From: a virus
Reading direction: 5' to 3' (one strand)
Virus record (IMG/VR): IMGVR_UViG_3300044846_005229
Location: 62,001-126,000 of that record
Length of the DNA stretch: 64,000 nucleotides
In this document: piece by piece, positions 1 to 64,000 of the stretch
How positions within the stretch are numbered: the stretch's first letter is position 1
How the letters are laid out: every line of letters starts with the position of its first letter
The notes under the pieces: generated by a model
What the model was told of the DNA's origin: nothing
Database searches by the model: none
What the model saw: only the letters and a program-made list of their open reading frames with translations
Position numbers and translations under genes: made by a program

Positions 1-149
1 TAGATTGAATCATAAACCGACAGATTATTAACTACACCAAGGGACTGATAAAAAACTGGAGCCAACGGGTTTGTGGCACTTTGGCCGAACCCTTGATAGA
101 TTGGGAACCCTGGGTCATAATCAGCGTTGTAGTTACTTTCGAATGCCAT
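1..149 (-). CDS. Partial gene, N-terminal 49 residues of an unidentified virion-region protein
   Basis: An open frame starts with ATG at 147-149 and runs off the left edge of the window. Its ATG overlaps the stop of the preceding spike gene (TAATG), which indicates translational coupling. The visible residues (MAFESNYNADYDPGFPIYQ and on) are rich in aromatic residues, Asn and Pro, like other tail or baseplate proteins here. I do not recognise the family. Its position directly after the spike gene suggests a baseplate or tail fibre component. Confidence 0.6.
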   Translation of the reverse strand, partial: MAFESNYNADYDPGFPIYQGFGQSATNPLAPVFYQSLGVVNNLSVYDSI

Positions 150-1342
150 TATTTAAAGGGATTTAGTGCGGAAGTCAAGGATGAGTAAACAGTGTTTATA
201 GTACCTTGGGGATTTTGTAGCGTTTTTAGTATAAAATTAGTTTGAGGGGAATACGATTGTAGGGCCGCCAATGCAGTTGACTGAATAAATGTCGTGGGAT
301 CTGATATGATGTTCCTTGCAGCCTCAGTGATAGAAAGGGCTTTTTGTGCTGTTTTTAAAGCGGTCTCCGCAAAGTTAATGCCAGGTATTGCCGGTAGGGT
401 CGCTGGAATTTGTGGGGTCCATGCAGTAGTAAAAGAGCCTTTAATTTGGCCTTCTATGTACCCAGCATCCTTCCTCACAAAATCCATCGCAGCACCCATG
501 TCTAGGAGCTTAGGGTCTTCGAAAGGGAATGGTTGTTTATCGCTCATCGGTGGGGGATTCCAATTAGCATCGACCCCAAATGGGTTACCAGTGGGCGCAG
601 TCCCGAAAGCTGAGTATCTTTTGCACTGGCCATTGGATGTTGGAAAAGTACAATCACTTACCGTCCCGGCTTGAATGGGGTTTTGCCTATTTCCGGAAGA
701 GTCTGGTGGCTGAATAGAGTCATTAGCCCCTGCGTGTCCATGTTGCAAGTCACAATGTCGTACCCAGATGTACTCGCCGTTTCTTTTCAGACAGACGCAT
801 ACCCAGTCAGAACTCATGGGGCCATCTTCTTCTATGACAGAGCAACCACGGTTTTCCTTGCAAGGTGGGGGTAGACCCCCTGAGGGGTAAACTGGGAGGC
901 GAGTCATGGAAGAGTTGTTAGGAATTGTCAACCCCCCTGCCGCTTGTTCTGTTAGGTTTTGTGGGTCGTAAAGGGTATCACTCAAGATGGCATAGTGGTA
1001 TTGGCCATTACTTAGTATGACATTTACTCTGGACCCTACCAAGTCCGGGGGCTGCTTACCGACAAATGCAGGAGAAGCGTCAATCCAATGTGAATATGAA
1101 TTTCCTTTACCGTCCCTTGGACCCGAAAATAAACCGGCCCCTTCAACCTCAGGTATATCATCCGGGTTCATAGCATCAAATAGTACCCTAACCCTACCGA
1201 GATTCTCAGGGTCATCGACATCGACTATTTTCCCCCTAACCATCCCCCTAGGTAAACCAGCATACTTAGCATTGGATTCTGCAAATAGCATCAACCTGGC
1301 TAAATTGTGAGTTAGCGGTATGCAACTGAGACTTTGTGCCAT
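149..1342 (-). CDS. Baseplate spike / hub protein with OB-fold (gp5 / gpV-like)
   Basis: 397 residues. Residues about 33-120 form a gp5/gpV-type OB-fold: RGKIVDVDDPENLGRVRV followed by a short hydrophobic core is the usual opening of phage spike OB domains. This domain connects the tail tube to the membrane-piercing needle in contractile tails. The middle (about 120-270) is rich in Pro, Gly and Cys (CKENRGC, CVCLK), and the C-terminal 110 residues are Ala/Thr rich and probably helical. I see no lysozyme catalytic domain. The start codon overlaps the stop of the upstream gene (TAATG). The spike role comes from the OB signature and location; partners are inferred. Confidence 0.72.
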   Translation of the reverse strand: MAQSLSCIPLTHNLARLMLFAESNAKYAGLPRGMVRGKIVDVDDPENLGRVRVLFDAMNPDDIPEVEGAGLFSGPRDGKGNSYSHWIDASPAFVGKQPPDLVGSRVNVILSNGQYHYAILSDTLYDPQNLTEQAAGGLTIPNNSSMTRLPVYPSGGLPPPCKENRGCSVIEEDGPMSSDWVCVCLKRNGEYIWVRHCDLQHGHAGANDSIQPPDSSGNRQNPIQAGTVSDCTFPTSNGQCKRYSAFGTAPTGNPFGVDANWNPPPMSDKQPFPFEDPKLLDMGAAMDFVRKDAGYIEGQIKGSFTTAWTPQIPATLPAIPGINFAETALKTAQKALSITEAARNIISDPTTFIQSTALAALQSYSPQTNFILKTLQNPQGTINTVYSSLTSALNPFK

Positions 1343-1689
1343 TACTTATGCGCTGAGAATCTAGGGGTATTTCTAAGTTGGGTGCGCTTTGGCCGGGGTT
1401 TGACTATCTTTTGTTCCTCTTGTGCCACTTGTGCCACTTGTGTGTCACTAATCGGAAATTGAGTTAATTCATTTTTGTCTAACTCTGCAGTTTCCTCAGG
1501 CACTTTTGGTTTAGAGAGGGCTTTAAGAATTGGGCTTAGTTGCTTGGGGCTTACTTCCAAAATTGGTTCAGGGCTTTCGGGGGTAGCGGGGTTCCCAAGG
1601 TTCCCAAGGCCCTCAGCGCTATCGGAGGTAGCGGGGGTAGCGGGGGTTAAATCCTGAGTCTCATCCAAGTTTTTTCTTTTGGTGGTCAT
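1342..1689 (-). CDS. Low-complexity hypothetical protein of the baseplate operon
   Basis: 115 residues, rich in Thr, Pro, Glu and Lys, with a basic C-terminus (KPRPKRTQLRNTPR). It has the look of a disordered linker or chaperone. Direct repeats (ATPAT, NLGNPATPE) are visible. It lies between the large structural protein and the spike, and its stop overlaps the spike start (TAATG), so the two are probably co-translated. No recognisable domain. Confidence 0.6.
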   Translation of the reverse strand: MTTKRKNLDETQDLTPATPATSDSAEGLGNLGNPATPESPEPILEVSPKQLSPILKALSKPKVPEETAELDKNELTQFPISDTQVAQVAQEEQKIVKPRPKRTQLRNTPRFSAHK

Positions 1690-1742
1690 AATAATTTGTT
1701 TGTATGATAGATTTTTACCCTGACTTTAGTGTTACCGGCCAA

Positions 1743-4637
1743 TTATGGACAGTCCGGACATGGGGTCAAATAGAGGGGGGTTCTTTGCGTACATTTTTTC
1801 CAAGACGCGGGATTAAATGGGTCGAAGAAAGTTTCATCAGCGGCCGACAAATCAGCAGCAAAATACGCATAGCCGACCTTATAGTGATTGGCGTCTACTC
1901 TGTAAGATTCTTCGTTTATGACACAAGTAGTAGGGATCTTATAGATACTGGAATCCCAAAGTGGGGCGTCTATACTTTCGATAATTGAATCCCCCAAGTC
2001 ATTAGCTAAGTGGCCGGATAGTCTTCCGCATTCGTCAGCTCTGTAGTAATCTCCTTCCCAATCCCCATAGACTTTATCTGATGTGGCTTCAGTGGTCGCT
2101 CTACGGTCGTGGAGGGGGGCATATTCCACTATTTTGGGCCCTGAGAAATCATCAAAATCAATGTCCGCACCCGGCAATATGGCGGCATTTAGGTAGTCCT
2201 CTTCCAGACCTAGGCCGTACCTTACATTGGAATATAAGTAAGATTCAGAATACAGATAAGTAGGACTCGATGGCTCTAGACCGTATAGAAACACATCGTC
2301 GTAAATCCTTGGTTGCTCTTGCTGAGGGGGACACTCCATGTCTTCTGGAGATAAAGGAGACCCCCATAAGCCAAAATCTTGGCAAATCAGGTTTACTTTT
2401 TGCCACTCTGGCCCGTTCCTTTGGTAGGCCGGTGGTAGCCTTAGGAAATAATTCTCCCAGTTTTCATCACCTACTCCTGAGTTTAAATCAGCCACGAGGG
2501 CATTGTCATACATATCCAACTCTGGTACGGAATTGACCACATACAGGGGCTTCGTCTTCCAGATTCTCAAAGAAGTAGAAGCGTCCATTACGTTGGGGGA
2601 CATGTAGATTTGTAACCCACTGAATACCAAGTTGGAGATGTCGTGTCTAAATGTATAAGTCAGCGAATCCGTTATTATTACTGTCGGGAGTTTAACTTTT
2701 CCCTCGAAAGTCATTGTGTTGTAGGAAAAATTAAAAGTCCCATTTAGGCTGTCAACTGTAAAAACTATTTGGAAGTCCTCAGTTTGATACGGAATGGATG
2801 GCTCTAGTGGTACATCGTTACAAAATACCTTAACAGCATCAAAATTGACAGCTGATGATGGGACAGCAGGGGTGAAACTATTGATGTCTACCCAGTCTCC
2901 TTGCAGTTCCCATTGGGTGCCTACTAACTCCCACCGATTATAATAGAAGATAGATGCCCCCCTTACCTGTGGGTCGGGGTTACTGTAATCCCAAGATAAT
3001 TCCCCATCTTGTAGCTCATCGCCAAAGAGACGGGTATCTCCGATGTACCTTAATTTGGACGGAGGTGAAATATACCAAGGACTCCTCGGCTGATTATCCC
3101 ACCTTGATAAGATCAGGGGGTAAGGGCCCCCCAGGTTTGCCAATAGGTTGGCAATCACATAGCTACTAGTGGATGGGCTAAGGGATGCCGAATTCTCTAG
3201 TTTGATAATTACCCTTGCAGGTAAAATGGGGGCGTCTATGGAAAAGTTTGCCTCATCAGGGTATACTACAGACTGCAGCTGCCAGTGCCCCTCATCAGAT
3301 GGTTTGAACAGGTTGATTTGGCAAGTACCGGATATGACCCCAGACAGACCTATAACTCCATCAGCTTCTGATAGCCCAGTGGCGTCTAAGATCCTAACGA
3401 CTGCCCCGATTGTAATTGGGTCCGTATAGCTAGAGAAACTATTATAATCAGGGAATAGGAAATCAGGGATTAAGGGGAAATTACCATCTTCAGGATACTC
3501 TATCTCCACCCATGGGCCACAGTTGAAGCCGCCCCCGTCGTAAACCGAAAATGATCCTGTCTGGCTATTCCACCAGATTTGATTTTGTTTTGGAGACGGG
3601 GTAGTAGGGCTTACTGCTGCCTTCTGGTAGTAAATGAAATTTAAAATGTCATTAAATGGTATCTTTCTTTCCACTAGCGCCAAATACAGGGAGTTTCTCT
3701 CATCGAAACCGTGTAAGCTAAGACTATCAAATACGAAATTAAATGGTAAAAATCCGCCCTTATTCCCCCAGACCCCTGTAAAATTATCTAAGACGGATTT
3801 GCAATTCCAGTCGCTATTGAATGACCAGGGCAATACCAAGAAAGTTGAGCTATATTCATCATACTTTAATAGGGCATTAATTCCAAGACCTTCTAATTTT
3901 AGATTTGGGGGGATGTCTAGGAACCATGACTTTGTTTCAAAACTATAGGTTGGATCTATGGTAACTTCTTCAGAAATGATGAGCTGTACGGGTTTATCAA
4001 AGTATAGTCTGGACCCCACATAAAATATGTTGAATACATACGGTAAAGAGTATTGGTTATCAAAATCTGGGTGGAGGACTATGGAACCAGTCTCATCCAC
4101 TAGGCTAACCAAAAATGAAGCATCAGCAGAGGTGCCTGGAGTCGGCCTGTAGAATGGGGCTGGTCGAGAACTTTCTATATCAATTTTAATTTGACTACCA
4201 ATAGAATAATCAAGTATGAATTGATCATTAAACTCGCTAATAAACAACGATAAGGATTGGCTATTTTTTTGGACGCCCTTTATTTCGTACGAGTAATCAC
4301 CCAATGTCAAAATTTGACCGATTTGAATTCTGTTATCAGATTCAACGACAATGGAACCTTCCCAGTTCCTAATTTCTTTGACGGCAGGAAATACAGAGCT
4401 ATTGTAAACACCGAAAGTGCCAACCAAGAGTTGCCGTTTTTGGTCTATGTTTGAAGCAAGACTAAACCAGTATTCATCACCGCTCCAACCTAATAGCTGA
4501 GCCAACCAATCTAATTGGTTACTAACTCTGGTTCCAACTTGTTGGACAGATGTAGCTTGACTTTCTGATAGGAATGGATTAGAATACCCATAGAGTTCGT
4601 AGTCGTCTATGTTAAAATTTGGGTAAATTTTGGTCAT
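1743..4637 (-). CDS. Large unidentified tail/baseplate structural protein (964 aa)
   Basis: 964 residues with no signal peptide or membrane segment, dominated by beta-type, aromatic and Asn/Ser/Gly-rich sequence typical of tail fibre or baseplate proteins. Around residue 345 a Pro/Thr linker (SPTTPSPKQNQIWWN) precedes a short module (SGSFSVYDGG-like), a pattern common in phage fibre proteins. The C-terminus ends in a cluster CTQRTPLYLTPCPDCP with three Cys. It begins 1 nt after the stop of the 4639-5934 gene and belongs to the same operon. Function beyond structural component is unknown; a baseplate wedge or fibre-attachment role is inferred. Confidence 0.65.
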   Translation of the reverse strand: MTKIYPNFNIDDYELYGYSNPFLSESQATSVQQVGTRVSNQLDWLAQLLGWSGDEYWFSLASNIDQKRQLLVGTFGVYNSSVFPAVKEIRNWEGSIVVESDNRIQIGQILTLGDYSYEIKGVQKNSQSLSLFISEFNDQFILDYSIGSQIKIDIESSRPAPFYRPTPGTSADASFLVSLVDETGSIVLHPDFDNQYSLPYVFNIFYVGSRLYFDKPVQLIISEEVTIDPTYSFETKSWFLDIPPNLKLEGLGINALLKYDEYSSTFLVLPWSFNSDWNCKSVLDNFTGVWGNKGGFLPFNFVFDSLSLHGFDERNSLYLALVERKIPFNDILNFIYYQKAAVSPTTPSPKQNQIWWNSQTGSFSVYDGGGFNCGPWVEIEYPEDGNFPLIPDFLFPDYNSFSSYTDPITIGAVVRILDATGLSEADGVIGLSGVISGTCQINLFKPSDEGHWQLQSVVYPDEANFSIDAPILPARVIIKLENSASLSPSTSSYVIANLLANLGGPYPLILSRWDNQPRSPWYISPPSKLRYIGDTRLFGDELQDGELSWDYSNPDPQVRGASIFYYNRWELVGTQWELQGDWVDINSFTPAVPSSAVNFDAVKVFCNDVPLEPSIPYQTEDFQIVFTVDSLNGTFNFSYNTMTFEGKVKLPTVIITDSLTYTFRHDISNLVFSGLQIYMSPNVMDASTSLRIWKTKPLYVVNSVPELDMYDNALVADLNSGVGDENWENYFLRLPPAYQRNGPEWQKVNLICQDFGLWGSPLSPEDMECPPQQEQPRIYDDVFLYGLEPSSPTYLYSESYLYSNVRYGLGLEEDYLNAAILPGADIDFDDFSGPKIVEYAPLHDRRATTEATSDKVYGDWEGDYYRADECGRLSGHLANDLGDSIIESIDAPLWDSSIYKIPTTCVINEESYRVDANHYKVGYAYFAADLSAADETFFDPFNPASWKKCTQRTPLYLTPCPDCP

Positions 4638-4638
4638 T

Positions 4639-5934
4639 TTATTCTACAATGATTAGATCATCAGATAGTGCTAAGTATTCTTGATTCATGCAAGTATCGG
4701 GGGTCATCCAAAGGGCCGAATAATTATCCACTTGCTCGTATAGGTTAATCAAGTTGTCATCCCATGGCCTTGTAAGCCATTCTGCAATGGGTTGGTAATC
4801 TGCATTTACAGACTCTCTGATGTCAAAAATTTTCTTTACCTCATAACTCGGGGAAATATCAACTTGAGCAAGTTTACAATAGGTGACTGGAACTTCTTCC
4901 CCCGCACTATTAATTACTATAGATGGCAGACTACCCAGTGGGTGAGCAACAAGAGATACTTCTGATTTACCCGTTGATGGTCCCCTCAGAAGGGAGATAG
5001 TCCCTGAAACAGAAACAGATTGTATGGAAATTTTGGGGTCTGACCACTCGATCTTCCAACCAGTATTAAAAGTGGGTATTGCAATTTTAAATGTAAAGAA
5101 TTGACCCGTACTATCCCTACTAACTTCCACTGTTTCCACAAAAATCCAATCCGGATCAGGGCAGTATGGGTTATCAGGGTACGGTTGCCCAGGGTTATCA
5201 GGATCTTCGTTAAAACAGTTGGTTATAGATAGGGTGGCGCTACCCGTAATTACAGTGTTAGGTGGGCAACGGAATGTTATCTCAGAAAAAGAAGCCGCCC
5301 TGGGGAATTGCCAGTATAAGTACGGCGCTCCAGAATAATATGGAAATACCCCATCGTAATTTCTCCATTCTAGGGTCGCATCATTGCAAAAAGCATATTT
5401 AGGTACGAACCTCCACCCTACCTCAGAATCTGTGCCACTGACGACATTCATTTCGTGACCAGATAAGGAATAATTCTCTACAGAATACAAAGCATAGAAG
5501 GGGGAATCGTCATAGGTCAATTTATAAGCTATCAAATATTGGGAATCAGCCATCCCAACCAATTCTAAATTTATAATGACTGGGCCTATGTAAAGATTAC
5601 CGTGCTCCCAAACTACGGTTCCAGGCTTGATGACTAAAAATTTATCGCCCCCTGATGCAACAACTTCTAGGGAATTAGGGCCAAACGGACTTTCCCCAGG
5701 CGGTAGATACACATAGGCAGACTTCCTATCTAGTCCAAAGTCAACATAGTATCGTTCCGATGCGGCAGGTAACCTACCATAAATAGGTCTACCACCTGGT
5801 ACCCATTCAGTGGGTGTCTCAAACAGGTTATTAGCCTCTTGAAACTGGACGGATAATATAGTACCAAATGTAGGATTAGAAGATGTCTGAATTTCCCCCC
5901 TACCCCCATTTAAAGGCGTGATAATCTGGCTCAT
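4639..5934 (-). CDS. Unidentified tail/baseplate protein (431 aa)
   Basis: 431 residues, beta-rich composition, no catalytic motif. Positions about 230-265 hold a Cys/Pro/Asn/Asp-rich loop (CFNEDPDNPGQPYPDNPYCPDP). Its ATG overlaps the TGA of the baseplate J/gp6-like gene by 4 nt (ATGA), so it is probably translated from the same message. By order (J-like wedge, this protein, large protein, spike) it is most likely a baseplate or short fibre component. Sequence alone does not allow a better call. Confidence 0.62.
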   Translation of the reverse strand: MSQIITPLNGGRGEIQTSSNPTFGTILSVQFQEANNLFETPTEWVPGGRPIYGRLPAASERYYVDFGLDRKSAYVYLPPGESPFGPNSLEVVASGGDKFLVIKPGTVVWEHGNLYIGPVIINLELVGMADSQYLIAYKLTYDDSPFYALYSVENYSLSGHEMNVVSGTDSEVGWRFVPKYAFCNDATLEWRNYDGVFPYYSGAPYLYWQFPRAASFSEITFRCPPNTVITGSATLSITNCFNEDPDNPGQPYPDNPYCPDPDWIFVETVEVSRDSTGQFFTFKIAIPTFNTGWKIEWSDPKISIQSVSVSGTISLLRGPSTGKSEVSLVAHPLGSLPSIVINSAGEEVPVTYCKLAQVDISPSYEVKKIFDIRESVNADYQPIAEWLTRPWDDNLINLYEQVDNYSALWMTPDTCMNQEYLALSDDLIIVE

Positions 5935-8900
5935 AGACTTAAGGTCCCTTCTTTATAGTCAGGCGGTTGGTAGGGGAAAGTAGTCCCAGTATACCAAGAG
6001 AGTTGGGGAACATCTGTATTGGAACTAGGGTTCTCCCACACATAGGTTATTTTCTGATTAGAGTTAGAAAATCTCCCTGTATTGCGAGGTACTAGTGTTA
6101 TTTGGGCTACTCCCAATTTAATCGAGGAGGTCTCCAATCCAAATTGAGAGATAATTTCCTCTTCACACCTGTAAAAAGAGACGTACCTCAGTAGGTTATC
6201 GGCAAATTCTTCAAATCTGGCCGTATTGGTGACTGTCATGTTTGTCCAGTTGGTCACCGTTGTTTGAGGTGTGAATGCTCTCATTACTCTATAGATATTC
6301 CTGCCATCCTCTGCTACAAGGGTGTCCTCTGCGTATTTGATATACTCCGGATTAAAATATGGGATGTATGTCCGGGAGTCAAATTCGTTTGTTCCAGCTT
6401 CTGAGGAGTCTATGAAAATACCGTTTTTGTAGTAAATTGAAAAGTCAAATAAGGGGCTTACGCTAGATGTGGCTGTATAGGATCTTACCGAATTACCATT
6501 TCTAAAGTAGGTTCTGTCCCCTCTGTAGAAAGTAAACATCCTGACAAATGTATTTATTTCCGTCAGCCGGGGGTAAAGAGAGGTTATTTGGATTTGGAAG
6601 CCACTGCCGGTGCCGCCCAAGTAACTATTATCTATAGTCAGGACATCACCAATCGAGAACCCTCTTCCAAAATCAGATAACTCGTAGGAAATAATTGTAT
6701 TCCCTGAGACTACCAAGTTAATGGATCCGTTGACCCCAACCCCATTGATCGGGTTGCCATATATTAAAGGTAGGTTAGTATAGGCACCGTTTCGGTAACC
6801 TGACCCCCCGTTGACCAAGTTGGTCGTCTTTATTCTGCCAGATACGCTATTATCTACTAGGTCGTCTAATTGCGACCTTAGCTCGAATGAAGGTGCAAGG
6901 TTGATCACTGAGCCATCATTGATTAAGTCCTGAATAGATGTGCTGCTTGGTGTGAAGTACTTGGCGGCAATACAATAGGTAGGGGTCCCCCCTGAAACTT
7001 CCCTGTATTCTAAATACTGCCCACATTTGAATCTAGGTTTGTATTTGTAAATGGGTAGCCCACCATTGCCATCTAGTACGGACACTTCTTTTATAATGCC
7101 TTGCTTTATTAATTCGCTAAAGTAATCTACGGTTAGTGCCCCATTGGGTTCGTAAGTAAAAGGCGCAATTACATAGGCGTACTTATTGACAGCCCCTTTC
7201 GTTACGTCAACATAGTTATAATGGGGGTCAGAAACAGCATCCGGACCGCTCCCAACCTGTGGTGTGTAAACCCAAGTTCCTGCTAAGTAGGACTGACCTT
7301 CAACTAGTTGATTGTAATTATTTGGCAAGCTAGAATTTAAAGCTGGTCCTATTTTATTTTCAGTCTGGGACCCGGTAATGTCATTCGTAGAAGGGAATAA
7401 GATAAAATTCTGAGCTACCAGCCAAGCTAATCTTCCGACAGTAGTGGTAGGTAGGAACTCACCGTCTGAGTAGTCATACTCAACGATTTCTGGGTCTATT
7501 GTTGTCCCCAGTGAATATTGGTAAGTATTATTTACGACCCATGCAGAATAAGTCTTTGCCGAAGAAATTTTTCCAGCTACAAAGGCACTGGGGATATCTG
7601 CTGAAGATCCAATTACTATGTTTTCAAGGACTACGAATAATTGATTATTGAAGAACACAATGTCCCCCAAACTGTATCTACCGGCAGTAAGTAACTTTAT
7701 TTGCTTTAAAGCAAGATTACCGTACACAGTTTGGTCGAATTTGTTTGTTGAATAGGGGCTATACGCTTCTTCTACTGGGTAGTATAAGGGGTTAGGGTTA
7801 TTAACTACAATGAGGTCATCGCCATTTAAAATAGTATTTACGGGTTCAAAATCATATACATTAGTATAAATAGCAGCGTCTTTACTCAGAAGAACAGGAG
7901 TATTGTAAGCTGCGGAGTAGTTAATTTGAGGGTCTTTGAACCTACTGATAGAATCAAAAGTATTATAAAAAGCTGCATCAACATCACTTACGGTTGGGTT
8001 CGTGTCAGTTGGGAAAACATTTCCAGGGGTCAGTACTGTGGATAACCTATCCCTAAAATTCAAAGTTACAGGCTGATAATTAGAGCCATAGATACCATTG
8101 GCATCAACTTCAAGAGTTATGTTATATTGAGTTTGGCTTAGAGTAATAGGGTACAGGTGGGCTTGATTTTCAATGGGGATCGAGAAATTAATTACATTTT
8201 GACCCCTTCTTATTTGGTCATCTGTTAATTCTATACCATTGGGTCCAAGCACAAAGAAAGAAACTTGTCCATTGGGCTTCGTAAAGTCAGACAAATAATT
8301 ATAACCAAATCTGCTACTTCTATTGGGTTGAACAGAAGTCAGAGTCCCTAAACCAAACATATCTATGAAGAAATTCTCCCAGTCTGCCTGGCTAACGGGA
8401 TTCCTGCGTCGGATTAGGGAGAAAAATCTTTCTTGAACTTGAGCATATGTTTCTACATCACTGCCCCCTACCGCAGGTTCAGGATTGGTTACTACGGTGC
8501 TAGCTTCCCCGAGGTCTGGGGGACCAGTAATTGAATTAGCCGGGACATTATAGATGTTACCTACAAATTTAGAATAAACAGGGATTTCAACTTCGGTCTT
8601 ACCGGCAGGTATTGTGACACTATATGAGCTTACATATTCAAATCCTTGGCCGCCTGATAATTGGGGGTTGGATGTAAATACAGACCCGGATGGTACCGAT
8701 AAGTCTGAATTTCTTGGTGCTATTGACAACCTAACCAAAGCTGTAGCAGGGGTACCTAGTCTCCTTAGGGCGCCTAAAAATGGGCCTATCCATTCGATAA
8801 GGATCTTATTTGGTAGTTGATTCGCCCAAAATAAAAATTCACCTTGAGAAAAAGCCTGCCCCTCTAAAAGAACCGCAAGGGGATTCCCTGCACTGAAGTC

Positions 8901-9011
8901 ATTGAGGGTTTTGTTAGACGCCTCGTATACTTTTTGCGCTGCATCTTGAACTAATTGTGCCTCGTTCCTTGGGTCTATTGAAACCGAGGGGAGGGGAGCA
9001 TATCTTGGCAT
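5931..9011 (-). CDS. Baseplate wedge protein, J / T4 gp6-like (1026 aa)
   Basis: 1026 residues. The first 300 or so residues match the baseplate J/gp6 pattern: a helical start (AQLVQDAAQKVYEASNKTL), a segment with GTPATALVRLSI, a beta domain with IPAGKTEVEIPVYSKFVGN, then ERFFSLIRRRNPVSQADWENF. Proteins of this family form the ring of wedges around the baseplate hub of contractile injection systems. The rest (about 400-1026) is a long repeat-poor extension not found in P2 gpJ (about 300 aa); T4 gp6 is about 660 aa. A Gly-rich beta segment lies near residues 740-800. It overlaps the next gene by ATGA. Confidence 0.78.
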   Translation of the reverse strand: MPRYAPLPSVSIDPRNEAQLVQDAAQKVYEASNKTLNDFSAGNPLAVLLEGQAFSQGEFLFWANQLPNKILIEWIGPFLGALRRLGTPATALVRLSIAPRNSDLSVPSGSVFTSNPQLSGGQGFEYVSSYSVTIPAGKTEVEIPVYSKFVGNIYNVPANSITGPPDLGEASTVVTNPEPAVGGSDVETYAQVQERFFSLIRRRNPVSQADWENFFIDMFGLGTLTSVQPNRSSRFGYNYLSDFTKPNGQVSFFVLGPNGIELTDDQIRRGQNVINFSIPIENQAHLYPITLSQTQYNITLEVDANGIYGSNYQPVTLNFRDRLSTVLTPGNVFPTDTNPTVSDVDAAFYNTFDSISRFKDPQINYSAAYNTPVLLSKDAAIYTNVYDFEPVNTILNGDDLIVVNNPNPLYYPVEEAYSPYSTNKFDQTVYGNLALKQIKLLTAGRYSLGDIVFFNNQLFVVLENIVIGSSADIPSAFVAGKISSAKTYSAWVVNNTYQYSLGTTIDPEIVEYDYSDGEFLPTTTVGRLAWLVAQNFILFPSTNDITGSQTENKIGPALNSSLPNNYNQLVEGQSYLAGTWVYTPQVGSGPDAVSDPHYNYVDVTKGAVNKYAYVIAPFTYEPNGALTVDYFSELIKQGIIKEVSVLDGNGGLPIYKYKPRFKCGQYLEYREVSGGTPTYCIAAKYFTPSSTSIQDLINDGSVINLAPSFELRSQLDDLVDNSVSGRIKTTNLVNGGSGYRNGAYTNLPLIYGNPINGVGVNGSINLVVSGNTIISYELSDFGRGFSIGDVLTIDNSYLGGTGSGFQIQITSLYPRLTEINTFVRMFTFYRGDRTYFRNGNSVRSYTATSSVSPLFDFSIYYKNGIFIDSSEAGTNEFDSRTYIPYFNPEYIKYAEDTLVAEDGRNIYRVMRAFTPQTTVTNWTNMTVTNTARFEEFADNLLRYVSFYRCEEEIISQFGLETSSIKLGVAQITLVPRNTGRFSNSNQKITYVWENPSSNTDVPQLSWYTGTTFPYQPPDYKEGTLSL

Positions 9012-9023
9012 TTAATCCTCTAA

Positions 9024-9515
9024 TCAGTATTCGCCGTTGTCAATGACTAAATTGTTTAGCAAATCGGCTAAGATTTTCTTGGTGATTAAGTCAGCATCAT
9101 CCAATGACCCGAACTTTTGAGCTACTGACGGGTTAGGTGTCCCATTAGCGTAATTATATTTATTGTTTGTCGTATAACTTCTAGGGGCATTTTCTTTGAT
9201 ATTTTCAGGGTTGACATTATTATAATTTTCATCCAACAAAGTAGGGAAACCAAACCACCATTTACCTAAGGTAACTTTATTGCCAGTGATAGGGGCTCCA
9301 GAAATGAATTCATTTAAGCTAGATAGCGTAGGCTGGTTGGTACCTAAAGTCATGTACCGACTATCCAATCCATTCGGACCAGCCGTAACCAGAGAGTTCA
9401 ATCCGAGGGGGTCATAGTGCCAATCTAAATCTTGGCCATCGAAAAATATTTGTTTTGCTCCGTTCAACCATGCACTGGTTACAATGACAGCGGAACTGTA
9501 AGTTGTCTTTGCCAT
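9024..9515 (-). CDS. Hypothetical virion-operon protein (163 aa)
   Basis: 163 residues, soluble, with an Asn/Tyr-rich centre (NNKYNYANGTPNPS) and an acidic C-terminus. No family recognised. It is the first gene downstream of the terminator that follows the tail tube gene and heads the baseplate operon; 12 nt separate it from the J/gp6-like gene. A small baseplate or tail completion protein is possible but not shown by motifs. Confidence 0.6.
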   Translation of the reverse strand: MAKTTYSSAVIVTSAWLNGAKQIFFDGQDLDWHYDPLGLNSLVTAGPNGLDSRYMTLGTNQPTLSSLNEFISGAPITGNKVTLGKWWFGFPTLLDENYNNVNPENIKENAPRSYTTNNKYNYANGTPNPSVAQKFGSLDDADLITKKILADLLNNLVIDNGEY

Positions 9516-9556
9516 TATCCGTTGGTAATCCTGTTATGTATGTTTTACCCTGCCTA

Positions 9557-9580
9557 CAAAAAAGCCCCCTTTCGGGGGCA
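9557..9580 (-). terminator. Rho-independent terminator after the tail tube gene
   Basis: Read on the minus strand, GCCCCCGAAAGGGGGC forms a 6-bp GC stem with a GAAA tetraloop, followed at once by a run of T. It sits 18 nt past the tail tube stop, so it ends the capsid/tail-tube transcript before the baseplate genes. Confidence 0.9.
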
Positions 9581-9597
9581 ATTATTGAACCACAAAA

Positions 9598-10041
9598 TCA
9601 AGTTCTGTCCCAAATATTGACGGTCAGTTCCACTTCAATTTCCTGGACGTTTCCGCTGTCGCGATCAACGTTGGCAGTAGTGATTGATAGGAATTTACAA
9701 CCGTAGCAGGTGTACGCGCCACCGGCTGGAGCAGATCCTGTACCAGTACAGTCCCTAGGGGTTACTGTAACGGTAACATCTTGACAATTGTAGTTTAACC
9801 AGAAGTTCTCTAATTGCTTGAAGATCGTAGGATCATACGGAGCAGTAAGAGTAACATTATCTGCAGTTCGTGGGCCAACGACATGGTACTTTCGGTTTCC
9901 AGTGCCATTGGCGTATTCGCTCTTTTCGGAAGAATCTTTGATACCACTGAATTTTGTGAAAACAGCGATTAAAGACACCCCGTTGGGAGCTACGAACGAT
10001 ACCTCGTATTGCGACTTTGTTAAAGGTCTGAGAATTGCCAT
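9598..10041 (-). CDS. Tail tube protein (T4 gp19 / phage T4-like tail tube family)
   Basis: 147 residues, the usual length for a contractile-tail tube subunit. It opens MAILRPLTKSQYEVSFV and ends QEIEVELTVNIWDRT, the beta-barrel layout of gp19-like tube proteins that stack into hexameric rings inside the sheath. Four Cys are clustered in the middle (NYNCQD, PRDCTG, YTCYGC). It starts 28 nt after the capsid gene stop and is closed by a terminator, so capsid and tube subunits, both needed in high copy, share one transcript. A second, divergent tube-like protein is at 16585-17001. Confidence 0.8.
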   Translation of the reverse strand: MAILRPLTKSQYEVSFVAPNGVSLIAVFTKFSGIKDSSEKSEYANGTGNRKYHVVGPRTADNVTLTAPYDPTIFKQLENFWLNYNCQDVTVTVTPRDCTGTGSAPAGGAYTCYGCKFLSITTANVDRDSGNVQEIEVELTVNIWDRT

Positions 10042-10069
10042 GGGATCACCTCTTTATTTCCTATCCTTA

Positions 10070-13000
10070 TCAGGACAAGATGTTGGTGATCATAGCGCCA
10101 GAACCGATAAGACCAGATGCACCGAGGCCAACCAAGTTAACCACACGTTCGATGGTGATTTCAGCACGCACGACACGGCGTTCGCGAATGTAGTACTCCA
10201 ATTTGTTATCGTAAAGGCTCTTTATCCCTTGCTTCTGCATGTTTCTATGCAGTTCAGACTATATCATCGTTTTGTAAACAAAACGTCAGGCGCTCGTGGA
10301 TTGTTCACCTGTTCTAGGCTACTTAATCTAGTCGTTGGACCTTGCTTTTATCCCTAAAAGCCTTGGCTGCTGATTGCCTTGTGTTTCAAGGAATTCACTC
10401 CTGAAACCGTCAGGTTTCCCAGCAATTCACCTAATTTCTTTTTATGTCAGACCCCAGTAGTTAAGGACGGACAGCGGGTGTTCCTGTGAGTTGATCATTT
10501 TTGTTAGCGTGAAGGTTATTTATCCTCCACTTCTTCACATTTCTGCAAAGATCAGACTATATCTTCTTCCTTGAAATTCCTTATAAACCTTTGAAGAGTT
10601 TTTGACCTAAACCCGTTTTTCTTTGTGTCCAGATTTAATAATTGACCTAAGAGTATGTCCCCAGGTTTGTTATTTTCAATCCATACTTGTCTAATCTTAT
10701 CCTTCATTCCCTCCAAGTCTTTATTAGAGTTTGGGTGAGCATAACCCCTAGGGGTATTTGAAGAATTTAATCTTGCCTTTGAGATATTCATCCGCCTCTC
10801 TGGTGTCAATGATACACCTTTTAGAGACTCGGCAATACGAAAATTATGGGATTTAGACCTGACATAGTTTTTACGGAGAAATTCGTAGATTCTCTCACCC
10901 CCGACTGAACTCATTCTGAATACTGCATACCATAGACCTTCATGGTCAAGGTACATTTTATTCAAAAGGCGGTGAAGTATAAAGTGTTGCCTCAAGGTGG
11001 GGTAGCACAGATTTTCAGGGTCCGTTTTACTTCCGCCTAGGCATTTTGGAACTATGTGGTGCTCTTCAGTTTTGTGGGACACAGGACGAGTTTTGGGGCA
11101 TTGGTAAATTATTTGCCAATACCACTTTTCCCATTTATTAAGAAAGTGACATTCAAGGAGTGGGGCGCTCGTGGATGGGTTATTATTTTCGGTATTCACC
11201 ATCTAGTCGTTGAACCTTTTGACTACAACTCTATTATAGCATAGAGTCCGAAATAGTCAACTTGGCTGCTGATTACCATAGCTTTCAAACTCTCGTTTGA
11301 AGCCGTAGGCTTCCCAGCAATTCACCCCATTGATCTGCGGATCAGGCAGATAATTTGACGTTACCGTCAAACCACGCATTCAACTCGTTTGAAAGAAACG
11401 ATGTTATTAACATACGTGTAACTGAAGGACGGAGTCGCAGCATTAGCACCACCCGCAGGCATGATCGAATCAGAAGGGCCGTTGGGGCTGTAGAACAGGA
11501 GGATGCCATTGGCGGGGAAGACAGGCTGCAAGGAGCCGTCGTTGGCCAAATAACGCCCTTCAGCTACGCGCAGGCCACGCTCAAGACCGAAGTAGCGAGC
11601 GATGACATCTGTGTCGATGCTATCGGCGGAAGTGTACTTGATACGATCAAGGATCGCTTCGTTGGTCAGCAAGAGGTCGAAAACCGAAGTTCCAAGAACA
11701 GCGGAGTTCGGACGAATGCCGATCTGGTTGGCAACAGCACGCTTCAGAGTCAGGATGTCCTCAATGGGATTAGAGGTTGCACCAGACCATGCGGCAGGGC
11801 CAGTGGCTGTGCCATAAGCGGTGTTGAAGGCGGTCCAGGTTGTAAAACCAAGACCAGTTTGTGAGCCAGGAGTCCCATTGTAGGGCTCGTATGGATTGTA
11901 GCTGCCAGTCACTGAAACAGCTTGAGCAACGGTGTACTCGTAGCTGTTCATCCATTATGTTATCGCGAGGGCTCTTTATCCCTTGCTTCTGCATGTTTCT
12001 ATGCAGTTCAGACTATATCATCGTTTTGTAAACAAAACGTCAGGCGCTCGTGTCAGCTTCATTACTGTTCTAGTAGTATGCTGTTAGTCGTTGAACGTTC
12101 CGTCAATCCCTTGACGGCTTCGCTGCTGATTACCATAGCTTTCAAACTCTCGTTTGAAGCCGTAGGCTTCCCAGCAATTCACCCAATTTTCTAAATGAGA
12201 TCAATCTCATAGGGCCAATGTGTTTAGCCTAGACATCGCATTGCGAGTCTCGACGGCGCGTAGCATTTGTTAACTCAGCGGCTCTTTATCCACTGATTCA
12301 TTACCTTGTCGTTGGTAATGTTCAGACTATATTATTGCCCCACTATGTACACGATTACTGTACTTTGTAAGACATTGGGCGCTCGTGTCAGCTTCATTAC
12401 TGTTCTAGTAGTATGCTGTTAGTCGTTGAACGTTCGTTTTCTCCCGAAAACGCTTCGCTGCTGATTGCCCACGCGGGGGTTCCAGCAATTCACCCAATTT
12501 AGAGTGGACCTACGCTGCGATCGAAATCGTTCGTAAAAAATAATCCACTTGTGCAGGACCTTCTCCTGCGTTCTCGATTCAATAATGTTATCGCAAAGGC
12601 TCTTTATCCTTTACTTCTCTCTGTTTCCAGAAAGTTCAGACTATATCTTCACCCTTATCAGGGTGCTGGGCGCTCGTGTCAGCTTCATTACTGTTCTAGT
12701 AGTATGCTGTTAGTCGTTGGACCTTGCTTTTATCCCTAAAAGCCTTGGCTGCTGATTACCATAGCATCAAACTTTCGTTTGAAGCCGTAGGCTTCCCAGC
12801 AATTCACCCAGTTTTTCTATCAGTTTTTCAACTGACGGAGGCTATCGATCTAACCTCTTCCAAGGTTGTTATCACAAAGGCTCTTTATCCTTTGCTTCTG
12901 TAAATTTACCATCTTTACAGTTCAGACTATATCACCACCCATTTTTGAATGATATCCAATCTAAGTCTTTTGAAGGTACCCAACCTTGCTCAAATTTACG

Positions 13001-15850
13001 AACCATGCGGGACACAGAAGTTGATCTTCTTACTCCCACTAAAGTTGATAGCTTTACTCCACCACATCTATGGTGAAGCCACACATTATAAATTTGATCG
13101 GCGATCATCCAAAGATTTTTGGCTTGTCTACTTGTGGATGTAGCCGTGTTTCTATATGGGGGTATATTATAACCGTGCTTAGAAACAATACTCTTTCCTA
13201 AATTAGGGAGCTTTGTGTAAGCTTTAACTAAATGAGGATGCTTAGTGTTATTCAAAAACCTAGTTATACTTCTAGCTATAAACGGGGTCATTTCCATTTT
13301 ACCTAATAAAAGATGTAGAATGTAATGTTCCCTCGGAGTTAAAGTAACTTTCCAGTGTCGATCTATATGCTCCCAGTTTTTGGGAAATAAGCATTCTGGG
13401 ATGACGTGGTGTTCTTCTACTGAGCCTTTAAGATAGCTAGACCCGTTGGTCCTTCTTTTTTCGACTTTTTGGATTATACTCCAATACCACTTCTCATATT
13501 TACTTGAATAGTGGCAAGTTAGGTGTTGGGCGCTCGTGGATGGGTTATTATTTTCGGTATTCACCATCTAGTCGTTGAACCTTTTGACTACATTCCCATT
13601 ATAGCATGGGAACCGAAATAGTCAACTTGGCTGCTGATTGGCCATTAAGTTGGAGGCTTTCCAGCAATTCACCCTATTATTCTTACCGCGCTAACTAGGC
13701 AACGGCAAGGCCCAAAGATTTAGGCAATTCCCATGCGACCACTTCCTGCTCCAGAGCATAGGGCTCGGAGTCGTAACGGCTTTGGACGTAGGGGATGTTT
13801 GTCATTTGTTAACGCAAAGGCTCTTTATCCCTTGCTTCTACATGTTTCCATGTAGGTCAGACTATATCTTTGCCTTACATTACCATGTAGGGCATTGGGC
13901 GCTCGTGGATTGTTCACCTGTTCTAGGCTACTTAATCTAGTCGTTGAACCTTGCTTTTATCCCTAAAAGCCTTGGCTGCTGATTACCATAGCTTTCAAAC
14001 TCTCGTTTGAAGCCGTAGGCTTCCCAGCAATTCACCCAATTTATTTACGGCACAAACTAATTACCGTAAGCACGACGGAAGTCGTTGATAGCAACACCAT
14101 GTTATCGTAGAGACTCTTTATTCCCTACCTCTGCATGTTTCTATGCAGTTCAGACTATATCATCGTTTTGTAAACAAAACGTCGGGCGCTCGTGGATTTT
14201 TCACCTGTTCTAGGCTACTTAATCTAGTCGTTGAACCTTGCTTTTATCCCTAAAAGCCTTGGCTGCTGATTTCCCTCGCCTTTACGTTAGGGGTTCCCAG
14301 CAATTCACCCAATTTTACAACAGCAAGCTATTTACTGTTCCTTCAATTATGTTATCGCAGGGGCTCTTTATCCCTTGCTTCTGCATGTTTCTATGCAGTT
14401 CAGACTATATCATCGTTTTGTAAACAAAACGTCAGGCGCTCGTGGAGTTTTCATCTGTTCTAGATTACTAACTCTAGTCGTTGAACCTTGCTTTTATCCC
14501 TAAAAGCCTTGGCTGCTGATTACCATAGCATCAAACTTTCGTTTGAAGCCGTAGGCTTCCCAGCAATTCACCCAATTTTTCATAACCCCTCACGGAGTTA
14601 AGCGGCATATGGAATACCGAAGCGCAGGATACGTCCTGCACGAGTTGGAGTGTCTACCACCGGTGCTATGAATAATATACAAAACTTAACGTTTTGCTCT
14701 GCATGTTTCCATGCAGTTTAGACTATATCATCATCTTTGCCTAAGCAAAGAGTCGGGCGCTCGTGGAAAGATTATTCTTGGGTCAGTCACTTTCTAGTCG
14801 TTGAACCTTCTTACTTCACTCTTATTATAGCAACAAGAGACCCGAAGTAAACTTGGCTGCTGATTGCCTCTTTTGCATAGCAAAAGTAAGGTATCCCAGC
14901 AGTTCACCCGATTATTCGACAGGGGTCACCCCCTGAAGGAACCTCATTGATTCGCAATGTTGGTAGACGGTAGCATGAAACCTTGCGCGAGGGTGGTGAG
15001 ACATTTGTTAACGTAGAGGCTCTTTATCCCCTACCTCTCTTTGTTTCCAAAGAGTTCAGACTATATCATCGTTTTGTAAACAAAACGCCCGGCGCTCGTG
15101 GATTTTTCACCTGTTCTAGGCTACTTAATCTAGTCGTTGAACGTTCCGTCAATCCCTTGACGGCTTCGCTGCTGATTACCATAGCATCAAACTTTCGTTT
15201 GAAACCGTAGGCTTCCCAGCAATTCACCGGATTTTCTTTGTTAAAAACAAAGCCACTCCTTTAAATGGGCAATATGTTATCGCAAAGGCTCTTTATCCTT
15301 CACTTCTTTACATTTCTGCAAAGGTCAGACTATATCATCATCCTTTAACTCCCATGCTGAGGAGTCAAGGAGCTGGGCGCTCGTGGAGTTTTCATCTGTT
15401 CTAGATTACTAACTCTAGTCGTTGGACCTTGCTTTTATCCCTAAAAGCCTTGGCTGCTGATTGCCTCTTTTGCATAGCAAAAGTAAGGTGTCCCAGCAGT
15501 TCACCCAGTTTTCTGCCATCATTAAAATGACAGGGACCCTAATTAATCCACACCTGCGTAGGTCTGTTGTAGCATTATGTTATCGTAAAGGCTCTTTATC
15601 CTTCACTTCTTTACATTTCTGCAAAGATCAGACTATATCATCAACTTGCAAGCAAGTTGTCGGGCGCTCGTGGATTGTTCACCTGTTCTAGGCTACTTAA
15701 TCTAGTCGTTGAACGTTCGTTTTCTCCCGAAAACGCTTCGCTGCTGATTACCATAGCATCAAACTTTCGTTTGAAACCGTAGGCTTCCCAGCAATTCACC
15801 CGATTTTCATCCCAAGGTTACCCTTGAGCGGAACCGCCATGATTCATCAT
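10070..15850 (-). CDS. Major capsid protein, 14 exons interrupted by 13 group I introns
   Basis: Predicted exons in transcript order: 15827-15850, 15546-15572, 15265-15269, 14950-15001, 14616-14660, 14334-14343, 14063-14097, 13701-13802, 12853-12860, 12543-12579, 12226-12263, 11369-11952, 10464-10495, 10070-10198. They total 1128 nt and encode 375 residues with no internal stop. The product opens MMNHGGSALQQTYAGVD, passes through AINDFRRAYGTNIPYVQSRY and RAVETRNAMSRLMNSYEY, and ends GLIGSGAMITNILS. This reads as a phage major capsid protein (HK97-like fold inferred). Each boundary has U at the exon end and G at the intron end, and the guide pairing is clear for most. The exon 1/intron 1, exon 8 and exon 12 boundaries are the least certain by a few nt: an alternative first exon, ATG at 15840 to 15820, is also in frame. 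GAAAAGGAA upstream of 15850 could serve as ribosome binding site. Confidence 0.85.
10199..10463 (-). ncRNA. Group I intron 13 of the capsid gene (265 nt)
   Basis: Exon UCCU pairs with guide GGGG across the 8-nt loop UAACUACU. Full core. It ends ...AACAAATTG before exon 14 (GAGTACTAC). The P5 loop (GTGTTTCAAGGAATTC) is unique to this copy; P6 and P8 match intron 7. Confidence 0.9.
10552..11202 (-). CDS. HNH homing endonuclease encoded in capsid intron 12
   Basis: 216 residues. An HNH motif is visible around residues 46-85: EEHHIVPKCLGG, then a spaced Asn (PENLCYP) and RQHFILHRLL. Such enzymes cut intron-less alleles and spread the host intron. The middle has a NUMOD-like basic helix (LKGVSLTPERRMNISKARLN) and the C-terminus FRSKTLQRFIRNF. 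The gene lies in the P8 loop. The first 13 residues (MVNTENNNPSTSA) come from intron sequence shared with intron 8, and the last codons plus the TGA are read from the S element GATATAGTCTGA. A sigma70-like promoter lies 31 nt upstream. Confidence 0.85.
   Translation of the reverse strand: MVNTENNNPSTSAPLLECHFLNKWEKWYWQIIYQCPKTRPVSHKTEEHHIVPKCLGGSKTDPENLCYPTLRQHFILHRLLNKMYLDHEGLWYAVFRMSSVGGERIYEFLRKNYVRSKSHNFRIAESLKGVSLTPERRMNISKARLNSSNTPRGYAHPNSNKDLEGMKDKIRQVWIENNKPGDILLGQLLNLDTKKNGFRSKTLQRFIRNFKEEDIV
11233..11260 (-). promoter_or_regulatory. Promoter-like element in the P6 loop of intron 12
   Basis: Minus strand: TTGACT, 16 nt, TATAAT. The -10 ends 31 nt before the HNH ATG. The same bases can fold as a stem (GACTA...TAGTC) that extends P6, so the element may serve both RNA structure and transcription. 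Confidence 0.65.
11953..12225 (-). ncRNA. Group I intron 11 of the capsid gene (273 nt)
   Basis: Exon GGCU pairs with guide GGCC; P2 hairpin ATGAGAT-TG-ATCTCAT. Full core. It ends ...AACATAATG. P6 matches intron 3, P8 matches introns 9 and 10, P5 matches intron 7. Confidence 0.88.
12264..12542 (-). ncRNA. Group I intron 10 of the capsid gene (279 nt)
   Basis: Exon GUGGAU pairs with guide GUCCAC over 6 bp, with a long 31-nt P1 extension that itself folds (TACG...CGTA). P5 is unusually short (TGCCCACGCGGGGGTT). It ends ...AACAAATG. Its S region differs slightly (CAATAATATAGTCTGAAC). Confidence 0.9.
12580..12852 (-). ncRNA. Group I intron 9 of the capsid gene (273 nt)
   Basis: Exon GAGGU pairs with guide GCCUC; a P2 hairpin CAGTT-GAAA-AACTG follows. 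Full core. It ends ...AACATTATTG. P8 is of the TCAGCTTCATTACTG class, shared with introns 10 and 11. Confidence 0.9.
12932..13567 (-). CDS. HNH homing endonuclease encoded in capsid intron 8
   Basis: 211 residues. HNH motif around residues 50-95: EEHHVIPECLFPKNW, DRHWKVTLTPREHYILHLLL. The N-terminal 13 residues are identical to the intron 12 enzyme (MVNTENNNPSTSA), and the same WYWxII segment follows, but the body is otherwise diverged. The C-terminal part has a helix-turn-helix-like DNA-binding segment (GGVKLSTLVGVRRSTSVSRM). It sits in the P8 loop, and its stop TGA partly overlaps the start of the S element. An upstream TTGACT/TATAAT element at 13598-13625 should allow expression independent of the capsid promoter. 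Confidence 0.85.
   Translation of the reverse strand: MVNTENNNPSTSAQHLTCHYSSKYEKWYWSIIQKVEKRRTNGSSYLKGSVEEHHVIPECLFPKNWEHIDRHWKVTLTPREHYILHLLLGKMEMTPFIARSITRFLNNTKHPHLVKAYTKLPNLGKSIVSKHGYNIPPYRNTATSTSRQAKNLWMIADQIYNVWLHHRCGGVKLSTLVGVRRSTSVSRMVRKFEQGWVPSKDLDWISFKNGW
13598..13625 (-). promoter_or_regulatory. Promoter-like element in the P6 loop of intron 8
   Basis: Minus strand: TTGACT, 16 nt, TATAAT, at the same position in the intron as in intron 12 and placed just upstream of the HNH gene. Confidence 0.65.
13803..14062 (-). ncRNA. Group I intron 7 of the capsid gene (260 nt)
   Basis: Exon UACGGU pairs with guide GCCGUA over 6 bp. Full core. It ends ...AACAAATG before ACAAACATC. P5 matches introns 11 and 12; P8 matches introns 1 and 13. 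Confidence 0.92.
14098..14333 (-). ncRNA. Group I intron 6 of the capsid gene (236 nt)
   Basis: The shortest copy. Exon AACAGU pairs with guide GCUGUU over 6 bp and no separate P2 is seen. Full core. It ends ...AACATG. The P5 loop is unlike the other introns (CTCGCCTTTACGTTAGGG). Confidence 0.9.
14344..14615 (-). ncRNA. Group I intron 5 of the capsid gene (272 nt)
   Basis: Exon CGGU pairs with guide GCCG; P2 hairpin AACTCC-GUGA-GGGGTT. Full core. It ends ...AACATAATTG, followed by the 10-nt exon AAGGAACAGT. Peripheral loops match intron 2 in P6 and P8 but intron 9 in P5. Confidence 0.9.
14661..14949 (-). ncRNA. Group I intron 4 of the capsid gene (289 nt), divergent 3' end
   Basis: Exon GAAU pairs with guide GUUC; the P2 hairpin CAGGGG-GUGA-CCCCUG has a GNRA loop. 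The core is intact, but the 3' end differs from all others: after S it has CAAAACGTTAAGTTTTG and TATATTATTC in place of the usual GGATAAAGAGCC...ATAACA. The P6 loop holds a TTTACT-16-TATAAT element like those upstream of the HNH genes, but P8 contains no ORF. The 3' splice site after CACCG is chosen by reading frame. Confidence 0.8.
15002..15264 (-). ncRNA. Group I intron 3 of the capsid gene (263 nt)
   Basis: It follows the 5-nt exon CCCAT. Exon CCAU pairs with guide GUGG across the loop UUAAAGGA. A P2 hairpin CTTTGTT/AACAAAG follows, then the full P, Q, R, S core. It ends ...AACAAATG. The P6 loop has the CCGTCAATCCCTTGACGG hairpin, shared with intron 11. Confidence 0.9.
15270..15545 (-). 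ncRNA. Group I intron 2 of the capsid gene (276 nt)
   Basis: Exon GGAU pairs with guide GUCC across an 8-nt loop that begins UAAUUA, like the T4 td intron start. A P2 hairpin (CTGTCAT / ATGGCAG) follows. Full P, Q, R and S core. It ends ...AACATATTG. The P5 loop shares the TTTTGCATAGCAAAAG hairpin with intron 4; P8 is of the GGAGTTTTCATC class, shared with intron 5. Confidence 0.9.
15573..15826 (-). ncRNA. Group I intron 1 of the capsid gene (254 nt)
   Basis: Core elements are visible: GAATTGCTGGGAA (P), AATCAGCAGC (Q), TTCAACGACTAGA (R), GATATAGTCTGA (S). The intron ends ...AACATAATG before exon 2 (CTACAAC). The 5' stem is capped by a GUAA tetraloop. Peripheral loops: P6 of the GTTCGTTTTCTCCC class, P8 of the GGATTGTTCACC class. 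The 5' splice site, set after GCT, is less certain than in the other introns. Confidence 0.85.
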
Positions 15851-15884
15851 AATAGATGATTTCCTTTTCTAGGTTGACTTCAAA

Positions 15885-15900
15885 GATTGCCTTGGCAATC
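15885..15900. promoter_or_regulatory. Inverted repeat upstream of the capsid gene
   Basis: GATTGCC-TT-GGCAATC, 7-bp arms, 35 nt before the capsid start. It may be an operator or a 5' leader hairpin. A possible extended -10 (TGTGGGTATAAC, minus strand) lies about 40 nt further upstream, but no good -35 is seen. Confidence 0.4.
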
Positions 15901-15972
15901 TAACCCCAAAAGTTCGAAAACTCTAGGGTCACTGTAGTTATACCCACACTTTGCTAATGGAAGCCTAACCAT

Positions 15973-15998
15973 AAAAAAAGGAGCCCTTTTCGGAGCCC
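15973..15998 (-). terminator. Rho-independent terminator after the decoration-like gene
   Basis: Minus strand GGGGCTC-CGAAAA-GGGCTCC forms a 7-bp stem with two G-U pairs, followed by a T run. It lies 24 nt past the stop of the 16022-16495 gene and separates the head-assembly operon from the capsid transcript. Confidence 0.75.
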
Positions 15999-16021
15999 CA
16001 TAGTAAAAATTCAATCAGCAA

Positions 16022-16495
16022 TCAGTTGAAGGTTGCAATAACCAAGGTACGACGACCGATCGTAACAATCTCACGAATGAGTGGGGTGGTACCATCTAGG
16101 GTAACGTTCACACCGCTGTTGGCGGTTGGGAGTGCTTTACCGTCGGTACCAACAGAAAGGCGGCTACCAATGGTAAAAGCAGCGACAGCCGAAGCGCTTA
16201 CTTCGACGATCAAAGAGCCGCTACTAGCGACACTAACTTGACGGGCAGTTTGAGGTTGGGATAGTGCAGTCGGGATATAAGACTGGCTAACACCTACGAT
16301 GGCCCCGGTAAAGGATGTTAAATTACCAGGGGAGCAGACTAGATTAGCTCCGGCATAGGTTGCTTGAGCGACAACCGAAAATTCGGGGATTTCGACTACG
16401 CCAATACTACCAGCTTGGTTGTCGGTAGCGGCTTGCCAGGTGGAAGCATATCGGATGTACTGTTTTGCGTAAACGGGTGCAATGTTTAGACTCAT
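16022..16495 (-). CDS. Probable capsid decoration / stabilisation protein (157 aa)
   Basis: 157 residues, Ala/Val/Ser/Thr-rich, mostly beta, without Cys clusters or membrane segments. The composition and length match small capsid cement proteins of the DUF2190 type (ASSGSLIVEVSASAVAAFTIGSRLSV). It is encoded directly before the capsid gene and has its own terminator. The decoration role is inferred from position and composition; a minor tail protein is the alternative. Confidence 0.55.
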   Translation of the reverse strand: MSLNIAPVYAKQYIRYASTWQAATDNQAGSIGVVEIPEFSVVAQATYAGANLVCSPGNLTSFTGAIVGVSQSYIPTALSQPQTARQVSVASSGSLIVEVSASAVAAFTIGSRLSVGTDGKALPTANSGVNVTLDGTTPLIREIVTIGRRTLVIATFN

Positions 16496-16584
16496 GATCT
16501 TTTTCTTAATATGTGTTGACTTTTGGTTTACTCTAGGACTTGTTTTTCACCTAGCTGATGTGATAATTGGTTTTTACCCAGCCT

Positions 16585-17001
16585 TTAGGTTAGGAGTTTT
16601 GATACTCTGGATGGCTGGAAGGTAAGGCTGAATTGGGCTACCTCTCCACTATCACGACTGAATTTTGGTAAGGAATAGCCAATTAGTTGGCACCCGGTGA
16701 GTCGATATTGGGAGGTTACTTCTATGCCATCCGTTGGGGTGATCCCAAACTCTAGTGTGAAGGAATCTTCGGACCCCTTCTTAGTACCAAGGTGTTCTAC
16801 ACAGTAGTTAATAAGATCTTTATAGTAAATCGGGTCAAAGCATGATCCAATCGTGATAGGGTCATATGACACTGTTGTGCCAATCTTGTGGGCCTTTAAT
16901 TCAGATGCAGTTATAAAACTTGCCCTATAATTCATTTCCCCGACATCCTGTGACAGGGAGATTTCTATGTGACATTCTGCAATTGGTCTAAGGATGGCCA
17001 T
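16585..17001 (-). CDS. Second tail-tube-like protein (138 aa)
   Basis: The ATG at 17001 is chosen because the product then opens MAILRP, exactly like the tail tube protein at 9598-10041. Both have a C-terminal beta segment built as RDSG-(E/N)V-(A/Q)(Q/E)..L/V.., here SRDSGEVAQFSLTFQPS. Length is near the usual 140-150. It is probably a tube paralogue that acts as initiator, terminator or distal tube ring, as in phages with two gp19-like proteins. The shared opening is visible; the precise role is inference. Confidence 0.6.
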   Translation of the reverse strand: MAILRPIAECHIEISLSQDVGEMNYRASFITASELKAHKIGTTVSYDPITIGSCFDPIYYKDLINYCVEHLGTKKGSEDSFTLEFGITPTDGIEVTSQYRLTGCQLIGYSLPKFSRDSGEVAQFSLTFQPSRVSKLLT

Positions 17002-17032
17002 TTTAGTTCTCTTTTTGTAAATTTGTGTAAAA

Positions 17033-17794
17033 TCAACGGTAATCAACGATACAGCGGCATCTGTCATAGCATCTGCATCTTTGTCCAGGAAGTGGTAAGG
17101 AACCGATTGGTTGCCAACCTAACTTCTCATATTCTTTGCAATCTCTGCAAGTTTTCTTATCTTTTTTGGCAACTCGCATCATTTCTTTATGGCCTTGTTC
17201 TTCCTTAACTAGGTAATCCCCCAGTTGGAAAAATGCGTAAGCTGGGGTAACAAGGTAGCGAGAAACCCTAGAAAAAACCCCTTGCCAGGTTTGCCCCACA
17301 CCGGAATCAATCGAATTCTGTATGGCATTCTGGACCTCGGGATCCTCCGAATCGTAATCAGGATCCTCTAAAATATCCCAATCATAGTCGCCAGATGGAC
17401 CTTTGGAGGCAAAATCCATTTCGTTACCAACGATGGAGATTACATTACTATCAAATCGAGCCTTTGTCACATCGAGGAATTTAAGTAATGGTGGCACCAA
17501 TTGTCCAACAACTGTTGGCCATGCTTTTTCCAATTTTGCTTTAGGCTTCGATGATGCTGACCCAAGGTAGACTCCTGCTAAAGATGCCTCTAAGGTTTTG
17601 TCAACCATGGCACGAGAAAACTCGTCCCACTTTATGTCTTTGTCCTTCAGAGACTTAACTAAAAGCTTAGAATCCTTAAGCATCATACTCTCTAGGTTCC
17701 CGATGGTTTTAGCTTTTTTGGCCAGGGATTCGGCATTAGAGAAAAAATCTCCCCTCCTTTTAGTGACAGAGCCAATCAGGGAGAGGAGATCCAT
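17033..17794 (-). CDS. MuF-like minor head protein
   Basis: 253 residues. The C-terminal third matches the MuF/SPP1 gp7 minor head family: a helical stretch (VSRYLVTPAYAFFQLGDY) followed by a Cys-rich end TCRDCKEYEKLGW...PLPGQRCRCYDRCRC, the usual structural Cys pattern. MuF proteins bind the portal and are packaged in the procapsid. The gene follows the protease/scaffold gene with a 5-nt gap and the portal gene before it, the order known from Mu-type head modules. The N-terminal part is helical and basic. Confidence 0.75.
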   Translation of the reverse strand: MDLLSLIGSVTKRRGDFFSNAESLAKKAKTIGNLESMMLKDSKLLVKSLKDKDIKWDEFSRAMVDKTLEASLAGVYLGSASSKPKAKLEKAWPTVVGQLVPPLLKFLDVTKARFDSNVISIVGNEMDFASKGPSGDYDWDILEDPDYDSEDPEVQNAIQNSIDSGVGQTWQGVFSRVSRYLVTPAYAFFQLGDYLVKEEQGHKEMMRVAKKDKKTCRDCKEYEKLGWQPIGSLPLPGQRCRCYDRCRCIVDYR

Positions 17795-17799
17795 TTAGC

Positions 17800-20370
17800 T
17801 CAGTTAGAAGTCCAAAGGCAAGTTTTGATGGCTTCCAAATAGTCGGAGGCTTCACCGCGTTTTACCATTTCAAGGGCTCTTTCATGGGGATCCATGTTTT
17901 CTAAGGTTGCTTCAAATGCTTTGTCTTCTGGTCCAACAATTTCCCCAAAATGCACCATGCTTGGCAGGCGATTTAAAATTCCAAAAAGTTTGGATGTTGG
18001 TGTTTCACCTTCAGAGAATTCCAAGGTCCCAAATTCTAAACCTTCGCAGAAACTTTGCAGTTCATCTTGCTGAATGATAGCATTGGTCAGTTTGCCGTCG
18101 CTATAAAGGTTCTCAACGTAGTGGGAAATCCTTTGTTTATGGGCATGAACTTTCTGCTCTTCGAATTCCTTCTTGAGCCTATCGTTTTCTTGCTTAAGGG
18201 CTTCGATCTCCCTGTAGATTTGGGCGGGGAACCCAGTCGGGCGGGCTTGACCTGCAGAACCCATTCCGCTATACTTAACTTCTTCTTCCCCGTCAGAACA
18301 AGCTCCCATGGAACCCTTGGGCTCCTTATAAGTCGAACCCTTGCCTGTTACAGTCATTGGGTCTTCCTCCTCCGCTGCCTTTTTACGGCGGGACATTTCA
18401 CCTTCAGCATGGTTGACGGATGCCTTCTCACCGGACTTCTGACGAACAACCCGGACCTTATCACTTTGGGTAGCATCCTTTAGGTCAACTGCCATGTCGA
18501 GATCATCCGGATCTTCCTCAGAGCGAGTTGGGAAATCAGTCGGGCCACCCTCGCGGCCACGGGGGGCTTTACCACTGGAAGTCTTGGCGGATTTCGGTTC
18601 TCGGACGACCCCCTCTTCATCAGGCTCACCACCTTCGGCATGGTCGGCAATTGGGCCACCTTTGAGTGGGGCTCTTTTGTCGCTAGATGATTGGTGAATG
18701 ACGCGAGAAGTTTTGTTACCTTTAACTGATTTGACATCTACTGCCATGTCGAGATTGTCGGGGTCTTCCTCAGAAAGGTTAGAAACTGGGGTAGGCCCTT
18801 CGCTGCGGCCATGGGGATCCTTCCCATCGGAAGTTCCAGGGCGTTGCTTCTCTGGGTACTTGGTGCTGGCATCGTCATACTGATCGTTGTTTCTATCTTT
18901 GGCCATAGTGTCTTGACCGGCCCAACGACCTTCCTGACTATTGTCACCATCTTCCTCTCTAGCAGTCTTGAGACGGTCCTCGTCTTGTTCGCTATTTTTT
19001 GCAGTCTTGAGACGGTCCTCGTCTTGTTCACCATCGCTGGTTACACCCTCGCGGTCTTCCTCTGGGGCTTTACCAGCCTTTTGACGGGCACCGTAGCTAT
19101 CATCTTTAGATCGGGCAGTAACTGAACGGCCAGTAACTTTATCTCCGGTTTCACCTTTGCGGGTACCAAAGGATACTTTCCCATTAGATGCGGTTTTGTG
19201 ACTAACTTCGTCGTACTCTAGTTCATTGTACTCTGAATCCTCGTCATCCATTTCCTCTTCGTCCATGTCCGCTTCGTCAACAGGTTGACTGGGGGCTTTC
19301 TTTTTCTTGGACTTGGAAACTTCCTTATGCTGAGAATCGATACCTTCCTCAAATACTTGCTCAACAACCTGAACTTCCTGGCCACCAGCCCCTTTAGAGA
19401 CACGGCGCTTAATGCCTTCTTCGAATTCGGTGTCTTGGCGCTCCGTCTCATCCTCAGGGGAGTCCATCATTCTGGACTTTTTGCCACATTCGGTAACTTC
19501 CTTGAATTCCCCGTCTTCTTCGGTATCATCAAGTTTGGCTTCGGGGGAAACTTTTGATTTGGACATTTTTGGCTTGTTTTCTGGTGCTTTGGTTTCTAGA
19601 TTGGCTACTTCTTGAGTAGACTCAGTGATTTCAGCGCCTTCGCGCCCCAAGTTCTTTTTCATTTCAGAGAATTGCTGATTAGGGTTATCGGGGTTGGCGT
19701 TTTGATCCGCCGAATTTGTGGTTTCAGGTTGTTGGCCTTGGCCGACATCTGGTTCTGTTTGTTGGTCCTGGTTTTGTTCTAGTTGCTGTAGGGACTGATT
19801 GACTTCACTTTTGACTTCATCTAGTCTTTCTTTTAGCATTTCTAGGGGACTTTTTTCTATAAGCAGCGTCGGTCCTAAGTCCTTATCAAAAATTTGGTCA
19901 GGGGACAAGGCTACTGCAAAGTCGAAAACTCCCTCTTCTTCGCTGAAAGAGAATGGCTCCAAGCCTTTCACAGCTGGGGGTGCAGCTCCGAGTAATGCCA
20001 AATGCCTTGCACTCCACTTGCCTTTGTGTGGGTTAATGGGGGAATCGGGGGAATAGAAGGAAATGGAAACTTTCCTATAATGACCACCTCTAACTAAGTC
20101 CTTAGCTACATCCGTAAATTCTACATCTGCATATAAGTCATCACCCTTTTGAGAGAATCCTTTAATCCACCCGTAAGCAGGTACGCTGTCGTTATCTCCA
20201 GAGTGGCCAATTACAAGGGGGGCTGAATGGACTTTGGGGTCATATGAGTTTGCAACTTCCTTAAGGTCGTCAGCAGAGAAGTTTCTCTGCACACCCTGTG
20301 CGCTAGTTTGGGGGCCAGCTTTAAATACGTGGACTTTTTTTGAGAACACTTTTTTATCGGATTTACTCAT
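17800..20370 (-). CDS. Prohead protease-scaffold fusion (Mu I protein-like), 856 aa
   Basis: Residues 1-165 resemble the protease part of Mu-type I proteins: SKKVHVFKAG, DDLKEVANSYDPKVHSAPLV, VPAYGWIKGF, and ARHLALLGAAPPAVKGLEP near 135. Residues about 170-680 are a very long acidic/Gln/Lys-rich disordered region with internal repeats (SEEDPDNLDMAVD / SEEDPDDLDMAVD, RLKTAKNSEQDED / RLKTAREEDGD). Residues about 690-730 form a coiled coil (EIEALKQENDRLKKEFEEQK), followed by a compact C-terminus. The layout suggests a protease that later digests the fused scaffold. Most such proteins are 300-450 aa, so the disordered insert is exceptional. Confidence 0.7.
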   Translation of the reverse strand: MSKSDKKVFSKKVHVFKAGPQTSAQGVQRNFSADDLKEVANSYDPKVHSAPLVIGHSGDNDSVPAYGWIKGFSQKGDDLYADVEFTDVAKDLVRGGHYRKVSISFYSPDSPINPHKGKWSARHLALLGAAPPAVKGLEPFSFSEEEGVFDFAVALSPDQIFDKDLGPTLLIEKSPLEMLKERLDEVKSEVNQSLQQLEQNQDQQTEPDVGQGQQPETTNSADQNANPDNPNQQFSEMKKNLGREGAEITESTQEVANLETKAPENKPKMSKSKVSPEAKLDDTEEDGEFKEVTECGKKSRMMDSPEDETERQDTEFEEGIKRRVSKGAGGQEVQVVEQVFEEGIDSQHKEVSKSKKKKAPSQPVDEADMDEEEMDDEDSEYNELEYDEVSHKTASNGKVSFGTRKGETGDKVTGRSVTARSKDDSYGARQKAGKAPEEDREGVTSDGEQDEDRLKTAKNSEQDEDRLKTAREEDGDNSQEGRWAGQDTMAKDRNNDQYDDASTKYPEKQRPGTSDGKDPHGRSEGPTPVSNLSEEDPDNLDMAVDVKSVKGNKTSRVIHQSSSDKRAPLKGGPIADHAEGGEPDEEGVVREPKSAKTSSGKAPRGREGGPTDFPTRSEEDPDDLDMAVDLKDATQSDKVRVVRQKSGEKASVNHAEGEMSRRKKAAEEEDPMTVTGKGSTYKEPKGSMGACSDGEEEVKYSGMGSAGQARPTGFPAQIYREIEALKQENDRLKKEFEEQKVHAHKQRISHYVENLYSDGKLTNAIIQQDELQSFCEGLEFGTLEFSEGETPTSKLFGILNRLPSMVHFGEIVGPEDKAFEATLENMDPHERALEMVKRGEASDYLEAIKTCLWTSN

Positions 20371-20372
20371 GC

Positions 20373-22190
20373 TTATTTTTTACCCTTGACCTTGTTTTCC
20401 ATCTCTGATATTATAGAGTCTAATTCTCCATCGGAAATTCCACTTGTGGATTCGGCCTCATTTGACCCTTCCTCGGGGAGTTCCCCCGGTTCGGATTCCC
20501 CTGGTTCTTCAGCCAATGCAGAGTCTAAATCGGATAGTAAGGAGTCTAACTCTTTGTTGGCTTTGCTATTTTTCTTTTTTGGTTGCTTTTCTACAGGGGG
20601 TTGCTTTGTTGGAGTTTCTTCATTCGGAGTCGTCTCATCCGGGGTCTCTTCAGTTGGGGTCATCTCAACCGGAGCCTCTTCATCCAGGGTTTCTTCAGTC
20701 GGGGTCGTATCATCCGGGGTTTCTTCACCCTGAATTCCCTCATCCGGGGCCCCTTCATCTGGGGCCACCTCGTCCGGAGTCATCTCAGCCGGACCCCCTT
20801 CAGTAGGGGGAACCTCTGGGACTTCGCCCTCAGTGGTAGATCCTGGGACCCCTTCAGCATCCCCACCCGAACCATCATCAGGGCCAAAAATTGACTCATA
20901 TAGGTTCTTATCCTTTTCAGGGTCAAACGTAGTTTCACCTTCGCTACCCTGTTGGCCCTCAGCAGATTTAGCCTCATCTTCCAGATCAACTCTAAAGTGT
21001 CTCTCAATCCATTCTCTACGGGGTTTGAAACCATTTTGAATCAATAGGGAAACATCAGCGGGTGTCAGTTGGGACTCCTCAATTCTGAACTCCCTAGTTA
21101 AAGTCGGAGATGCAACATCAGCACCGAAATTTAAATCTACAATCCACCTTACCAAAGTTTGAGTTAGTTGATGACAGATCATTTCTGATATCTCAGATGC
21201 CCTCACCACTCGAACTACGTTGGCAACCATTGACGAAGCCCTGGAACCAGACTCAGCCTGCCCAGCTTCATTTTCACCGCAAATCAGAAGGCTAATGACT
21301 TTATCTAGGTAGTCAATCAAGCCTTTAAATACATCGGGGCTACCTTCAGGGTTTATAAAATCCAATACGAACCCTTCAGGTAAAACCATCGCGGTCTCTT
21401 GGGATAAATTTGAGATCATCCCATAAATATTATCGATTTCGGCTGTTGATGCACTTAGGGGGGCAGTTGCTACGGTAGTCGGGGTTGCATATCTATCACC
21501 ATAGAGAACATAAGACTCTAATGCCCTCCTCCTAAACTTCACCAGGGGGTATAAAATACGACCAATCGAAGAACCATAGGGATCCCCATTATGCTGAGTC
21601 CAGTACCTATTGATGATGAATTTACGCGCAGGTAGCTCGATACCTTCAAACATCCTGTTGAATGTCAAGCAACGCATTGTAAAACCTGTTTGAGAATCCT
21701 CAGCTTCTTGGAAGACAAATCGGCGCTGGTCTCTAACTCGAACATCAAATGGGATGACACCCCGCTTGGTTTTTTTCCACATTACTTCCGCAACACTGAA
21801 ACCAACGATTAAGGCTTCGGCTAAGCCTTTGAAAATATCGTCTATTGGCAACTCTTCTAAAACTTCAGCTACAAAGTCCCTGACGGCTAAGTCTCCGGGT
21901 TTATCGCTGTATTCCTGAATATACCATGGCCTAGACGTAACTTCCTGGAGCAACTTAGAGTAAGAACCCTGGACTTGTTCATCCAATAGCAACCTTTGGT
22001 AAGTTGATAATGCGCGATTACCCCCCTTTTGGATTAGTAGATCGTCATTAGGGCGAACAATGCTGGAACCAGTCCCCGTAAAAGGAGAGCTGGAACCAAA
22101 CATGTAAATAGAACTAAGCGCATACGGGTTACTGATGTACGAGCTTATTTCACCGGTTGGGACAGGCGAGGTCTTAAATCTTTTGGCCAT
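20373..22190 (-). CDS. Portal protein, Mu gp29 / DUF935-like
   Basis: 605 residues. Residues about 40-400 match the DUF935 portal family: QRLLLDEQVQGSYSKLLQEV, GFSVAEVMWKK, RRFVF, RYWTQHNGDPYGSSIGRILYP, KFRRRALESYVLYGDRYATP and LICGENEAGQAESGSRASS. Portals form the dodecameric vertex through which DNA is packaged. Residues about 415-600 are a disordered tail with many repeats of the type TPTEETPDE; the usual family length is about 500. It sits upstream of the protease/scaffold and MuF genes in standard Mu order. The terminase is not in this window. Confidence 0.85.
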   Translation of the reverse strand: MAKRFKTSPVPTGEISSYISNPYALSSIYMFGSSSPFTGTGSSIVRPNDDLLIQKGGNRALSTYQRLLLDEQVQGSYSKLLQEVTSRPWYIQEYSDKPGDLAVRDFVAEVLEELPIDDIFKGLAEALIVGFSVAEVMWKKTKRGVIPFDVRVRDQRRFVFQEAEDSQTGFTMRCLTFNRMFEGIELPARKFIINRYWTQHNGDPYGSSIGRILYPLVKFRRRALESYVLYGDRYATPTTVATAPLSASTAEIDNIYGMISNLSQETAMVLPEGFVLDFINPEGSPDVFKGLIDYLDKVISLLICGENEAGQAESGSRASSMVANVVRVVRASEISEMICHQLTQTLVRWIVDLNFGADVASPTLTREFRIEESQLTPADVSLLIQNGFKPRREWIERHFRVDLEDEAKSAEGQQGSEGETTFDPEKDKNLYESIFGPDDGSGGDAEGVPGSTTEGEVPEVPPTEGGPAEMTPDEVAPDEGAPDEGIQGEETPDDTTPTEETLDEEAPVEMTPTEETPDETTPNEETPTKQPPVEKQPKKKNSKANKELDSLLSDLDSALAEEPGESEPGELPEEGSNEAESTSGISDGELDSIISEMENKVKGKK

Positions 22191-22266
22191 TGCCTTCCCC
22201 CTTGTTGATATGATGTTTGACCAAGCTACTAAATGTTATGCTGTAGAGGTTTTACCCCGTGGAAAC

Positions 22267-22644
22267 TTAGTTTCCAAGGGAGAATTGAACAGGAGGTTGA
22301 GGTATGTTATTGACGGCGTAAGTAATGGCCACTAAATAAACACCGTCGTCCCCCCTGGTTACCCAGTCCCCATTAACAGAGAGGGAAGTTAAACCTGAAA
22401 CCTGTGATGATATTGAAGTTTGAAACTCTGAATTAATTTGCCCAGGGTCCATTACATCTAGAGTATGGTCACCAACCCCATAATCAGCTCTCATCACCCT
22501 TTCGAAAAATCTCGTCTCTACTACACTTCTGATCTCTTGAGATTTCAATTCAAAATCAGTACTTGTAGCTAAATTACCATTCTTAATTCTTAAAGGGTAA
22601 GCTATGCCCCTTACAGTGGGGTATGTCGGTTGCGGCACACTCAT
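22267..22644 (-). CDS. Baseplate wedge protein gp25 / GPW-like
   Basis: 125 residues. It fits the gp25/GPW pattern: GIAYPLRIKNGNLATSTD, an ETRFFERVMRADYGVG segment (family: R..R..p.yG), and a C-terminal beta strand with VTRGDDGVYLVAITY. Proteins of this family link wedges to sheath and hub. It overlaps the preceding gene by 4 nt. Separation from the main baseplate operon by head genes shows a rearranged gene order. Confidence 0.8.
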   Translation of the reverse strand: MSVPQPTYPTVRGIAYPLRIKNGNLATSTDFELKSQEIRSVVETRFFERVMRADYGVGDHTLDVMDPGQINSEFQTSISSQVSGLTSLSVNGDWVTRGDDGVYLVAITYAVNNIPQPPVQFSLGN

Positions 22645-22925
22645 CTATAACACCTTAGAATTTGAAGCTCTAATTGTCTTACCCTCCTTTTTATCTCCTC
22701 CGTAGGTAAGTCACTTCCCATGACTTTCTTCATTTCTACCCTAATTAGACCATTCGGCAAAGACCCATACAGTGATGGATCAGTCAGTTGTTCTGAAACT
22801 CTTTGATTGTCGCTATCTAGCATATAGAGGCAGAATGCTTCTAATGAAACACCCTGCCCCTTAGCTTCTTGCTCTAGCTTAGAAAAAAGAGAGTCAGGAA
22901 TCTGTAGCTTTAATTCCTTGTTCAT
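22641..22925 (-). CDS. Small ribbon-helix-helix-like protein (94 aa)
   Basis: 94 residues. The first 40 (ELKLQIPDSLFSKLEQEAKGQGVSLEAFCLYML) have the strand-helix-helix pattern of Arc/MetJ/HicB-type DNA-binding proteins. The C-terminus is helical and basic. It lies between sheath and gp25 genes, overlapping the latter (ATGA). It may regulate the virion operon; a structural role cannot be excluded. Confidence 0.5.
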   Translation of the reverse strand: MNKELKLQIPDSLFSKLEQEAKGQGVSLEAFCLYMLDSDNQRVSEQLTDPSLYGSLPNGLIRVEMKKVMGSDLPTEEIKRRVRQLELQILRCYR

Positions 22926-22940
22926 TGACCCTCTTGTAGG

Positions 22941-25900
22941 TTAACCTAAGCCCCTTGATTGAAGTTCATTGCTCATTTGACCAATGGAAACTCTAATCAA
23001 TCCAACATCGATTCTTTCCATTGTTGGGACAGGGACATCATAGACTTGGACATTGACGATTCCGTTTTCCAGATCTTCGACCCTGTTGATCCTTTCGTCG
23101 CAGATGACTTGGAAAGCATCCGAAGGCTTAGCGCCATAAAGAGCACCTTCGTTGTAAAGTTGACCCATGACGCTGTTGCCAATGGTGACAATCTGGTTGA
23201 AGATAACTCCAAAGCCATCAATTACTGAGAAGATTTGATTATCAAATACCCTGCGGAGCGAACCATAAACAACGTTTTGAATGACGCGGGTGTTGACAAA
23301 TTGGTACTTACGTTGTTCAGGGATAGCAGGGTTAATCCTAGTTCTTCCACCCCAGATGAAAATCGCAGAAGAAGCATAACCAGGAAGAGTCCTAGCAACG
23401 TTGCAACCCCTGGGGTTTAACAGGTTCTGTTGAGCAGAGTTGACAGAAAGTTGGGCGCTAATAGCATCGACAAGTTGATACTTAGTGCCAGCTGGAGGGA
23501 ATTGGAACCCCTCTGAACGATAACGCCTTAGTGCAACTCCGGCCACATACGGGGAGAGAGGAATGTACTGACCCGCTGAATTAAGGATGTGTGGGCCATA
23601 GTAGGCAATAAATCCAAAAGCGTTAAAGTAGCGTTGGCTATCCTCTAGCAAGCGTGCTACATTATCGACACCGGCCTCTATGAATACCGCCTCTGGTTCA
23701 CCTGAATTTCCCACCCCACGTAAAGCATCATCGATAATCTCAGTGGATGTAATGGCATCAAAGTTCCACAAATTGGTTAATGGTGTTTGCTCTTCGGTTA
23801 ATACAAGTTCGACTTGTGAGCCATGGCACACATGGCCAACCGAAGTAAGATCACCACCAAGGCTATTAGCAGGGACCACAACCCAGTCGTAACTGCCCCC
23901 GTTAAGCACTACAGCAATCCGGTCACCCACTTTAACTGCAGTCATACCGTCTGGTGCCACAGAGTTTGTTGGTGCCGAGGTCACTTGGAAGTAGACACCA
24001 CCCAAATGGCTGATAGAAGACTGAATGTTAATGCCTGTGCTGGAAACGGCTAGTCCGCAAGCTACCGCATAAGGAGAAGCTACATCAAGAAGTCCTGTGC
24101 CAGCGGTGGTATTAGCCCCGTAGTCGCCACCGTAGATGGCGTCAATGGCTGGAACTATGAAGGCCTGGGAGGTAAAGTTTTGGTCTGTAGTCGGGGTGCA
24201 AATATAGTTTTGAGTTGAACTCTGCGTTGCACCCGGATTAACTAAAGCCAGGGTAGGCAGCCATCCAGCAGATGTGGTTTCACCATAGGGGAAAATCAAC
24301 TCCTCACCAAGGATCTTGGAACTCCTATTAAGATACATGGACACAGTTGGGTTGCCAGCTCCGGGGGCTGGTGCCACCGATGCGTCAGCAGCCTGGCTTG
24401 CGATAATACCGCTGTTTAAACCATATTTCCGAGCCCTAATTAGGGGGATAGTGGTTAGTTCGGCCAAATTAACAGAAGTCAAGTTACCACCCAGTACCCC
24501 GGAGTACAAAATGGTGGGCTTTGTGGAAATAGAGCCAGATGGGAAAGTAATGTATGAGCCAGACAAATACCCCGTATAGCTAGATGCTAGCAGGATGGTA
24601 TCATTATCAATGACCTTGGCAAAGTAAGGATTAATGGAGTTAGCAGTAGTTGCCTTTAGCAAAGTCGTGGTGCCAGCCAAAACAGCTTGCGTGAAGAAGA
24701 CTTTTTGACCATTGACTAGACCATGCTTATTGATGTCTAGTGACGCATGAGCAGTAGTACTACCGGTCATGGTATAAGAATTGATACCCTCAGAAGGGTC
24801 AAACAAAGTCCTTGAGATGAAATTCAGCCTATAATCTCTGGTTGAATCCTGAAGGGTTGCAGGAAGGTGCAATGTATTAACTCCCTTTGTTTCCCCTGTG
24901 ATATTTTGAACCAGGTTAGAGGTTTGCCCCTGAATTTCAACAGGCCAATTCCAGTCAGGTGTGCCGTAAGTGACGACCGCTGTAGATCCGGTTGGGGTGT
25001 TAACTACATAAGCTCCATTTGCTGCAGCTACACCGTTAGCTACAAGGTCAGTGCCCCCAGCAGCCATAACCGCTGTCAACACTGCAGTAGCTTCAGATGC
25101 TGTTTCTGTGATGTAGACATATTGAGTGCTGCTATTAGAAGGATAAGCACAGAACAGATTCTCATCATATGGGGGTGCTACGATATAGACAGTAGCTGAA
25201 GTCTCACCCATGCCAAACAATCCACCGAAGTCCGCACCAGCGTTGCTGATGGTTACCTCTTGAATCTCTTTCCCAACTGGCCAAACAGCACCATCAACAA
25301 CGAAAATGCCATTCTGGGCCAAACCAGAAACAGACTCCAATGCAAAGACAGCTGGGTCTAAAATGCCAACCTTCTCACCAGCAGCTACAGTTGCTGTAGA
25401 TTGCAGTACTGCGACCTTTGGGCTATGGCCAGGGATCATAGATTGGTATGGCAAACGTCTGTAAGTAACGTCATTGCCGATCCATTCGTAAATGGTATTA
25501 TCAACCAAATACTTCAAGCCCATTACCAAATCTTCGGCGGGCTGATGTGGGATGTAGTTTTTATATTTATTGATATCTGTGACTAAGAACGAGCCTCCGT
25601 CTGCCAAAGCCAGCCACTTAAAGTTACCATCTTCGCAATGGGCAGCAGCAGCAGCTCCCACGGCAGTTCTACCTGCAGCATCAAACTGTGCATATGCAGT
25701 GGGCGATAGCAGATATCCCTGGTCTTGTTGTCCGTCAAATGCAGTTCTGATGCACTGAACATAGTCTTGAGGGACCCTTTCCAGGCTAGTCTGGGCACAA
25801 TCAATAGTTCCGACCACATAGCAATCGGTCATTAAGATTTTAGCAGCGCCTACAATGAATTGTTCAGGTACTACTTGGATAGTCCCGTCAAAAGTTGTAG

Positions 25901-26591
25901 CTGCCAGGACTGCAAATCCGCTTTCTGAATTTGTCTCAGGGCAAAGGGTATTTACTAGGCCCGACTCCCTGACATAGGCGGAACTGCTAATGCTAGGATT
26001 AGACTCAATTGCAGCAGCAAATGCGTTGACGATTGCAGATGAAATCTTACGGTTATTTACTTCGTCTCCAACGATATAACTAACGGGGATAGTAACGGGG
26101 ACACCAAGCCACTCGCCATTGGCAGTATAACCAGTGGAACCGTCTCCAGCCACTAGCTTTTGGCCATTAAGGGTCATTTGGATATACACCTGGTCACCAG
26201 CTTCAAGCTGGGAAGGTAGTCCAGTGGAATTGATTTTGGTGCCAGAAGGTAGAAACTCGATTTCAGCAATCTGAGTTGGTGTTCCTACTCTGACGACACG
26301 AACGTCCCCAACTTGTTGGGCATTTAGGAAAAGTTCATTTACACAATTATAGCTAAGAAGGGGGATTTTCTCGGTGGGGACCCCTCCTACTAAGGCCCTA
26401 TAGTCATTCAGAGAAGTGATGACGACAGGGGCATTAAACGGAAAGCGACTTACTGGGACAGTATCCTCAGTTTCTACCAACATGTAAGCGGTGTTAAATG
26501 TTGCGATTGGCGCGGCTGTAATATTGCCAGCGACTTCGTTTATGAATGTACCAGGGGCCCCAGGAGTGGTGCCAAAAGAGAAAGTTGCCAT
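22941..26591 (-). CDS. Contractile tail sheath protein, unusually large (1216 aa)
   Basis: The C-terminal 200 residues carry the sheath signature: SAIFIWGGRT, the block RKYQFVNTRVIQNVVYGSLRR, VFDNQI, FQVICDERIN, and a final beta strand ending RIDVGLIRVS. The N-terminus begins PGTFINEVAG, also usual (PGVYVEE-like). The protein is nearly twice T4 gp18 (659 aa). Residues about 380-850 look like inserted Gly/Thr/Ala-rich beta domains, probably exposed on the tail surface. The sheath contracts around the tube to drive injection. It starts 16 nt after a pair of tiny ORFs. Confidence 0.88.
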   Translation of the reverse strand: MATFSFGTTPGAPGTFINEVAGNITAAPIATFNTAYMLVETEDTVPVSRFPFNAPVVITSLNDYRALVGGVPTEKIPLLSYNCVNELFLNAQQVGDVRVVRVGTPTQIAEIEFLPSGTKINSTGLPSQLEAGDQVYIQMTLNGQKLVAGDGSTGYTANGEWLGVPVTIPVSYIVGDEVNNRKISSAIVNAFAAAIESNPSISSSAYVRESGLVNTLCPETNSESGFAVLAATTFDGTIQVVPEQFIVGAAKILMTDCYVVGTIDCAQTSLERVPQDYVQCIRTAFDGQQDQGYLLSPTAYAQFDAAGRTAVGAAAAAHCEDGNFKWLALADGGSFLVTDINKYKNYIPHQPAEDLVMGLKYLVDNTIYEWIGNDVTYRRLPYQSMIPGHSPKVAVLQSTATVAAGEKVGILDPAVFALESVSGLAQNGIFVVDGAVWPVGKEIQEVTISNAGADFGGLFGMGETSATVYIVAPPYDENLFCAYPSNSSTQYVYITETASEATAVLTAVMAAGGTDLVANGVAAANGAYVVNTPTGSTAVVTYGTPDWNWPVEIQGQTSNLVQNITGETKGVNTLHLPATLQDSTRDYRLNFISRTLFDPSEGINSYTMTGSTTAHASLDINKHGLVNGQKVFFTQAVLAGTTTLLKATTANSINPYFAKVIDNDTILLASSYTGYLSGSYITFPSGSISTKPTILYSGVLGGNLTSVNLAELTTIPLIRARKYGLNSGIIASQAADASVAPAPGAGNPTVSMYLNRSSKILGEELIFPYGETTSAGWLPTLALVNPGATQSSTQNYICTPTTDQNFTSQAFIVPAIDAIYGGDYGANTTAGTGLLDVASPYAVACGLAVSSTGINIQSSISHLGGVYFQVTSAPTNSVAPDGMTAVKVGDRIAVVLNGGSYDWVVVPANSLGGDLTSVGHVCHGSQVELVLTEEQTPLTNLWNFDAITSTEIIDDALRGVGNSGEPEAVFIEAGVDNVARLLEDSQRYFNAFGFIAYYGPHILNSAGQYIPLSPYVAGVALRRYRSEGFQFPPAGTKYQLVDAISAQLSVNSAQQNLLNPRGCNVARTLPGYASSAIFIWGGRTRINPAIPEQRKYQFVNTRVIQNVVYGSLRRVFDNQIFSVIDGFGVIFNQIVTIGNSVMGQLYNEGALYGAKPSDAFQVICDERINRVEDLENGIVNVQVYDVPVPTMERIDVGLIRVSIGQMSNELQSRGLG

Positions 26592-26612
26592 TTTATATTT
26601 AGTATTCCCCCT

Positions 26613-26684
26613 TTACCTAACCCTCGTACCGGCGGGGATAACTCCGGTGGTGGTGCCCGTAGGCCAAGGATTGTTTATGGACAA
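26613..26684 (-). CDS. Possible tiny ORF upstream of the sheath gene (23 aa, TTG start)
   Basis: A TTG start, overlapping by spacing the stop of another small ORF, gives 23 codons (SINNPWPTGTTTGVIPAGTRVR). The Thr/Gly/Pro-rich sequence looks translated in style but cannot be proved. It fills most of the gap between the LysM-like gene and the sheath gene. Confidence 0.25.
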   Translation of the reverse strand: MSINNPWPTGTTTGVIPAGTRVR

Positions 26685-26747
26685 TTAATATTTACCCACC
26701 ATTGAATCGACATCCTTTCCGGCCTGAATGGTGATGCCCCCAGCCAA
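26685..26747 (-). CDS. Possible tiny ORF upstream of the sheath gene (20 aa, TTG start)
   Basis: A TTG-initiated frame of 20 codons, AGGITIQAGKDVDSMVGKY, directly abutting the next tiny ORF. It could be a small tail peptide or just leader sequence. No homologue recognised. Confidence 0.25.
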   Translation of the reverse strand: MAGGITIQAGKDVDSMVGKY

Positions 26748-26764
26748 AGATTAGAGGTTTTATC

Positions 26765-27130
26765 CTATTGGTTGCCAGTATCGGAATGAACACTAGCGGC
26801 TGACCAACCGTTGTTTCTTTCTACATCTCTTAAAGACAATCTGGTGTATCTCGATAGGGACTCAGCGTAAGACTCTTGAGAAGTGAAAGGGAAGAAGTCT
26901 CCAACAGAGTTTGTAACGGATGACAGTACAGGGGATTGTTGCGTCAATCCTACAGACATAGCTGGCCCCGAAACACTACCTGGGTTAAGAATTGTCCCTA
27001 AAGGGGGATTTTTTACTACGGACCATGTGGGGTTATTCTCCAGAACCTCCCTATATGAGAGGGAGTTTGAGTATAGAGCAAAACCTAGCCTCCCCCAGGT
27101 TGAACCAGATTGAAAAACTAGGTTTGCCAT
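26765..27130 (-). CDS. LysM-like / gp53-like small baseplate protein
   Basis: 121 residues. SGSTWGRLGFALYSNSLSYREVLENNP resembles the LysM-like fold found in gp53/tail X proteins (start, A, Y, R, NP). These small baseplate or tube-end proteins sit near gp25 and sheath genes, as here. The C-terminal part (SRYTRLSLRDVERNNGW) is basic. Moderate confidence: the match is by motif only. Confidence 0.5.
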   Translation of the reverse strand: MANLVFQSGSTWGRLGFALYSNSLSYREVLENNPTWSVVKNPPLGTILNPGSVSGPAMSVGLTQQSPVLSSVTNSVGDFFPFTSQESYAESLSRYTRLSLRDVERNNGWSAASVHSDTGNQ

Positions 27131-27133
27131 CTA

Positions 27134-27583
27134 TCAGGTTCCTCTTTTTGCTTTTGCCATCAGGCGGGCACCAACTTCAGTACCACGAGTTAGGGGGAAG
27201 CCATTATCCCTAGAAACTTCCTTAACCTCATTATTAAGTTGACTGGAAGGTACAAATGGGTCTACTTCCGGGGAGTTTAACCTGTTGGAAAGTTTCTCTT
27301 GGATAGACGCCTCGATAGACTCCTTAGTAGGTTTATCCTTAATGGCGGTGCTCTCTGCTGTTTTAAGGTCGATGACAGAGGGTTCGTGTGATTCGTATGA
27401 TTCGGACCCTAAACCATGGGTTTCTGTGGGCTCTGGCGCCATGGCTACGGGGGGCTCAGGGGTTTCTGAATTGGGTGTAATTTCAGCAGCTGGATTTTCT
27501 TTCCAGGCTTCATTTACGTCGGGAGTAGTTGGGTTATCGCCAACAAATTTACCGAGGGGATCTTTAGCGCGTTGTCTTGTCAT
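27134..27583 (-). CDS. Disordered hypothetical protein of the neck/tail operon
   Basis: 149 residues, Pro/Glu/Ser/Thr-rich for the first 85 (NSETPEPPVAMAPEPTETHG), then a short helical domain (KESIEASIQEKLSNRL) and a basic C-terminus. It starts 2 nt after the virion morphogenesis gene. No family recognised. Possibly a head-tail connection or tail chaperone factor. Confidence 0.5.
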   Translation of the reverse strand: MTRQRAKDPLGKFVGDNPTTPDVNEAWKENPAAEITPNSETPEPPVAMAPEPTETHGLGSESYESHEPSVIDLKTAESTAIKDKPTKESIEASIQEKLSNRLNSPEVDPFVPSSQLNNEVKEVSRDNGFPLTRGTEVGARLMAKAKRGT

Positions 27584-27585
27584 GG

Positions 27586-27996
27586 TTATTTAAGAATGTG
27601 TTTCCAGGCAATGTCAGATAGTTTGTCAAGGGAGCTATCTGGTACTCCCATCCATGGGCGGGCGGGCATTTTTTCAGTCCCAAATTGGTTGAACACCCCC
27701 CACGGAGTCGTATCGACTAAGAATCTATTACCCCAAGGTTTAATAGTAGCCGAGTCTTGCATTTCGCCAGTCTGCCTCAAGATTGGGCCAGCTCCAAACC
27801 CACTGGAAATTCTTTTCTTTATAGTGTTGGGGCTTAATTTAATCCATGGTCTCCCTTCGGGGTCTACTTGAGACGGCCAGTTAACCTTATTATCATCTAG
27901 AAGGGCAGGGGCCCATTCCACTTTGGCCGGACCCCACCACCCTAATTTAAAGGGTTGCATAGAACCCGGTTCCTTTAGGGTGACTTTAATTTTCAT
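27586..27996 (-). CDS. Virion morphogenesis / tail completion protein (P2 gpS-like)
   Basis: 136 residues. The pattern WPSQVDPEGRPWIKLSPNTIKKR, ILRQTGEMQDSA and WGVFNQFGTEKMPARPWMG is characteristic of the P2 gpS / Mu gpG virion morphogenesis family (G.....R....LG.s......). This family completes the neck or tail end so heads and tails can join. It overlaps the chaperone extension by 4 nt. The call is strong for the family, weaker for the exact step. Confidence 0.78.
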   Translation of the reverse strand: MKIKVTLKEPGSMQPFKLGWWGPAKVEWAPALLDDNKVNWPSQVDPEGRPWIKLSPNTIKKRISSGFGAGPILRQTGEMQDSATIKPWGNRFLVDTTPWGVFNQFGTEKMPARPWMGVPDSSLDKLSDIAWKHILK

Positions 27997-28409
27997 TTCT
28001 TTTTCGTTAGGCTCTCTTGTTCTTCGGCATATTTTTTATTAACTTCAATCATGGCTCTAATTTTACTCATAGGTTGAGTTTCCAACCAATCGATAGATGA
28101 ATCCCACCGTTGTTTGCATAAATGGAACGCGACTTCAAGCCAATTTTCCACTGACAGGATATTCTCTTGGAAGATAGTCGTCACTGCCCAGTCAATTAAT
28201 ACTTTGAAAATTTTAGACGGGGTTTCATCGATGGCGTCGGTATTTAAGATCACCCTTAGAAGAAGCGGCAGGAAGCTCTTCTCACCATTTCTGAGGATTT
28301 GTGCCTTATAGAAGTCTTTGGGGGTTATCTCCCTAAGGTGAAATGGCCCCCACCCGTCTATAGTTACAAGATATGAAAAGTCATCTTGATCCTCAATTAA
28401 GATTTTGGG
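27993..28409 (-). CDS. Tail assembly chaperone, -1 frameshift extension
   Basis: This open frame has no proper start codon. It begins right after a TGA in its own frame and is entered from the upstream gene by -1 slippage at 28403-28409. It adds about 137 residues (IEDQDDFSYLVTIDGWGPFH onward) with helical segments and a basic end KKYAEEQESLTKKK. This is the gpG-GT / P2 E+E' arrangement, in which the extended product binds the tape measure. Its end overlaps the gpS-like gene (ATGA). Confidence 0.75.
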   Translation of the reverse strand, partial: PKILIEDQDDFSYLVTIDGWGPFHLREITPKDFYKAQILRNGEKSFLPLLLRVILNTDAIDETPSKIFKVLIDWAVTTIFQENILSVENWLEVAFHLCKQRWDSSIDWLETQPMSKIRAMIEVNKKYAEEQESLTKKK

Positions 28410-28714
28410 TCAACTACAACTTCCCCCATTGCCTTGCCGACTAACTCACTGATTTTTTTGATGTCTGAAAGACGGAGATCAGCAATTTCGTCAAAGGAAA
28501 TTTTATCCTCACCGATTGTTAATCGTTCGGCCAATAGAAAGCTTTGCTTGGCTTGTTTGAATTCACCAAGTTCTTCTTCTAGGTAAATTAAATCCCTGCC
28601 GGTCATTTCCCTAATTGTGAGGGTTCGGCCGTCAGACAAAGTTTCACTATAAGTCTCAAGCCCAGTGACTGGTGTAGCCTTTACTGTGGTGGTTTCGTTG
28701 GATACGGTTCGCAT
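28397..28714 (-). CDS. Tail assembly chaperone, zero-frame product
   Basis: 105 residues. LSDGRTLTIREMTGRDLIYLEEEL and the acidic helix FDEIADLRLSDIKKISELVGKAMGEVV are typical of the Mu gp41 / P2 E tail chaperone family. It coats the tape measure protein during tail assembly. The last codons carry the slippery site. The tape measure gene usually follows but is not found in this window, so it must lie elsewhere, probably beyond the left edge. Confidence 0.75.
   Translation of the reverse strand: MRTVSNETTTVKATPVTGLETYSETLSDGRTLTIREMTGRDLIYLEEELGEFKQAKQSFLLAERLTIGEDKISFDEIADLRLSDIKKISELVGKAMGEVVVDPKS
28403..28409 (-). promoter_or_regulatory. Programmed -1 ribosomal frameshift site C CCA AAA
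   Basis: Minus strand GAC CCA AAA TCT TAA: the heptamer C CCA AAA fits X XXY YYZ exactly, one codon before the zero-frame stop. Slipping gives CCC AAA ATC TTA ATT GAG and opens the extension frame. Position in the tail chaperone gene is the classical location. Confidence 0.8.
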
Positions 28715-28947
28715 TTGGTTTTTATTGAGGGATACTCAGTGAGTTTTACCCTACTTGCCACCAGATGCCTTTCCAATTCTGCATCACCTTTCCCAGCAGG
28801 AAGTTTGAGATATAGATGGTTAGCTGTCTGCCAGCTTTTTTCAGCCCCATCTAAATCCCCCATATCGACCCTATCGCCAACATCATCGATCCAACTACGG
28901 ATAACTTCTTTGCGAAACTGTGGGTCTAAGGGTAGCGGAAATGGCAT
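28681..28947 (-). CDS. Small helical hypothetical protein (88 aa)
   Basis: The ATG at 28947 (MPFPLPLDPQFRKE) is taken as start because upstream sequence belongs to the overlapping 29000-29197 gene. The product is helical and charged (SWIDDVGDRVDMGDLDGAEKSWQTANHLYL), similar to a helical-repeat pair. Its end overlaps the chaperone start by 34 nt. Function unknown; perhaps a tail assembly factor. Confidence 0.5.
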   Translation of the reverse strand: MPFPLPLDPQFRKEVIRSWIDDVGDRVDMGDLDGAEKSWQTANHLYLKLPAGKGDAELERHLVASRVKLTEYPSIKTKCEPYPTKPPQ

Positions 28948-28999
28948 GTTGCTGTTTGGGTTGGGACGTAGTAACTTCCACGGGCTTAGTGCCCAATAG

Positions 29000-29197
29000 T
29001 CAGAGGGCCTTAAGCATTTGGACAACTTGATCTTCGGAATAGTAAAGAGCATTGTAAGCGCAATCAACTGAAGAAGGGATAAATTTATCTTTTTTATCGA
29101 AGGGTTGTGGCATATAGAAAGTACCGAGGGATCCGGGATGCGCAATAACGGTGGCAGAAACAGCGCGATTCTTTTTCAGTTTTGGTTGTGTTGACAT
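29000..29197 (-). CDS. Small hypothetical protein (65 aa)
   Basis: 65 residues with a basic start (STQPKLKKNRAVSA) and an acidic end. It begins 42 nt after the DNA polymerase stop and is the first gene of the tail chaperone group. No family recognised. Confidence 0.5.
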   Translation of the reverse strand: MSTQPKLKKNRAVSATVIAHPGSLGTFYMPQPFDKKDKFIPSSVDCAYNALYYSEDQVVQMLKAL

Positions 29198-29238
29198 GGT
29201 GTTTTGGTAATTAGTTTGGATTAAACGTGAGTTGAAGG

Positions 29239-32184
29239 TTAAATGAGACCCTTCCGGATTGAATCATACCGGAAAGTCAACTTATTGACAGCACCCAATT
29301 CAAATAGTTGGGTCATTGAGTATTCAACCCCGGGTGGTTCATCACCCCCGGACTGATTGGATGGAGTTACCGTATTCTCTTTTGGGGACTTCCGGAGCCT
29401 GTCATCAATAGCAACCGAGGAGAAGAACGCTCGGCTCAATGGTAATTCGGGTATTTCCATCGCATAGTGGAATAAACACCAAGTGAAAAGGTGGGCAATC
29501 TGGAATAACACGGCAAACTGCTCTGCGTATTTTTCCGGTGTCATGAAATGCAGTTCATCATGGATGCTAATTATGAATCGGTAGGGGATCTTAAACTCTT
29601 CAGCCAGCCATGCCACGGCAGTTAGGGTGATAGACAAGATTTCAGACCCAGACGCTTGAATTGCCCAATTTGTCCTACCTGTTTTAAAATCATTGCCGAC
29701 TGCAGAGGGCATCATGGCCGTTGATATTTTTGTACCCAGACAAGGTAACCGGGGTGTACCCGGCCCCATGGAAATTCTTTCCATCATATTGAATGCGCCT
29801 GAGTCTGACCCACCTTCGTATTTACCGAACCTTAAGACCCCCTTCTTAGACGCAATAGCTTTAAGAGCAAAAGTCTTGACTGCATCCTCATCTTTATTGG
29901 GGAAGGTCATCCTGATGGGGTTACTAAGGGCTCTGACGCTCCCGCCGTACAAAGTAGCAAATCCTACAATCTTGGCCAGGTCCCTCGTTATTTTGAGCAT
30001 AGTGTCCTTTTCCTTATCAATTGGGGACACCCAGTAGCCATCACGGGGATGGCAATCATCGCTGTCTTCAGGTTTTTGCTCATATTTATAGCAGATCCCC
30101 AGGGTCTTATCCCAAATTAGACCTTCATACAGCTCGGGAAAGATGGCTCGGGCCAATGCAGTGTGAGGATCAGTGCCATTCTCTTTAGAACCCGAAAGCA
30201 CATTGTATCCCATGGGCGAACACCCAATGAAACCACCCTCCCATTTATCACTATAGATAGACGCAATCTGCATCTCTTGGCCGTCATAGTCCGCACTAAT
30301 GATTTTCCACCCCTCAGGGGCCTGAACACGGGTCTTAAGCTCGGTTCCGATGCGCCAGCTCTTGGTAGAGCACATGGTGGCCATAAGGCTCTCTACGACC
30401 CTCCGGGTGACGGTTCCGTGGCAGATGATCTCTGGAAGGGTAACGAGGTTAGGTTTCCCTAAGGGGTTGGTGGCCCCCATGACAATACGGCTTTTAACCC
30501 GGCTGCGAACTGATGTCCAAAAACTAATGGCATTGGCGATTTCTAGCGCCCTTTTTGCCTCCGGTAAGTCACTACTTAGTCTTCCAACTTCCATGTGAGT
30601 AACGAACTCTTTTGAGAATAGTCCGCCTACGTTTTCCCCAGGTTTCTTAGGGTGTGGGATTCTATCCAGGGTGCCTTCCCCCGTAGTAAAACACCAACCT
30701 TGTCCATCTTCCCAAACGATAGGGGTGCCTTCCCATTTTAGTTTCAGTAGGAAATGCGATAGTTTGCTTTTAACGCCAATCTCCTTATCAGGGTCCTTCT
30801 TATAGGGCCTCATCCAAGTGGGGATCCATGCGTAGACACCCTTAATAGACTTCACTTCCCAATCTAATTGGCGAATCCATGGGTCTTTTGATACCCATTT
30901 GCTTGCCTCTTTGACCCCGATTTCCTTTGTTTCGTGGCTGTCTACTATTTCCTTCCATGAATTGAAAGTATCCCATAGCAAAGTCTTACAAAGACCGGTC
31001 ATTTCCTGGTTATGGCTGTTATAGACTTCCTCAGCCCCTTGCACCCATTCAAACCAGTTGTCCACTAACGGCACCACAGACCCATTCAGATGGTAATGCC
31101 CGCAAAGCCCCACCATTGATGGTGTGCTATCAAGGTATTTTGGCCATAGAGCCTGGAATAATTCCGAAGTATAATAAGCGTCCTTAATGGCATAATCGAC
31201 TGTTTCAGCTAGTACCTTATTGATTTCGGAAAGCGTATCAGCGGTAACAAAAATGTTCCTAATTTCCTTGTCGGAATCTGATAATGGCTTTACATCGCCA
31301 TCGTCAAAGAAAAATTCCTTTGCCCGTTGAACATGAAAGTTGTATGTTTTAACTAGGGAGTTTGTGCTCCCCCTGTCAAGCCATTCTGGGGAGTACTTGA
31401 GTTTCCGCTTCTCCTCATCATCAAGCAGATCAAAGTCCTTTTCAGCCAGGGCATAAAGCCACCTTTGGCCTGATGCTAATCCTGATACGCCAACGTGGGC
31501 TGATAGGGTGTCAAAGTAGAAATTTTCCGGTTTGGTAAAATCTAGTGAATAACCCTCTTGGGCCCTCACACGGTCATAGGATATATTATGGCCAATAACA
31601 AGCCTATCAGTTCCAATTGGAATAAGTTTAAATTGATCCCAATCATTTTGGGGAATATCAAGGTTAACAAGCTCGGCGGCTAACCAAATATAGGCGGCCC
31701 TATCACTTAGAGCAGTTCCAATAATAGGAAAGGCCCCACCTTTAACGAAAGTTTCCGTGTCAAATGTAAATACTTTTTCTTCGGGGTAGGGTACTTCCCT
31801 AGTTTGCCACTGTTTGTCAGGGCCATCGCCGATAAGCTCATACCGCGTCCACCCCGATTGGAATACTAAATCGGTGATTGACGGAATCTTTGGTAGGGTG
31901 CATTTGGCAAATTTATTGCCTAGTTCCTTGTAGCGTCCAACTTGATTTTCTGCAATCTTTTCAAAGTGGTCGCGGATATTGTTGGCCTTTAGGCTAGGCA
32001 GGGGGACTGGCCCATCATAGATGCTTTCGGGATAATCAACTGGGGTCTCAATCCCAAATTTCCTCAAAAGGGAAACGGCCTGATCCTTTTGCTTGCTATT
32101 CATTTCGGGCCTGTAATCAGATCCAAAAATCTTTAGGTGCAAGTCATCGGACAAGACCGGGTAGCCAAGGGCAGTAGTTTTCAT
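29239..32184 (-). CDS. Family A DNA polymerase resembling mitochondrial polymerase gamma
   Basis: 981 residues. Exonuclease motifs: I TFDTETFVKGGAFPIIG (about 140), II VIGHNISYDRVRAQEGY (about 200) with LSAHVGVSGLASGQRW after it, III DYAIKDAYYTSELFQALWP (about 345). Polymerase motifs: A SADYDGQEMQIAS (about 635) preceded by RVQAPEGW and followed by GCSPMGYN, B RDLAKIVGFATLYGGS (about 755), C SIHDELHF (about 885). These are all of the POLG type rather than PolI or T7. Catalytic Asp residues in A and C are present. It should replicate the phage genome with proofreading. It stands alone between small genes. Confidence 0.92.
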   Translation of the reverse strand: MKTTALGYPVLSDDLHLKIFGSDYRPEMNSKQKDQAVSLLRKFGIETPVDYPESIYDGPVPLPSLKANNIRDHFEKIAENQVGRYKELGNKFAKCTLPKIPSITDLVFQSGWTRYELIGDGPDKQWQTREVPYPEEKVFTFDTETFVKGGAFPIIGTALSDRAAYIWLAAELVNLDIPQNDWDQFKLIPIGTDRLVIGHNISYDRVRAQEGYSLDFTKPENFYFDTLSAHVGVSGLASGQRWLYALAEKDFDLLDDEEKRKLKYSPEWLDRGSTNSLVKTYNFHVQRAKEFFFDDGDVKPLSDSDKEIRNIFVTADTLSEINKVLAETVDYAIKDAYYTSELFQALWPKYLDSTPSMVGLCGHYHLNGSVVPLVDNWFEWVQGAEEVYNSHNQEMTGLCKTLLWDTFNSWKEIVDSHETKEIGVKEASKWVSKDPWIRQLDWEVKSIKGVYAWIPTWMRPYKKDPDKEIGVKSKLSHFLLKLKWEGTPIVWEDGQGWCFTTGEGTLDRIPHPKKPGENVGGLFSKEFVTHMEVGRLSSDLPEAKRALEIANAISFWTSVRSRVKSRIVMGATNPLGKPNLVTLPEIICHGTVTRRVVESLMATMCSTKSWRIGTELKTRVQAPEGWKIISADYDGQEMQIASIYSDKWEGGFIGCSPMGYNVLSGSKENGTDPHTALARAIFPELYEGLIWDKTLGICYKYEQKPEDSDDCHPRDGYWVSPIDKEKDTMLKITRDLAKIVGFATLYGGSVRALSNPIRMTFPNKDEDAVKTFALKAIASKKGVLRFGKYEGGSDSGAFNMMERISMGPGTPRLPCLGTKISTAMMPSAVGNDFKTGRTNWAIQASGSEILSITLTAVAWLAEEFKIPYRFIISIHDELHFMTPEKYAEQFAVLFQIAHLFTWCLFHYAMEIPELPLSRAFFSSVAIDDRLRKSPKENTVTPSNQSGGDEPPGVEYSMTQLFELGAVNKLTFRYDSIRKGLI

Positions 32185-32252
32185 CGGCGTTAGGTTGATA
32201 TGACTGTGGGTTATTTGACTGTGGGCTATGCGGCTATTTGACTATTCAGCCA

Positions 32253-32555
32253 TTAGGACACTGAGTCCAAAGGTGGTGGCACTAGGCTGTCGGCAACTGG
32301 GGAAAGGATTGCGCTGAAACCATCGCCAAATATACGTTTTGAAGGCTGCGCCCATCGTGGTTGGTTTTCTGACCAGCTATGGACATAGTAGCTGAATGTG
32401 ACGGGTCTACCGAGAGTGTCGCTCGGGGCATTGCCTGATGTGCCCAAGAAGTAACCGGAGTAAAGGTTGCTCCACCCCATGTAAGGCTTGGCTATGATGT
32501 TGCCGTATTCACTTACTGACTCCTCCCCAATAATGTCAGCTACGGCTTTCGCCAT
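32253..32555 (-). CDS. Hypothetical protein (100 aa)
   Basis: The ATG at 32555 (MAKAVADIIGEES) is preferred; an upstream ATG overlaps the 32558-33484 gene. It is aromatic-rich (YMGWSNLYSGYFLG). No domain recognised. It lies between the polymerase and a coiled-coil protein. Confidence 0.5.
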   Translation of the reverse strand: MAKAVADIIGEESVSEYGNIIAKPYMGWSNLYSGYFLGTSGNAPSDTLGRPVTFSYYVHSWSENQPRWAQPSKRIFGDGFSAILSPVADSLVPPPLDSVS

Positions 32556-32557
32556 TA

Positions 32558-33484
32558 CTACTGTAAGTGGTACCATTCTTCCTCTCTTTCAATTTCTTCA
32601 ATTTTACCCCTTACCCAAGTTGATTCCGTATCATCATCTAGGTCACCATCTAGTTGGAAATTAATTGATTGATTTAGTTTTTGAAAACTTACTTCAAAAT
32701 CCTGAAGACCTGAACTTATGTAAACATCTTTTCTATTTCTCTTGTAGATGTCAAATACGTCATCAATTTTTGAAAATTCATGGGGGCGGCATTCCGGGTG
32801 CTGCTGCCACTTTCTCATTTCGAAGAATGAAAATGGCTCATCGATTTCCCATGATTTATCTTTACCTTCGAAAAGTCTAATAAGGGCGTCCCTCTTCCAC
32901 CAATTGCTTACTCTGTCAATATAATACTCCCATGCAGTTTCGTCAGTCAAGTAAGTATCACAATCTTTACGGATTGACTCAAGTTCTTTTTTACCGTCGT
33001 TTATGACATCCATGGTAGCTTCAGGGAGCACACCAAATAGGTACTCAGGGCGGCACTCATTGATGCGTTCATACACACTGGGAAACAAAACCGAGTAGCA
33101 CATTAGCTTATAGTCGTCAGAATCTCCACAAATTAAATCTAAGATAGTTTCAAAGATTGATATTGACGTTGCGATTTGCTTTTCCAGGTCTGGCTCGTGC
33201 TCTTCTTCCCGGTCTGGCAGTCCTCTTTCACTTCTAAGATCACGAATTTCACTCATCAACCCCTCAATATCAAGCTTTAGCTTCTTGTTTTCCCTACCCA
33301 TTTCTCTTTCTAGCCGTGCCTTGTAAGCCTCCACTTCGTAGAATAGGTTTGTAACTTTTTCTTTTAGATAATCAAGAGATAATGCCGTCTTATTATCTAG
33401 TTGGGTGCGAGCATTAAAGTCTTTTTCAACACTGCGGATACTGGAGAGAACGCTGGTTTTTAATTTGAGAATCGAATCGTTCAC
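32558..33484 (-). CDS. Coiled-coil hypothetical protein (308 aa)
   Basis: 308 residues. The first 100 form a coiled coil (KEKVTNLFYEVEAYKARLERE, KLKLDIEGLMSEIRDLRSE); the rest is mixed with Trp-rich helices (WEYYIDRVSNWWKRDALIR). No catalytic motif. The stop/start gap to the next upstream gene is 1 nt, so the two are probably co-expressed. Function unknown. Confidence 0.55.
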   Translation of the reverse strand: MNDSILKLKTSVLSSIRSVEKDFNARTQLDNKTALSLDYLKEKVTNLFYEVEAYKARLEREMGRENKKLKLDIEGLMSEIRDLRSERGLPDREEEHEPDLEKQIATSISIFETILDLICGDSDDYKLMCYSVLFPSVYERINECRPEYLFGVLPEATMDVINDGKKELESIRKDCDTYLTDETAWEYYIDRVSNWWKRDALIRLFEGKDKSWEIDEPFSFFEMRKWQQHPECRPHEFSKIDDVFDIYKRNRKDVYISSGLQDFEVSFQKLNQSINFQLDGDLDDDTESTWVRGKIEEIEREEEWYHLQ

Positions 33485-33485
33485 G

Positions 33486-34055
33486 TTAAATTGGTTTGAT
33501 GGTTGCTTTTAGTTTGTTTTCTGGTTCTCCGGGTTCAGTTGTATCTGATGGCCGGATTATGAAGCTGAATTTCTTTTCAGGGTCTGATAGCAGATGAAAA
33601 TCACCCATAAAATGTTTGCCTTCAGAAGATAACAAAAATGAATTACCCGGTGTCGGCGGAGAACACAAGGCAATGTCACCTTCTAAATCGGGGTCAGCCT
33701 CTTCGATGGCTATTACTAATTCCCTGTAAATGGCGGAGGTCTTGGCTAGATCCTCATCAGTGGTTATTTCAGCCCTGACTTCATCCTGTACGGCCTCTAA
33801 GCGAGATTCTAGGCCAGTGTCAAGCTGGATGGTGAAGATAGCTCCGTCATTTTCCGACTCAAACATGACTTCTTCAGGTTCAAATTCACAGTCTTCGGGC
33901 TCTTGATCTGTGAAATCAAACTCCAGAAGCGAGTAGAAAGCTTCTTTAAGTGTGTCACCGTCTGGGCCACCTAGGTAGTTGGCTATGGCATAGAAGATTT
34001 TGGGGTTTGCTAACAATCTGGAGACAGGGTATACAATTGACATAGTTCGGTCCAT
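33486..34055 (-). CDS. Acidic hypothetical protein (189 aa)
   Basis: 189 residues, strongly acidic (TDQEPEDCEFEPEEVMFESE), ending with a basic tail KLKATIKPI. The first ATG lies only 8 nt below a -10 box; an internal ATG (MSIVYP) is an alternative start. It heads a three-gene set before the polymerase. An acidic DNA-mimic role is possible but not supported by more than composition. Confidence 0.5.
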   Translation of the reverse strand: MDRTMSIVYPVSRLLANPKIFYAIANYLGGPDGDTLKEAFYSLLEFDFTDQEPEDCEFEPEEVMFESENDGAIFTIQLDTGLESRLEAVQDEVRAEITTDEDLAKTSAIYRELVIAIEEADPDLEGDIALCSPPTPGNSFLLSSEGKHFMGDFHLLSDPEKKFSFIIRPSDTTEPGEPENKLKATIKPI

Positions 34056-34063
34056 CTACTCTT

Positions 34064-34091
34064 AGTATAGCAGGGAGGCCCCGTAAGTAAA
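34064..34091 (-). promoter_or_regulatory. Sigma70-like promoter upstream of the 33486-34055 gene
   Basis: Minus strand TTTACT, 16 nt, TATACT. The -10 ends 8 nt before the first ATG, which leaves almost no untranslated leader. Confidence 0.6.
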
Positions 34092-34146
34092 CCCCCCTTG
34101 TGTTTTACCCTGATTTTTAGGGGGAAAGTGTTGCATTTAGATTTTT

Positions 34147-36201
34147 TCAAGAGATTGAAGGGAGTTTAATTTCAGTTAAGTTCGCAATTTTAGCCCCTTT
34201 CGCACCAGGTTTCCCTAGCTTTATGGAAAGGTCAATTTTTGCTGGTTTTTTCTTTGTCGATACCCACTCGATGGTAAATGGTTTCTCCCCAAAATACATA
34301 AAGACGGCCCCTTCCGGCAACCATTGTTTGCCTGTACTTGTGGTTCTACACAGGGTTTCACCATCCATGGCCATAGCCCTTAGTTGACCATCAACCATGA
34401 ATACAGCCAGGTATTTGCGTCCCGAGACGTATGCTTCCGGTTTTGCAAGCACCACAGGTGAATACCCTGTGGAAATTACACCCTTATAGGAAGCAGGCAC
34501 CTTCTTTAGCATTCCGTCCTCGCACACTAGGATTAGCTTGTCGGTAGACCCCATGGCCAGGCAACCCTTGGGACCCTTAGATTGCTCGACGGTACCTTTC
34601 TTCATGTCGATTTTCAGGAAGCGCGGTTTTGCTATCAGGGTAGTGGCTGAGGTGGCAGATTCCCCATTGTCTACTCTAGGGCGAGTTACCGTAGAAACCG
34701 GAACATCAATTAAAGGGCTCCTGCGGGGAACCCCATATTGCTTGTTAATCCTAGCGAGTTCCTCCAACATGTATGTCTTTCGAGCACTGACATTATCGGC
34801 TTCGTCCCCCACCAAAGACCCGAGCCTTTCAATGTCAGCCAGTAGTTCATTCTTTTCGCATACCATCGAATCAAAGTCTAGGCCTGTTAATTGCCGCAAC
34901 CTCATTTCTAAAATGGCATCAGCTTGTTGTTCGGTGAATTTAAGCGGCGGTGACATTAGGGATTGCTTGGCTTCAGATTTGTCATTTGCGGCACGAATGC
35001 GTTTAATGACTAGGTCCATCCGGTCAATCGCCTTTAGGAGGCCATCAACGATGTGTAATCTTTTGTTTTTTGCCTCCAGTTCATGTTCAAATTTAACATC
35101 AAGCCGACCCAACCTCCATTGGACCCATCGTTGGATAATTTGGACCGGTGATAACTCAACGGGCTTAAACCCATCGATAACCAAGGTTTTAGCCGAGTAT
35201 TTGCAATCAAGGTCCGTATATGTGTATAGCAACTGCTTTACCAAATTAATATCAGCACCAGGTTTGAGGACCACCACCAGCCTATCCCCACTAATATCAC
35301 TTTCATCTGTGATCTCGGCTATCCCCTCAATACGTCCTTTTTCTAACTCACTCTTGATCTGCTCACCAAGTTTCTCTGGATTGGTGCCAGGTGGCAAACA
35401 AGTGAAAGTCAAGGTGGATCGATCCCTTGATTTTCCGCCCCTTTTCTGAATACCGGACTCAACACGGGCCATACAGCGTATGCCCCCGATTCCAGTACGG
35501 GTATAAGCATCTAGTTGCTCGTCTTGGACGATTTGGGTGCCAGTTGGGAAATCGGGAATTAGAGATAGGCTGGCTTTTTTTATATTATCAAGGTGGGCCT
35601 TTTCGGTAGGGGCATCCTTGCAAATTAACTTAATGGCTTCTACGATAGAACGTAAGCTGTGGGGAGCCAAACGGGTAGCAAAACCCACGGCAATTCCTGA
35701 GTCACCGTTTAGCAAAACGGTTGGCAAAGAAGTATTAAACCTGATGGCCTCCCGCTTACTGCCATCATAGTTTGATTTAGTTTCCCACACTTCCCGGTCT
35801 TGTAAAAGAAGTTCCACTGCGGAAATTCGTAGTCTATTTTCTAGGTACCTTTCTGCTGAGGGGGAGTCAACTGTGCTTCCAATATTTCCATGACAATCAA
35901 TCCAAGGGACATTATTGTTCCAGGGGGTAGCCATGTTAATCAGGGCCCCGTATGCAGAGCCATGGGGATGGTAATAGGCACTAGTTAGGCCCGTAGTTCG
36001 GGCACACTTTACATACGGTTTATTCGGAAGCAATCCCTCTTCAATCATCGTCTGAAGGATGCGTCTTTGAACTGCCTTTAACCCATCGTAAATGTCCGGT
36101 ATCGATCTCCCGATAAGCACGGCCATACTGTAGCTCAAATAGTCTTCCTTGAGCTGATCGACGAGATTGACTTCTGTGATTTTTGGCCTAGTTTTAGTCA
36201 T
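34147..36201 (-). CDS. Type II DNA topoisomerase A subunit (GyrA/ParC-like)
   Basis: 684 residues. Signatures: SYSMAVLIGRSIPDIYDGLK then AVQRRIL at the N-terminus, YYHPHGSAYGALINMA, and SAERYLENRLR carrying the catalytic Tyr near residue 120. The tower/coiled-coil region has ILEMRLRQLTGLD. The C-terminal 170 residues form a beta-pinwheel-like region (KPRFLKIDMKKGTVEQ, KLILVCEDGMLKKV). It cuts and rejoins DNA to relieve torsion in replication. It is shorter than GyrA (about 875) and close to ParC (about 750). No B subunit is in the window. Confidence 0.88.
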   Translation of the reverse strand: MTKTRPKITEVNLVDQLKEDYLSYSMAVLIGRSIPDIYDGLKAVQRRILQTMIEEGLLPNKPYVKCARTTGLTSAYYHPHGSAYGALINMATPWNNNVPWIDCHGNIGSTVDSPSAERYLENRLRISAVELLLQDREVWETKSNYDGSKREAIRFNTSLPTVLLNGDSGIAVGFATRLAPHSLRSIVEAIKLICKDAPTEKAHLDNIKKASLSLIPDFPTGTQIVQDEQLDAYTRTGIGGIRCMARVESGIQKRGGKSRDRSTLTFTCLPPGTNPEKLGEQIKSELEKGRIEGIAEITDESDISGDRLVVVLKPGADINLVKQLLYTYTDLDCKYSAKTLVIDGFKPVELSPVQIIQRWVQWRLGRLDVKFEHELEAKNKRLHIVDGLLKAIDRMDLVIKRIRAANDKSEAKQSLMSPPLKFTEQQADAILEMRLRQLTGLDFDSMVCEKNELLADIERLGSLVGDEADNVSARKTYMLEELARINKQYGVPRRSPLIDVPVSTVTRPRVDNGESATSATTLIAKPRFLKIDMKKGTVEQSKGPKGCLAMGSTDKLILVCEDGMLKKVPASYKGVISTGYSPVVLAKPEAYVSGRKYLAVFMVDGQLRAMAMDGETLCRTTSTGKQWLPEGAVFMYFGEKPFTIEWVSTKKKPAKIDLSIKLGKPGAKGAKIANLTEIKLPSIS

Positions 36202-36982
36202 TAGTAATTTCTTCCCTTAGCGAGGGATCAATGCCCCTAGCAGTTTGATATAGAGTGAGGGGACCAGGTGTTGATATTTTCCCAGTCACTAAGCAGCGTA
36301 CACGCCTAGAATTAATTTTTTTAGCCATTTCAGAAAAATGCAGGGGATTCTTGGCCAATGTCACACGCGCTGATCGCCTAGCATGATTGCTAAAAAACTC
36401 AGGGTCTTTGCTTAGTTTAGTTTGATTAGCTTTTTCACATGCTTGTTTCCTCTTTTCTGGAGTCATGGCCTTTTTCATCGCCAAATACCTACTTTCTTTT
36501 TCTTCAGGGGATAACTTGGCCATCGCCGCTCGACCCCCTGCTTGTTTCTGCTCCTGGGTTTGACTAAGTGCCCCCTTTCTAGAAAACTCTGCTTTTTCTT
36601 CAGGGGATAACTTGGCCATCGCCGCTCGACCCCCTGCTTGTTTATGCTCCCGGGTTTCTTCTCTGGGGAGACCGTTCCATCTAATTATTGCGGGAATGGC
36701 TTTTACCTTCATCCACTTTCGCCAAAGAGATAAAATCTCCCCCTCAAGGTAAGATTTCTCCCAACCCCAAATACAAGGGTGGTTACACTCCTCTGACTGC
36801 AAAACACCTTGAATAGCGTGGTGCTCTTTGAGCAGAAGAACGGTATTACTTCCCCCTAGGCATTTTGGGACGGGGTAATGACATGACTCCCAATCCCCAT
36901 GGCAAGAATTACCAGGTTCCAGCCGATTGTCAAAATAGTAGTCTTCGCACCACCTTACAAATTGCTCCTGAGTCGGCATCAT
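36194..36982 (-). CDS. Free-standing HNH homing endonuclease-like protein
   Basis: Start chosen at MMPTQEQFVRWCEDYY (ATG 36982) just below the ATPase stop. CHYPVPKCLGGSNTV, then LLKEHHAIQG, form an HNH motif of the same type as the two capsid-intron enzymes. Residues about 105-165 contain a repeated block (KQAGGRAAMAKLSPEEK twice), also visible as a 44-nt direct DNA repeat near 36505 and 36599. The C-terminus is rich in basic NUMOD-like segments. It overlaps the topoisomerase start by 8 nt. No intron is seen in the topoisomerase gene, so it is probably a mobile endonuclease between genes. Confidence 0.75.
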   Translation of the reverse strand: MMPTQEQFVRWCEDYYFDNRLEPGNSCHGDWESCHYPVPKCLGGSNTVLLLKEHHAIQGVLQSEECNHPCIWGWEKSYLEGEILSLWRKWMKVKAIPAIIRWNGLPREETREHKQAGGRAAMAKLSPEEKAEFSRKGALSQTQEQKQAGGRAAMAKLSPEEKESRYLAMKKAMTPEKRKQACEKANQTKLSKDPEFFSNHARRSARVTLAKNPLHFSEMAKKINSRRVRCLVTGKISTPGPLTLYQTARGIDPSLREEITND

Positions 36983-36989
36983 TTTAGCA

Positions 36990-37553
36990 TTAGTCAAGGT
37001 AAAAATCCAGATAGTCAAGGATTGTTTCCTTGGCTTCCGATGCTTTTACCCGAACAGGAGTAAAACTTTTGCCGTACTCAGTTGAAAACGAATTAAGATA
37101 CTCCTCAAGGTGCCCATCCAAACGTAAAGCGTCTTCTTCAGATTCATATCTGCCTTGGGGATCATATGTGAAATCTCTACTTAATAGGAAATTCAAATGC
37201 ACCACACCGTCATTAGTAGAGTGGTTTACAAACCCCTTGGCCGCCTCATCGACGTAACTGGATATCACACCGTGGTAATAGGTGGCATAAAACCCGGCAA
37301 GCAATACCGGGGAGTCAGTGACGATGTACCTCACGGTGCCATACAGGAAGGACTCATAATGGGATTGTTTACCTAGTAGGTACAATTGGTCGTACTTCCC
37401 GATTTTCCTCTTTGTGTAAGCCCAGTGTTTGACATATTCGCGGACAAGTTCTGCGCTTTCGCCTTGTTTCTTGAGTTCACTGTAGATGCCGGGCGCAGCA
37501 GTGGATTTACCAGTTCCGGGTCCACCAAATAGATTAATTACGGTAGTTTGCAT
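36990..37553 (-). CDS. P-loop ATPase/kinase-like protein (NadR/AAA type)
   Basis: 187 residues. Walker A FGGPGTGKST at residues about 9-18; IVTDSPVLLAGFYA (Walker B-like) near 97. The layout SELKKQGESAELVREYVKHWAYTKR resembles phage NadR-like/AAA_28 kinases, which bind ATP and a small ligand such as a nucleotide. It has its own promoter upstream. The substrate is unknown; nucleoside or nicotinamide nucleotide kinase is plausible. Confidence 0.7.
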   Translation of the reverse strand: MQTTVINLFGGPGTGKSTAAPGIYSELKKQGESAELVREYVKHWAYTKRKIGKYDQLYLLGKQSHYESFLYGTVRYIVTDSPVLLAGFYATYYHGVISSYVDEAAKGFVNHSTNDGVVHLNFLLSRDFTYDPQGRYESEEDALRLDGHLEEYLNSFSTEYGKSFTPVRVKASEAKETILDYLDFYLD

Positions 37554-37579
37554 TTTGAGTTAGAATGTCAATCAGGGGT

Positions 37580-37607
37580 ATTGTATTAGCCGGAAGTCAA
37601 AAGTCAA
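37580..37607 (-). promoter_or_regulatory. Sigma70-like promoter upstream of the P-loop ATPase gene
   Basis: Minus strand TTGACT, 16 nt, TACAAT. A second overlapping TTGACT copy lies 7 nt closer. The leader to the ATG at 37553 is about 20 nt. Confidence 0.6.
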
Positions 37608-37620
37608 TGGGGGTCGGAGG

Positions 37621-37818
37621 TTATGAATGCTTCAGGTAAACATCCTGCAGGCAATCGGGACATTTCCAGCTTACTATTTTATTATCTTCCAGGCATCCAA
37701 GTAAGCGCGAATGGAAAGCTCCCGGTTCGCACGTATCAGGTAAAAGCATTTCGCTTGCTATGAGATTTGTGCAACAATGGGGGCATTGCTTGCAGTGTAG
37801 AATGGTGGGATATGGCAT
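37621..37818 (-). CDS. Small zinc-ribbon-like protein (65 aa)
   Basis: 65 residues with CKQCPHC near residue 9 and CPDC near residue 54, flanked by C28 and C39. Two CxxC pairs separated by about 40 residues suggest one zinc site. Small zinc ribbons of this type are common in phage accessory regions, where they bind nucleic acid or protein. No further call possible. Confidence 0.6.
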   Translation of the reverse strand: MPYPTILHCKQCPHCCTNLIASEMLLPDTCEPGAFHSRLLGCLEDNKIVSWKCPDCLQDVYLKHS

Positions 37819-37890
37819 TAGGGTTATTAGTGTAGAATAGTGGGGACTAGTATGGGGCTAGTATGGGCTATTTAGACCAACCCCTCAGCA

Positions 37891-38526
37891 TCAAACATCG
37901 ATGTCAACGTATTCTAATTCACCTAGGCTAATAATCTCGACGCCGTTGTAAATTTTACGCGAAGATAGATGCCAATGGCCATGGATCCAAAGGTCCGGCT
38001 TATGGATTTCAAGCATATTATCGAAGCAACTGCGAGTTACCGAAGGAATATCATACTTGTGTATTCCTTTTTCATGGCAAATACGGATTATGACCGAATC
38101 CGGGCACTCATGGGTGACGACGATTTTCGGTTTTATCAACTCATAAGCATCCATTATATTGGACAATTCACCATAGGACAATTCCTCATCGTGCCACCAA
38201 TCGTAGTTTTCGGTCCGCCGGTCCCTGTCAATGGAAAAAGCCCCGCCAACACAAAAGATATCGTCGCGGCCAAAGGCAGACCCACCGTCTTTGATCCAGA
38301 AGGGGTGTCTCTTGCAAGCTCCGGGACTATCGTGGTTTCCACGAATGAAGAAGTGCTCCCCCTTGGCCATGTGGTCGTAGGGCGGGTTGCTGTAGGGTTT
38401 GTTGGTACGGGGGTTGATGAATCCGACTCCAAAATCCCCAACTTGCAAGGAACGGTCGCACCCTTTAATGATGTCCTGAAATTTACTCCATTTCGCGTGG
38501 ACATCTCCAATGAATCTAATTTGCAT
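37891..38526 (-). CDS. Calcineurin-like metallophosphoesterase
   Basis: 211 residues. All usual motifs are visible: GDVH (residue 7), QVGDFG (32), RGNHD (60), THEC (138) and HGHWH (183). These ligate two metal ions and hydrolyse phosphoesters. The size fits small phage phosphatases acting on proteins, nucleotides or 2'-3' cyclic ends. The overlap with the 38516-38737 gene suggests co-expression. Substrate unknown. Confidence 0.88.
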   Translation of the reverse strand: MQIRFIGDVHAKWSKFQDIIKGCDRSLQVGDFGVGFINPRTNKPYSNPPYDHMAKGEHFFIRGNHDSPGACKRHPFWIKDGGSAFGRDDIFCVGGAFSIDRDRRTENYDWWHDEELSYGELSNIMDAYELIKPKIVVTHECPDSVIIRICHEKGIHKYDIPSVTRSCFDNMLEIHKPDLWIHGHWHLSSRKIYNGVEIISLGELEYVDIDV

Positions 38527-38737
38527 TTTGTTTTTTGGCGACTTTGTTTAATTGCCTCACGATAGACTCAGCTTGTGCGGGGCTGTCTACTTCAAGGAGA
38601 ACAATGGAGATACCCGCAAATAGGGACATGGCAATCTTCGGTCCATGGGCTATGTAGGTTGCTGTGTCAACTTTTAGGGTATTCCGTAGAATGAAGCTAA
38701 TTAGGGGGATTTGTGGAATTACCATTTTCTCCATCAC
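38516..38737 (-). CDS. Small hypothetical protein (about 70 aa)
   Basis: Starts MMEKMVIPQIPLISFILRN; the ATG overlaps the DUF1517-like stop (ATGA). It contains a hydrophobic middle (KIAMSLFAGISIVLLEV) and a charged C-terminal helix (AESIVRQLNKVAKKQNAN). It may be a beta-alpha protein rather than a membrane protein. No family recognised. Confidence 0.55.
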   Translation of the reverse strand: MMEKMVIPQIPLISFILRNTLKVDTATYIAHGPKIAMSLFAGISIVLLEVDSPAQAESIVRQLNKVAKKQNAN

Positions 38738-39804
38738 AAAATATTCAAATCGGGATACAAACTCAAAAGCTCCTCCTTCGAAAGAACATCATACTCATCT
38801 TCCGGTTGCCAGATAATCTCAAGGGCGACTAGGTCATCAGGTGTAATAGATCCTAGGGCCACCAGATTTGACTTTAGGCACTCATGTGAGTCAGATGGCC
38901 TTAGGTTAAGATCCCCGTTCGTAACTACCATGACATTCACAAGGATGTATTCGTTGTCTTGGGTTTTTTCGTGAGCCTTTTCCTTACTCTTTGAGAGACG
39001 ACCGTCAACGTTCGTCAAAGTTTCTTCCGACGCTCGGGAACGCTCTTCCATGGAGAACTGGTTAAAGAGATCTTCCGCATTGTCAATGGACTCCCTGTTC
39101 TTATCACTCCAAGCGTAGATTACCTTATCAGGGTGCCGGAGAAGGGCAAGGGTCGTTTCTTGCAGGATCTTGGCAAGACCGTACGAACTGTCGGTATCTC
39201 CTTGTTCGGCCATCCGAATTAGGTCAGATTGAATATCTTTGGCTGAAGCGAGAAGGGCTACCCGTTGACGCACTACTGTGAGTTTCTTGAATTTTTCTTT
39301 TTGGGTGCTTAACCACGGGCTTACAAAATCTTCCCAACCCCCAAGCAAGAGAATGACCGCAATAATTACCACACCCATTGAAGCAAGCAGAGTCAAAAGA
39401 ACCACAGGATTGACAGGTTGTTGGCTAACTGTGGTCACCCGCGAAGGCAAGGAGTATGGGGTAACCGGTGCAACATTTGGGGTCAAGTCAGGCATGACGA
39501 TGATGTTAGTGCTTGAATGACTTGGGGGGTTGTAAGAAGGTCTAGGGGCAGGCAAGGGAGTGTATGTTCTCGGTGCTGAGTAACTATGGCTGGGACTACG
39601 ACGGCTGTAGCTCGGGGTGCTAGGACGACTATAGCTCGGCCTACTATAGCTCGGGGAGCTTGAGCGGCTGCGAAAGCTACTACCGCCGATACGACCGGCA
39701 GATGCAGCAAAAGCGGGTGATGCTGTTAGTAGCATCGCAACCGTGAGCGTCAGAATTACTGTCTTGAGTGATTTGGTATTCATGGGTTTAGTAAAAATTT
39801 TCAT
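38734..39804 (-). CDS. DUF1517-like secreted/membrane protein of cyanobacterial type
   Basis: 356 residues. A signal peptide ends ...LTASPAFAASAGRIGG near residue 33. An Arg/Ser/Pro/Tyr-rich linker (SRPSYSRPSTPSYSRRS) covers about 40-110. One membrane segment lies near 132-155 (VVLLTLLASMGVVIIAVILLL). The C-terminal domain (about 170-330) includes IQSDLIRMAEQGDTDSSYGLAKILQETTLALLR and NEYILVNVMVVTN, the DUF1517 layout known from cyanobacteria and plastids. It was most likely acquired from the host. Membrane location is visible; function in the host family is unknown. Confidence 0.8.
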   Translation of the reverse strand: MKIFTKPMNTKSLKTVILTLTVAMLLTASPAFAASAGRIGGSSFRSRSSSPSYSRPSYSRPSTPSYSRRSPSHSYSAPRTYTPLPAPRPSYNPPSHSSTNIIVMPDLTPNVAPVTPYSLPSRVTTVSQQPVNPVVLLTLLASMGVVIIAVILLLGGWEDFVSPWLSTQKEKFKKLTVVRQRVALLASAKDIQSDLIRMAEQGDTDSSYGLAKILQETTLALLRHPDKVIYAWSDKNRESIDNAEDLFNQFSMEERSRASEETLTNVDGRLSKSKEKAHEKTQDNEYILVNVMVVTNGDLNLRPSDSHECLKSNLVALGSITPDDLVALEIIWQPEDEYDVLSKEELLSLYPDLNIL

Positions 39805-40072
39805 CTCCGATTAAATTAGCGAGTTCCTGTATAGTCATTTTACGGATGTCTTCGTACATGATCGTATCGGCTTCGGCTCTCTCTACTCCCATTTTATAGC
39901 CGAAGTCGTAACCCTCCTGGTACCCTAATCGATGTTTCGGGCCATCTTCCTTATTATGTTTTCTAATAGTACGGAGAGTATCAATGAGGTATTCCACCGT
40001 AACTGGGCCAGCTCCATTTTCAGCATAGATTTCTTTATTGAAATCCTCAAGCAGTTGTTCGTCGTGTGTCAT
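39788..40072 (-). CDS. Small hypothetical protein (94 aa)
   Basis: The ATG at 40072 is chosen because AGAAGGAATTCA gives a ribosome binding site; a TTG further upstream lies in the promoter. The product is charged, with LEDFNKEIYAENGAGPVTVEYLIDTLRTIRKHN and an acidic C-terminus. It overlaps the DUF1517-like gene start by 17 nt. No family recognised. Confidence 0.6.
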   Translation of the reverse strand: MTHDEQLLEDFNKEIYAENGAGPVTVEYLIDTLRTIRKHNKEDGPKHRLGYQEGYDFGYKMGVERAEADTIMYEDIRKMTIQELANLIGDENFY

Positions 40073-40107
40073 TGAATTCCTTCTGTAGATTTTAAGTTCA
40101 TAAGCCA

Positions 40108-40136
40108 ATGATAGCAGCTCTGCAACGCAGAAACAA
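40108..40136 (-). promoter_or_regulatory. Promoter with internal inverted repeat upstream of the 39788-40072 gene
   Basis: Minus strand TTGTTT, 17 nt, TATCAT. The spacer holds TCTGC-GTT-GCAGA. The -35 and adjacent repeat (TTGTTTCTGC...GCAGA) match the promoter at 56987-57015. Confidence 0.55.
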
Positions 40137-40195
40137 GGGTGGAAGCCGAAGGCTTCCGTTCGGTTAACCGTCCTTGGGTTTAATCAATCACAGCC

Positions 40196-40732
40196 TTAAT
40201 CACTACCACAATCAAAGCCGCCAAAGTCGTGGCCACCGCAATCATGGCCCCCGTAGTCGTGGCTGCTTCCATAGTCATGGCTGCTATGGCTGTGGCCGGA
40301 GTCATGACAACTATGGTCGTGGTTAGAGCCGATATCAGAATGACTAAGGGGGTTAGAGTTAAGATCGTAACCTGCGGCTAATGCTGAGTCCAGGTCATAT
40401 AGGAAGGTGTAGCTATCTTCGTCCCCCGTGTTGGGAATATTTATACGATTGTTTCTCGGTGTTTGTGACTTTTTGGCGGTCTTGGTTCCCCGATTGTTTT
40501 CATGGTGCTTATTGACCAGAATAGCAGTAGCTTCACCATAAGAGTTTTTAATGCGACTAAGGAGTATGGGATCTATAGGACCTTTGAAACCTTGATACAG
40601 GGCTGAGGGTTCAGGTTTCTCGGCAGTATCCTCTTTGCGTTTGACTTTGGGGGCTTTTTGAGTTAAGCTCATGCTTGCGGTTAATGCCGTAGTGATTAGG
40701 AGAATGGCTATGACTGGTAAAAGAAAGGTCAT
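40196..40732 (-). CDS. Membrane-anchored protein with His/Ser/Asp/Gly-rich tail
   Basis: 178 residues. An N-terminal hydrophobic segment (FLLPVIAILLITTALTASMSL) serves as membrane anchor or signal. A basic linker and a conserved-looking middle (GDEDSYTFLYDLDSALAAGYD) follow. The last 50 residues are tandem HD/SHD/GGHD units (HDSGHSHSSHDYGSSHDYGG, HDCGGHDFGG) with two Cys, likely to bind metal ions. The neighbouring gene is also membrane-linked. Function unknown. Confidence 0.65.
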   Translation of the reverse strand: MTFLLPVIAILLITTALTASMSLTQKAPKVKRKEDTAEKPEPSALYQGFKGPIDPILLSRIKNSYGEATAILVNKHHENNRGTKTAKKSQTPRNNRINIPNTGDEDSYTFLYDLDSALAAGYDLNSNPLSHSDIGSNHDHSCHDSGHSHSSHDYGSSHDYGGHDCGGHDFGGFDCGSD

Positions 40733-40795
40733 TTGTGGGTTGGTTGTAGAGGGTGATGTGGGCCGGGTATCGCCTGCGGCGCCCGTCCCTGGTCG

Positions 40796-40811
40796 GGGGC
40801 TACGCCCCCTC
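40796..40811 (-). terminator. GC hairpin downstream of the 40882-41610 gene
   Basis: GGGGGC-TACG-type loop-GCCCCC stem in the 149-nt gap between genes. No T run follows, so an intrinsic terminator is only possible. Confidence 0.35.
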
Positions 40812-40881
40812 CCGAAATTTTAGGGGGCTGTCATTAGATGGCCACCCATGCCAACAACCGATCAACAACATCTTGCAGTTC

Positions 40882-41610
40882 TTAACCATTGGTTAACCCC
40901 TTGGCGTCGTCATACAAAGCAATGCCCCACCTTAGCGCCCAGCAGCACCGTAGGAATGAGAAGGTATACTCCGCGCAGTCGTATTCATAAAAGTCCTGGA
41001 ATGGGTATGATCTGCTGGTAACTCCGCATCGCGGAGTGTGACTACCTTCCACGGCAAACATATAGGCAGCCTGTTGAGCGGCATACTCACTATCATCAGC
41101 ATGACATAAAATTTCCTCTTCGACCCGTTCCCAGGTATCTGCTATTAGTTTTTCTTTTATGGATTCCTCCAAGCTATCGTTATGCCACCGTTGGTACTCG
41201 GCCCAGTTGTCAAAATCGGTTTTGATATTTTCCTTAAAGATTCTGGGACTAAATTTAGAAACGCCCGTCCGCTTATCGACAGATTGGATCTTTTCTGCCC
41301 AGTAGCTGTAGCTGATTTGGTATCTATCGTGGCTACCACGAAAGAACTCAAACATATCTGTCAAGCGACTAAACACATACGTGCCCATATCCCCGGTGTA
41401 ACACAGGCTGCCTGGCCATGTGATGATGTCGAAATACTGGTTGTTAGTGTCAGGGCACTTAAAGCGTAGGTGGCGATGAATGCCTTCGTCTTTGATTATG
41501 ATTAGTTGATGGTTGGCAACTTGCTTCTTAAATAGCTCAAGTTCCACCTTGTGGTCTTCAGGTAGTTGGGGCATTTTGATGGGGGGTATTGTTGGCTGAG
41601 GAGTTGCCAA
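40882..41610 (-). CDS. Hypothetical protein (242 aa)
   Basis: 242 residues, soluble, aromatic and acidic. LFKKQVANHQLIIIKDEGIHRHLRFKCPDTNNQYFDIITWPGSLCYTGDMGTYVFSR resembles a common phage accessory family I know only by sequence type. The end has a Cys-containing helix (FSFLRCCWALRWGI). Function is not known. It lies 41 nt after the next upstream gene and is probably in its operon. Confidence 0.6.
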   Translation of the reverse strand: MATPQPTIPPIKMPQLPEDHKVELELFKKQVANHQLIIIKDEGIHRHLRFKCPDTNNQYFDIITWPGSLCYTGDMGTYVFSRLTDMFEFFRGSHDRYQISYSYWAEKIQSVDKRTGVSKFSPRIFKENIKTDFDNWAEYQRWHNDSLEESIKEKLIADTWERVEEEILCHADDSEYAAQQAAYMFAVEGSHTPRCGVTSRSYPFQDFYEYDCAEYTFSFLRCCWALRWGIALYDDAKGLTNG

Positions 41611-41651
41611 TGGTGTAGCGTGGTGTAGGATGGTATGGCAATTTACGGGTA

Positions 41652-42377
41652 CTAATCAGGAACCACCAGATCCCAACTCTCAGGATAAAACCGTGGCTCG
41701 TGCCAATCTTTGATTATTCCATCGGGGCCAATGTTCAGAATGATGTAATCCCCATATCCCTCATCCCCATGGCAAAGATAGGGGTCGGGGACGTAATAGT
41801 CCCTACACTTAAATAATCTGCGGGATGCACTACGCAACCAACACTCCCCTTCGTCGCAAACTTTGTAATACACCCGTGCAGTCATCCCTTCAGGCCAATC
41901 CATGACTTTACCATCGCTGAGCCGGATCGTAGGGACCCATAAGTCTCCATTACGGAAAGGCATCAAAGTACCATCAATGTCCCTGTCGCCATTAACATGG
42001 GCATCTTCCCAATACCTGACTTTGGCGGAAACTTCCAGGAATTCGGGCTTTTCGGGTACTTGTTGCTCGGGCACCAGCTGTTCCCTTTTTGTAATCCCCG
42101 CAACTAAAACGTGGGGCCAGATCCTCTCGGGGTTATTATCAATGGCAATGTCCCCATGGTAGGGCAACCGCATCGTTTCCATCTGTGGTTCACCTAGGGG
42201 GATCACCTCAATGGTGTAACCTTCGCCGTCGTTTGTAAATGAGTTGAATTTTGTTGCTTCTCCGGAATATAATGCTTCGGCCAAACAGTCGAGTAATGCA
42301 GTCAGAGACTGGCGGTCACCGACGATATAAGCAGAATCATGCCAAGCGTCTTGGCCGTAAATGTGTAGGGTGTCCAT
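41652..42377 (-). CDS. Hypothetical protein (241 aa)
   Basis: 241 residues. The N-terminus (YIVGDRQSLTALLDCLAEAL) is alpha/beta; the centre carries VSAKVRYWEDAHVNGDRDIDG and a Cys-containing loop CDEGECWLRSASRRLFKCRDYYVPDPYLCHGDEGYGD. Four Cys may bind metal. A strong promoter lies upstream. No family recognised. Confidence 0.6.
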   Translation of the reverse strand: MDTLHIYGQDAWHDSAYIVGDRQSLTALLDCLAEALYSGEATKFNSFTNDGEGYTIEVIPLGEPQMETMRLPYHGDIAIDNNPERIWPHVLVAGITKREQLVPEQQVPEKPEFLEVSAKVRYWEDAHVNGDRDIDGTLMPFRNGDLWVPTIRLSDGKVMDWPEGMTARVYYKVCDEGECWLRSASRRLFKCRDYYVPDPYLCHGDEGYGDYIILNIGPDGIIKDWHEPRFYPESWDLVVPD

Positions 42378-42447
42378 GCTTGTGGGGTGTTTATGGTGGG
42401 ATTAGCTGATTAGAATTGACATTATTCCGGTTGCAGTTACCGAAAGT

Positions 42448-42476
42448 ATTATAGGGAAAGATCTAGCCAAAGTCAA
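42448..42476 (-). promoter_or_regulatory. Strong sigma70-like promoter upstream of the 41652-42377 gene
   Basis: Minus strand TTGACT, 17 nt, TATAAT, with a leader of about 65 nt. The -35 lies inside the end of the preceding gene. Confidence 0.75.
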
Positions 42477-42793
42477 TGGCTTGACCGGCAGTCATCTAGT
42501 TGAATGTCAGGGTCAAGTTCTGTTGCGATATCCATGAGTTTACTTCGTGTGGTATGACGCTGGAGACTTTGTGCTATTTCTGTCAGATTAAATTCACCGG
42601 TAGCGTCATCATAAAAATCATTCGGCCTGGAATGCTCCCATAGGATTTCCTGTTCTGTCAAAACTCGGACAATAAACGCAGCATCCTCACGGCATTCTTC
42701 ACACGGCTTCACGCAAGGACCTGCAGAAGCAGGGTACCGACGTTGACATAGTGCAATTACCAGGTCTTGGGCAGTAGGGGATAGGTCAGCCAT
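42473..42793 (-). CDS. SPAAQAVL-family protein with inserted Cys motif (106 aa)
   Basis: 106 residues beginning MADLSPTAQDLVIALCQRR and ending SKLMDIATELDPD, the head and tail of a paralogous family seen six times in this window. Between them lies CVKPCEECRED, a possible metal site. It overlaps the next upstream paralogue by the 8-nt ATGGCTGA arrangement. Role unknown. Confidence 0.6.
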   Translation of the reverse strand: MADLSPTAQDLVIALCQRRYPASAGPCVKPCEECREDAAFIVRVLTEQEILWEHSRPNDFYDDATGEFNLTEIAQSLQRHTTRSKLMDIATELDPDIQLDDCRSSH

Positions 42794-43055
42794 TGGAACC
42801 CTCCAACTCGGTGGCTAGGGCAAGGAGTTTGCTCCTAATCTCAAGCGCCTTCCCTAGCACAGGGCTTTCATTACGCTCGTAATACTCTAACATCACAGCA
42901 GGGGGCACCACTTGTTCCGCAGCGGCGCGGATAGCGACGGAAGCGTGATAAGCCATGCGTTGGGCCTCGTTTGGAATGTCGGCGGGGTCAAGTCCGTATT
43001 CACTTATGGTAAGTGCTGCCAGCACTGCCTGCGCGGCAGGAGATAAGTCAGCCAT
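42786..43055 (-). CDS. SPAAQAVL-family protein (89 aa)
   Basis: The ATG at 43055 (MADLSPAAQAVLAALTISEYG) is chosen since it overlaps the stop of the preceding paralogue exactly as in the neighbouring pair. The middle ASVAIRAAAEQVVPP and end IRSKLLALATELEGSNG are family features. About 45 nt around this start repeats around the start of the 42473-42793 gene, indicating tandem duplication. Confidence 0.65.
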   Translation of the reverse strand: MADLSPAAQAVLAALTISEYGLDPADIPNEAQRMAYHASVAIRAAAEQVVPPAVMLEYYERNESPVLGKALEIRSKLLALATELEGSNG

Positions 43056-43638
43056 TGGAACCCTCCAACTCGGCGGCAATGGCAAGGAGTTCGCGTCGAG
43101 TTTCGTACCTGGCCGACCACTTTGAGGCACCTATATCACTAGGTAAGCAGTCGTTTGCAACCGAAATGAATAGGTCAATTTCAGGCACCACCTGATCTGC
43201 CAGGGCGCGGATAGCGGCGGCAATTTGAACGTTCCTCGCGGGGGAGACTGGCGCATTCCAAAACTCGTGCAAAACCGCCTGCGCGGCAGGGGAGGGGTTG
43301 TCCGTTGGTTTAGGGGTTGATTCGTTCATTTTCCTTAAAGGTTTAACAAATAGCTCGTGAAGCATAACATCATCATTAATCACTTGGCCTGGTTCGACCC
43401 AGTATTCACCGTTTAAAGACGTAGACTCTTTGCCTTCTGGATGCGGGTCCATCACCAAGTTGATACCACAAGGGAATCCACCAGAGCAGCCATCGAAGAT
43501 GTTTAGCATGGAAAATACGACACCATCGCATCTTTCTCTTGGAGTTTTGTCTTCTAGCTGGGACCAATAAAATGCGATCGACTGGCAATGGGCGAGAAAC
43601 ATCTCTCGCATTTCTTCTTTTGTGTAGGTGCCAGTCAT
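43048..43638 (-). CDS. SPAAQAVL-family protein with N-terminal extra domain (196 aa)
   Basis: 196 residues. The first 90 form a separate domain (TYTKEEMREMFLAHCQSIAFYWSQLEDKTPRERCDGVVFSMLNIFDGCSGGFPCGINL) found in other phage hypotheticals. The C-terminal 85 are the family unit: PSPAAQAVLHEFWNAP, QIAAAIRALADQVVPE, TRRELLAIAAELEGSNG. Likely a domain fusion. It overlaps both neighbours, consistent with one operon. Confidence 0.65.
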   Translation of the reverse strand: MTGTYTKEEMREMFLAHCQSIAFYWSQLEDKTPRERCDGVVFSMLNIFDGCSGGFPCGINLVMDPHPEGKESTSLNGEYWVEPGQVINDDVMLHELFVKPLRKMNESTPKPTDNPSPAAQAVLHEFWNAPVSPARNVQIAAAIRALADQVVPEIDLFISVANDCLPSDIGASKWSARYETRRELLAIAAELEGSNG

Positions 43639-43889
43639 TTGGAATCGTGCATACTACTTTCAATCAGATCGGCAATTTCATCTTTGGAAAGATGCGGAGG
43701 GCTTAAACGGATCATTTCAACCGCAAGGGCCATTCCTTCGTCCATAGCATATGCCACTTGCTGTTCGATTAATACGGTCACAAGTTGTGTTTGCTCTAGG
43801 GTGAGTTCAGGTACGGATGCCCAATCTATGTCTGGGTCCATGCTTCCTAATAATTGGAACAATTGTGAGGCTCTTTCTGTGTCAGTCAT
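43635..43889 (-). CDS. Hypothetical helical protein (84 aa)
   Basis: 84 residues, acidic and helical (SQLFQLLGSMDPDIDWASVPELTLEQTQLVTVLIEQQVAYAMDEGMALAVEMI). The end overlaps the next gene by ATGA. No family recognised. Confidence 0.55.
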   Translation of the reverse strand: MTDTERASQLFQLLGSMDPDIDWASVPELTLEQTQLVTVLIEQQVAYAMDEGMALAVEMIRLSPPHLSKDEIADLIESSMHDSK

Positions 43890-43921
43890 TGCAGGGTTTG
43901 TGGGGATAATGTGGATTATAA

Positions 43922-44182
43922 CTACCCTAGGGGCATATCGTCTGGACCGAATTCGGATAGCGGGCCTTCAGAACCCAGATCCACCAGTAATTCATCATCC
44001 TCTGCTTCCATTTCCTCAGTATAAATCACAGGGTTTCTATCGAAAGTTTCCAGGGCTTTTAGCAGTTCCAAGAGTTGCTCTTTCGTGAAGCTTCCGTCTA
44101 ATGCGAGTGAGTCTGGCCCGTCTGGACAAAACCAGTTATACGAATGATCCGGGCGATCAGCAATTTCATCAAATTTTGTCAT
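43922..44182 (-). CDS. Tandem paralogue B of a small acidic family (86 aa)
   Basis: 86 residues, MTKFDEIADRPDHSYNWFCPDG..LDGSFTKEQLLELLKALE, followed by an acidic tail. It is clearly related to the adjacent 44179-44394 product (MTELDKISTRPEHNANYIHSD..LNGCFTRGQLLEL). The two overlap by 4 nt. Function unknown. Confidence 0.6.
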   Translation of the reverse strand: MTKFDEIADRPDHSYNWFCPDGPDSLALDGSFTKEQLLELLKALETFDRNPVIYTEEMEAEDDELLVDLGSEGPLSEFGPDDMPLG

Positions 44183-44394
44183 TTTGCATAGGGTTCGAAT
44201 TGAGTAGGGTCTACAGAGTAGGAGATGCTATAGGGCCTAGGGTCCAAACTTTGGCCATCCCTAGCAAGGGCCAGCTCTAAAAGTTGGCCCCTAGTGAAAC
44301 AACCATTTAAAATAATAGTTTCACCATTGTTATCTGAGTGAATGTAATTAGCGTTATGCTCAGGGCGAGTTGAAATTTTGTCGAGTTCGGTCAC
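44179..44394 (-). CDS. Tandem paralogue A of a small acidic family (71 aa)
   Basis: 71 residues; aligns with the neighbour at 43922-44182 over the first 45 (RP-[ED]H, [LN]-[DN]G-[SC]-FT, QLLEL). A tandem duplication followed by divergence of the C-terminal part is the simplest reading. Confidence 0.6.
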   Translation of the reverse strand: MTELDKISTRPEHNANYIHSDNNGETIILNGCFTRGQLLELALARDGQSLDPRPYSISYSVDPTQFEPYAK

Positions 44395-44399
44395 TCTTC

Positions 44400-44782
44400 C
44401 TACCTGTAAAAGTAAAGTTGGGGTTTCGTGGCTTCTTCATACCGAGAGTATCCAATAAATTGACCCGAATAGGCATCAACCCATGGTAAGATCCACTTAA
44501 AGAAGGCTTCGATTTCCTGATAATAATTCTTAATGTCACCCTTTCCTAGAAGAGACCATTGCTTTGAAATTTCGTCGTAGTCTAAAAATTTACAGTGCGT
44601 TCTCGGAGTGTAGTAGCTGCAATCAGAAAAGAGGCTGTGCCAACGATCCGGAAAGCCTTTAGAGCATCGTCCGCATCGCCCTCTTCCAGTTTCCCGCACA
44701 TTGCCTTGAGCACATTAAGGACCTCGTCAGGGGTTTCCTGCTTGAGGTCCACATTCACATAAATTTCTGTGTACATTCCCAT
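44400..44782 (-). pseudogene. Frameshifted gene of the MGMYTEI family
   Basis: Frame one from ATG 44782 reads MGMYTEIYVNVDLKQETPDE, then NVLKAMCGKLEEG. A -1 shift near 44660 continues with FPDRWHSLFSDCSYYTPRTH, SKQWSLLGKGDIKNYYQEI, FFKWILPWVDAY to the stop at 44400. From my knowledge of this common phage family both halves belong to one protein of about 125 residues. Each half alone ends in nonsense. No long homopolymer marks the break. It could be a genuine mutation, a sequencing indel or recoding. Confidence 0.75.
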
Positions 44783-44786
44783 TTGC

Positions 44787-45131
44787 TTACTCCTCGTTGT
44801 TTATTTCGTTGTTGGTCAACTGTTTAGATTGCTTCCGGTCGTAGCGTTTGCCGGTCCAGTGAGGACAGGAGTGGCCCCAATCTGGCTTGGTTCGTCCATC
44901 CAGAAACTCGCATAGCCCTGAGGGTAGCTGTCGCCACTTCACCCCGTTCACTTTGACAGGTTTGACAGGGGGGAATCTTTTCCACTTGATGTAGTAGACA
45001 CAGGATCCGCAACTTTTGCTCATTGCCTTAGGGGGTTTAGATGGGAGGGGTGTTGGGTCGGTGGTTCCAACTTCGGATATGACACGGGCGATTATCGGAG
45101 CGGCTCGCTCTCGCCAGGTTAGGTATTTCAT
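44787..45131 (-). CDS. Cys-rich hypothetical protein (114 aa)
   Basis: 114 residues. CGSCVYY (about 41), SGLCEFLDG (about 72) and GHSCPHW (about 87) form a four-Cys site of the kind seen in many small phage proteins. The N-terminal 35 residues are helical and basic. It overlaps the TyrRS stop by 4 nt (ATGA), so it is expressed with it. Function unknown. Confidence 0.6.
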   Translation of the reverse strand: MKYLTWRERAAPIIARVISEVGTTDPTPLPSKPPKAMSKSCGSCVYYIKWKRFPPVKPVKVNGVKWRQLPSGLCEFLDGRTKPDWGHSCPHWTGKRYDRKQSKQLTNNEINNEE

Positions 45132-46297
45132 TGTTGGATGAATTTAAAAATTTCTTTCTTGGAAAGCCTAATGATTTGGTTGTTTAGGATTTCTATTGAA
45201 GGGATGATCGTGGTGTCATCCGCTACTTTAATTCCGGACAAAAAGACAGACCCGGCTCTGATTTTACGTCTGGCATCGCTTGTGCTTTTTACCAGGTTGA
45301 GTGCTTTCAGCAGGTTGGCTAGTGGTATAGGGAATGTAATGCTGTTGAGAAGGGCGGTTGGCACGTTGCTGTCCGTAGGATCTGCCAGGCCAGAAAATAC
45401 GATGGACTCAGCGTTTTGCTTGGCGTCCAAGGCTTTGTCCATTCCGTGAAAGGTCGCCGTAACTTCGATTGCCATTTGCCGTTGCTTTTCACGGGGGTTG
45501 GTAGGGAAATCCTCTGGGTCGCAATCAGTAAGCAAAGTGATGAACTCATTGACAGCACTATCGGGAATTTTCTCCAGTTTGGAAAACATGTGGAGAGGGT
45601 GCTCGTTGATTCCGATGGTGTTCCCAAGGCTCTTTGACATCTTTTGGTGGCCGTCGGTACCCACAAGAATGGGCATTAACATGCCGATTTGTTGCTCTTC
45701 CGAGCCAAGTCCCCTTTGGATAGTTCGCCCGATACTGATGTTGAACTTTTGGTCGATGCCACCTAGTTCTACATTAGATTGGACAACAAAGCTGTCGAAA
45801 CCTTGCAGCAACGGGTACATAAACTCGTGTAGGCTGATTGGTGTTTCGTTTTTTAGACGGTTGGAGAAATCTTGCTTAGCCAGTAGCTGCTGCACAGTCA
45901 TTAGAGACTGGAGCTTGATGATGTCGTTGAGTTGTAGGGGTGCTAAGTGGGCGGAATTAAATATGATTTCGCATTTTTCTATGTCAAGGAATTTTCCCAT
46001 AGTATCCAGAAAGGACTGCCCATTAGCTCTCACCACTTCAAGGTCAAGTTGCGGGCGAGTTGTGTTTTTACCGGTTGGATCCCCAATCCTAGCAGTGAAA
46101 TCTCCAATAATTACAACCGGAGTATGGCCATCTTGCTGGAAGGCACGGAGCTTTCTCAGAAGCACAGAATGCCCCAGGTGCAAAAAATCTGAAGTCGGAT
46201 CGAATCCAAGCTTGATGCGTTTTGGTTGTGATAGGAATTGGTTTAGCTCGGTGGCAGGTAGTACATCAACGATGCTGCTTTGAATGGGTCTCATCAT
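45128..46297 (-). CDS. tyrS: Tyrosyl-tRNA synthetase
   Basis: 389 residues, full length for a bacterial TyrRS. Class I signature HLGH at residues about 37-40 (FDPTSDFLHLGHSVLL), GDFTARIGDPTGK, the tyrosine site QGFDSFVVQSNVELGGIDQKFN, and KMSKS near 220. The C-terminal 60 residues are an S4 RNA-binding domain (SDARRKIRAGSVFLSGIKV). It should charge tRNA-Tyr. No tRNA gene is visible in the window. A promoter sits directly on its start codon. Because fungal mitochondrial TyrRS enzymes stabilise group I introns, a link with the capsid introns is worth testing. Confidence 0.93.
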   Translation of the reverse strand: MMRPIQSSIVDVLPATELNQFLSQPKRIKLGFDPTSDFLHLGHSVLLRKLRAFQQDGHTPVVIIGDFTARIGDPTGKNTTRPQLDLEVVRANGQSFLDTMGKFLDIEKCEIIFNSAHLAPLQLNDIIKLQSLMTVQQLLAKQDFSNRLKNETPISLHEFMYPLLQGFDSFVVQSNVELGGIDQKFNISIGRTIQRGLGSEEQQIGMLMPILVGTDGHQKMSKSLGNTIGINEHPLHMFSKLEKIPDSAVNEFITLLTDCDPEDFPTNPREKQRQMAIEVTATFHGMDKALDAKQNAESIVFSGLADPTDSNVPTALLNSITFPIPLANLLKALNLVKSTSDARRKIRAGSVFLSGIKVADDTTIIPSIEILNNQIIRLSKKEIFKFIQQ

Positions 46298-46303
46298 GTA
46301 CCT

Positions 46304-46332
46304 ATTATAGGTTTACTCAGGCGGCAAGTAAA
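46304..46332 (-). promoter_or_regulatory. Promoter of the TyrRS gene, probably leaderless
   Basis: Minus strand TTTACT, 17 nt, TATAAT, then 6 nt (AGGTAC) and the ATG at 46297. The expected start of transcription coincides with the start codon. Confidence 0.7.
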
Positions 46333-46364
46333 GGGCGGATAACCGAAGGCCGATGGGAGGGAAT

Positions 46365-46973
46365 CTAAGGGGATTCTGGGTCAACAATGGCCCAATGCGG
46401 CAACCAGTGAGTGTATTTATAGATTCCGTCTGAAAGATTGTAATTCTTAATGTCGGTGTCATGCTGTAATTTCTCCCAAAGTCCTTCGACGCCTGTACCA
46501 TCAGTTCTCCACCACCAACATAGCCCATCTTCATCTGCATCAGTAAAGTCTGGAAGGCGGTCAAGTACAGATACCGGGTCTACTCGAACGTCCGCCATGA
46601 TAGCTGCCTTGATTGTCTCAATGTCCTGGCACTGTTCGCGGATGTCATTTGCACCGGATGTGATTGCGTGCAGGGCAGTCAAGGCTTGTTGGCGTGTTGG
46701 TGACGGTGTCTCCTTTTCTTGTAGGGAATTCAAAGTTTCACGGGTCTCTCCCCGGATATTTCGTATTCTCCCCATACTGGCTTCAATTCTAAGGTCAGCT
46801 TCTCTGAGTTTCTTTTCTAGCTCGGGCAACTCTGAGGCGTCTGGATCCAAAATAGTTGTTGGGTGCAAGGAGCGTAGTTTTTTGATGATTTGTAATTGTC
46901 GGCAATATAATCCGTACACCGTAACCATGGTAACCAGTATGCCAATCGTTAGAAAGACATCATAGGTAGTCAT
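46365..46973 (-). CDS. Membrane-anchored coiled-coil hypothetical protein (202 aa)
   Basis: 202 residues. One N-terminal membrane segment (DVFLTIGILVTMVTVYGLY), a basic stop-transfer (CRQLQIIKKLRSLH), a coiled coil (LPELEKKLREADLRIEASMGRIRNIRGETRETL), then a globular end with Trp (CWWWRTDG). It could be spanin-like or a DNA-membrane linker; no Cys lipobox is seen. It overlaps the next upstream gene by ATGA. Confidence 0.55.
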   Translation of the reverse strand: MTTYDVFLTIGILVTMVTVYGLYCRQLQIIKKLRSLHPTTILDPDASELPELEKKLREADLRIEASMGRIRNIRGETRETLNSLQEKETPSPTRQQALTALHAITSGANDIREQCQDIETIKAAIMADVRVDPVSVLDRLPDFTDADEDGLCWWWRTDGTGVEGLWEKLQHDTDIKNYNLSDGIYKYTHWLPHWAIVDPESP

Positions 46974-47377
46974 TGCAATTCCGGTGAGTTTAAGTTGGCA
47001 GTTAAAGCCTTGCGAATCGTATCTGTGATTTCTGGCAAGTACCTGCCGTCTTTTTCGATAGTGCTTAGCATCTCTAAAGCTATACTATTCAGGGTTTGTG
47101 GTTCTGGTCGTCGCGCTTTCCGTAGGTCGTTGGTGTCCCACGAGCCCCTCATCACACCGTTGTTCATGAAATCTATCCAATCACAACAGGCTTCCAACTC
47201 CCACTCTGCTGATCTAACGGCGACATGTTGAATGATGTTATCTAGTTCGAATATGAAGGGGCTATCGAAAAATATTGCGGTGCCAAGCGGAGAAATTTCC
47301 CTAATCCAATACTCTATAAGCTGATTAGATGGGGTTTGGGTTGATGGAGATAGGTTGTCACTAGTCATTGTGCTCAT
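46970..47377 (-). CDS. Member of the ACCDWL/IRRAL accessory family (135 aa)
   Basis: 135 residues. Family marks: AVRSAEWELEACCDWIDFM, LRKARRPEP and a final IRKAL helix, shared with 50545-50943 and 50940-51620. It is the most diverged of the three. I associate this family with cyanophage accessory regions. Function unknown. Confidence 0.55.
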   Translation of the reverse strand: MSTMTSDNLSPSTQTPSNQLIEYWIREISPLGTAIFFDSPFIFELDNIIQHVAVRSAEWELEACCDWIDFMNNGVMRGSWDTNDLRKARRPEPQTLNSIALEMLSTIEKDGRYLPEITDTIRKALTANLNSPELQ

Positions 47378-47474
47378 CGTAAAAGTGCCAGGATGTAATT
47401 AAACAGGAATCCAAAAAATGAGGCGTACCCTAATCAGGGATGATTGGTAAGGTTCCGTAGATAGCGCTTTAATG

Positions 47475-47960
47475 TCATGGGTGGTTTTCTAATTCGGTGG
47501 CAATTGCAAGGATCGATTCTCGGATTGGATTTCTCTTCTCGTACCAGCAACCTTGGATTTCTTCGATCTCAAAAGGAACTACTTCGTCAGCAACGACCCT
47601 GAGAAACGCAGCGAGGGCATTGCCGTAGTCATCAAAGACGCCAACCTTTTCAGCTACATCATTAAAGGCGTCCCATGCGGCTTGGGTTGTTGGTGAGAGG
47701 TTGGGCATTGGTTTAGGGTCGGTAGGCACGGGTTCCAAGTATCGTTTCCATCCTTGTTCATAAGTGTCACGGGCATCCGCTTCAGCAATTTTGCGCGAGG
47801 GGTATGGCCCCATGTAGTGGTCCATGTAGTCTCGCCAGAACCATTCGTAGTTGTCGTATTGATAGATTTCGATCCGACTTAATGTTCTACCCCCGGGAAA
47901 GGGGTTTACCAGTTCTAAGTAATAGTTGCCGTTGTGGATGTCGCGTTGTGACTGAGTCAT
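47475..47960 (-). CDS. SPAAQAVL-family protein with N-terminal domain (161 aa)
   Basis: 161 residues. The N-terminal 70 are aromatic-rich (IYQYDNYEWFWRDYMDHYMGP, with PSRKIAEADARDTYEQGW). The C-terminal half is the family unit LSPTTQAAWDAFNDVAE, VVADEVVPFE, SILAIATELENHP. The ATG follows the stop of the 47961-48128 gene with no gap. Confidence 0.62.
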   Translation of the reverse strand: MTQSQRDIHNGNYYLELVNPFPGGRTLSRIEIYQYDNYEWFWRDYMDHYMGPYPSRKIAEADARDTYEQGWKRYLEPVPTDPKPMPNLSPTTQAAWDAFNDVAEKVGVFDDYGNALAAFLRVVADEVVPFEIEEIQGCWYEKRNPIRESILAIATELENHP

Positions 47961-48128
47961 TTATTCCCCGGGGGTTGTGTCTTCAATTGGGAGATAAGAG
48001 CAAATAGCCTTTGATCCCTTTCTTTTCATGTCAACAAGTCTCATTCCCTCAATCTGCAACCCTACCAGAGCGGCGGCGGCACCTTTGTATGGGTCAATGT
48101 CAAATGTTAGCTTCGTGGGTTTGGTCAT
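47961..48128 (-). CDS. Small hypothetical protein (55 aa)
   Basis: ATG at 48128, stop TAA directly before the next ATG (TAAATG). The product, MTKPTKLTFDIDPYKGAAAA with LVGLQIEGMRLVDMKRKGSK, has a charged compact character and Gly-Ala-rich centre. Upstream, a TATACT -10-like box at about 48151-48156 may drive it. The tight junction supports a real gene. Confidence 0.55.
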   Translation of the reverse strand: MTKPTKLTFDIDPYKGAAAALVGLQIEGMRLVDMKRKGSKAICSYLPIEDTTPGE

Positions 48129-48186
48129 GGTTTAGGGTGGTTAAGCAACCAAGTATAGCACTCCCTCTTTGCGAAAGAAAGGACGG

Positions 48187-48372
48187 CTAACCGACCCTTA
48201 TCAAGCTACGGATAGCGTCTGCATTTTCCAGGAACCACTCCACTGCTTCCCAGTTATTTGCATACCAGTCATCTAGGGGCTCTAAGTAACCACCCCCAAA
48301 AGTCCACTCATCATAGGGGCGGCGAGGTGATACATGGGGCATGGGGCTAAGTTTCGGTTTTTGCGATTCCAT
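48187..48372 (-). CDS. Small hypothetical protein (61 aa)
   Basis: 61 residues, Trp- and Pro-rich N-terminus (SPRRPYDEWTFGGGYLEP), helical end (WEAVEWFLENADAIRSLIRV). Its start overlaps the end of the next upstream gene by 26 nt. No family recognised. Confidence 0.5.
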   Translation of the reverse strand: MESQKPKLSPMPHVSPRRPYDEWTFGGGYLEPLDDWYANNWEAVEWFLENADAIRSLIRVG

Positions 48373-48712
48373 CTAATACGTTGGCAATGTCGCAAAGTTG
48401 ATCTTTGCAGGAAAGTAGCATTCCGCCTTGAGAGTTTATTTCTGGGTCTATAACAAGTTGATCAGCGGCGGCGCGAATGGACGCGGCAATTTGTCGGCGA
48501 CGTGTTGTTTCGGTATCGCCGAGAGTTATAGGCAAATTCCACGCAGCATCGAATACGGTCTGAGCGGTGGAGGATAGGGGCGCTGGTTGGTCTTTTTCGG
48601 TGTTATCTAAGGGGAGTTCCTTTGTGTATTCGTAGCTGCCTGAGGCTTCGAAAAGGGGCGCTCTCCATAATTGCAAAGCGGCAAGGAGGCGGCGGTGACT
48701 TGAGTCAGACAC
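48347..48712 (-). CDS. SPAAQAVL-family protein, probable GTG start (121 aa)
   Basis: The GTG at 48712 is chosen: it overlaps the stop of the upstream HTH gene by 8 nt and removes a nonsense N-terminus read through that gene. The product holds PLSSTAQTVFDAAWNLP, QIAASIRAAADQLV and CKDQLCDIANVLDGI, the three blocks of the family. The N-terminal 45 residues are unrelated to other members. Confidence 0.55.
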   Translation of the reverse strand: MSDSSHRRLLAALQLWRAPLFEASGSYEYTKELPLDNTEKDQPAPLSSTAQTVFDAAWNLPITLGDTETTRRRQIAASIRAAADQLVIDPEINSQGGMLLSCKDQLCDIANVLDGIAKTET

Positions 48713-49238
48713 CGTAGTCACCCAATTCGTCGGCAAAAGCGCGAACTTCTTCTGGATTAATGCGGGCAGCCCCACAATCATCCGCATATTGCGTGAGATC
48801 AACAAGGGCACGGAGGGTGGCAGCGAGACCTTTGCGTGGTTCATATGTTGGGGCTGAGTCTGAGCCACATGCCTTATCAATAAAAGCATCAAGCAAGGCT
48901 TTGGCGACGGGGCTTAGCGACGGCCCTTTGGATGAAGACACCAACGCAAGTACCGGCTCCTTAACGTACAGCACCGACGCTGACCGGCCCGAACGTGTGG
49001 GTCGCTGAGTTTCCTTGCCAGTTGAGGGGTCGGTTCGCTTCTCTAATTGACCCATTTGCACTAATTCCCGACATCGGGCAGAAGCAGTTTGGTGCAACAT
49101 TGAAAGGTCTTGTTCGACTTCGTCGCAAGTGGCACCATTGGGTTTGGTGCGGATGTGGTTGAGAACCTTGAGCCTTAGGCTTTCTGCGATTTGGGCAACT
49201 GAGTTAGCGGCAGCTTTTTGGGTTTGGGTGGTTGGCAT
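48705..49238 (-). CDS. Winged-helix DNA-binding protein fused to an SPAAQAVL unit (177 aa)
   Basis: 177 residues. Residues about 15-85 form a MarR/winged-helix domain (LRLKVLNHIRTKPNGATCDEVEQDL, HQTASARCRELVQMGQLEKR, with a wing TGRS-like RPTRSGRSA). Residues about 105-177 contain LSPVAKALLDAF and LAATLRALVDLT, the repeated family unit. This is the only member with an obvious DNA-binding domain and may be a regulator of the accessory region. Confidence 0.65.
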   Translation of the reverse strand: MPTTQTQKAAANSVAQIAESLRLKVLNHIRTKPNGATCDEVEQDLSMLHQTASARCRELVQMGQLEKRTDPSTGKETQRPTRSGRSASVLYVKEPVLALVSSSKGPSLSPVAKALLDAFIDKACGSDSAPTYEPRKGLAATLRALVDLTQYADDCGAARINPEEVRAFADELGDYGV

Positions 49239-49339
49239 GGTTGGTTTGGGTGGTGGGTTTGAGGGGGGGTGAGACCCCGGTAGCTACTATGGCAGGCAGG
49301 CTAGGTGCGGCGGTGCTTTTACTATCAGCAGTTTGACCC

Positions 49340-49603
49340 TTAGGCATAGTGACCCACTACCCTAGCATAAAAGTCATTAAGTGCCTTAAGCACATCAGGC
49401 TCTAACACAACCACAGGCTCATTACGGTGGTCATTTACCATTAGTGAAACGGCATATCCGTCAAACTGGGCATATACACCATCGCCCAAATAGTCAATCC
49501 AGGGGTCATTATTCATAGGGGGTCGTAAATTCATTGGTTCAGTCGTCGCTAATGCTCCGATTCTAGGGTGTCCGGCGGTGTTGCGGTACTTTGGTTCAGT
49601 CAT
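49340..49603 (-). CDS. Small phage hypothetical of the DPWIDYLGDGVYA family (87 aa)
   Basis: 87 residues. NDPWIDYLGDGVYAQFDGYAVSLMVNDHR and VVLEPDVLKALNDFYARV are the marks of a widespread small phage protein family of unknown function. The N-terminal 30 residues are variable; an internal ATG (MNNDPW) may be the real start. It overlaps the next gene by ATGA. Confidence 0.65.
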   Translation of the reverse strand: MTEPKYRNTAGHPRIGALATTEPMNLRPPMNNDPWIDYLGDGVYAQFDGYAVSLMVNDHRNEPVVVLEPDVLKALNDFYARVVGHYA

Positions 49604-49869
49604 TGTAATGTCAACGCACGGTCGGCTTCAGACGTGAGCAGGGCTCGAAGTTGTTTCCGGAAATCGTAATTGTGCTCCACTAAAGATCCAAACCAAATTG
49701 GGTCCAATGGTTCTTCTTCTGGTACAAGCCAGTCGCGAATGGCTAGGATTCGAGCAGCATTGTAGTCTTCGTCGTTAAAACATTCTCCCGTCTCTCTTTC
49801 TTTTGCCAGGAGTTCATCTTCTGACTTATCCATTGCTTGCCACAGTCTGGGGGCGGATTTTGTACTCAT
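49600..49869 (-). CDS. Small hypothetical protein (89 aa)
   Basis: 89 residues, acidic, helical. TNKSEDELLAKERETGE-like start and AARILAIRDWLVPEEEPLDPIWFGSLVEHNYDFRKQLRALL end. No family recognised. One-nucleotide overlap with the next gene. Confidence 0.5.
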   Translation of the reverse strand: MSTKSAPRLWQAMDKSEDELLAKERETGECFNDEDYNAARILAIRDWLVPEEEPLDPIWFGSLVEHNYDFRKQLRALLTSEADRALTLQ

Positions 49870-50075
49870 TAGGTCTCTTCGTTTGGTTTAAGCATTGAGT
49901 TTATTGATTGGAAAGCGCTTATTTTTAGACCGTGTAAGACGCCGCTTTTAGTCACTTCAATAAAGTAATTATTCCAGTTTTCATACGGCTCTGGGGGAGG
50001 GCCCGAAAATACGCAATTGGTGATGAGGGATAAGGGCCTGTCGGTATTCATCGATGGGTGATTGTCAGTGGTCAT
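49869..50075 (-). CDS. Small hypothetical protein (about 68 aa)
   Basis: The ATG at 50075 (MTTDNHPSMNTDRPLS) is preferred over a TTG at 50090 that abuts the upstream stop. Content: LITNCVFSGPPPEPYENWNNYFIEVTKSGVLHGLKI. No family recognised. Confidence 0.45.
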   Translation of the reverse strand: MTTDNHPSMNTDRPLSLITNCVFSGPPPEPYENWNNYFIEVTKSGVLHGLKISAFQSINSMLKPNEET

Positions 50076-50090
50076 TGGTGGCTTCAGCAA

Positions 50091-50216
50091 TCATCGTATT
50101 CGGCTCACCATAAATATGGCTAATCCTATGTAGATAACTCCTGCTACAACCACAGTGCCAGCGGCACCAGCGGCACCGTAAAGAAGCCAAAGTGGAATTG
50201 TGAATGTGAACGTCAT
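50091..50216 (-). CDS. Tiny single-pass membrane protein, copy 3 (41 aa)
   Basis: ATG at 50216. MTFTFTIPLWLLYGAAGAAG then a hydrophobic helix and a basic end SRIR. It shares the opening TFTIPLWLLY with two tandem neighbours. Type I topology with basic C-terminus inside is the simple guess. Holin, pinholin or regulator of a host membrane protein are possible roles; none is shown. Confidence 0.6.
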   Translation of the reverse strand: MTFTFTIPLWLLYGAAGAAGTVVVAGVIYIGLAIFMVSRIR

Positions 50217-50288
50217 TGGGTGCTTATGGGAATAATCAAAGGTGTGTGAGAAGGATGTTATGTGACAAGGTGTTGGCCATAATTAGTA

Positions 50289-50429
50289 TCACCCCCAGGG
50301 CCCAAATCTATTGCCGCCGGTAACAAGTCCTACGAAAATAAAAACCCCTAAACACATAAACGCTAATGCCACAAGTGCGGCAAAGCCTCCTGCTGTGTAT
50401 AGCAGCCAGATTGGAATTGTGAATGTCAT
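50289..50429 (-). CDS. Tiny single-pass membrane protein, copy 2 (46 aa)
   Basis: The ATG at 50429 overlaps the TGA of copy 1 (ATGA). MTFTIPIWLLYTAGGFAALV, a long hydrophobic helix, then NRFGPWG. It shares the (F/I)TIP(I/L)WLL opening with the other two copies. Overlap coupling and a conserved motif make translation very likely despite the size. Confidence 0.68.
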   Translation of the reverse strand: MTFTIPIWLLYTAGGFAALVALAFMCLGVFIFVGLVTGGNRFGPWG

Positions 50430-50548
50430 TGCAGTTTAATTGATCGAAGGTAGCGAAGCGCCAAGGCTCCGAAGCAAGCTAGGGCAAGCGTCACAATAAT
50501 TGCACCGCCGCCCGCAAAAAGGAGCCAGATTGGAATGGTAATTGTCAT
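50426..50548 (-). CDS. Tiny single-pass membrane protein, copy 1 (40 aa)
   Basis: The ATG at 50548 overlaps the stop of the 50545-50943 gene (ATGA) and its own stop overlaps copy 2. MTITIPIWLLFAGGGAIIVT, a hydrophobic helix with Cys, then the basic end RYLRSIKLQ. Same family as copies 2 and 3. Confidence 0.68.
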   Translation of the reverse strand: MTITIPIWLLFAGGGAIIVTLALACFGALALRYLRSIKLQ

Positions 50549-50943
50549 TGGCGAACCTCAGGTGTAGCCCCTAGTGCGCGGCGAATGATGTCGCATTGGT
50601 CGGGTGTTAGTTTCACCGCTGACGCACCATATGTCTCAAGTAAACGCAAGGCCTGTTCTTTTTCGGAGGGTGGTTTAGGGCGGCGGTTTAATTTTAAATC
50701 CCCAACGGTAATGCCATCAAAGTATCTGTCTTTCTCTGGGATTGATTGCTGTCCCGCAAATTCGCAAATAGCGTCTAACTCCTGGTCTGCGCCGTGCATA
50801 ATAAGACGACTTGCAAGTTTCATATACTCGGCACGGGGGAATGCCATCTCTACATCGGGATCTGGAACAGTGAAACCCGACTCGTGCATAAACCTCTGCA
50901 CTAATTCGTAGGATGGAAGGTCAATAGATTGGTCCATAGTCAT
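50545..50943 (-). CDS. Member of the ACCDWL/IRRAL accessory family (132 aa)
   Basis: 132 residues. LPSYELVQRFMHE, RLIMHGADQELDAICEFA, RRPKPPSEKEQALRLLE and CDIIRRALG align with the neighbour at 50940-51620. They overlap by 4 nt, a tandem pair. Function unknown; helical throughout. Confidence 0.62.
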   Translation of the reverse strand: MTMDQSIDLPSYELVQRFMHESGFTVPDPDVEMAFPRAEYMKLASRLIMHGADQELDAICEFAGQQSIPEKDRYFDGITVGDLKLNRRPKPPSEKEQALRLLETYGASAVKLTPDQCDIIRRALGATPEVRQ

Positions 50944-51620
50944 TGGGTATCTGTGGGAATGGTGCTCAGGGCGCGGCGAATGATGTTACATTGGACGGGT
51001 GTTAGTATCACCGTTGATGCACCGTTCGCCTCAAGTAAACGTAAGGCCAGTTCTTTTTGGGTCGGAGGTTGCGGGCGCCGAGCGTCGCGGAGAAACTCGA
51101 TGGCCATCGCGTCCCTTGTATTCTTTGCGAGCCAATCACAGCAAGCCTCTAATTCCTGGTCTGCACCCCAGCGGGCTGCTTTGATAGCTATGTAGGTTCC
51201 TTCACCATGGCTGGCAGGGTTATGAGTATAGCAAACCCACTCTCTTTTCCACTGGTTTAGTAACTCTGGGGAAGGGATGATTCGGTGTTGTTCAGTCATT
51301 GGTTGGTCTTCGTTAGTCATTGTAGTCAAATCGTTGGTTGGCGGAATGAAGTATCCATCATTACATCTGATAACTCCGTCATCAGTCAATTCTCGCAGAG
51401 CTTGCATCACTTCGTGTCTATAGGGGGCGCACGGAAAAAAGTGCGTTATCCCCAAGCGCACCCCGGCGGAGCTATGAGGTCCAGGGTTATCTTTGAGAAA
51501 GGATGTGATTTTCTTTTGTATTAGGTTCTGATAGGAAGTTTTTGATTTCATAGCTAATCCGGTTTCTTCTACGGGGTGTCGATTGTTGTTCATTGGTTCA
51601 GACAACGGGGTGGCATTCAT
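50940..51620 (-). CDS. HTH-like domain fused to ACCDWL/IRRAL family unit (226 aa)
   Basis: 226 residues. Residues about 25-90 (QNLIQKKITSFLKDNPGPHSSAGVR, HEVMQALRELTDDGVIRC) look like a winged helix. The C-terminal 115 residues are the family unit: IIPSPELLNQWKREW, AARWGADQELEACCDWLAKN, FLRDARRPQPPTQKELALRLL, CNIIRRAL. An internal ATG (MTEQHRIIPSPE) could start the second part separately. It overlaps the following gene by ATGA. Confidence 0.6.
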   Translation of the reverse strand: MNATPLSEPMNNNRHPVEETGLAMKSKTSYQNLIQKKITSFLKDNPGPHSSAGVRLGITHFFPCAPYRHEVMQALRELTDDGVIRCNDGYFIPPTNDLTTMTNEDQPMTEQHRIIPSPELLNQWKREWVCYTHNPASHGEGTYIAIKAARWGADQELEACCDWLAKNTRDAMAIEFLRDARRPQPPTQKELALRLLEANGASTVILTPVQCNIIRRALSTIPTDTQ

Positions 51621-51775
51621 CGCATATCATCATAATAAAGAGTCATTCTACGGTCGCATAGCTTGCACTTGTATTACTCGCAATGGAAGTCGGACCATGT
51701 TTCTAGCATATAGGGGCATGACCATGACTCTTGTTCGGTGTTGCATCTTGTGGTTTTATCGACGGCATTATTCAT
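51617..51775 (-). pseudogene. Small Cys-rich gene interrupted by an in-frame TAA
   Basis: From ATG 51775 the frame reads MNNAVDKTTRCNTEQ, SWSCPYMLETWSDFHCE, then TAA (51674-51676), then YKCKLCDRRMTLYYDDMR to a TGA overlapping the next start (ATGA). The Cys pattern C..C before and C..C after the stop would complete one zinc ribbon, so both sides belong to one 52-codon gene. A nonsense mutation, a sequencing error or readthrough could explain it. Confidence 0.55.
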
Positions 51776-51780
51776 TTTTA

Positions 51781-52428
51781 TTATAGGTCGATGTCCTTAG
51801 CAATAAATGGTGTGAGTTCATTTCGGAGCGCAACCCATAGCCGCCTAAAGACATTGTACTCACAGAAATTGTGAACCCTCCGCCTGATGTCAAAAAGTTC
51901 GTCATTGGTTGACAGGTACCTATCATTCAAAGAAGCATTAGTGCTTAAGGCATCGTTGAGTTTTTCCTCTAGTTTAGATTTTTCCTGCTTGGTTTCGGTA
52001 AGATCCTTATAGTATCTATTGGACTTATCAGTCTCTATCCTTTTCTCATGCTCTAATTTTGAGATTTTTCCTGCAACTTTTTCTTCATTAAATACGTGCC
52101 ATAGGATGCTTTCTAGCTCAGGTTCGACGGCGAACAGGTGGTGGTAGGTATTTATATCGTCCCCGGTCTTCCAATCTTTCTCAGAGTCATACCGTTGCCA
52201 AGGTTCCGGGGGTCGAATTTCAGAGCATCCTCGGGACACTCTAAACGATTTACATACGTGGTGTAGAGGGAGAATGGTCTCCTTAATGGACGATGGGATA
52301 AACACGGGGGATCCACCCTCAATATAAAGGGGAGACACATCCTCAGCACGGTCCATGTACCTAATATACTTATCGTTGTATACTGGAATGACTTTAGATT
52401 GAAGGGTGTATAAGGTGGCGGTTTGCAT
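51781..52428 (-). CDS. Coiled-coil hypothetical protein (215 aa)
   Basis: 215 residues. The first 110 residues are mixed; 110-170 form a coiled coil (KISKLEHEKRIETDKSNRYYKDLTETKQEKSKLEEKL); the end is aromatic (FCEYNVFRRLWVALRNEL). This resembles the class of phage proteins of unknown function with a Lys/Glu-rich helix. No catalytic motif. Confidence 0.55.
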   Translation of the reverse strand: MQTATLYTLQSKVIPVYNDKYIRYMDRAEDVSPLYIEGGSPVFIPSSIKETILPLHHVCKSFRVSRGCSEIRPPEPWQRYDSEKDWKTGDDINTYHHLFAVEPELESILWHVFNEEKVAGKISKLEHEKRIETDKSNRYYKDLTETKQEKSKLEEKLNDALSTNASLNDRYLSTNDELFDIRRRVHNFCEYNVFRRLWVALRNELTPFIAKDIDL

Positions 52429-52442
52429 TGTGCTGTTTGGGT

Positions 52443-52883
52443 TTAAGGATGGGGGACTTCAGAAAAGTCGATGAAACTCTCGGCAGTTTTAAATTGGTCT
52501 GTAACATCCACGACGGTGTCAGTTTCCGGGTTATACAAGAACACTGTGCAATTGGACTTTACAACGTCTTTCCTTGCCCGTTCTTGTCCGACTTTGCTGT
52601 CGGCTCTCCAAGTATAGTTGATATGAGATTCCCAGCCGTTGGTAATTTCTTTTCTTGATGTTACCATAAGAATCTTCCCCATTCGCCAGGCGACTTCTTT
52701 AATGCAAGCTGTGCGACTATAAGCAATTCTGATGTGAGCGGTTATACTCTCCATTGCTGTTATAAGGTCCGCAAGACCATTTAGATTCCCTGCTTCGCAG
52801 TTCTGTGTTCTGAAATTGAGAAACAAATCTACAAACTCGTTGAATTTGGAATTTAGTTGTTCGGTTGTTACTTGGTTGTCCAT
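52443..52883 (-). CDS. Hypothetical protein (146 aa)
   Basis: 146 residues, alpha/beta. LNGLADLITAMESITAHIRIAYS is helical; WESHINYTWRADSKVGQERARKDVVKSNCTVFLYNPETD resembles a small beta domain. No family recognised. The gap to the upstream gene is 13 nt. Confidence 0.52.
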   Translation of the reverse strand: MDNQVTTEQLNSKFNEFVDLFLNFRTQNCEAGNLNGLADLITAMESITAHIRIAYSRTACIKEVAWRMGKILMVTSRKEITNGWESHINYTWRADSKVGQERARKDVVKSNCTVFLYNPETDTVVDVTDQFKTAESFIDFSEVPHP

Positions 52884-52896
52884 TGTTGTTTAGTGC

Positions 52897-53339
52897 CTAA
52901 GGGGCCCGATAAAATCCGACGCCAGCAACCTCTTCCCAAAGCTGCCGCATCGTTATTAGTATAGCAGCTTGGTGCTTAGAGTCAAGCAGTCCGAAATCGT
53001 GCCGGTAGCGCATGGCCATTGATTCTAGGAGGATCGGGTCTGGCTGTGCCTGGGTGGGGCCAAGAACCCTTAGTGTACACATGGTATCACCTTCTCTTAC
53101 GGTCCTCTCCGAGACTTCGAAACCAAACTCTTGAAGGAGTTTAAATGCAGCAATATAATATGGTTTTCTTATGGGGGGGGGTTCCCTTTGTCCACAACAC
53201 AGTAGATAGTTAGTTCTACGGAACACTCACCCCTGTGGTAAGCTTTTTTAACTAGGGCCCCAATGCGTGTAAGTATCGCGCCCAGATCTGCCAGGGCCTC
53301 TGCATTTTCTAGGGTAATGTGGCCCGATGCGGTTGTCAT
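52897..53339 (-). pseudogene. Gene frameshifted at a C9 run, paralogue of 60734-61012
   Basis: From ATG 53339 one frame reads MTTASGHITLENAEALADLG, RIGALVKKAYHRGECSVELT, VVDKGNPPP and stops at 53169-53171. The next frame continues PPPIRKPYYIAAFKLLQEFGFEVSERT to 52897. The paralogue at 60734-61012 reads across the same place without a break (YAVVSERDPSIRKPS...LKLLKEFGFEVSEK). The break is in a run of nine C at 53172-53180 (plus strand G9); ten C would restore the frame. The protein would have 147 residues. Confidence 0.8.
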
Positions 53340-53426
53340 GTGGTTATTCTATTCATTTAATTTGGAGGGAAGAGTCGGTGGCTGCCATAGTGCGGGCATG
53401 GTTTGAGTGTGGTTGTGGACTCTACC

Positions 53427-54305
53427 TCAGTCATAGACGGCCCAGAGATCATAGTCATCACTTGGATCAGGAGGTTGAAGGTCTCTGTTCTTGTTTTTTG
53501 TTTGGATTCCATATATCCGATGCTTCACCTTGTTCAATTCCACCACAGGGAAAAACCATTGCCCCCTAGACTGGAATGCTCCGGGGAAGCTGCCGCCTTC
53601 TAACCAATTGCGGATTGTGCCCAGGTTGGTTACACCCAAATAGGAAGCTGCAGCTTGGGTGTCTAACAGATCGCCTTTGGAGATAAGGTGGCATGAGTTT
53701 AGGGTATCTACCATTGCACTTAAGCTCTCGTTGTTGGCGGCCAATGTTTCTGCATTTCGCGACAACGTGTCGTTTATGCCTTTAAGCTTTTCGACTGTTT
53801 TATCCAGGTTTTGAGGGTCGCTAACCACGGTTGTTGGGGAATCTTGCATTTCACTCTTGAAGGCTTTCATAATTAAGTCATCATCAATGCTCACATGGGT
53901 TCTGTTAGGGTATTTTCTTCTTGTTTTGTCAAATGGCCCATCAGTCTCATTAACCATTCGTGCAAGTTGGGAGGGAGAATATTGGCCATACAGTTCCCAA
54001 ATGCGCCTCAAGAGTGGGATTCTGGGGTCGTCTTCTCGAAGAGTTGGGTAACCGTCGAGGGGTGAAAGGCAGGACGGAACTGGCCCACTTCCAAATTCTC
54101 CGGCAAAGTCATAAACACCTTGAAATCCAGGTCCCCACGGCATCATCGTCACTACTTCACTAATGATAGGCTTACCGTGTAGAGCCAGGCTCCACCCGTA
54201 AGCAAAGTATACGAGTTTTTGCAACTTGGATAGCGTGATTTGCTGGCCATCTCGCCTAGCAGAATCTATGAACCAGTTTGCCACTAATGTGCTATCGTTC
54301 TTCAT
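53427..54305 (-). CDS. Panacea (DUF4065)-domain protein with C-terminal HTH
   Basis: 292 residues. Residues 5-130 match the Panacea/SocA/GepA fold: ANWFIDSARRDGQQITLSKLQKLVYFAYGW, GKPIISEVVTMMPWGPGF, VYDFAGEFG. Panacea domains act as antitoxins for many toxin types or as phage proteins of unknown role. A coiled linker (about 165-200, NLDKTVEKLKGINDTLSRNAETLAANNESL) leads to an excisionase-like HTH (about 213-245, LLDTQAAASYLGVTNLGTIRNWL). No toxin gene is recognisable next to it. Its promoter abuts the start codon. Confidence 0.75.
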   Translation of the reverse strand: MKNDSTLVANWFIDSARRDGQQITLSKLQKLVYFAYGWSLALHGKPIISEVVTMMPWGPGFQGVYDFAGEFGSGPVPSCLSPLDGYPTLREDDPRIPLLRRIWELYGQYSPSQLARMVNETDGPFDKTRRKYPNRTHVSIDDDLIMKAFKSEMQDSPTTVVSDPQNLDKTVEKLKGINDTLSRNAETLAANNESLSAMVDTLNSCHLISKGDLLDTQAAASYLGVTNLGTIRNWLEGGSFPGAFQSRGQWFFPVVELNKVKHRIYGIQTKNKNRDLQPPDPSDDYDLWAVYD

Positions 54306-54311
54306 ACATTT

Positions 54312-54340
54312 ATCTTACTGTTTCTGCTCCTTAGAAGCAA
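54312..54340 (-). promoter_or_regulatory. Promoter of the Panacea-domain gene, probably leaderless
   Basis: Minus strand TTGCTT, 17 nt, TAAGAT, then 6 nt and the ATG at 54305. Same geometry as the TyrRS promoter. Confidence 0.55.
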
Positions 54341-54407
54341 GCCGGAAAACCGAACCGGGCATGGCGGTTTACCCCCCGTAACTTTAGACTTATCCACATA
54401 CTAATTA

Positions 54408-54950
54408 TTAGTCTGGGACAACATCAAAACGATGAAGCTCGTTTAACATTCTAGCATACTCTGATACAATGGCCCAGTGATCTACAAAAACACGGCAGTT
54501 TGGGTGGGCACCCTTTAGCTGCATCGTTCGGAAGTCAAATGATGGTAAGGATGCGGGCGTTTCGAACTTCACACCTAGGGTACTGGCTTCCCCTGCCCCG
54601 AACAACCTGTCTGCCATCCTCTCCATTTGGAAGATATGCCCATGGTTAGCAGCTATGACATAGACAGCCTTTCCTTCTTTCGCCAGTTTGAATGCTTCGG
54701 TTAGCATCCTTGTGGTCCGGCCAGTTTGAATGTATGGGTCAGATGGCGTTGTCATAGTTGTTGGTTTGGTTGTTGGTTTGGTGAAGGATGCTTCAACGAT
54801 TTGCTTGAGTTTTTCATGGTTGATTTTCTCTAAGGCAGCATTTTGTCGGCGGAGATTTTCCGTCTCTTGACGAATGGTCTCAGTCTTTTGGCGAATGCGT
54901 TCCGTGCTTTGTCGCAGGGGTTCGAGCCAATCGTCTTTGGGGTGTATCAT
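54408..54950 (-). CDS. P-loop-like protein with coiled-coil N-terminus (180 aa)
   Basis: The ATG at 54950 (MIHPKDDWLEPLRQ) overlaps the preceding stop (ATGA). Residues about 10-50 form a coiled coil (STERIRQKTETIRQETENLRRQN). Residues about 70-180 resemble a small phage NTPase family: TGRTTRMLTEAFKLAKEG (Walker A variant), KAVYVIAANHGHIFQMERMADR, VFVDHWAI (Walker B-like). It could be a helicase-like or terminase-like fragment. Catalysis is unproven. Confidence 0.55.
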   Translation of the reverse strand: MIHPKDDWLEPLRQSTERIRQKTETIRQETENLRRQNAALEKINHEKLKQIVEASFTKPTTKPTTMTTPSDPYIQTGRTTRMLTEAFKLAKEGKAVYVIAANHGHIFQMERMADRLFGAGEASTLGVKFETPASLPSFDFRTMQLKGAHPNCRVFVDHWAIVSEYARMLNELHRFDVVPD

Positions 54951-55219
54951 ATTAGGGACCTTAGCGGTATACCACAGGCCTTCAGCCAAAGGGTATCGTT
55001 ACCGATGCGATCGGCGATCGTCTTAAGCTCAGAAATATCGCATGGTACCCTCATCCAGAATACTTCTGGATCCACACAGGGTGCAGACCCGGCATGGAAC
55101 CCCTGAGCCTTAATAAGAATGTGGCCATCATCATCCATACCGTATTCTTGCCCATTGGCATCCGTCACGGTATTTCCCGCCAGCAAAACTCGAAGTAGGA
55201 TTTCTATGGGTTCTTTCAT
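54947..55219 (-). CDS. Small hypothetical protein (90 aa)
   Basis: 90 residues: IEILLRVLLAGNTVTDANGQEYGMDDDGHILI then a DISELKTIADRIGNDTLWL segment. A beta-hairpin followed by helices is likely. No family recognised; couples to the next gene by ATGA. Confidence 0.52.
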   Translation of the reverse strand: MKEPIEILLRVLLAGNTVTDANGQEYGMDDDGHILIKAQGFHAGSAPCVDPEVFWMRVPCDISELKTIADRIGNDTLWLKACGIPLRSLI

Positions 55220-55221
55220 AG

Positions 55222-55734
55222 TTATAGGTGGTTGGAGGGGTGGTGAGAATTAACCTTGTCCTGTACCATAAGCCGAAGTGCTTCGTCGTGAACAAATCTA
55301 TGGTACAAATTTAGGGCACTTGCGAGTACTTCTGCTTTGCTTTGCTGCGTCTTCACCGCAAGCTCGTTTACAGTTGTAACGAAACTGTCTTCGAAGGGCG
55401 CTTCCCCCTCTTCACCCAGTCCGATGTCTGCTATCGACTCCTCAAGAGTAAAAACACGCTCCTTGCCTTGTTCTACTCGGTCAGCTACAGCAATAGCTAA
55501 GCTAATTTCCTCGTCAGAGAAGTCCTGTTCATCATCGGGAACCATTGCTGAAAGCTTTTCGTCTTCATTAAGGTCCGGTGGATCGGCAAACTCTCTCTTT
55601 CTTGCTTGGTCTAGGCCACGCTTAACAGAGGCAATAGCTTCCTTATTTCTGAAAAGCCATGCCTCCTGCGTTGGGTCTAGTTTTATCTTAAACGCCATCC
55701 CTGCAGCATCGAGCCAGCGGTATATCACAGTCAT
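55222..55734 (-). CDS. Acidic hypothetical with RHH-like segment (170 aa)
   Basis: 170 residues. MAFKIKLDPTQEAWLFRNKEAIASVKRGLDQA may be the real start, since it resembles small antitoxin-type N-termini. The centre is acidic (DDEQDFSDEEISLAIAV), and the C-terminus (DSFVTTVNELAVKTQQSKAEVLASALNLYHRFVHDE) fits a ribbon-helix-helix pattern. It overlaps the CopG-like gene 55731-55940 by ATGA. Together they may be regulators or antitoxins; no toxin seen. Confidence 0.5.
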   Translation of the reverse strand: MTVIYRWLDAAGMAFKIKLDPTQEAWLFRNKEAIASVKRGLDQARKREFADPPDLNEDEKLSAMVPDDEQDFSDEEISLAIAVADRVEQGKERVFTLEESIADIGLGEEGEAPFEDSFVTTVNELAVKTQQSKAEVLASALNLYHRFVHDEALRLMVQDKVNSHHPSNHL

Positions 55735-55940
55735 ATCCCTAACCCCACAACATCACGCAAGGTGCCGTCCGAATCGCGAAGAATCACATTGCCCCCTTGC
55801 TGGCGGGTATCTATTGCTTTCTTATAGAGAGCCATGGCACGGCGGAAGATTTCACCACGGGAATGGCCCGTTTGTTCAACAAGGTCTTGCACGTCCTGGG
55901 CGAGGTCAAGTGGCATGATTATATCGAATCTAGTTTTCAT
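55731..55940 (-). CDS. CopG-like ribbon-helix-helix regulator (69 aa)
   Basis: 69 residues. RFDIIMPLDLAQDVQDLVEQTGHSRGEIFRRAMALY is a clear RHH fold (strand, helix A, helix B). Such dimers bind operators in DNA. The C-terminal tail (GGNVILRDSDGTLRDVVGL) is a short beta hairpin. Likely represses its own or a neighbouring promoter. Confidence 0.7.
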   Translation of the reverse strand: MKTRFDIIMPLDLAQDVQDLVEQTGHSRGEIFRRAMALYKKAIDTRQQGGNVILRDSDGTLRDVVGLGI

Positions 55941-55998
55941 TGTCGCGCATCCGTTGATTCTTTGGGAAACATGTGGTCTATGGTTTTATCGAAAAAGT

Positions 55999-56155
55999 TT
56001 ATTTGGCCCTTTTGCGGTCAGACTTCATGGAAGCAAGTATCGATTCGAGTTTTTGGTTGAACTCTTCTCTGGCTCTTTTTGACTCTTCACGGTCAGATTT
56101 TGCAGAAGCAATTAACAAATCAAGTTTTTTTTATTAAATCGTCTTGTGCGGTCAT
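55999..56155 (-). pseudogene. Small coiled-coil gene frameshifted at an A8 run
   Basis: From ATG 56155 the frame reads MTAQDDLIKKT and stops. With one A fewer in the eight-A run (56130-56138 region) it continues LDLLIASAKSDREESKRARE, EFNQKLESILASMKSDRKRAK to TAA at 55999, a 52-codon helical protein. The ATG overlaps the preceding stop (ATGA). Strong internal coding character supports one gene with an indel. Confidence 0.68.
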
Positions 56156-56498
56156 GGTAGGTTTCCGTAAGTCTGCAGGAGCTTGGTGGCAAAATCCACT
56201 ACGATGTCCCGAATGTCAGTGTCTTCAACATAGGGAGAACAAGCGCCCCGTAGGAATTTTCGTAGACTAGGTCCATTGAAACAGCCAACGCAATGATTTG
56301 GTCTGTGGTGGGGAGTGGTGGGGGACGGTGACTGGTTGACGCATCGGTGGCATCTATTCCCCCAACTTCAGCAACGAACTCAAGGCAAGTTACTCTTTCA
56401 GGACACGTAAAGCAGTCGTTCTCTGCAATTTCCTGAAAAGATTTGGTTCGGCCCGGACTGTAACATTCTGGCTTTTTGTGGGCTTGAAATTCCATCAA
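56152..56498 (-). pseudogene. Cys-containing gene, frameshifted near its end
   Basis: From ATG 56498 (MMEFQAHKKPECYSPGRTKS) the frame has ENDCFTCPERVTCLEF and IIALAVSMDLVYENSYGAL, then ends in PMLKTLTFGTS at 56199. A -1 shift near 56235 instead gives VEDTDIRDIVVDFATKLLQ to a TGA at 56152 that overlaps the next gene's ATG, the rule in this operon. The shifted end also matches the helical ending I expect for this phage family. So the gene is probably broken by a 1-nt deletion. Confidence 0.5.
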
Positions 56499-56962
56499 AA
56501 ATCACCTCCGTCAATCTCTTGCAGTCTAGCCATAATCTCCATGTAGAAAACATGGTACTTTGCCATCCGAGCAATATCCTTCTCGGTTACACCTTTGAGG
56601 CGGCGCACATCGGTATTGTGTCTCAAGTCACACAGCTTGACCCTCATCGCATCCTCATTGGCAAAGACCCGATGTTTGTATTCATCGTAAGTCTCACCAG
56701 GCTGCTTGGTAAGGGCGCGGATGCCTTCGATTACCCGGTGAGTGAATCCTTGCTCTCGGAGGTCCGCATAGGTAACCTCGGTATCTTCGATAATGTCGTG
56801 ACCAAGCGCAATGCACTGGAGGTCTTCGTCGTCGGTTTTTAGAAAGTACATCACCTTCAGCGGGTGAAGGATGTAGGGGTTTCCGCCTTTGTCATACTGA
56901 CCGGCATGGGCGTTGGTTGCCAGCACAAGCATTTTGTTGAGGAGTTGGCCTTTGGTGGTCAT
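56495..56962 (-). CDS. HD-domain hydrolase, MESH1/SpoT-like (155 aa)
   Basis: 155 residues. Motifs: A-H-A-GQYDKGGNPYILHPLKV near residue 16, ALGHDIIEDTEVTY near 52 (HD pair), and LCDLRHNTDVRRL near 108. This matches the ppGpp hydrolase domain of SpoT and the MESH1 family, size included. It may remove the host alarmone and keep transcription favourable for the phage. Enzyme activity is inferred from motifs. Its promoter contains a 19-bp palindrome. Confidence 0.82.
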   Translation of the reverse strand: MTTKGQLLNKMLVLATNAHAGQYDKGGNPYILHPLKVMYFLKTDDEDLQCIALGHDIIEDTEVTYADLREQGFTHRVIEGIRALTKQPGETYDEYKHRVFANEDAMRVKLCDLRHNTDVRRLKGVTEKDIARMAKYHVFYMEIMARLQEIDGGDF

Positions 56963-56986
56963 GGGTCGGAAGGGGACTACATCATT

Positions 56987-57015
56987 ACTATAGCGTTTCT
57001 GCAGTGCAGAAACAA
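56987..57015 (-). promoter_or_regulatory. Promoter/operator upstream of the HD hydrolase
   Basis: Minus strand TTGTTT, 17 nt, TATAGT. A perfect 19-bp palindrome, GTTTCTGCA-G-TGCAGAAAC, at 56995-57013 overlaps the -35 and fills most of the spacer, so a dimeric repressor would block polymerase. Confidence 0.65.
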
Positions 57016-57066
57016 GGGTGTGAACCGAACGGTTTAGGGCGGTTTACCGCCCCTGGGCCATTTGGG

Positions 57067-57441
57067 TTAGTTAGCCTGGGTGGAAGACTTCTTATTAGCT
57101 TGGTCTCTCATAAGCATAATGCGGCCACACTCCTCATCAGTGAGTCCAATTTTGAGACTCTTCAGATCGTAGGTGGTCCGAATGTTTTTCAAGATACGGC
57201 TCAATGCCCAGGCAAAATCAGCATCGGTATACTCCGGATTTTTAGGAATCCATTCTTTGGTTCGTCTCCAAGGCCGAGTCCTACCTAGTTTGGTACAATC
57301 GTCCCTATAGTGGCCCACATGCTGATAGTCCAGATGTTGATAGCCATCCTCGTCTTCTCCTAATAAAATTTCAATACACCCGTCAGGGTCCATGTCATCG
57401 AAGTCAGGGAGATGGGGTGGTTGGTTGAAGGGGGTTGTCAT
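57067..57441 (-). CDS. Hypothetical protein (124 aa)
   Basis: 124 residues: acidic start (DFDDMDPDGCIEILLGEDEDG), then HLDYQHVGHYRDDC and a basic helix-rich end (ADFAWALSRILKNIRTTYDL, GRIMLMRDQANKK). No family recognised. It starts 4 nt after the deoxyribosyltransferase-like gene. Confidence 0.52.
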   Translation of the reverse strand: MTTPFNQPPHLPDFDDMDPDGCIEILLGEDEDGYQHLDYQHVGHYRDDCTKLGRTRPWRRTKEWIPKNPEYTDADFAWALSRILKNIRTTYDLKSLKIGLTDEECGRIMLMRDQANKKSSTQAN

Positions 57442-57445
57442 TTAC

Positions 57446-57967
57446 TTAGAGATGGGTCACCCGGTTGCCAAACCCACATTTTTCCCATATCATTTGCCTC
57501 TCAGAATACCGAGTCCGAATAGCGTCCGTAAGCTCATCTAGGGAAGCAACTTGCTTGACGCCGTATCGCTCGCAAACAATGTCAACGTTACCCTTTCGGT
57601 GGAATCCTTCAGGGCAGCATACGACCAGCTTGTTGGTTTTATCGGCAGCGATTCCGAGTTCCAACAGGGAGATAGGGCTCATAGTGCCTGGTGCCAAATA
57701 CATAACGACCAGATTCGCCAGAGCCAAAGCATCAAGTTCCCACTCCACTTGTTCACGGAACTGGGGATTATCAGCGCTTTGAACCCATGTTGGGTCCCAG
57801 TTGTCGCGGCGCGGATTGTAGATGTCAATGTCAAGGTGGGCAAGGTTGCGTTCCACCTCAGCTTGCCAATTAGGAGCAGCACCCATTTCGATGGATCCAG
57901 CGAGAAAGACGCTGTAGCCCTGCCATTTTGGCGGGAGTGGTGCGGGTGGTTTGTATGTGGTTGCCAT
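57446..57967 (-). CDS. Nucleoside 2-deoxyribosyltransferase-like protein
   Basis: The ATG at 57967 (MATTYKPPAPLPPKWQ) is chosen, which gives 173 residues, normal for the family. GYSVFLAGSIEMGAAPNWQ matches the N-terminal strand-loop, IYNPRRDNWDPTW the substrate loop, and LVVMYLAPGTMSPISLLELGIAAD the segment with the catalytic Glu (SLLELG). Members exchange bases on deoxynucleosides or cleave nucleotides. It probably recycles or alters nucleotides during replication. Confidence 0.8.
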   Translation of the reverse strand: MATTYKPPAPLPPKWQGYSVFLAGSIEMGAAPNWQAEVERNLAHLDIDIYNPRRDNWDPTWVQSADNPQFREQVEWELDALALANLVVMYLAPGTMSPISLLELGIAADKTNKLVVCCPEGFHRKGNVDIVCERYGVKQVASLDELTDAIRTRYSERQMIWEKCGFGNRVTHL

Positions 57968-57974
57968 TTTTAGC

Positions 57975-58271
57975 TTAAGGGTAAATCTTGTGGAGCCATG
58001 AGACATTTAATTTAAGGGAGTTAGGGGAACTATCGCTGTCTACATAAACTTCGTACCCGTCGTTGGTAAGGTACTTGTAAAGTATTTCCTTCGCGGCTTC
58101 GCCCAAATGGGATAAAGGAATGGCAATGGAAAATTCATTTTTTTGGGCCGCTTCTCGAATCTTAGTATAGTACTCTTCCAGCAGGCTGATGACGCTAGTT
58201 AAATCACTCTCTCTGAAAGAGATATCAAAGGCACTTTGGGCGGTGATTCGGTTTGGGATTTGTAGTTGCAT
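57975..58271 (-). CDS. Hypothetical protein (98 aa)
   Basis: 98 residues, alpha/beta: RITAQSAFDISFRESDLTSVISLLEEYYTKIREAAQ, then GEAAKEILYKYLTNDGYEVYVDSD. The layout resembles small T4-type proteins with one sheet and two helices. No family recognised. Confidence 0.52.
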   Translation of the reverse strand: MQLQIPNRITAQSAFDISFRESDLTSVISLLEEYYTKIREAAQKNEFSIAIPLSHLGEAAKEILYKYLTNDGYEVYVDSDSSPNSLKLNVSWLHKIYP

Positions 58272-58332
58272 TTTGGTGTTGGGTTTTGGGTTTTTGGTTT
58301 CGGATTTGTTCCCGAGGATCAGGATGTTAAGG

Positions 58333-58965
58333 TCAGGCAGCTAGGCCATTGGCAACAAATTGCTGTGACCGCCAGTGCTTGTTGGCACGAACATGGTTGG
58401 CACGAACAAACTTAGCCACTGACCTACCAAAGTCATCGTAATGAAAAGATTCAACAAGGCGAACGACGTAGCCTTCGGTTTGATCCGGGTTTAGGGTATC
58501 GCAGAGACTGCGGATTGCGAGTTCATTCCATTTCCCACCCCAGAGAACGGGTACAGGTTTTACTCCGAGCATAGAAAAATACTCTAAAGTGTCACTCCAG
58601 GGTAGGGCAATGTTGTGGCTATCCCATATGCTAAACCCATAAAAGTATGATTTCAGATCGGTGTATTGGACGCTATGGCAAGCCCATAGGTTCTCACCAC
58701 AGATTCGCCACCCTTCAGGGATTTCGCCACGGATCGAAGCCCATAATCGCTTCACCCATGCCCTGTCCTCACCACCTTTGCTGTCTAGGCTTCTGGCATG
58801 AATATGGTTGCGGTACATGGTCGTATTCTCACCGTCCATCTTTTCGGTCACAATCACTTGGCGGCCCCTAAAATGAGCGACCGAAGGCACAACCTTATCA
58901 TCGGATGTGGCGCCTAGGGACCACGGAAGATGCAAGGTGCGGGGATATTTGGTGTGGTTTTCCAT
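58333..58965 (-). CDS. RNA ligase (Rnl2/T4-type nucleotidyltransferase family)
   Basis: 210 residues. Motif I TEKMDGENTTMY with the nucleotidyl Lys near residue 36, motif III-like YFYGFSIWD near 108, motif IV EGYVVRL near 170, motif V KFVRANH near 190. A separate C-terminal domain is lacking, as in the short RNA ligase group. It seals RNA breaks through an adenylated intermediate, for instance repair of tRNA cut by host defence. No partner kinase is obvious here. Confidence 0.85.
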   Translation of the reverse strand: MENHTKYPRTLHLPWSLGATSDDKVVPSVAHFRGRQVIVTEKMDGENTTMYRNHIHARSLDSKGGEDRAWVKRLWASIRGEIPEGWRICGENLWACHSVQYTDLKSYFYGFSIWDSHNIALPWSDTLEYFSMLGVKPVPVLWGGKWNELAIRSLCDTLNPDQTEGYVVRLVESFHYDDFGRSVAKFVRANHVRANKHWRSQQFVANGLAA

Positions 58966-59055
58966 TTTGACTTCGGTTTGTTGTCAAGGGCTTGCGTTGA
59001 TAGGGATACATAGGCATCATAGCTCCTTAAGCATTGTATAGGGCAAAAACCAAAC

Positions 59056-59760
59056 CTACATCCCCTCGGCCGTGTTTACACTAAGGTCTACACTAGGGAC
59101 AGCACCAGGGACAGCACCACTAGGAACATTAGCAGCTATCGACACAGCAAATGGCCTCGGGACATTGACACGCGGGGCAATACGTTCCCCAGTTACTGCA
59201 GCCTGTTGTGGTGCGGATGGGGTCATTGCCACGGTCGTAGGAATCGATGGCAATTGGGTAGGGGGTTGATATGGCTGATATGGCTGGTACGGTGGATACG
59301 ACCCTGATGTTGGCGCAGTTTGAGTGCCAATCGTATGCTGAGCATGTAGCGGATTAAATTCAGGTAGCGGGGCTGGAGTTGAACCTGGCGGGGAAATACT
59401 AATGATTAGCTCATTTAGACAATCAGAATATGGGGGCATTGCTCCCGTCGCCATGATGCGTTGGTTTAGGTTCTCCCGGCGGTTGTTAACCCAATCAGCA
59501 ACTAAAGCCGAAATCCGATCAGCCCAAAACTGTGCCTCTTCCTTTCCATTATCCTCGTCAATGAATGCCGCATAGATGGCCCCCCACAGGGAATCCGATC
59601 GCCTACGTTCCCTTTCTAGTTCCCCCATCAGGAATGCAACTTGTTCTTCTAGTTGGGAAATTCGGTCCTTGCTGTTTGGTTCGGTTGCCATCGCTGATGG
59701 TTTGATTGCTGAGGGTTCAGTCATTTCGGGTTGGTGGTTGGTGGTTGGTGGTTGGGCCAT
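59056..59760 (-). CDS. Coiled-coil protein with Pro/Tyr/Gln-rich tail (234 aa)
   Basis: 234 residues. Residues about 30-60 form a coiled coil (SKDRISQLEEQVAFLMGELE). Residues 60-110 are helical (WADRISALVADWVNNRRENL). Residues about 150-170 hold tandem YQPYQP repeats, and the rest is Ala/Pro/Val-rich. Disordered tail proteins of this type can drive assembly or binding. Function unknown. Confidence 0.52.
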   Translation of the reverse strand: MAQPPTTNHQPEMTEPSAIKPSAMATEPNSKDRISQLEEQVAFLMGELERERRRSDSLWGAIYAAFIDEDNGKEEAQFWADRISALVADWVNNRRENLNQRIMATGAMPPYSDCLNELIISISPPGSTPAPLPEFNPLHAQHTIGTQTAPTSGSYPPYQPYQPYQPPTQLPSIPTTVAMTPSAPQQAAVTGERIAPRVNVPRPFAVSIAANVPSGAVPGAVPSVDLSVNTAEGM

Positions 59761-59779
59761 TGATGCTTATAGACAGTAA

Positions 59780-59842
59780 TTATCGTGCTGTTTCGCCGTA
59801 GTCATCACCGTAGTCGTCGGTTTTCAGGTTGATTTCAGCCAT
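59780..59842 (-). CDS. Possible tiny ORF (20 aa)
   Basis: The ATG at 59842 overlaps the stop of the ATP-grasp gene (ATGGCTGA, 8 nt, the same overlap form used by the SPAAQAVL genes). MAEINLKTDDYGDDYGETAR, acidic, with a DDYG repeat. Too short to prove. Confidence 0.35.
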   Translation of the reverse strand: MAEINLKTDDYGDDYGETAR

Positions 59843-60614
59843 TGGCATCATCTAAAAGGCTACAAAATACGATTTGCCGCCATCTTGATACTAGCATATC
59901 TGCATATTGCTGTCGGGTAGGGGGATTAGATTGGGGGTCGTTATTTTCGTACAAACCTAATGCCCACGCATCGTTAAGTTCGACTAGACAATACCTGCCT
60001 AAATCACACCTCCACCCGATGTCCACCGTATATGCTCCTGGGGCACCATTGCCTCCCAATTCTTTCATTATGGCCTCAACCAACTCAAAATCAGGTTCGG
60101 GGCACTTCATGTTTGAATCATCGTATCGAGACCAACCCTGGACTTTACCACCACCAATGAAATCCTGAACATAGAAGCGAAACTCAGCTCCGAAAGGTAC
60201 GGCCTCGGAAATCCAAACTGGGGTGTCATTCGGTATGGAATCCGATGTCCCCATATCAAGGTGCCCCTTCACATTACCCGTGAACAACTTTATCTCAATG
60301 GGTTTGATAAAATCGGTTAGAGTCGCCTCACCATAAGTCCCCCTTCGGATAGTCCTCATTAGGAATTTGTCCAGATCACCATCGCAAATCCCATAGGAAA
60401 AATCATCAGGTAGCCGGATACCGACGTGATCACCATATGCCTTGGCAAACTCAACTGAGCCGACCGGGATATATCGGATTTTTGCTTCTTGGGGGTCTAG
60501 CTTTGTTAGTTCCTCCAATGAGCAATACCTGATAGGGTAACATGAAAAGCTGCAGGCTATTTTTTCTGTCGGTAGTGGCCCACCGGATTGAAGTAGGAAT
60601 GTTGGGTTTTTCAT
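59835..60614 (-). CDS. ATP-grasp-domain protein (259 aa)
   Basis: 259 residues. FIKPIEIKLFTGNVKG near 105, EAVPFGAEFRFYVQDFIGG near 150, YTVDIGWRCDLGRYCLVELNDAWALGLY near 205 fit the ATP-grasp DUF4343 pattern (E.R.fv, D.g, lvEvN). Members ligate carboxylates to amines or thiols using ATP. The Glu-Leu-Asn metal site (VELND) is visible. Substrate unknown. It has its own promoter. Confidence 0.72.
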   Translation of the reverse strand: MKNPTFLLQSGGPLPTEKIACSFSCYPIRYCSLEELTKLDPQEAKIRYIPVGSVEFAKAYGDHVGIRLPDDFSYGICDGDLDKFLMRTIRRGTYGEATLTDFIKPIEIKLFTGNVKGHLDMGTSDSIPNDTPVWISEAVPFGAEFRFYVQDFIGGGKVQGWSRYDDSNMKCPEPDFELVEAIMKELGGNGAPGAYTVDIGWRCDLGRYCLVELNDAWALGLYENNDPQSNPPTRQQYADMLVSRWRQIVFCSLLDDANG

Positions 60615-60640
60615 TGCGGTTTGGGGCTGGTTATAAGGTT

Positions 60641-60669
60641 ATTCTAGCAGGGTTAGTCCCGGTTGTCAA
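60641..60669 (-). promoter_or_regulatory. Sigma70-like promoter upstream of the ATP-grasp gene
   Basis: Minus strand TTGACA, 17 nt, TAGAAT; leader about 25 nt to the ATG at 60614. Confidence 0.68.
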
Positions 60670-60733
60670 TGGTGGCGGGGTCACATCGGTAATAAAATTG
60701 TGGGGCCAAGAAACTATTAGTGTACACATGGTA

Positions 60734-61012
60734 TCACCTTTTTTTACAGTTTTTTTCTGAGACTTCGAAACCAAACTCTTTAAGGAGTTTCAAAGCAGTA
60801 GTCATAGATGGCTTTCTTATGGATGGGTCTCTTTCGCTCACAACAGCGTAGAGAGTAAATTCTACGGAACTGTCATGCCTGTGGTGGGCTTCTTTAACCA
60901 GGGTCCCAATATGTGAAAGCATTGAGCCCATCTCTCCCAAGCCCGCCAAAGACCAATACTCAATACTTCCAAGTTCTCTATAAGGGTCGATGTGGTTTGA
61001 TGTGATTGCCAT
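60734..61012 (-). pseudogene. Paralogue of the 52897-53339 gene, truncated by frameshift in an A7 run
   Basis: 92 residues from ATG 61012: MAITSNHIDPYRELGSIEYW, LVKEAHHRHDSSVEFTLYAVV, LKLLKEFGFEVSEKN, then CKKR and stop. DNA alignment with the other copy shows one extra A in a seven-A run (60759-60766 region). Removing it restores SEKTVKKGDTMCTL, the same ending as the other copy. The homologous DNA continues past the current stop to about 60710, so the present stop is secondary. Confidence 0.62.
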
Positions 61013-61057
61013 GTTGTTTATAGGGATGTTGAGGCTATAGGGTGGATAATACGAACA

Positions 61058-61225
61058 TTATGCTTCAGGGTATGCCAACTCGCTATCTTCGGAAACTAAA
61101 TCCAACCAAATCGGCTTCACTTCACTAAAGAGGCTATTACTGGCTTCGATATTACCTTCCAATAGCGATAAATACGAATCCATTACCTTCTGGGAATATG
61201 CCTGCATTTTCTCTGAATGATTCAT
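61058..61225 (-). CDS. Small hypothetical protein (55 aa)
   Basis: ATG 61225 to TAA 61058. MNHSEKMQAYSQKVMDSYLS, then an acidic amphipathic end (LDLVSEDSELAYPEA). Helical. It fits the gap between two accepted genes and the codon use is like theirs. No family recognised. Confidence 0.5.
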   Translation of the reverse strand: MNHSEKMQAYSQKVMDSYLSLLEGNIEASNSLFSEVKPIWLDLVSEDSELAYPEA

Positions 61226-61275
61226 GGGGGGAGTATACTTAGCTGTAAAGAGGTTAAAAGTAATGACTTGGGTAG

Positions 61276-61470
61276 TTAATCGTCATTAAAAATTGCAAAA
61301 TCATACTGCCCTTTACCATCGATATGCGCCCTAAGCAAATCAATAACTGCCTGTAGGGACTCGGGGTTGGCATATGGCCCTGATGATCCGGGGGTTGCAT
61401 TGTACGCATCAACTAAGTCCCTACCAAGTTCAGTTAGGACGCGAGTTTGTTTTGCTTTGAAGTGTGTCAT
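61276..61470 (-). CDS. Small hypothetical protein (64 aa)
   Basis: 64 residues: KAKQTRVLTELGRDLVDAYN, PYANPESLQAVIDLLRAHIDG, acidic end. Two helices, possibly a small regulator. Upstream are short TTGCCAGT repeats (61480-61560) of unknown meaning. Confidence 0.48.
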   Translation of the reverse strand: MTHFKAKQTRVLTELGRDLVDAYNATPGSSGPYANPESLQAVIDLLRAHIDGKGQYDFAIFNDD

Positions 61471-61568
61471 TTTGCCAGTTGCTGTCGGTCATGTGTCATT
61501 TTGCCATTTGTAATTTACTAGTTGCCAGTTGCCAGTTGCTAGTTGCCCAATAACGAATTACCCGTGCG

Positions 61569-62132
61569 TCAAGCATTGGCCCTCAGCATGTTGCAAAAAA
61601 TGCGGCCCTGTTCAATGGCATCATCCAAGGCAATGTGAGTATGGCTAGATTTTGGGGGAAACCATGCCTTTGGATAATTACGTTTTGTGGATTGCCGGTA
61701 AGGTCTCTTCAAGAGAGCCATAGCATATGTCTTGCCATCTAGGGCAGAGAAGCTAAATGGGGATTCCCCTGCGAATTTAATCATATACCAATACACGAAC
61801 AGGAAGTCAAAGCCTGCAGGAAACGCAACAAATACCGGTTTGCCACTTCCTGATAGTTCCTTTACCCACTTAACATATGCCACCATGGCATCAGCCGGTT
61901 CCTGCACATTTTCCCGGCACGCCGCCCAAGCCCCAGGTTGAGACTTCCACCATTCGGCAGTTTTGGGATCTGGTTTTGCCTCTGGCAATGTTTTTAAGTT
62001 AGCACTGAATGTCCCTAACAAAACACCATCCGAACTAAAAGCAGCTGACCCCAAAGATAACATACTGTGTGGGCCCGGGATTGGCCCGTCAGTTTCAACG
62101 TCGGTACTAAAATAGATTTCGTTATTGCTCAT
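61569..62132 (-). CDS. DEDD-family 3'-5' exonuclease
   Basis: 187 residues. Exo [19 protein letters not shown] (Asp, Glu at 10 and 12), exo II near [17 protein letters not shown] (Asp in the FD), exo [19 protein letters not shown] (His and Asp). All four acidic residues and the final His are visible. The size fits a free-standing RNase T/oligoribonuclease-like enzyme for DNA or RNA turnover. Substrate preference cannot be read from sequence. Confidence 0.8.
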
Positions 62133-62262
62133 TGGTTGATGCTGATGGGTGCTTGTTGGTTTAGATTAGTGTTGGTTGGTATTGACATGCATTGGCAGGT
62201 ATTGGCAGGTATTGATAAGTATGATGGTCGTACCACAGGAAATACCAACCATCCGGCAACAA

Positions 62263-62589
62263 TTAGCGAGGCAAAATAAGGCGGGACTCTGGTTCGTCTT
62301 CGATTCGAATAGCCTCCTTGACGGTTAGATCGTTAGTCCCCTCAATCCGAGTGAATGATAAGGCATAGTTTCCTTCTTCAGCTTGAGATGCTACGGAGTA
62401 GAGACCAAGTGAGCGCATGAATAATTCATCTTGGGTCAGTCCCTCTCGTTCTGAGAGCGAATTAAAAGCTTCGGCAAAGTTAGCCGGTAAATTGATTGTG
62501 ACTTCGGTATGTTGTGGTTGCTGCGGTTGCTGTGGTTGCTGTGGTTGCTGTGGTTGCTGTAGCGCTTGTTCCGGGTTGTCAATTGTCAT
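62263..62589 (-). CDS. RHH-like protein with Pro-Gln repeat (108 aa)
   Basis: 108 residues. The N-terminus contains five PQQ units, encoded by a GGTTGCTGT-type tandem repeat at about 62512-62560. TEVTINLPANFAEAFNSLSEREGLTQDELFMRSLGLY has the RHH layout (strand, helix, helix), as in the CopG-like gene 55731-55940. A DNA-binding regulator is likely. It overlaps the next gene by ATGA. Confidence 0.6.
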   Translation of the reverse strand: MTIDNPEQALQQPQQPQQPQQPQQPQHTEVTINLPANFAEAFNSLSEREGLTQDELFMRSLGLYSVASQAEEGNYALSFTRIEGTNDLTVKEAIRIEDEPESRLILPR

Positions 62590-62903
62590 TTGCTATTTGC
62601 GATTTGCGAATGGGTGTTGTTGTTGCCTAGGGTTGTTGTTGCCCAGGGTTGTTGTTGCCCAGGTAGACTACGGGTCGTAAAATAAAGGCAGGATGGCAAA
62701 CTTATGTCCGTTGATGACAGTGCATATCGAAGTTCGCATTCCAGTTTGTTAGCTTTCTCCTTGACCCATGCGTAATAGTCATCTGGTGTGGGTGCTCTAT
62801 CTTCATTGTCCTCCCAATAGCTTAGGAAATCATCAGTTGACCATGTGAAGTTTACTGATGTAAAGAGTTCCTGTACTTTGAATTCTGGCGTGCGACCATT
62901 CAT
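62586..62903 (-). CDS. Hypothetical protein (105 aa)
   Basis: The ATG at 62903 (MNGRTPEFKVQELFTSV) overlaps the preceding stop. WSTDDFLSYWEDNEDRAPTPDDYYAWVKEKA is acidic and aromatic. The C-terminal 30 residues derive from a CCTAGGGTTGTTGTTGCC-type repeat at 62620-62660 and look unconstrained. No family recognised. Confidence 0.5.
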   Translation of the reverse strand: MNGRTPEFKVQELFTSVNFTWSTDDFLSYWEDNEDRAPTPDDYYAWVKEKANKLECELRYALSSTDISLPSCLYFTTRSLPGQQQPWATTTLGNNNTHSQIANSK

Positions 62904-63301
62904 TTCAGGCACGCAATGTCACGAAACGTTTTAGGTCCTGCTTTGGTATCCCTGGCGTTGGCTATTGCTTCGGTCTTAGTTACCGCTGACTCCACGGCTT
63001 TTGAGATTGACTGCGTTAAAATGGCGGTTAGTTCTGCGGGAGTCAAAGCTGTCGAGCCGGAAAATATGATGGCAGGTTCAATAACAACCGGTGCGGCAAC
63101 AACCGGGCTACCCGATGCAGCCCTCATTGCGCGGATAGCATCGAGAGCAGTATTATGATCGGTGGCACCTAGGCACTCCAAAAGTTCACCATAGTTCGTC
63201 TGAATTTCCTCAGCCGCATAGCATATACTGCGAACCCACCCCATTAAGTCAAAGTTTGCATCCTCAATACGCTGAAGAATCGAATCAAAATTAATGGTCA
63301 T
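62900..63301 (-). CDS. Hypothetical protein (133 aa)
   Basis: 133 residues. The start lies at the end of an A12 tract; no ribosome binding site is visible, but a 10-codon upstream frame (MTMTFSKKKK) overlaps it by ATGA. Content: helical N-terminus with Cys (RSICYAAEEIQTNYGELLECLG), an Ala/Val/Pro hinge and a helix LTPAELTAILTQSISKAVESAVTK. No family recognised. Confidence 0.52.
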   Translation of the reverse strand: MTINFDSILQRIEDANFDLMGWVRSICYAAEEIQTNYGELLECLGATDHNTALDAIRAMRAASGSPVVAAPVVIEPAIIFSGSTALTPAELTAILTQSISKAVESAVTKTEAIANARDTKAGPKTFRDIACLK

Positions 63302-63357
63302 TTTTTTTTTTTGAGAAAGTCATTGTCATTACCATTGTAACTACACCTGCCACAAAG

Positions 63358-63912
63358 TCAAGGTTCGGTTTCCACCCGGCAAACAATCAGTCGCTTGCCT
63401 CTAACTGCGATGATAGATGCCCGATCTGATTTTACCAGGTCCCTAAACCATTCTTTGACTTTTGCGGTTGGTAGCTGATGAGTTTTCGCGAACGTGGTTG
63501 CATTTACCCGGTGCGGTAACCCGAAGATACCTTCAAACATAGCAGGCAAACCTTTTGCATTGACTCTAAATAGATCCTCAGGTTGCCGTATGCCTAGTAC
63601 TGAGTTATAATATCGGATGGTGCTTGGTTTTAGGTTGGGGTTCTTTAAACCTAGTCTAGCCCGGATGAGTTCAGGATATGTCGCCACTTTGGTTCTACGT
63701 GGCCCTGGCCTAAACATTCCTCCACCACGATGGAATCTAACCACATATTCATTTTCAACCAACCAATTTAATGCGCTAGGCGTATACCCCTTGAATTTAC
63801 CAATTTGATTGGCATTCAGGGTAGAGTCTGCCAGCGGTGATCTAACCCATTCGAGTAATAGCGCTAGGGGGGCTAAGGGGGCCTCTGTTATTTTTGGGCC
63901 GTCCTGCCCCAT
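63358..63912 (-). CDS. Hypothetical DNA-binding-like basic protein (184 aa)
   Basis: 184 residues, net basic. Two HTH-like segments: TLNANQIGKFKGYTPSALNWLVENEYV (about 35-60) and NATTFAKTHQLPTAKVKEWF (about 138-158), with RPGPRRTKVATYPELIRARLGL between. It may be a transcriptional regulator, perhaps of the accessory operon it heads. No exact family recognised. Confidence 0.55.
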   Translation of the reverse strand: MGQDGPKITEAPLAPLALLLEWVRSPLADSTLNANQIGKFKGYTPSALNWLVENEYVVRFHRGGGMFRPGPRRTKVATYPELIRARLGLKNPNLKPSTIRYYNSVLGIRQPEDLFRVNAKGLPAMFEGIFGLPHRVNATTFAKTHQLPTAKVKEWFRDLVKSDRASIIAVRGKRLIVCRVETEP

Positions 63913-64000
63913 GCTGCTTGTTAGCCGTGCAATTAGGGTTTACCCTGCACCCTGCTTCGGGGTTGCCGTCGGGATTGATCACCGCTGGTTAGGATTCTCA
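63913..64000. other. Right edge, no gene seen
   Basis: 88 bases. I see no convincing frame, promoter or hairpin; GCACCCTGCTTCGGGGTTG forms at best a weak stem. Confidence 0.5.

Follow-up and report, generated by a model that had tools for sequence, protein, structure and literature searches.

A 981-residue protein encoded in the DNA of a large tailed phage is very probably a replicative DNA polymerase of the POLG type of family A, judging from sequence comparison and a predicted structure. Its gene lies in the window, by which we mean the whole stretch of 64,000 nucleotides analysed here (positions 62001-126000 in a virus record of 279,339 bases). Later papers cite Chan et al. 2011, who reportedly treated POLG homologues from cyanophages and their relevance to the mitochondrial enzyme. 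The window polymerase is thus not new in kind, cyanophage POLG homologues (A-HIS1/2, S-TIM5, S-CBWM1, Mic1) having been published since 2011, and two papers already raise, in discussing cyanophage POLG, the possibility that mitochondrial POLG came from phages (PMC7156551; PMC3914683). What is added here is placement: the phage branch nearest to POLG is named, and the branch of the window polymerase is another one.

The gene and its product

The open reading frame fills positions 29239-32184 of the minus strand exactly, opens with ATG and has no internal stops; the gene, coordinates and motifs quoted in the earlier note were all correct when checked against it. Identical or near-identical copies of the polymerase occur in independent IMG/VR contigs (L069, 100%; L007, L008, L009 and L011, 98%; L010, 95%), and the gene is therefore no assembly artefact. 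In a Pfam search, the mitochondrial DNA polymerase exonuclease domain (PF18136) matches residues 61-350 with 207.9 bits (E = 2.3e-61; cut-off, 26.7 bits), and DNA_pol_A (PF00476) scores 41.7 bits, also above its cut-off. A sequence search of the PDB returns POLG chains (yeast Mip1, human and mouse) at E values of about 4.6e-97 to 1.2e-92, while the first PolI chain appears only at E = 0.85. The features of the gene are as follows.

29239..32184, minus strand: gene for a predicted POLG-type family A DNA polymerase, 981 aa; intact ORF (PF18136, 2.3e-61; TM 0.79 to POLG)
31135..32004, minus strand: N-terminal part and 3'-5' exonuclease domain (aa 61-350), PF18136
31747..31764, minus strand: Exo I, FDTETF (D142, E144), by alignment to POLG, T7 and PolI
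31570..31593, minus strand: Exo II, GHNISYDR (D204), by alignment to POLG, T7 and PolI
31168..31194, minus strand: Exo III, YAIKDAYYT (Y331, D335; DEDDy type), by alignment to POLG, T7 and PolI
30358..31134, minus strand: spacer region (aa 351-609), equivalent of the POLG spacer, by alignments and model
30259..30297, minus strand: polymerase motif A, SADYDGQEMQIAS (D632, E637), by alignment to POLG, T7 and PolI
29986..30162, minus strand: stretch from TDPH to motif B, 59 residues, a lineage-specific insertion beside the fingers
29944..29985, minus strand: motif B, RDLAKIVGFATLYG (R734, K738, Phe at the Tyr951 site, Y746), by alignment
29554..29571, minus strand: motif C, ISIHDE (H875, D876), by alignment to POLG, T7 and PolI

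By alignment, the exonuclease residues D142, E144, D204 and D335 (with Y331) are all kept, as are the polymerase residues D632, E637, R734, K738, Y746, H875 and D876. The protein thus combines an intact DEDDy exonuclease with motifs A, B and C of family A, as is expected of a POLG-type enzyme.

Assignment to the POLG type

The earlier note had read the motifs as those of POLG rather than of PolI, T7 or SPO1 enzymes, a reading that would have fallen with a tree placing the protein in the PolI or T7 clades. Domain search, structure and tree all back it. In rooted trees (LG+F+R4 and PMSF) that include as outgroups the polymerases of T7, a T7-like Mesorhizobium phage, Cellulophaga, Bacteroides and SPO1 phages and E. 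coli PolI, a single clade with 100/100 support unites the window protein, its phage relatives and the mouse and yeast POLG. When alternatives were compared by the AU test, grouping of the window clade with T7 (p about 5e-55) or with PolI (p about 1e-87) was rejected.

The structure agrees with the tree. An AlphaFold2 model built from 32 sequences (mean pLDDT 88.1, pTM 0.87) has the POLG fold, including the spacer between exonuclease and polymerase, and its top structure matches in the PDB are all POLG, with TM scores over the whole length of 0.79-0.80 for the best human chains (0.79 to 8d33); Klenow reaches only 0.35. Membership of the PolI, T7 or SPO1 types is ruled out by tree and structure together. 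That the protein is an ordinary PolI- or T7-type phage polymerase, POLG-like in its motifs through chance or convergence, is hence exceedingly improbable: it does carry generic family A motifs, and has Phe at the site of human Tyr951 like PolI and SPO1, but the AU values, the TM scores and the PF18136 match all stand against it. Among viral models, the best match is G0KYA6, which has 959 residues, the same length as the A-HIS2 polymerase, and from length alone we infer that it is the model of that enzyme.

As for the spacer and accessory-subunit region, which the earlier note had proposed for structure prediction, the spacer is present, but the mammal-specific stretch and a POLG2-like protein are missing. 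Judged by alignment, the mouse spacer stretch 461-556, which includes the accessory-interacting part in mammals, has no counterpart in the window polymerase, and the HGTP_anticodon domain, the one Pfam domain by which POLG2 was judged, was not found in the record. Since both are missing, a POLG2 partner seems unlikely, and neither mark of the metazoan POLG holoenzyme (the accessory-interacting part of the spacer and an aaRS-like POLG2) is seen. Yeast Mip1 functions without POLG2, however, and the missing subunit therefore does not exclude membership of the POLG type.

Relatives of the window polymerase

A tblastn search found full-length relatives in eleven phage records, all of them cyanophages (S-CBWM1, the S-TIM5 group, A-HIS1/2 and Mic1). 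IMG/VR yielded 132 relatives in one scan and 182 in a later one, the two sets overlapping, and the divergent queries L124 and L093 contributed almost no further relatives. No POLG-type match was obtained in a plasmid scan; the sole match in a scan of GTDB species genomes is partial; its contig (9.6 kb) belongs to a Microbacteriaceae MAG, and we take it for phage DNA binned along with that MAG.

The DNA polymerase gamma of Synechococcus phage S-CBWM1 (ATW62761.1, MG450654) is 54.6% identical to the window polymerase over its full length and, like it, has Phe at the 951 site; its insertion between motifs A and B counts 46 residues, against 59 in the window. The S-TIM5 polymerase (with those of S-TIM54/61/66) is also of the POLG type, at 36% identity, but has Tyr at the 951 site, no insertion and HDS instead of HDE in motif C, and belongs to a separate clade. 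At 31% identity, the POLG-type polg of the Acaryochloris phages A-HIS1 and A-HIS2 shares the Phe at 951, yet forms a separate lineage with insertions of its own. The DNA polymerase gamma of Microcystis phage Mic1, likewise POLG-type, is 30% identical; its gene is interrupted at motif A, unlike the intact ORF of the window. Interruptions of POLG-type genes were seen at motif A in Mic1 (L005:7819-8233) and at L162:6825-7674, and before the palm at L137:6462-7200; Rfam reported no group I intron at these three loci.

Mitochondrial POLG of human and mouse and yeast Mip1 share domain order, fold (TM 0.79 to human) and catalytic residues with the window polymerase, which is 33% identical to mitochondrial POLG. 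Apart from the missing mouse 461-556 stretch and POLG2, it differs from POLG in having Phe for Tyr951, Thr for Arg953 and the additional insertion before motif B.

This insertion of about 50 residues precedes the O-helix in the subclade of the window polymerase: the distance from TDxH to motif B is 59 residues, versus 10 in POLG and the majority of relatives. Comparable insertions were seen in P0001, L014, L016, L019, L072, L002, L022 and L028, all of the window subclade, and also in L137_split and A-HIS1/2. AlphaFold2 models the insertion as strands, with pLDDT of about 84-89. At the site of human Tyr951, the alignment has Phe in the window polymerase, S-CBWM1, A-HIS, PolI and SPO1, and Tyr in S-TIM5, the Mic1 type, POLG and T7. 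Phe at the equivalent site in family A enzymes goes with discrimination against dideoxynucleotides, and from this residue the window polymerase is predicted to discriminate against them. With its insertion by the fingers and its Phe951, the window subclade is a useful natural variant for POLG biochemistry. The split between Phe and Tyr among isolates was already pointed out in the Mic1 paper (PMC7156551).

The phage branch nearest to mitochondrial POLG

In the earlier note, a cyanobacterial phage polymerase of this type was held to bear on where the mitochondrial enzyme came from. That bearing has already been published on, and the lineage of the window is not the one nearest to POLG. With mouse and yeast POLG as the only eukaryotic sequences (reconstructed from PDB alignments and lacking part of the spacer), POLG and the Mic1-type phages group together at 100/100 in the ingroup tree, and POLG stands beside the Mic1 type in the rooted trees at 87/92 (LG+F+R4) and 91/98 (PMSF). 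The Mic1 type is 41.4% identical to mouse POLG, mouse and yeast being 43.5% identical. Among the sampled sequences, 16 residues are exclusive to the Mic1 type and POLG, and none to the window type and POLG. The Mic1 C-terminal tail can be aligned with that of human POLG, and the features in common comprise Tyr951-Arg953, the motif GADVDSQELWI and this matching tail. Grouping of POLG with the window clade was rejected (p = 3.4e-4 with outgroups, 1.6e-4 with the ingroup only); over the window, S-TIM5 and A-HIS clades, AU p ranged from 3.4e-4 to 8.6e-6, with rejection likewise when outgroups were left out. By these sequence comparisons, it is the Mic1 type among the phage polymerases that stands closest to animal and fungal POLG, and not the window lineage.

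How the resemblance arose is a separate matter. A tentative reading, with somewhat less than an even chance of being right, is that animal and fungal POLG arose from within the phage diversity of such enzymes, where the Mic1 type of freshwater cyanophages would be its sister, the window lineage being a separate and more distant branch. An alternative tree, in which all the phages form one clade that leaves POLG out, was not rejected (AU p = 0.116), and the nesting of POLG inside the phages is therefore a suggestion only. It may instead be, with a likelihood also a little short of one in two, that a shared source not represented in the sample gave POLG-type enzymes separately to the phage lineages and to opisthokont mitochondria, without direct transfer from phage to mitochondrion and with POLG outside all sampled phages. 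The unrejected tree is consistent with this, as is the softness of the root, which follows from the very long branch of the outgroups; the 100/100 ingroup grouping and the rooted nesting argue against it, as does the genome scan, where the one MAG contig was the only cellular POLG-type gene.

Transfer in the other direction, in which a phage ancestor captured mitochondrial POLG, maybe repeatedly, is very unlikely. The Mic1 type is almost as near to mouse POLG as yeast is, but the phage polymerases show much greater diversity than the two POLGs in the sample, and no phage falls inside the POLG pair (mouse and yeast together, 98.7-99.7/99-100, with n = 2 eukaryotic sequences). Since the IMG/VR sample names the POLG-adjacent phage branch (the Mic1 type) and the features that it shares with POLG, the question of where the animal and fungal mitochondrial enzyme came from becomes testable with a dense rooted tree.

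Proposed replication partners

The record is classed as linear and may be incomplete, and absences from it are therefore no proof. No second family A polymerase, no family B polymerase and no PolIII-alpha was detected in it, and the window polymerase is most likely, we infer, the replicative polymerase of the phage. The record further encodes a primase (phrog_25243, the A-HIS1/S-CBWM1 family, which the record and A-HIS1 have in common), a 5'-3' exonuclease (FEN), a UvrD-type helicase, RNR and a ThyX-like protein; the primase, FEN, RNR, ThyX-like and topoisomerase genes are common to S-CBWM1 or to G001, a relative described below.

A mitochondrial-type replisome was looked for in the phage, and no Twinkle, T7-type RNA polymerase or POLG2 was detectable. 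The domains DnaB_C (Twinkle-type helicase) and RNA_pol (T7-type) were found in none of the record, G001, S-CBWM1, S-TIM5, Mic1 and A-HIS1, while the T7 control was positive; Toprim_2 was not found in the record. The two components that mark the T7-like mitochondrial replisome, a Twinkle/gp4-type helicase and a single-subunit RNA polymerase, are thus missing, and hence only the polymerase is common to phage and mitochondria.

In the mechanism we propose, the N-terminal DEDDy exonuclease would proofread, and the palm, fingers and thumb would extend primers by two-metal catalysis via D632 and D876, the POLG-like spacer helping to hold the DNA. The enzyme would copy the phage genome, presumably acting as a single subunit like yeast Mip1. 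In place of Twinkle, a T7-type RNA polymerase and POLG2, it would work with the primase (phrog_25243) and the 5'-3' exonuclease that the phage itself encodes.

A gene for a DnaN-like sliding clamp lies elsewhere in the record, at 170938-172194 (L152:8938-10194, minus strand), and could change the single-subunit picture. As a general processivity partner the clamp was rejected, because a search of 21 other POLG-phage records, several of them fragmentary, found it in none.

The phage and its host

The genes around the polymerase include those of a contractile-tailed phage (tail sheath, portal, head maturation protease and baseplate wedge). Upstream lie:

34147..36201, minus strand: type II topoisomerase A subunit (PF00521, 1.2e-94), on the same strand as the polymerase
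32558..34055, minus strand: two ORFs (308 and 189 aa) without assigned function, between topoisomerase and polymerase

The position of topoisomerase A before the polymerase is conserved in S-CBWM1 and G001, and both have the order topoisomerase A, ORFs without assigned function, polymerase; the 308- and 189-aa ORFs are themselves conserved, at 22-32% identity in S-CBWM1 and 36-49% in G001. G001 (277 kb) has a polymerase 68% identical to that of the window. Both G001 and S-CBWM1 have a gene content largely in common with the record, although S-CBWM1 has 139 kb against 279 kb.

The earlier note had called the phage cyanobacterial. psbA was not found in the record itself, but because G001, S-CBWM1, S-TIM5 and further relatives carry psbA, the host is most likely a cyanobacterium.

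Compared with S-CBWM1, the record has its genes for capsid, primase, terminase and RNR split into pieces. At window positions 10235-15911 (minus strand), twelve Rfam group I introns within 5.7 kb alternate with in-order fragments of the major capsid protein (S-CBWM1 gp175, aa 11-341); the corresponding site in G001 holds five group I introns. The primase gene (record 19408-22355, L147:408-3355, minus strand) is divided into two ORFs, which three Rfam group I introns separate. The matches to RNR alpha and the terminase large subunit are fragmented relative to S-CBWM1 (record 10432-12372 and 55274-57995), possibly by introns or inteins, and an ORF at record 12369-13130 adjoins the RNR piece. Finally, the ORFs at record 167128-168555, 107128-108297, 216590-218083 and 265813-266730 presumably resemble, by their N-terminal sequences, cysteinyl- and tyrosyl-tRNA synthetases, nicotinamide phosphoribosyltransferase and quinolinate synthase.
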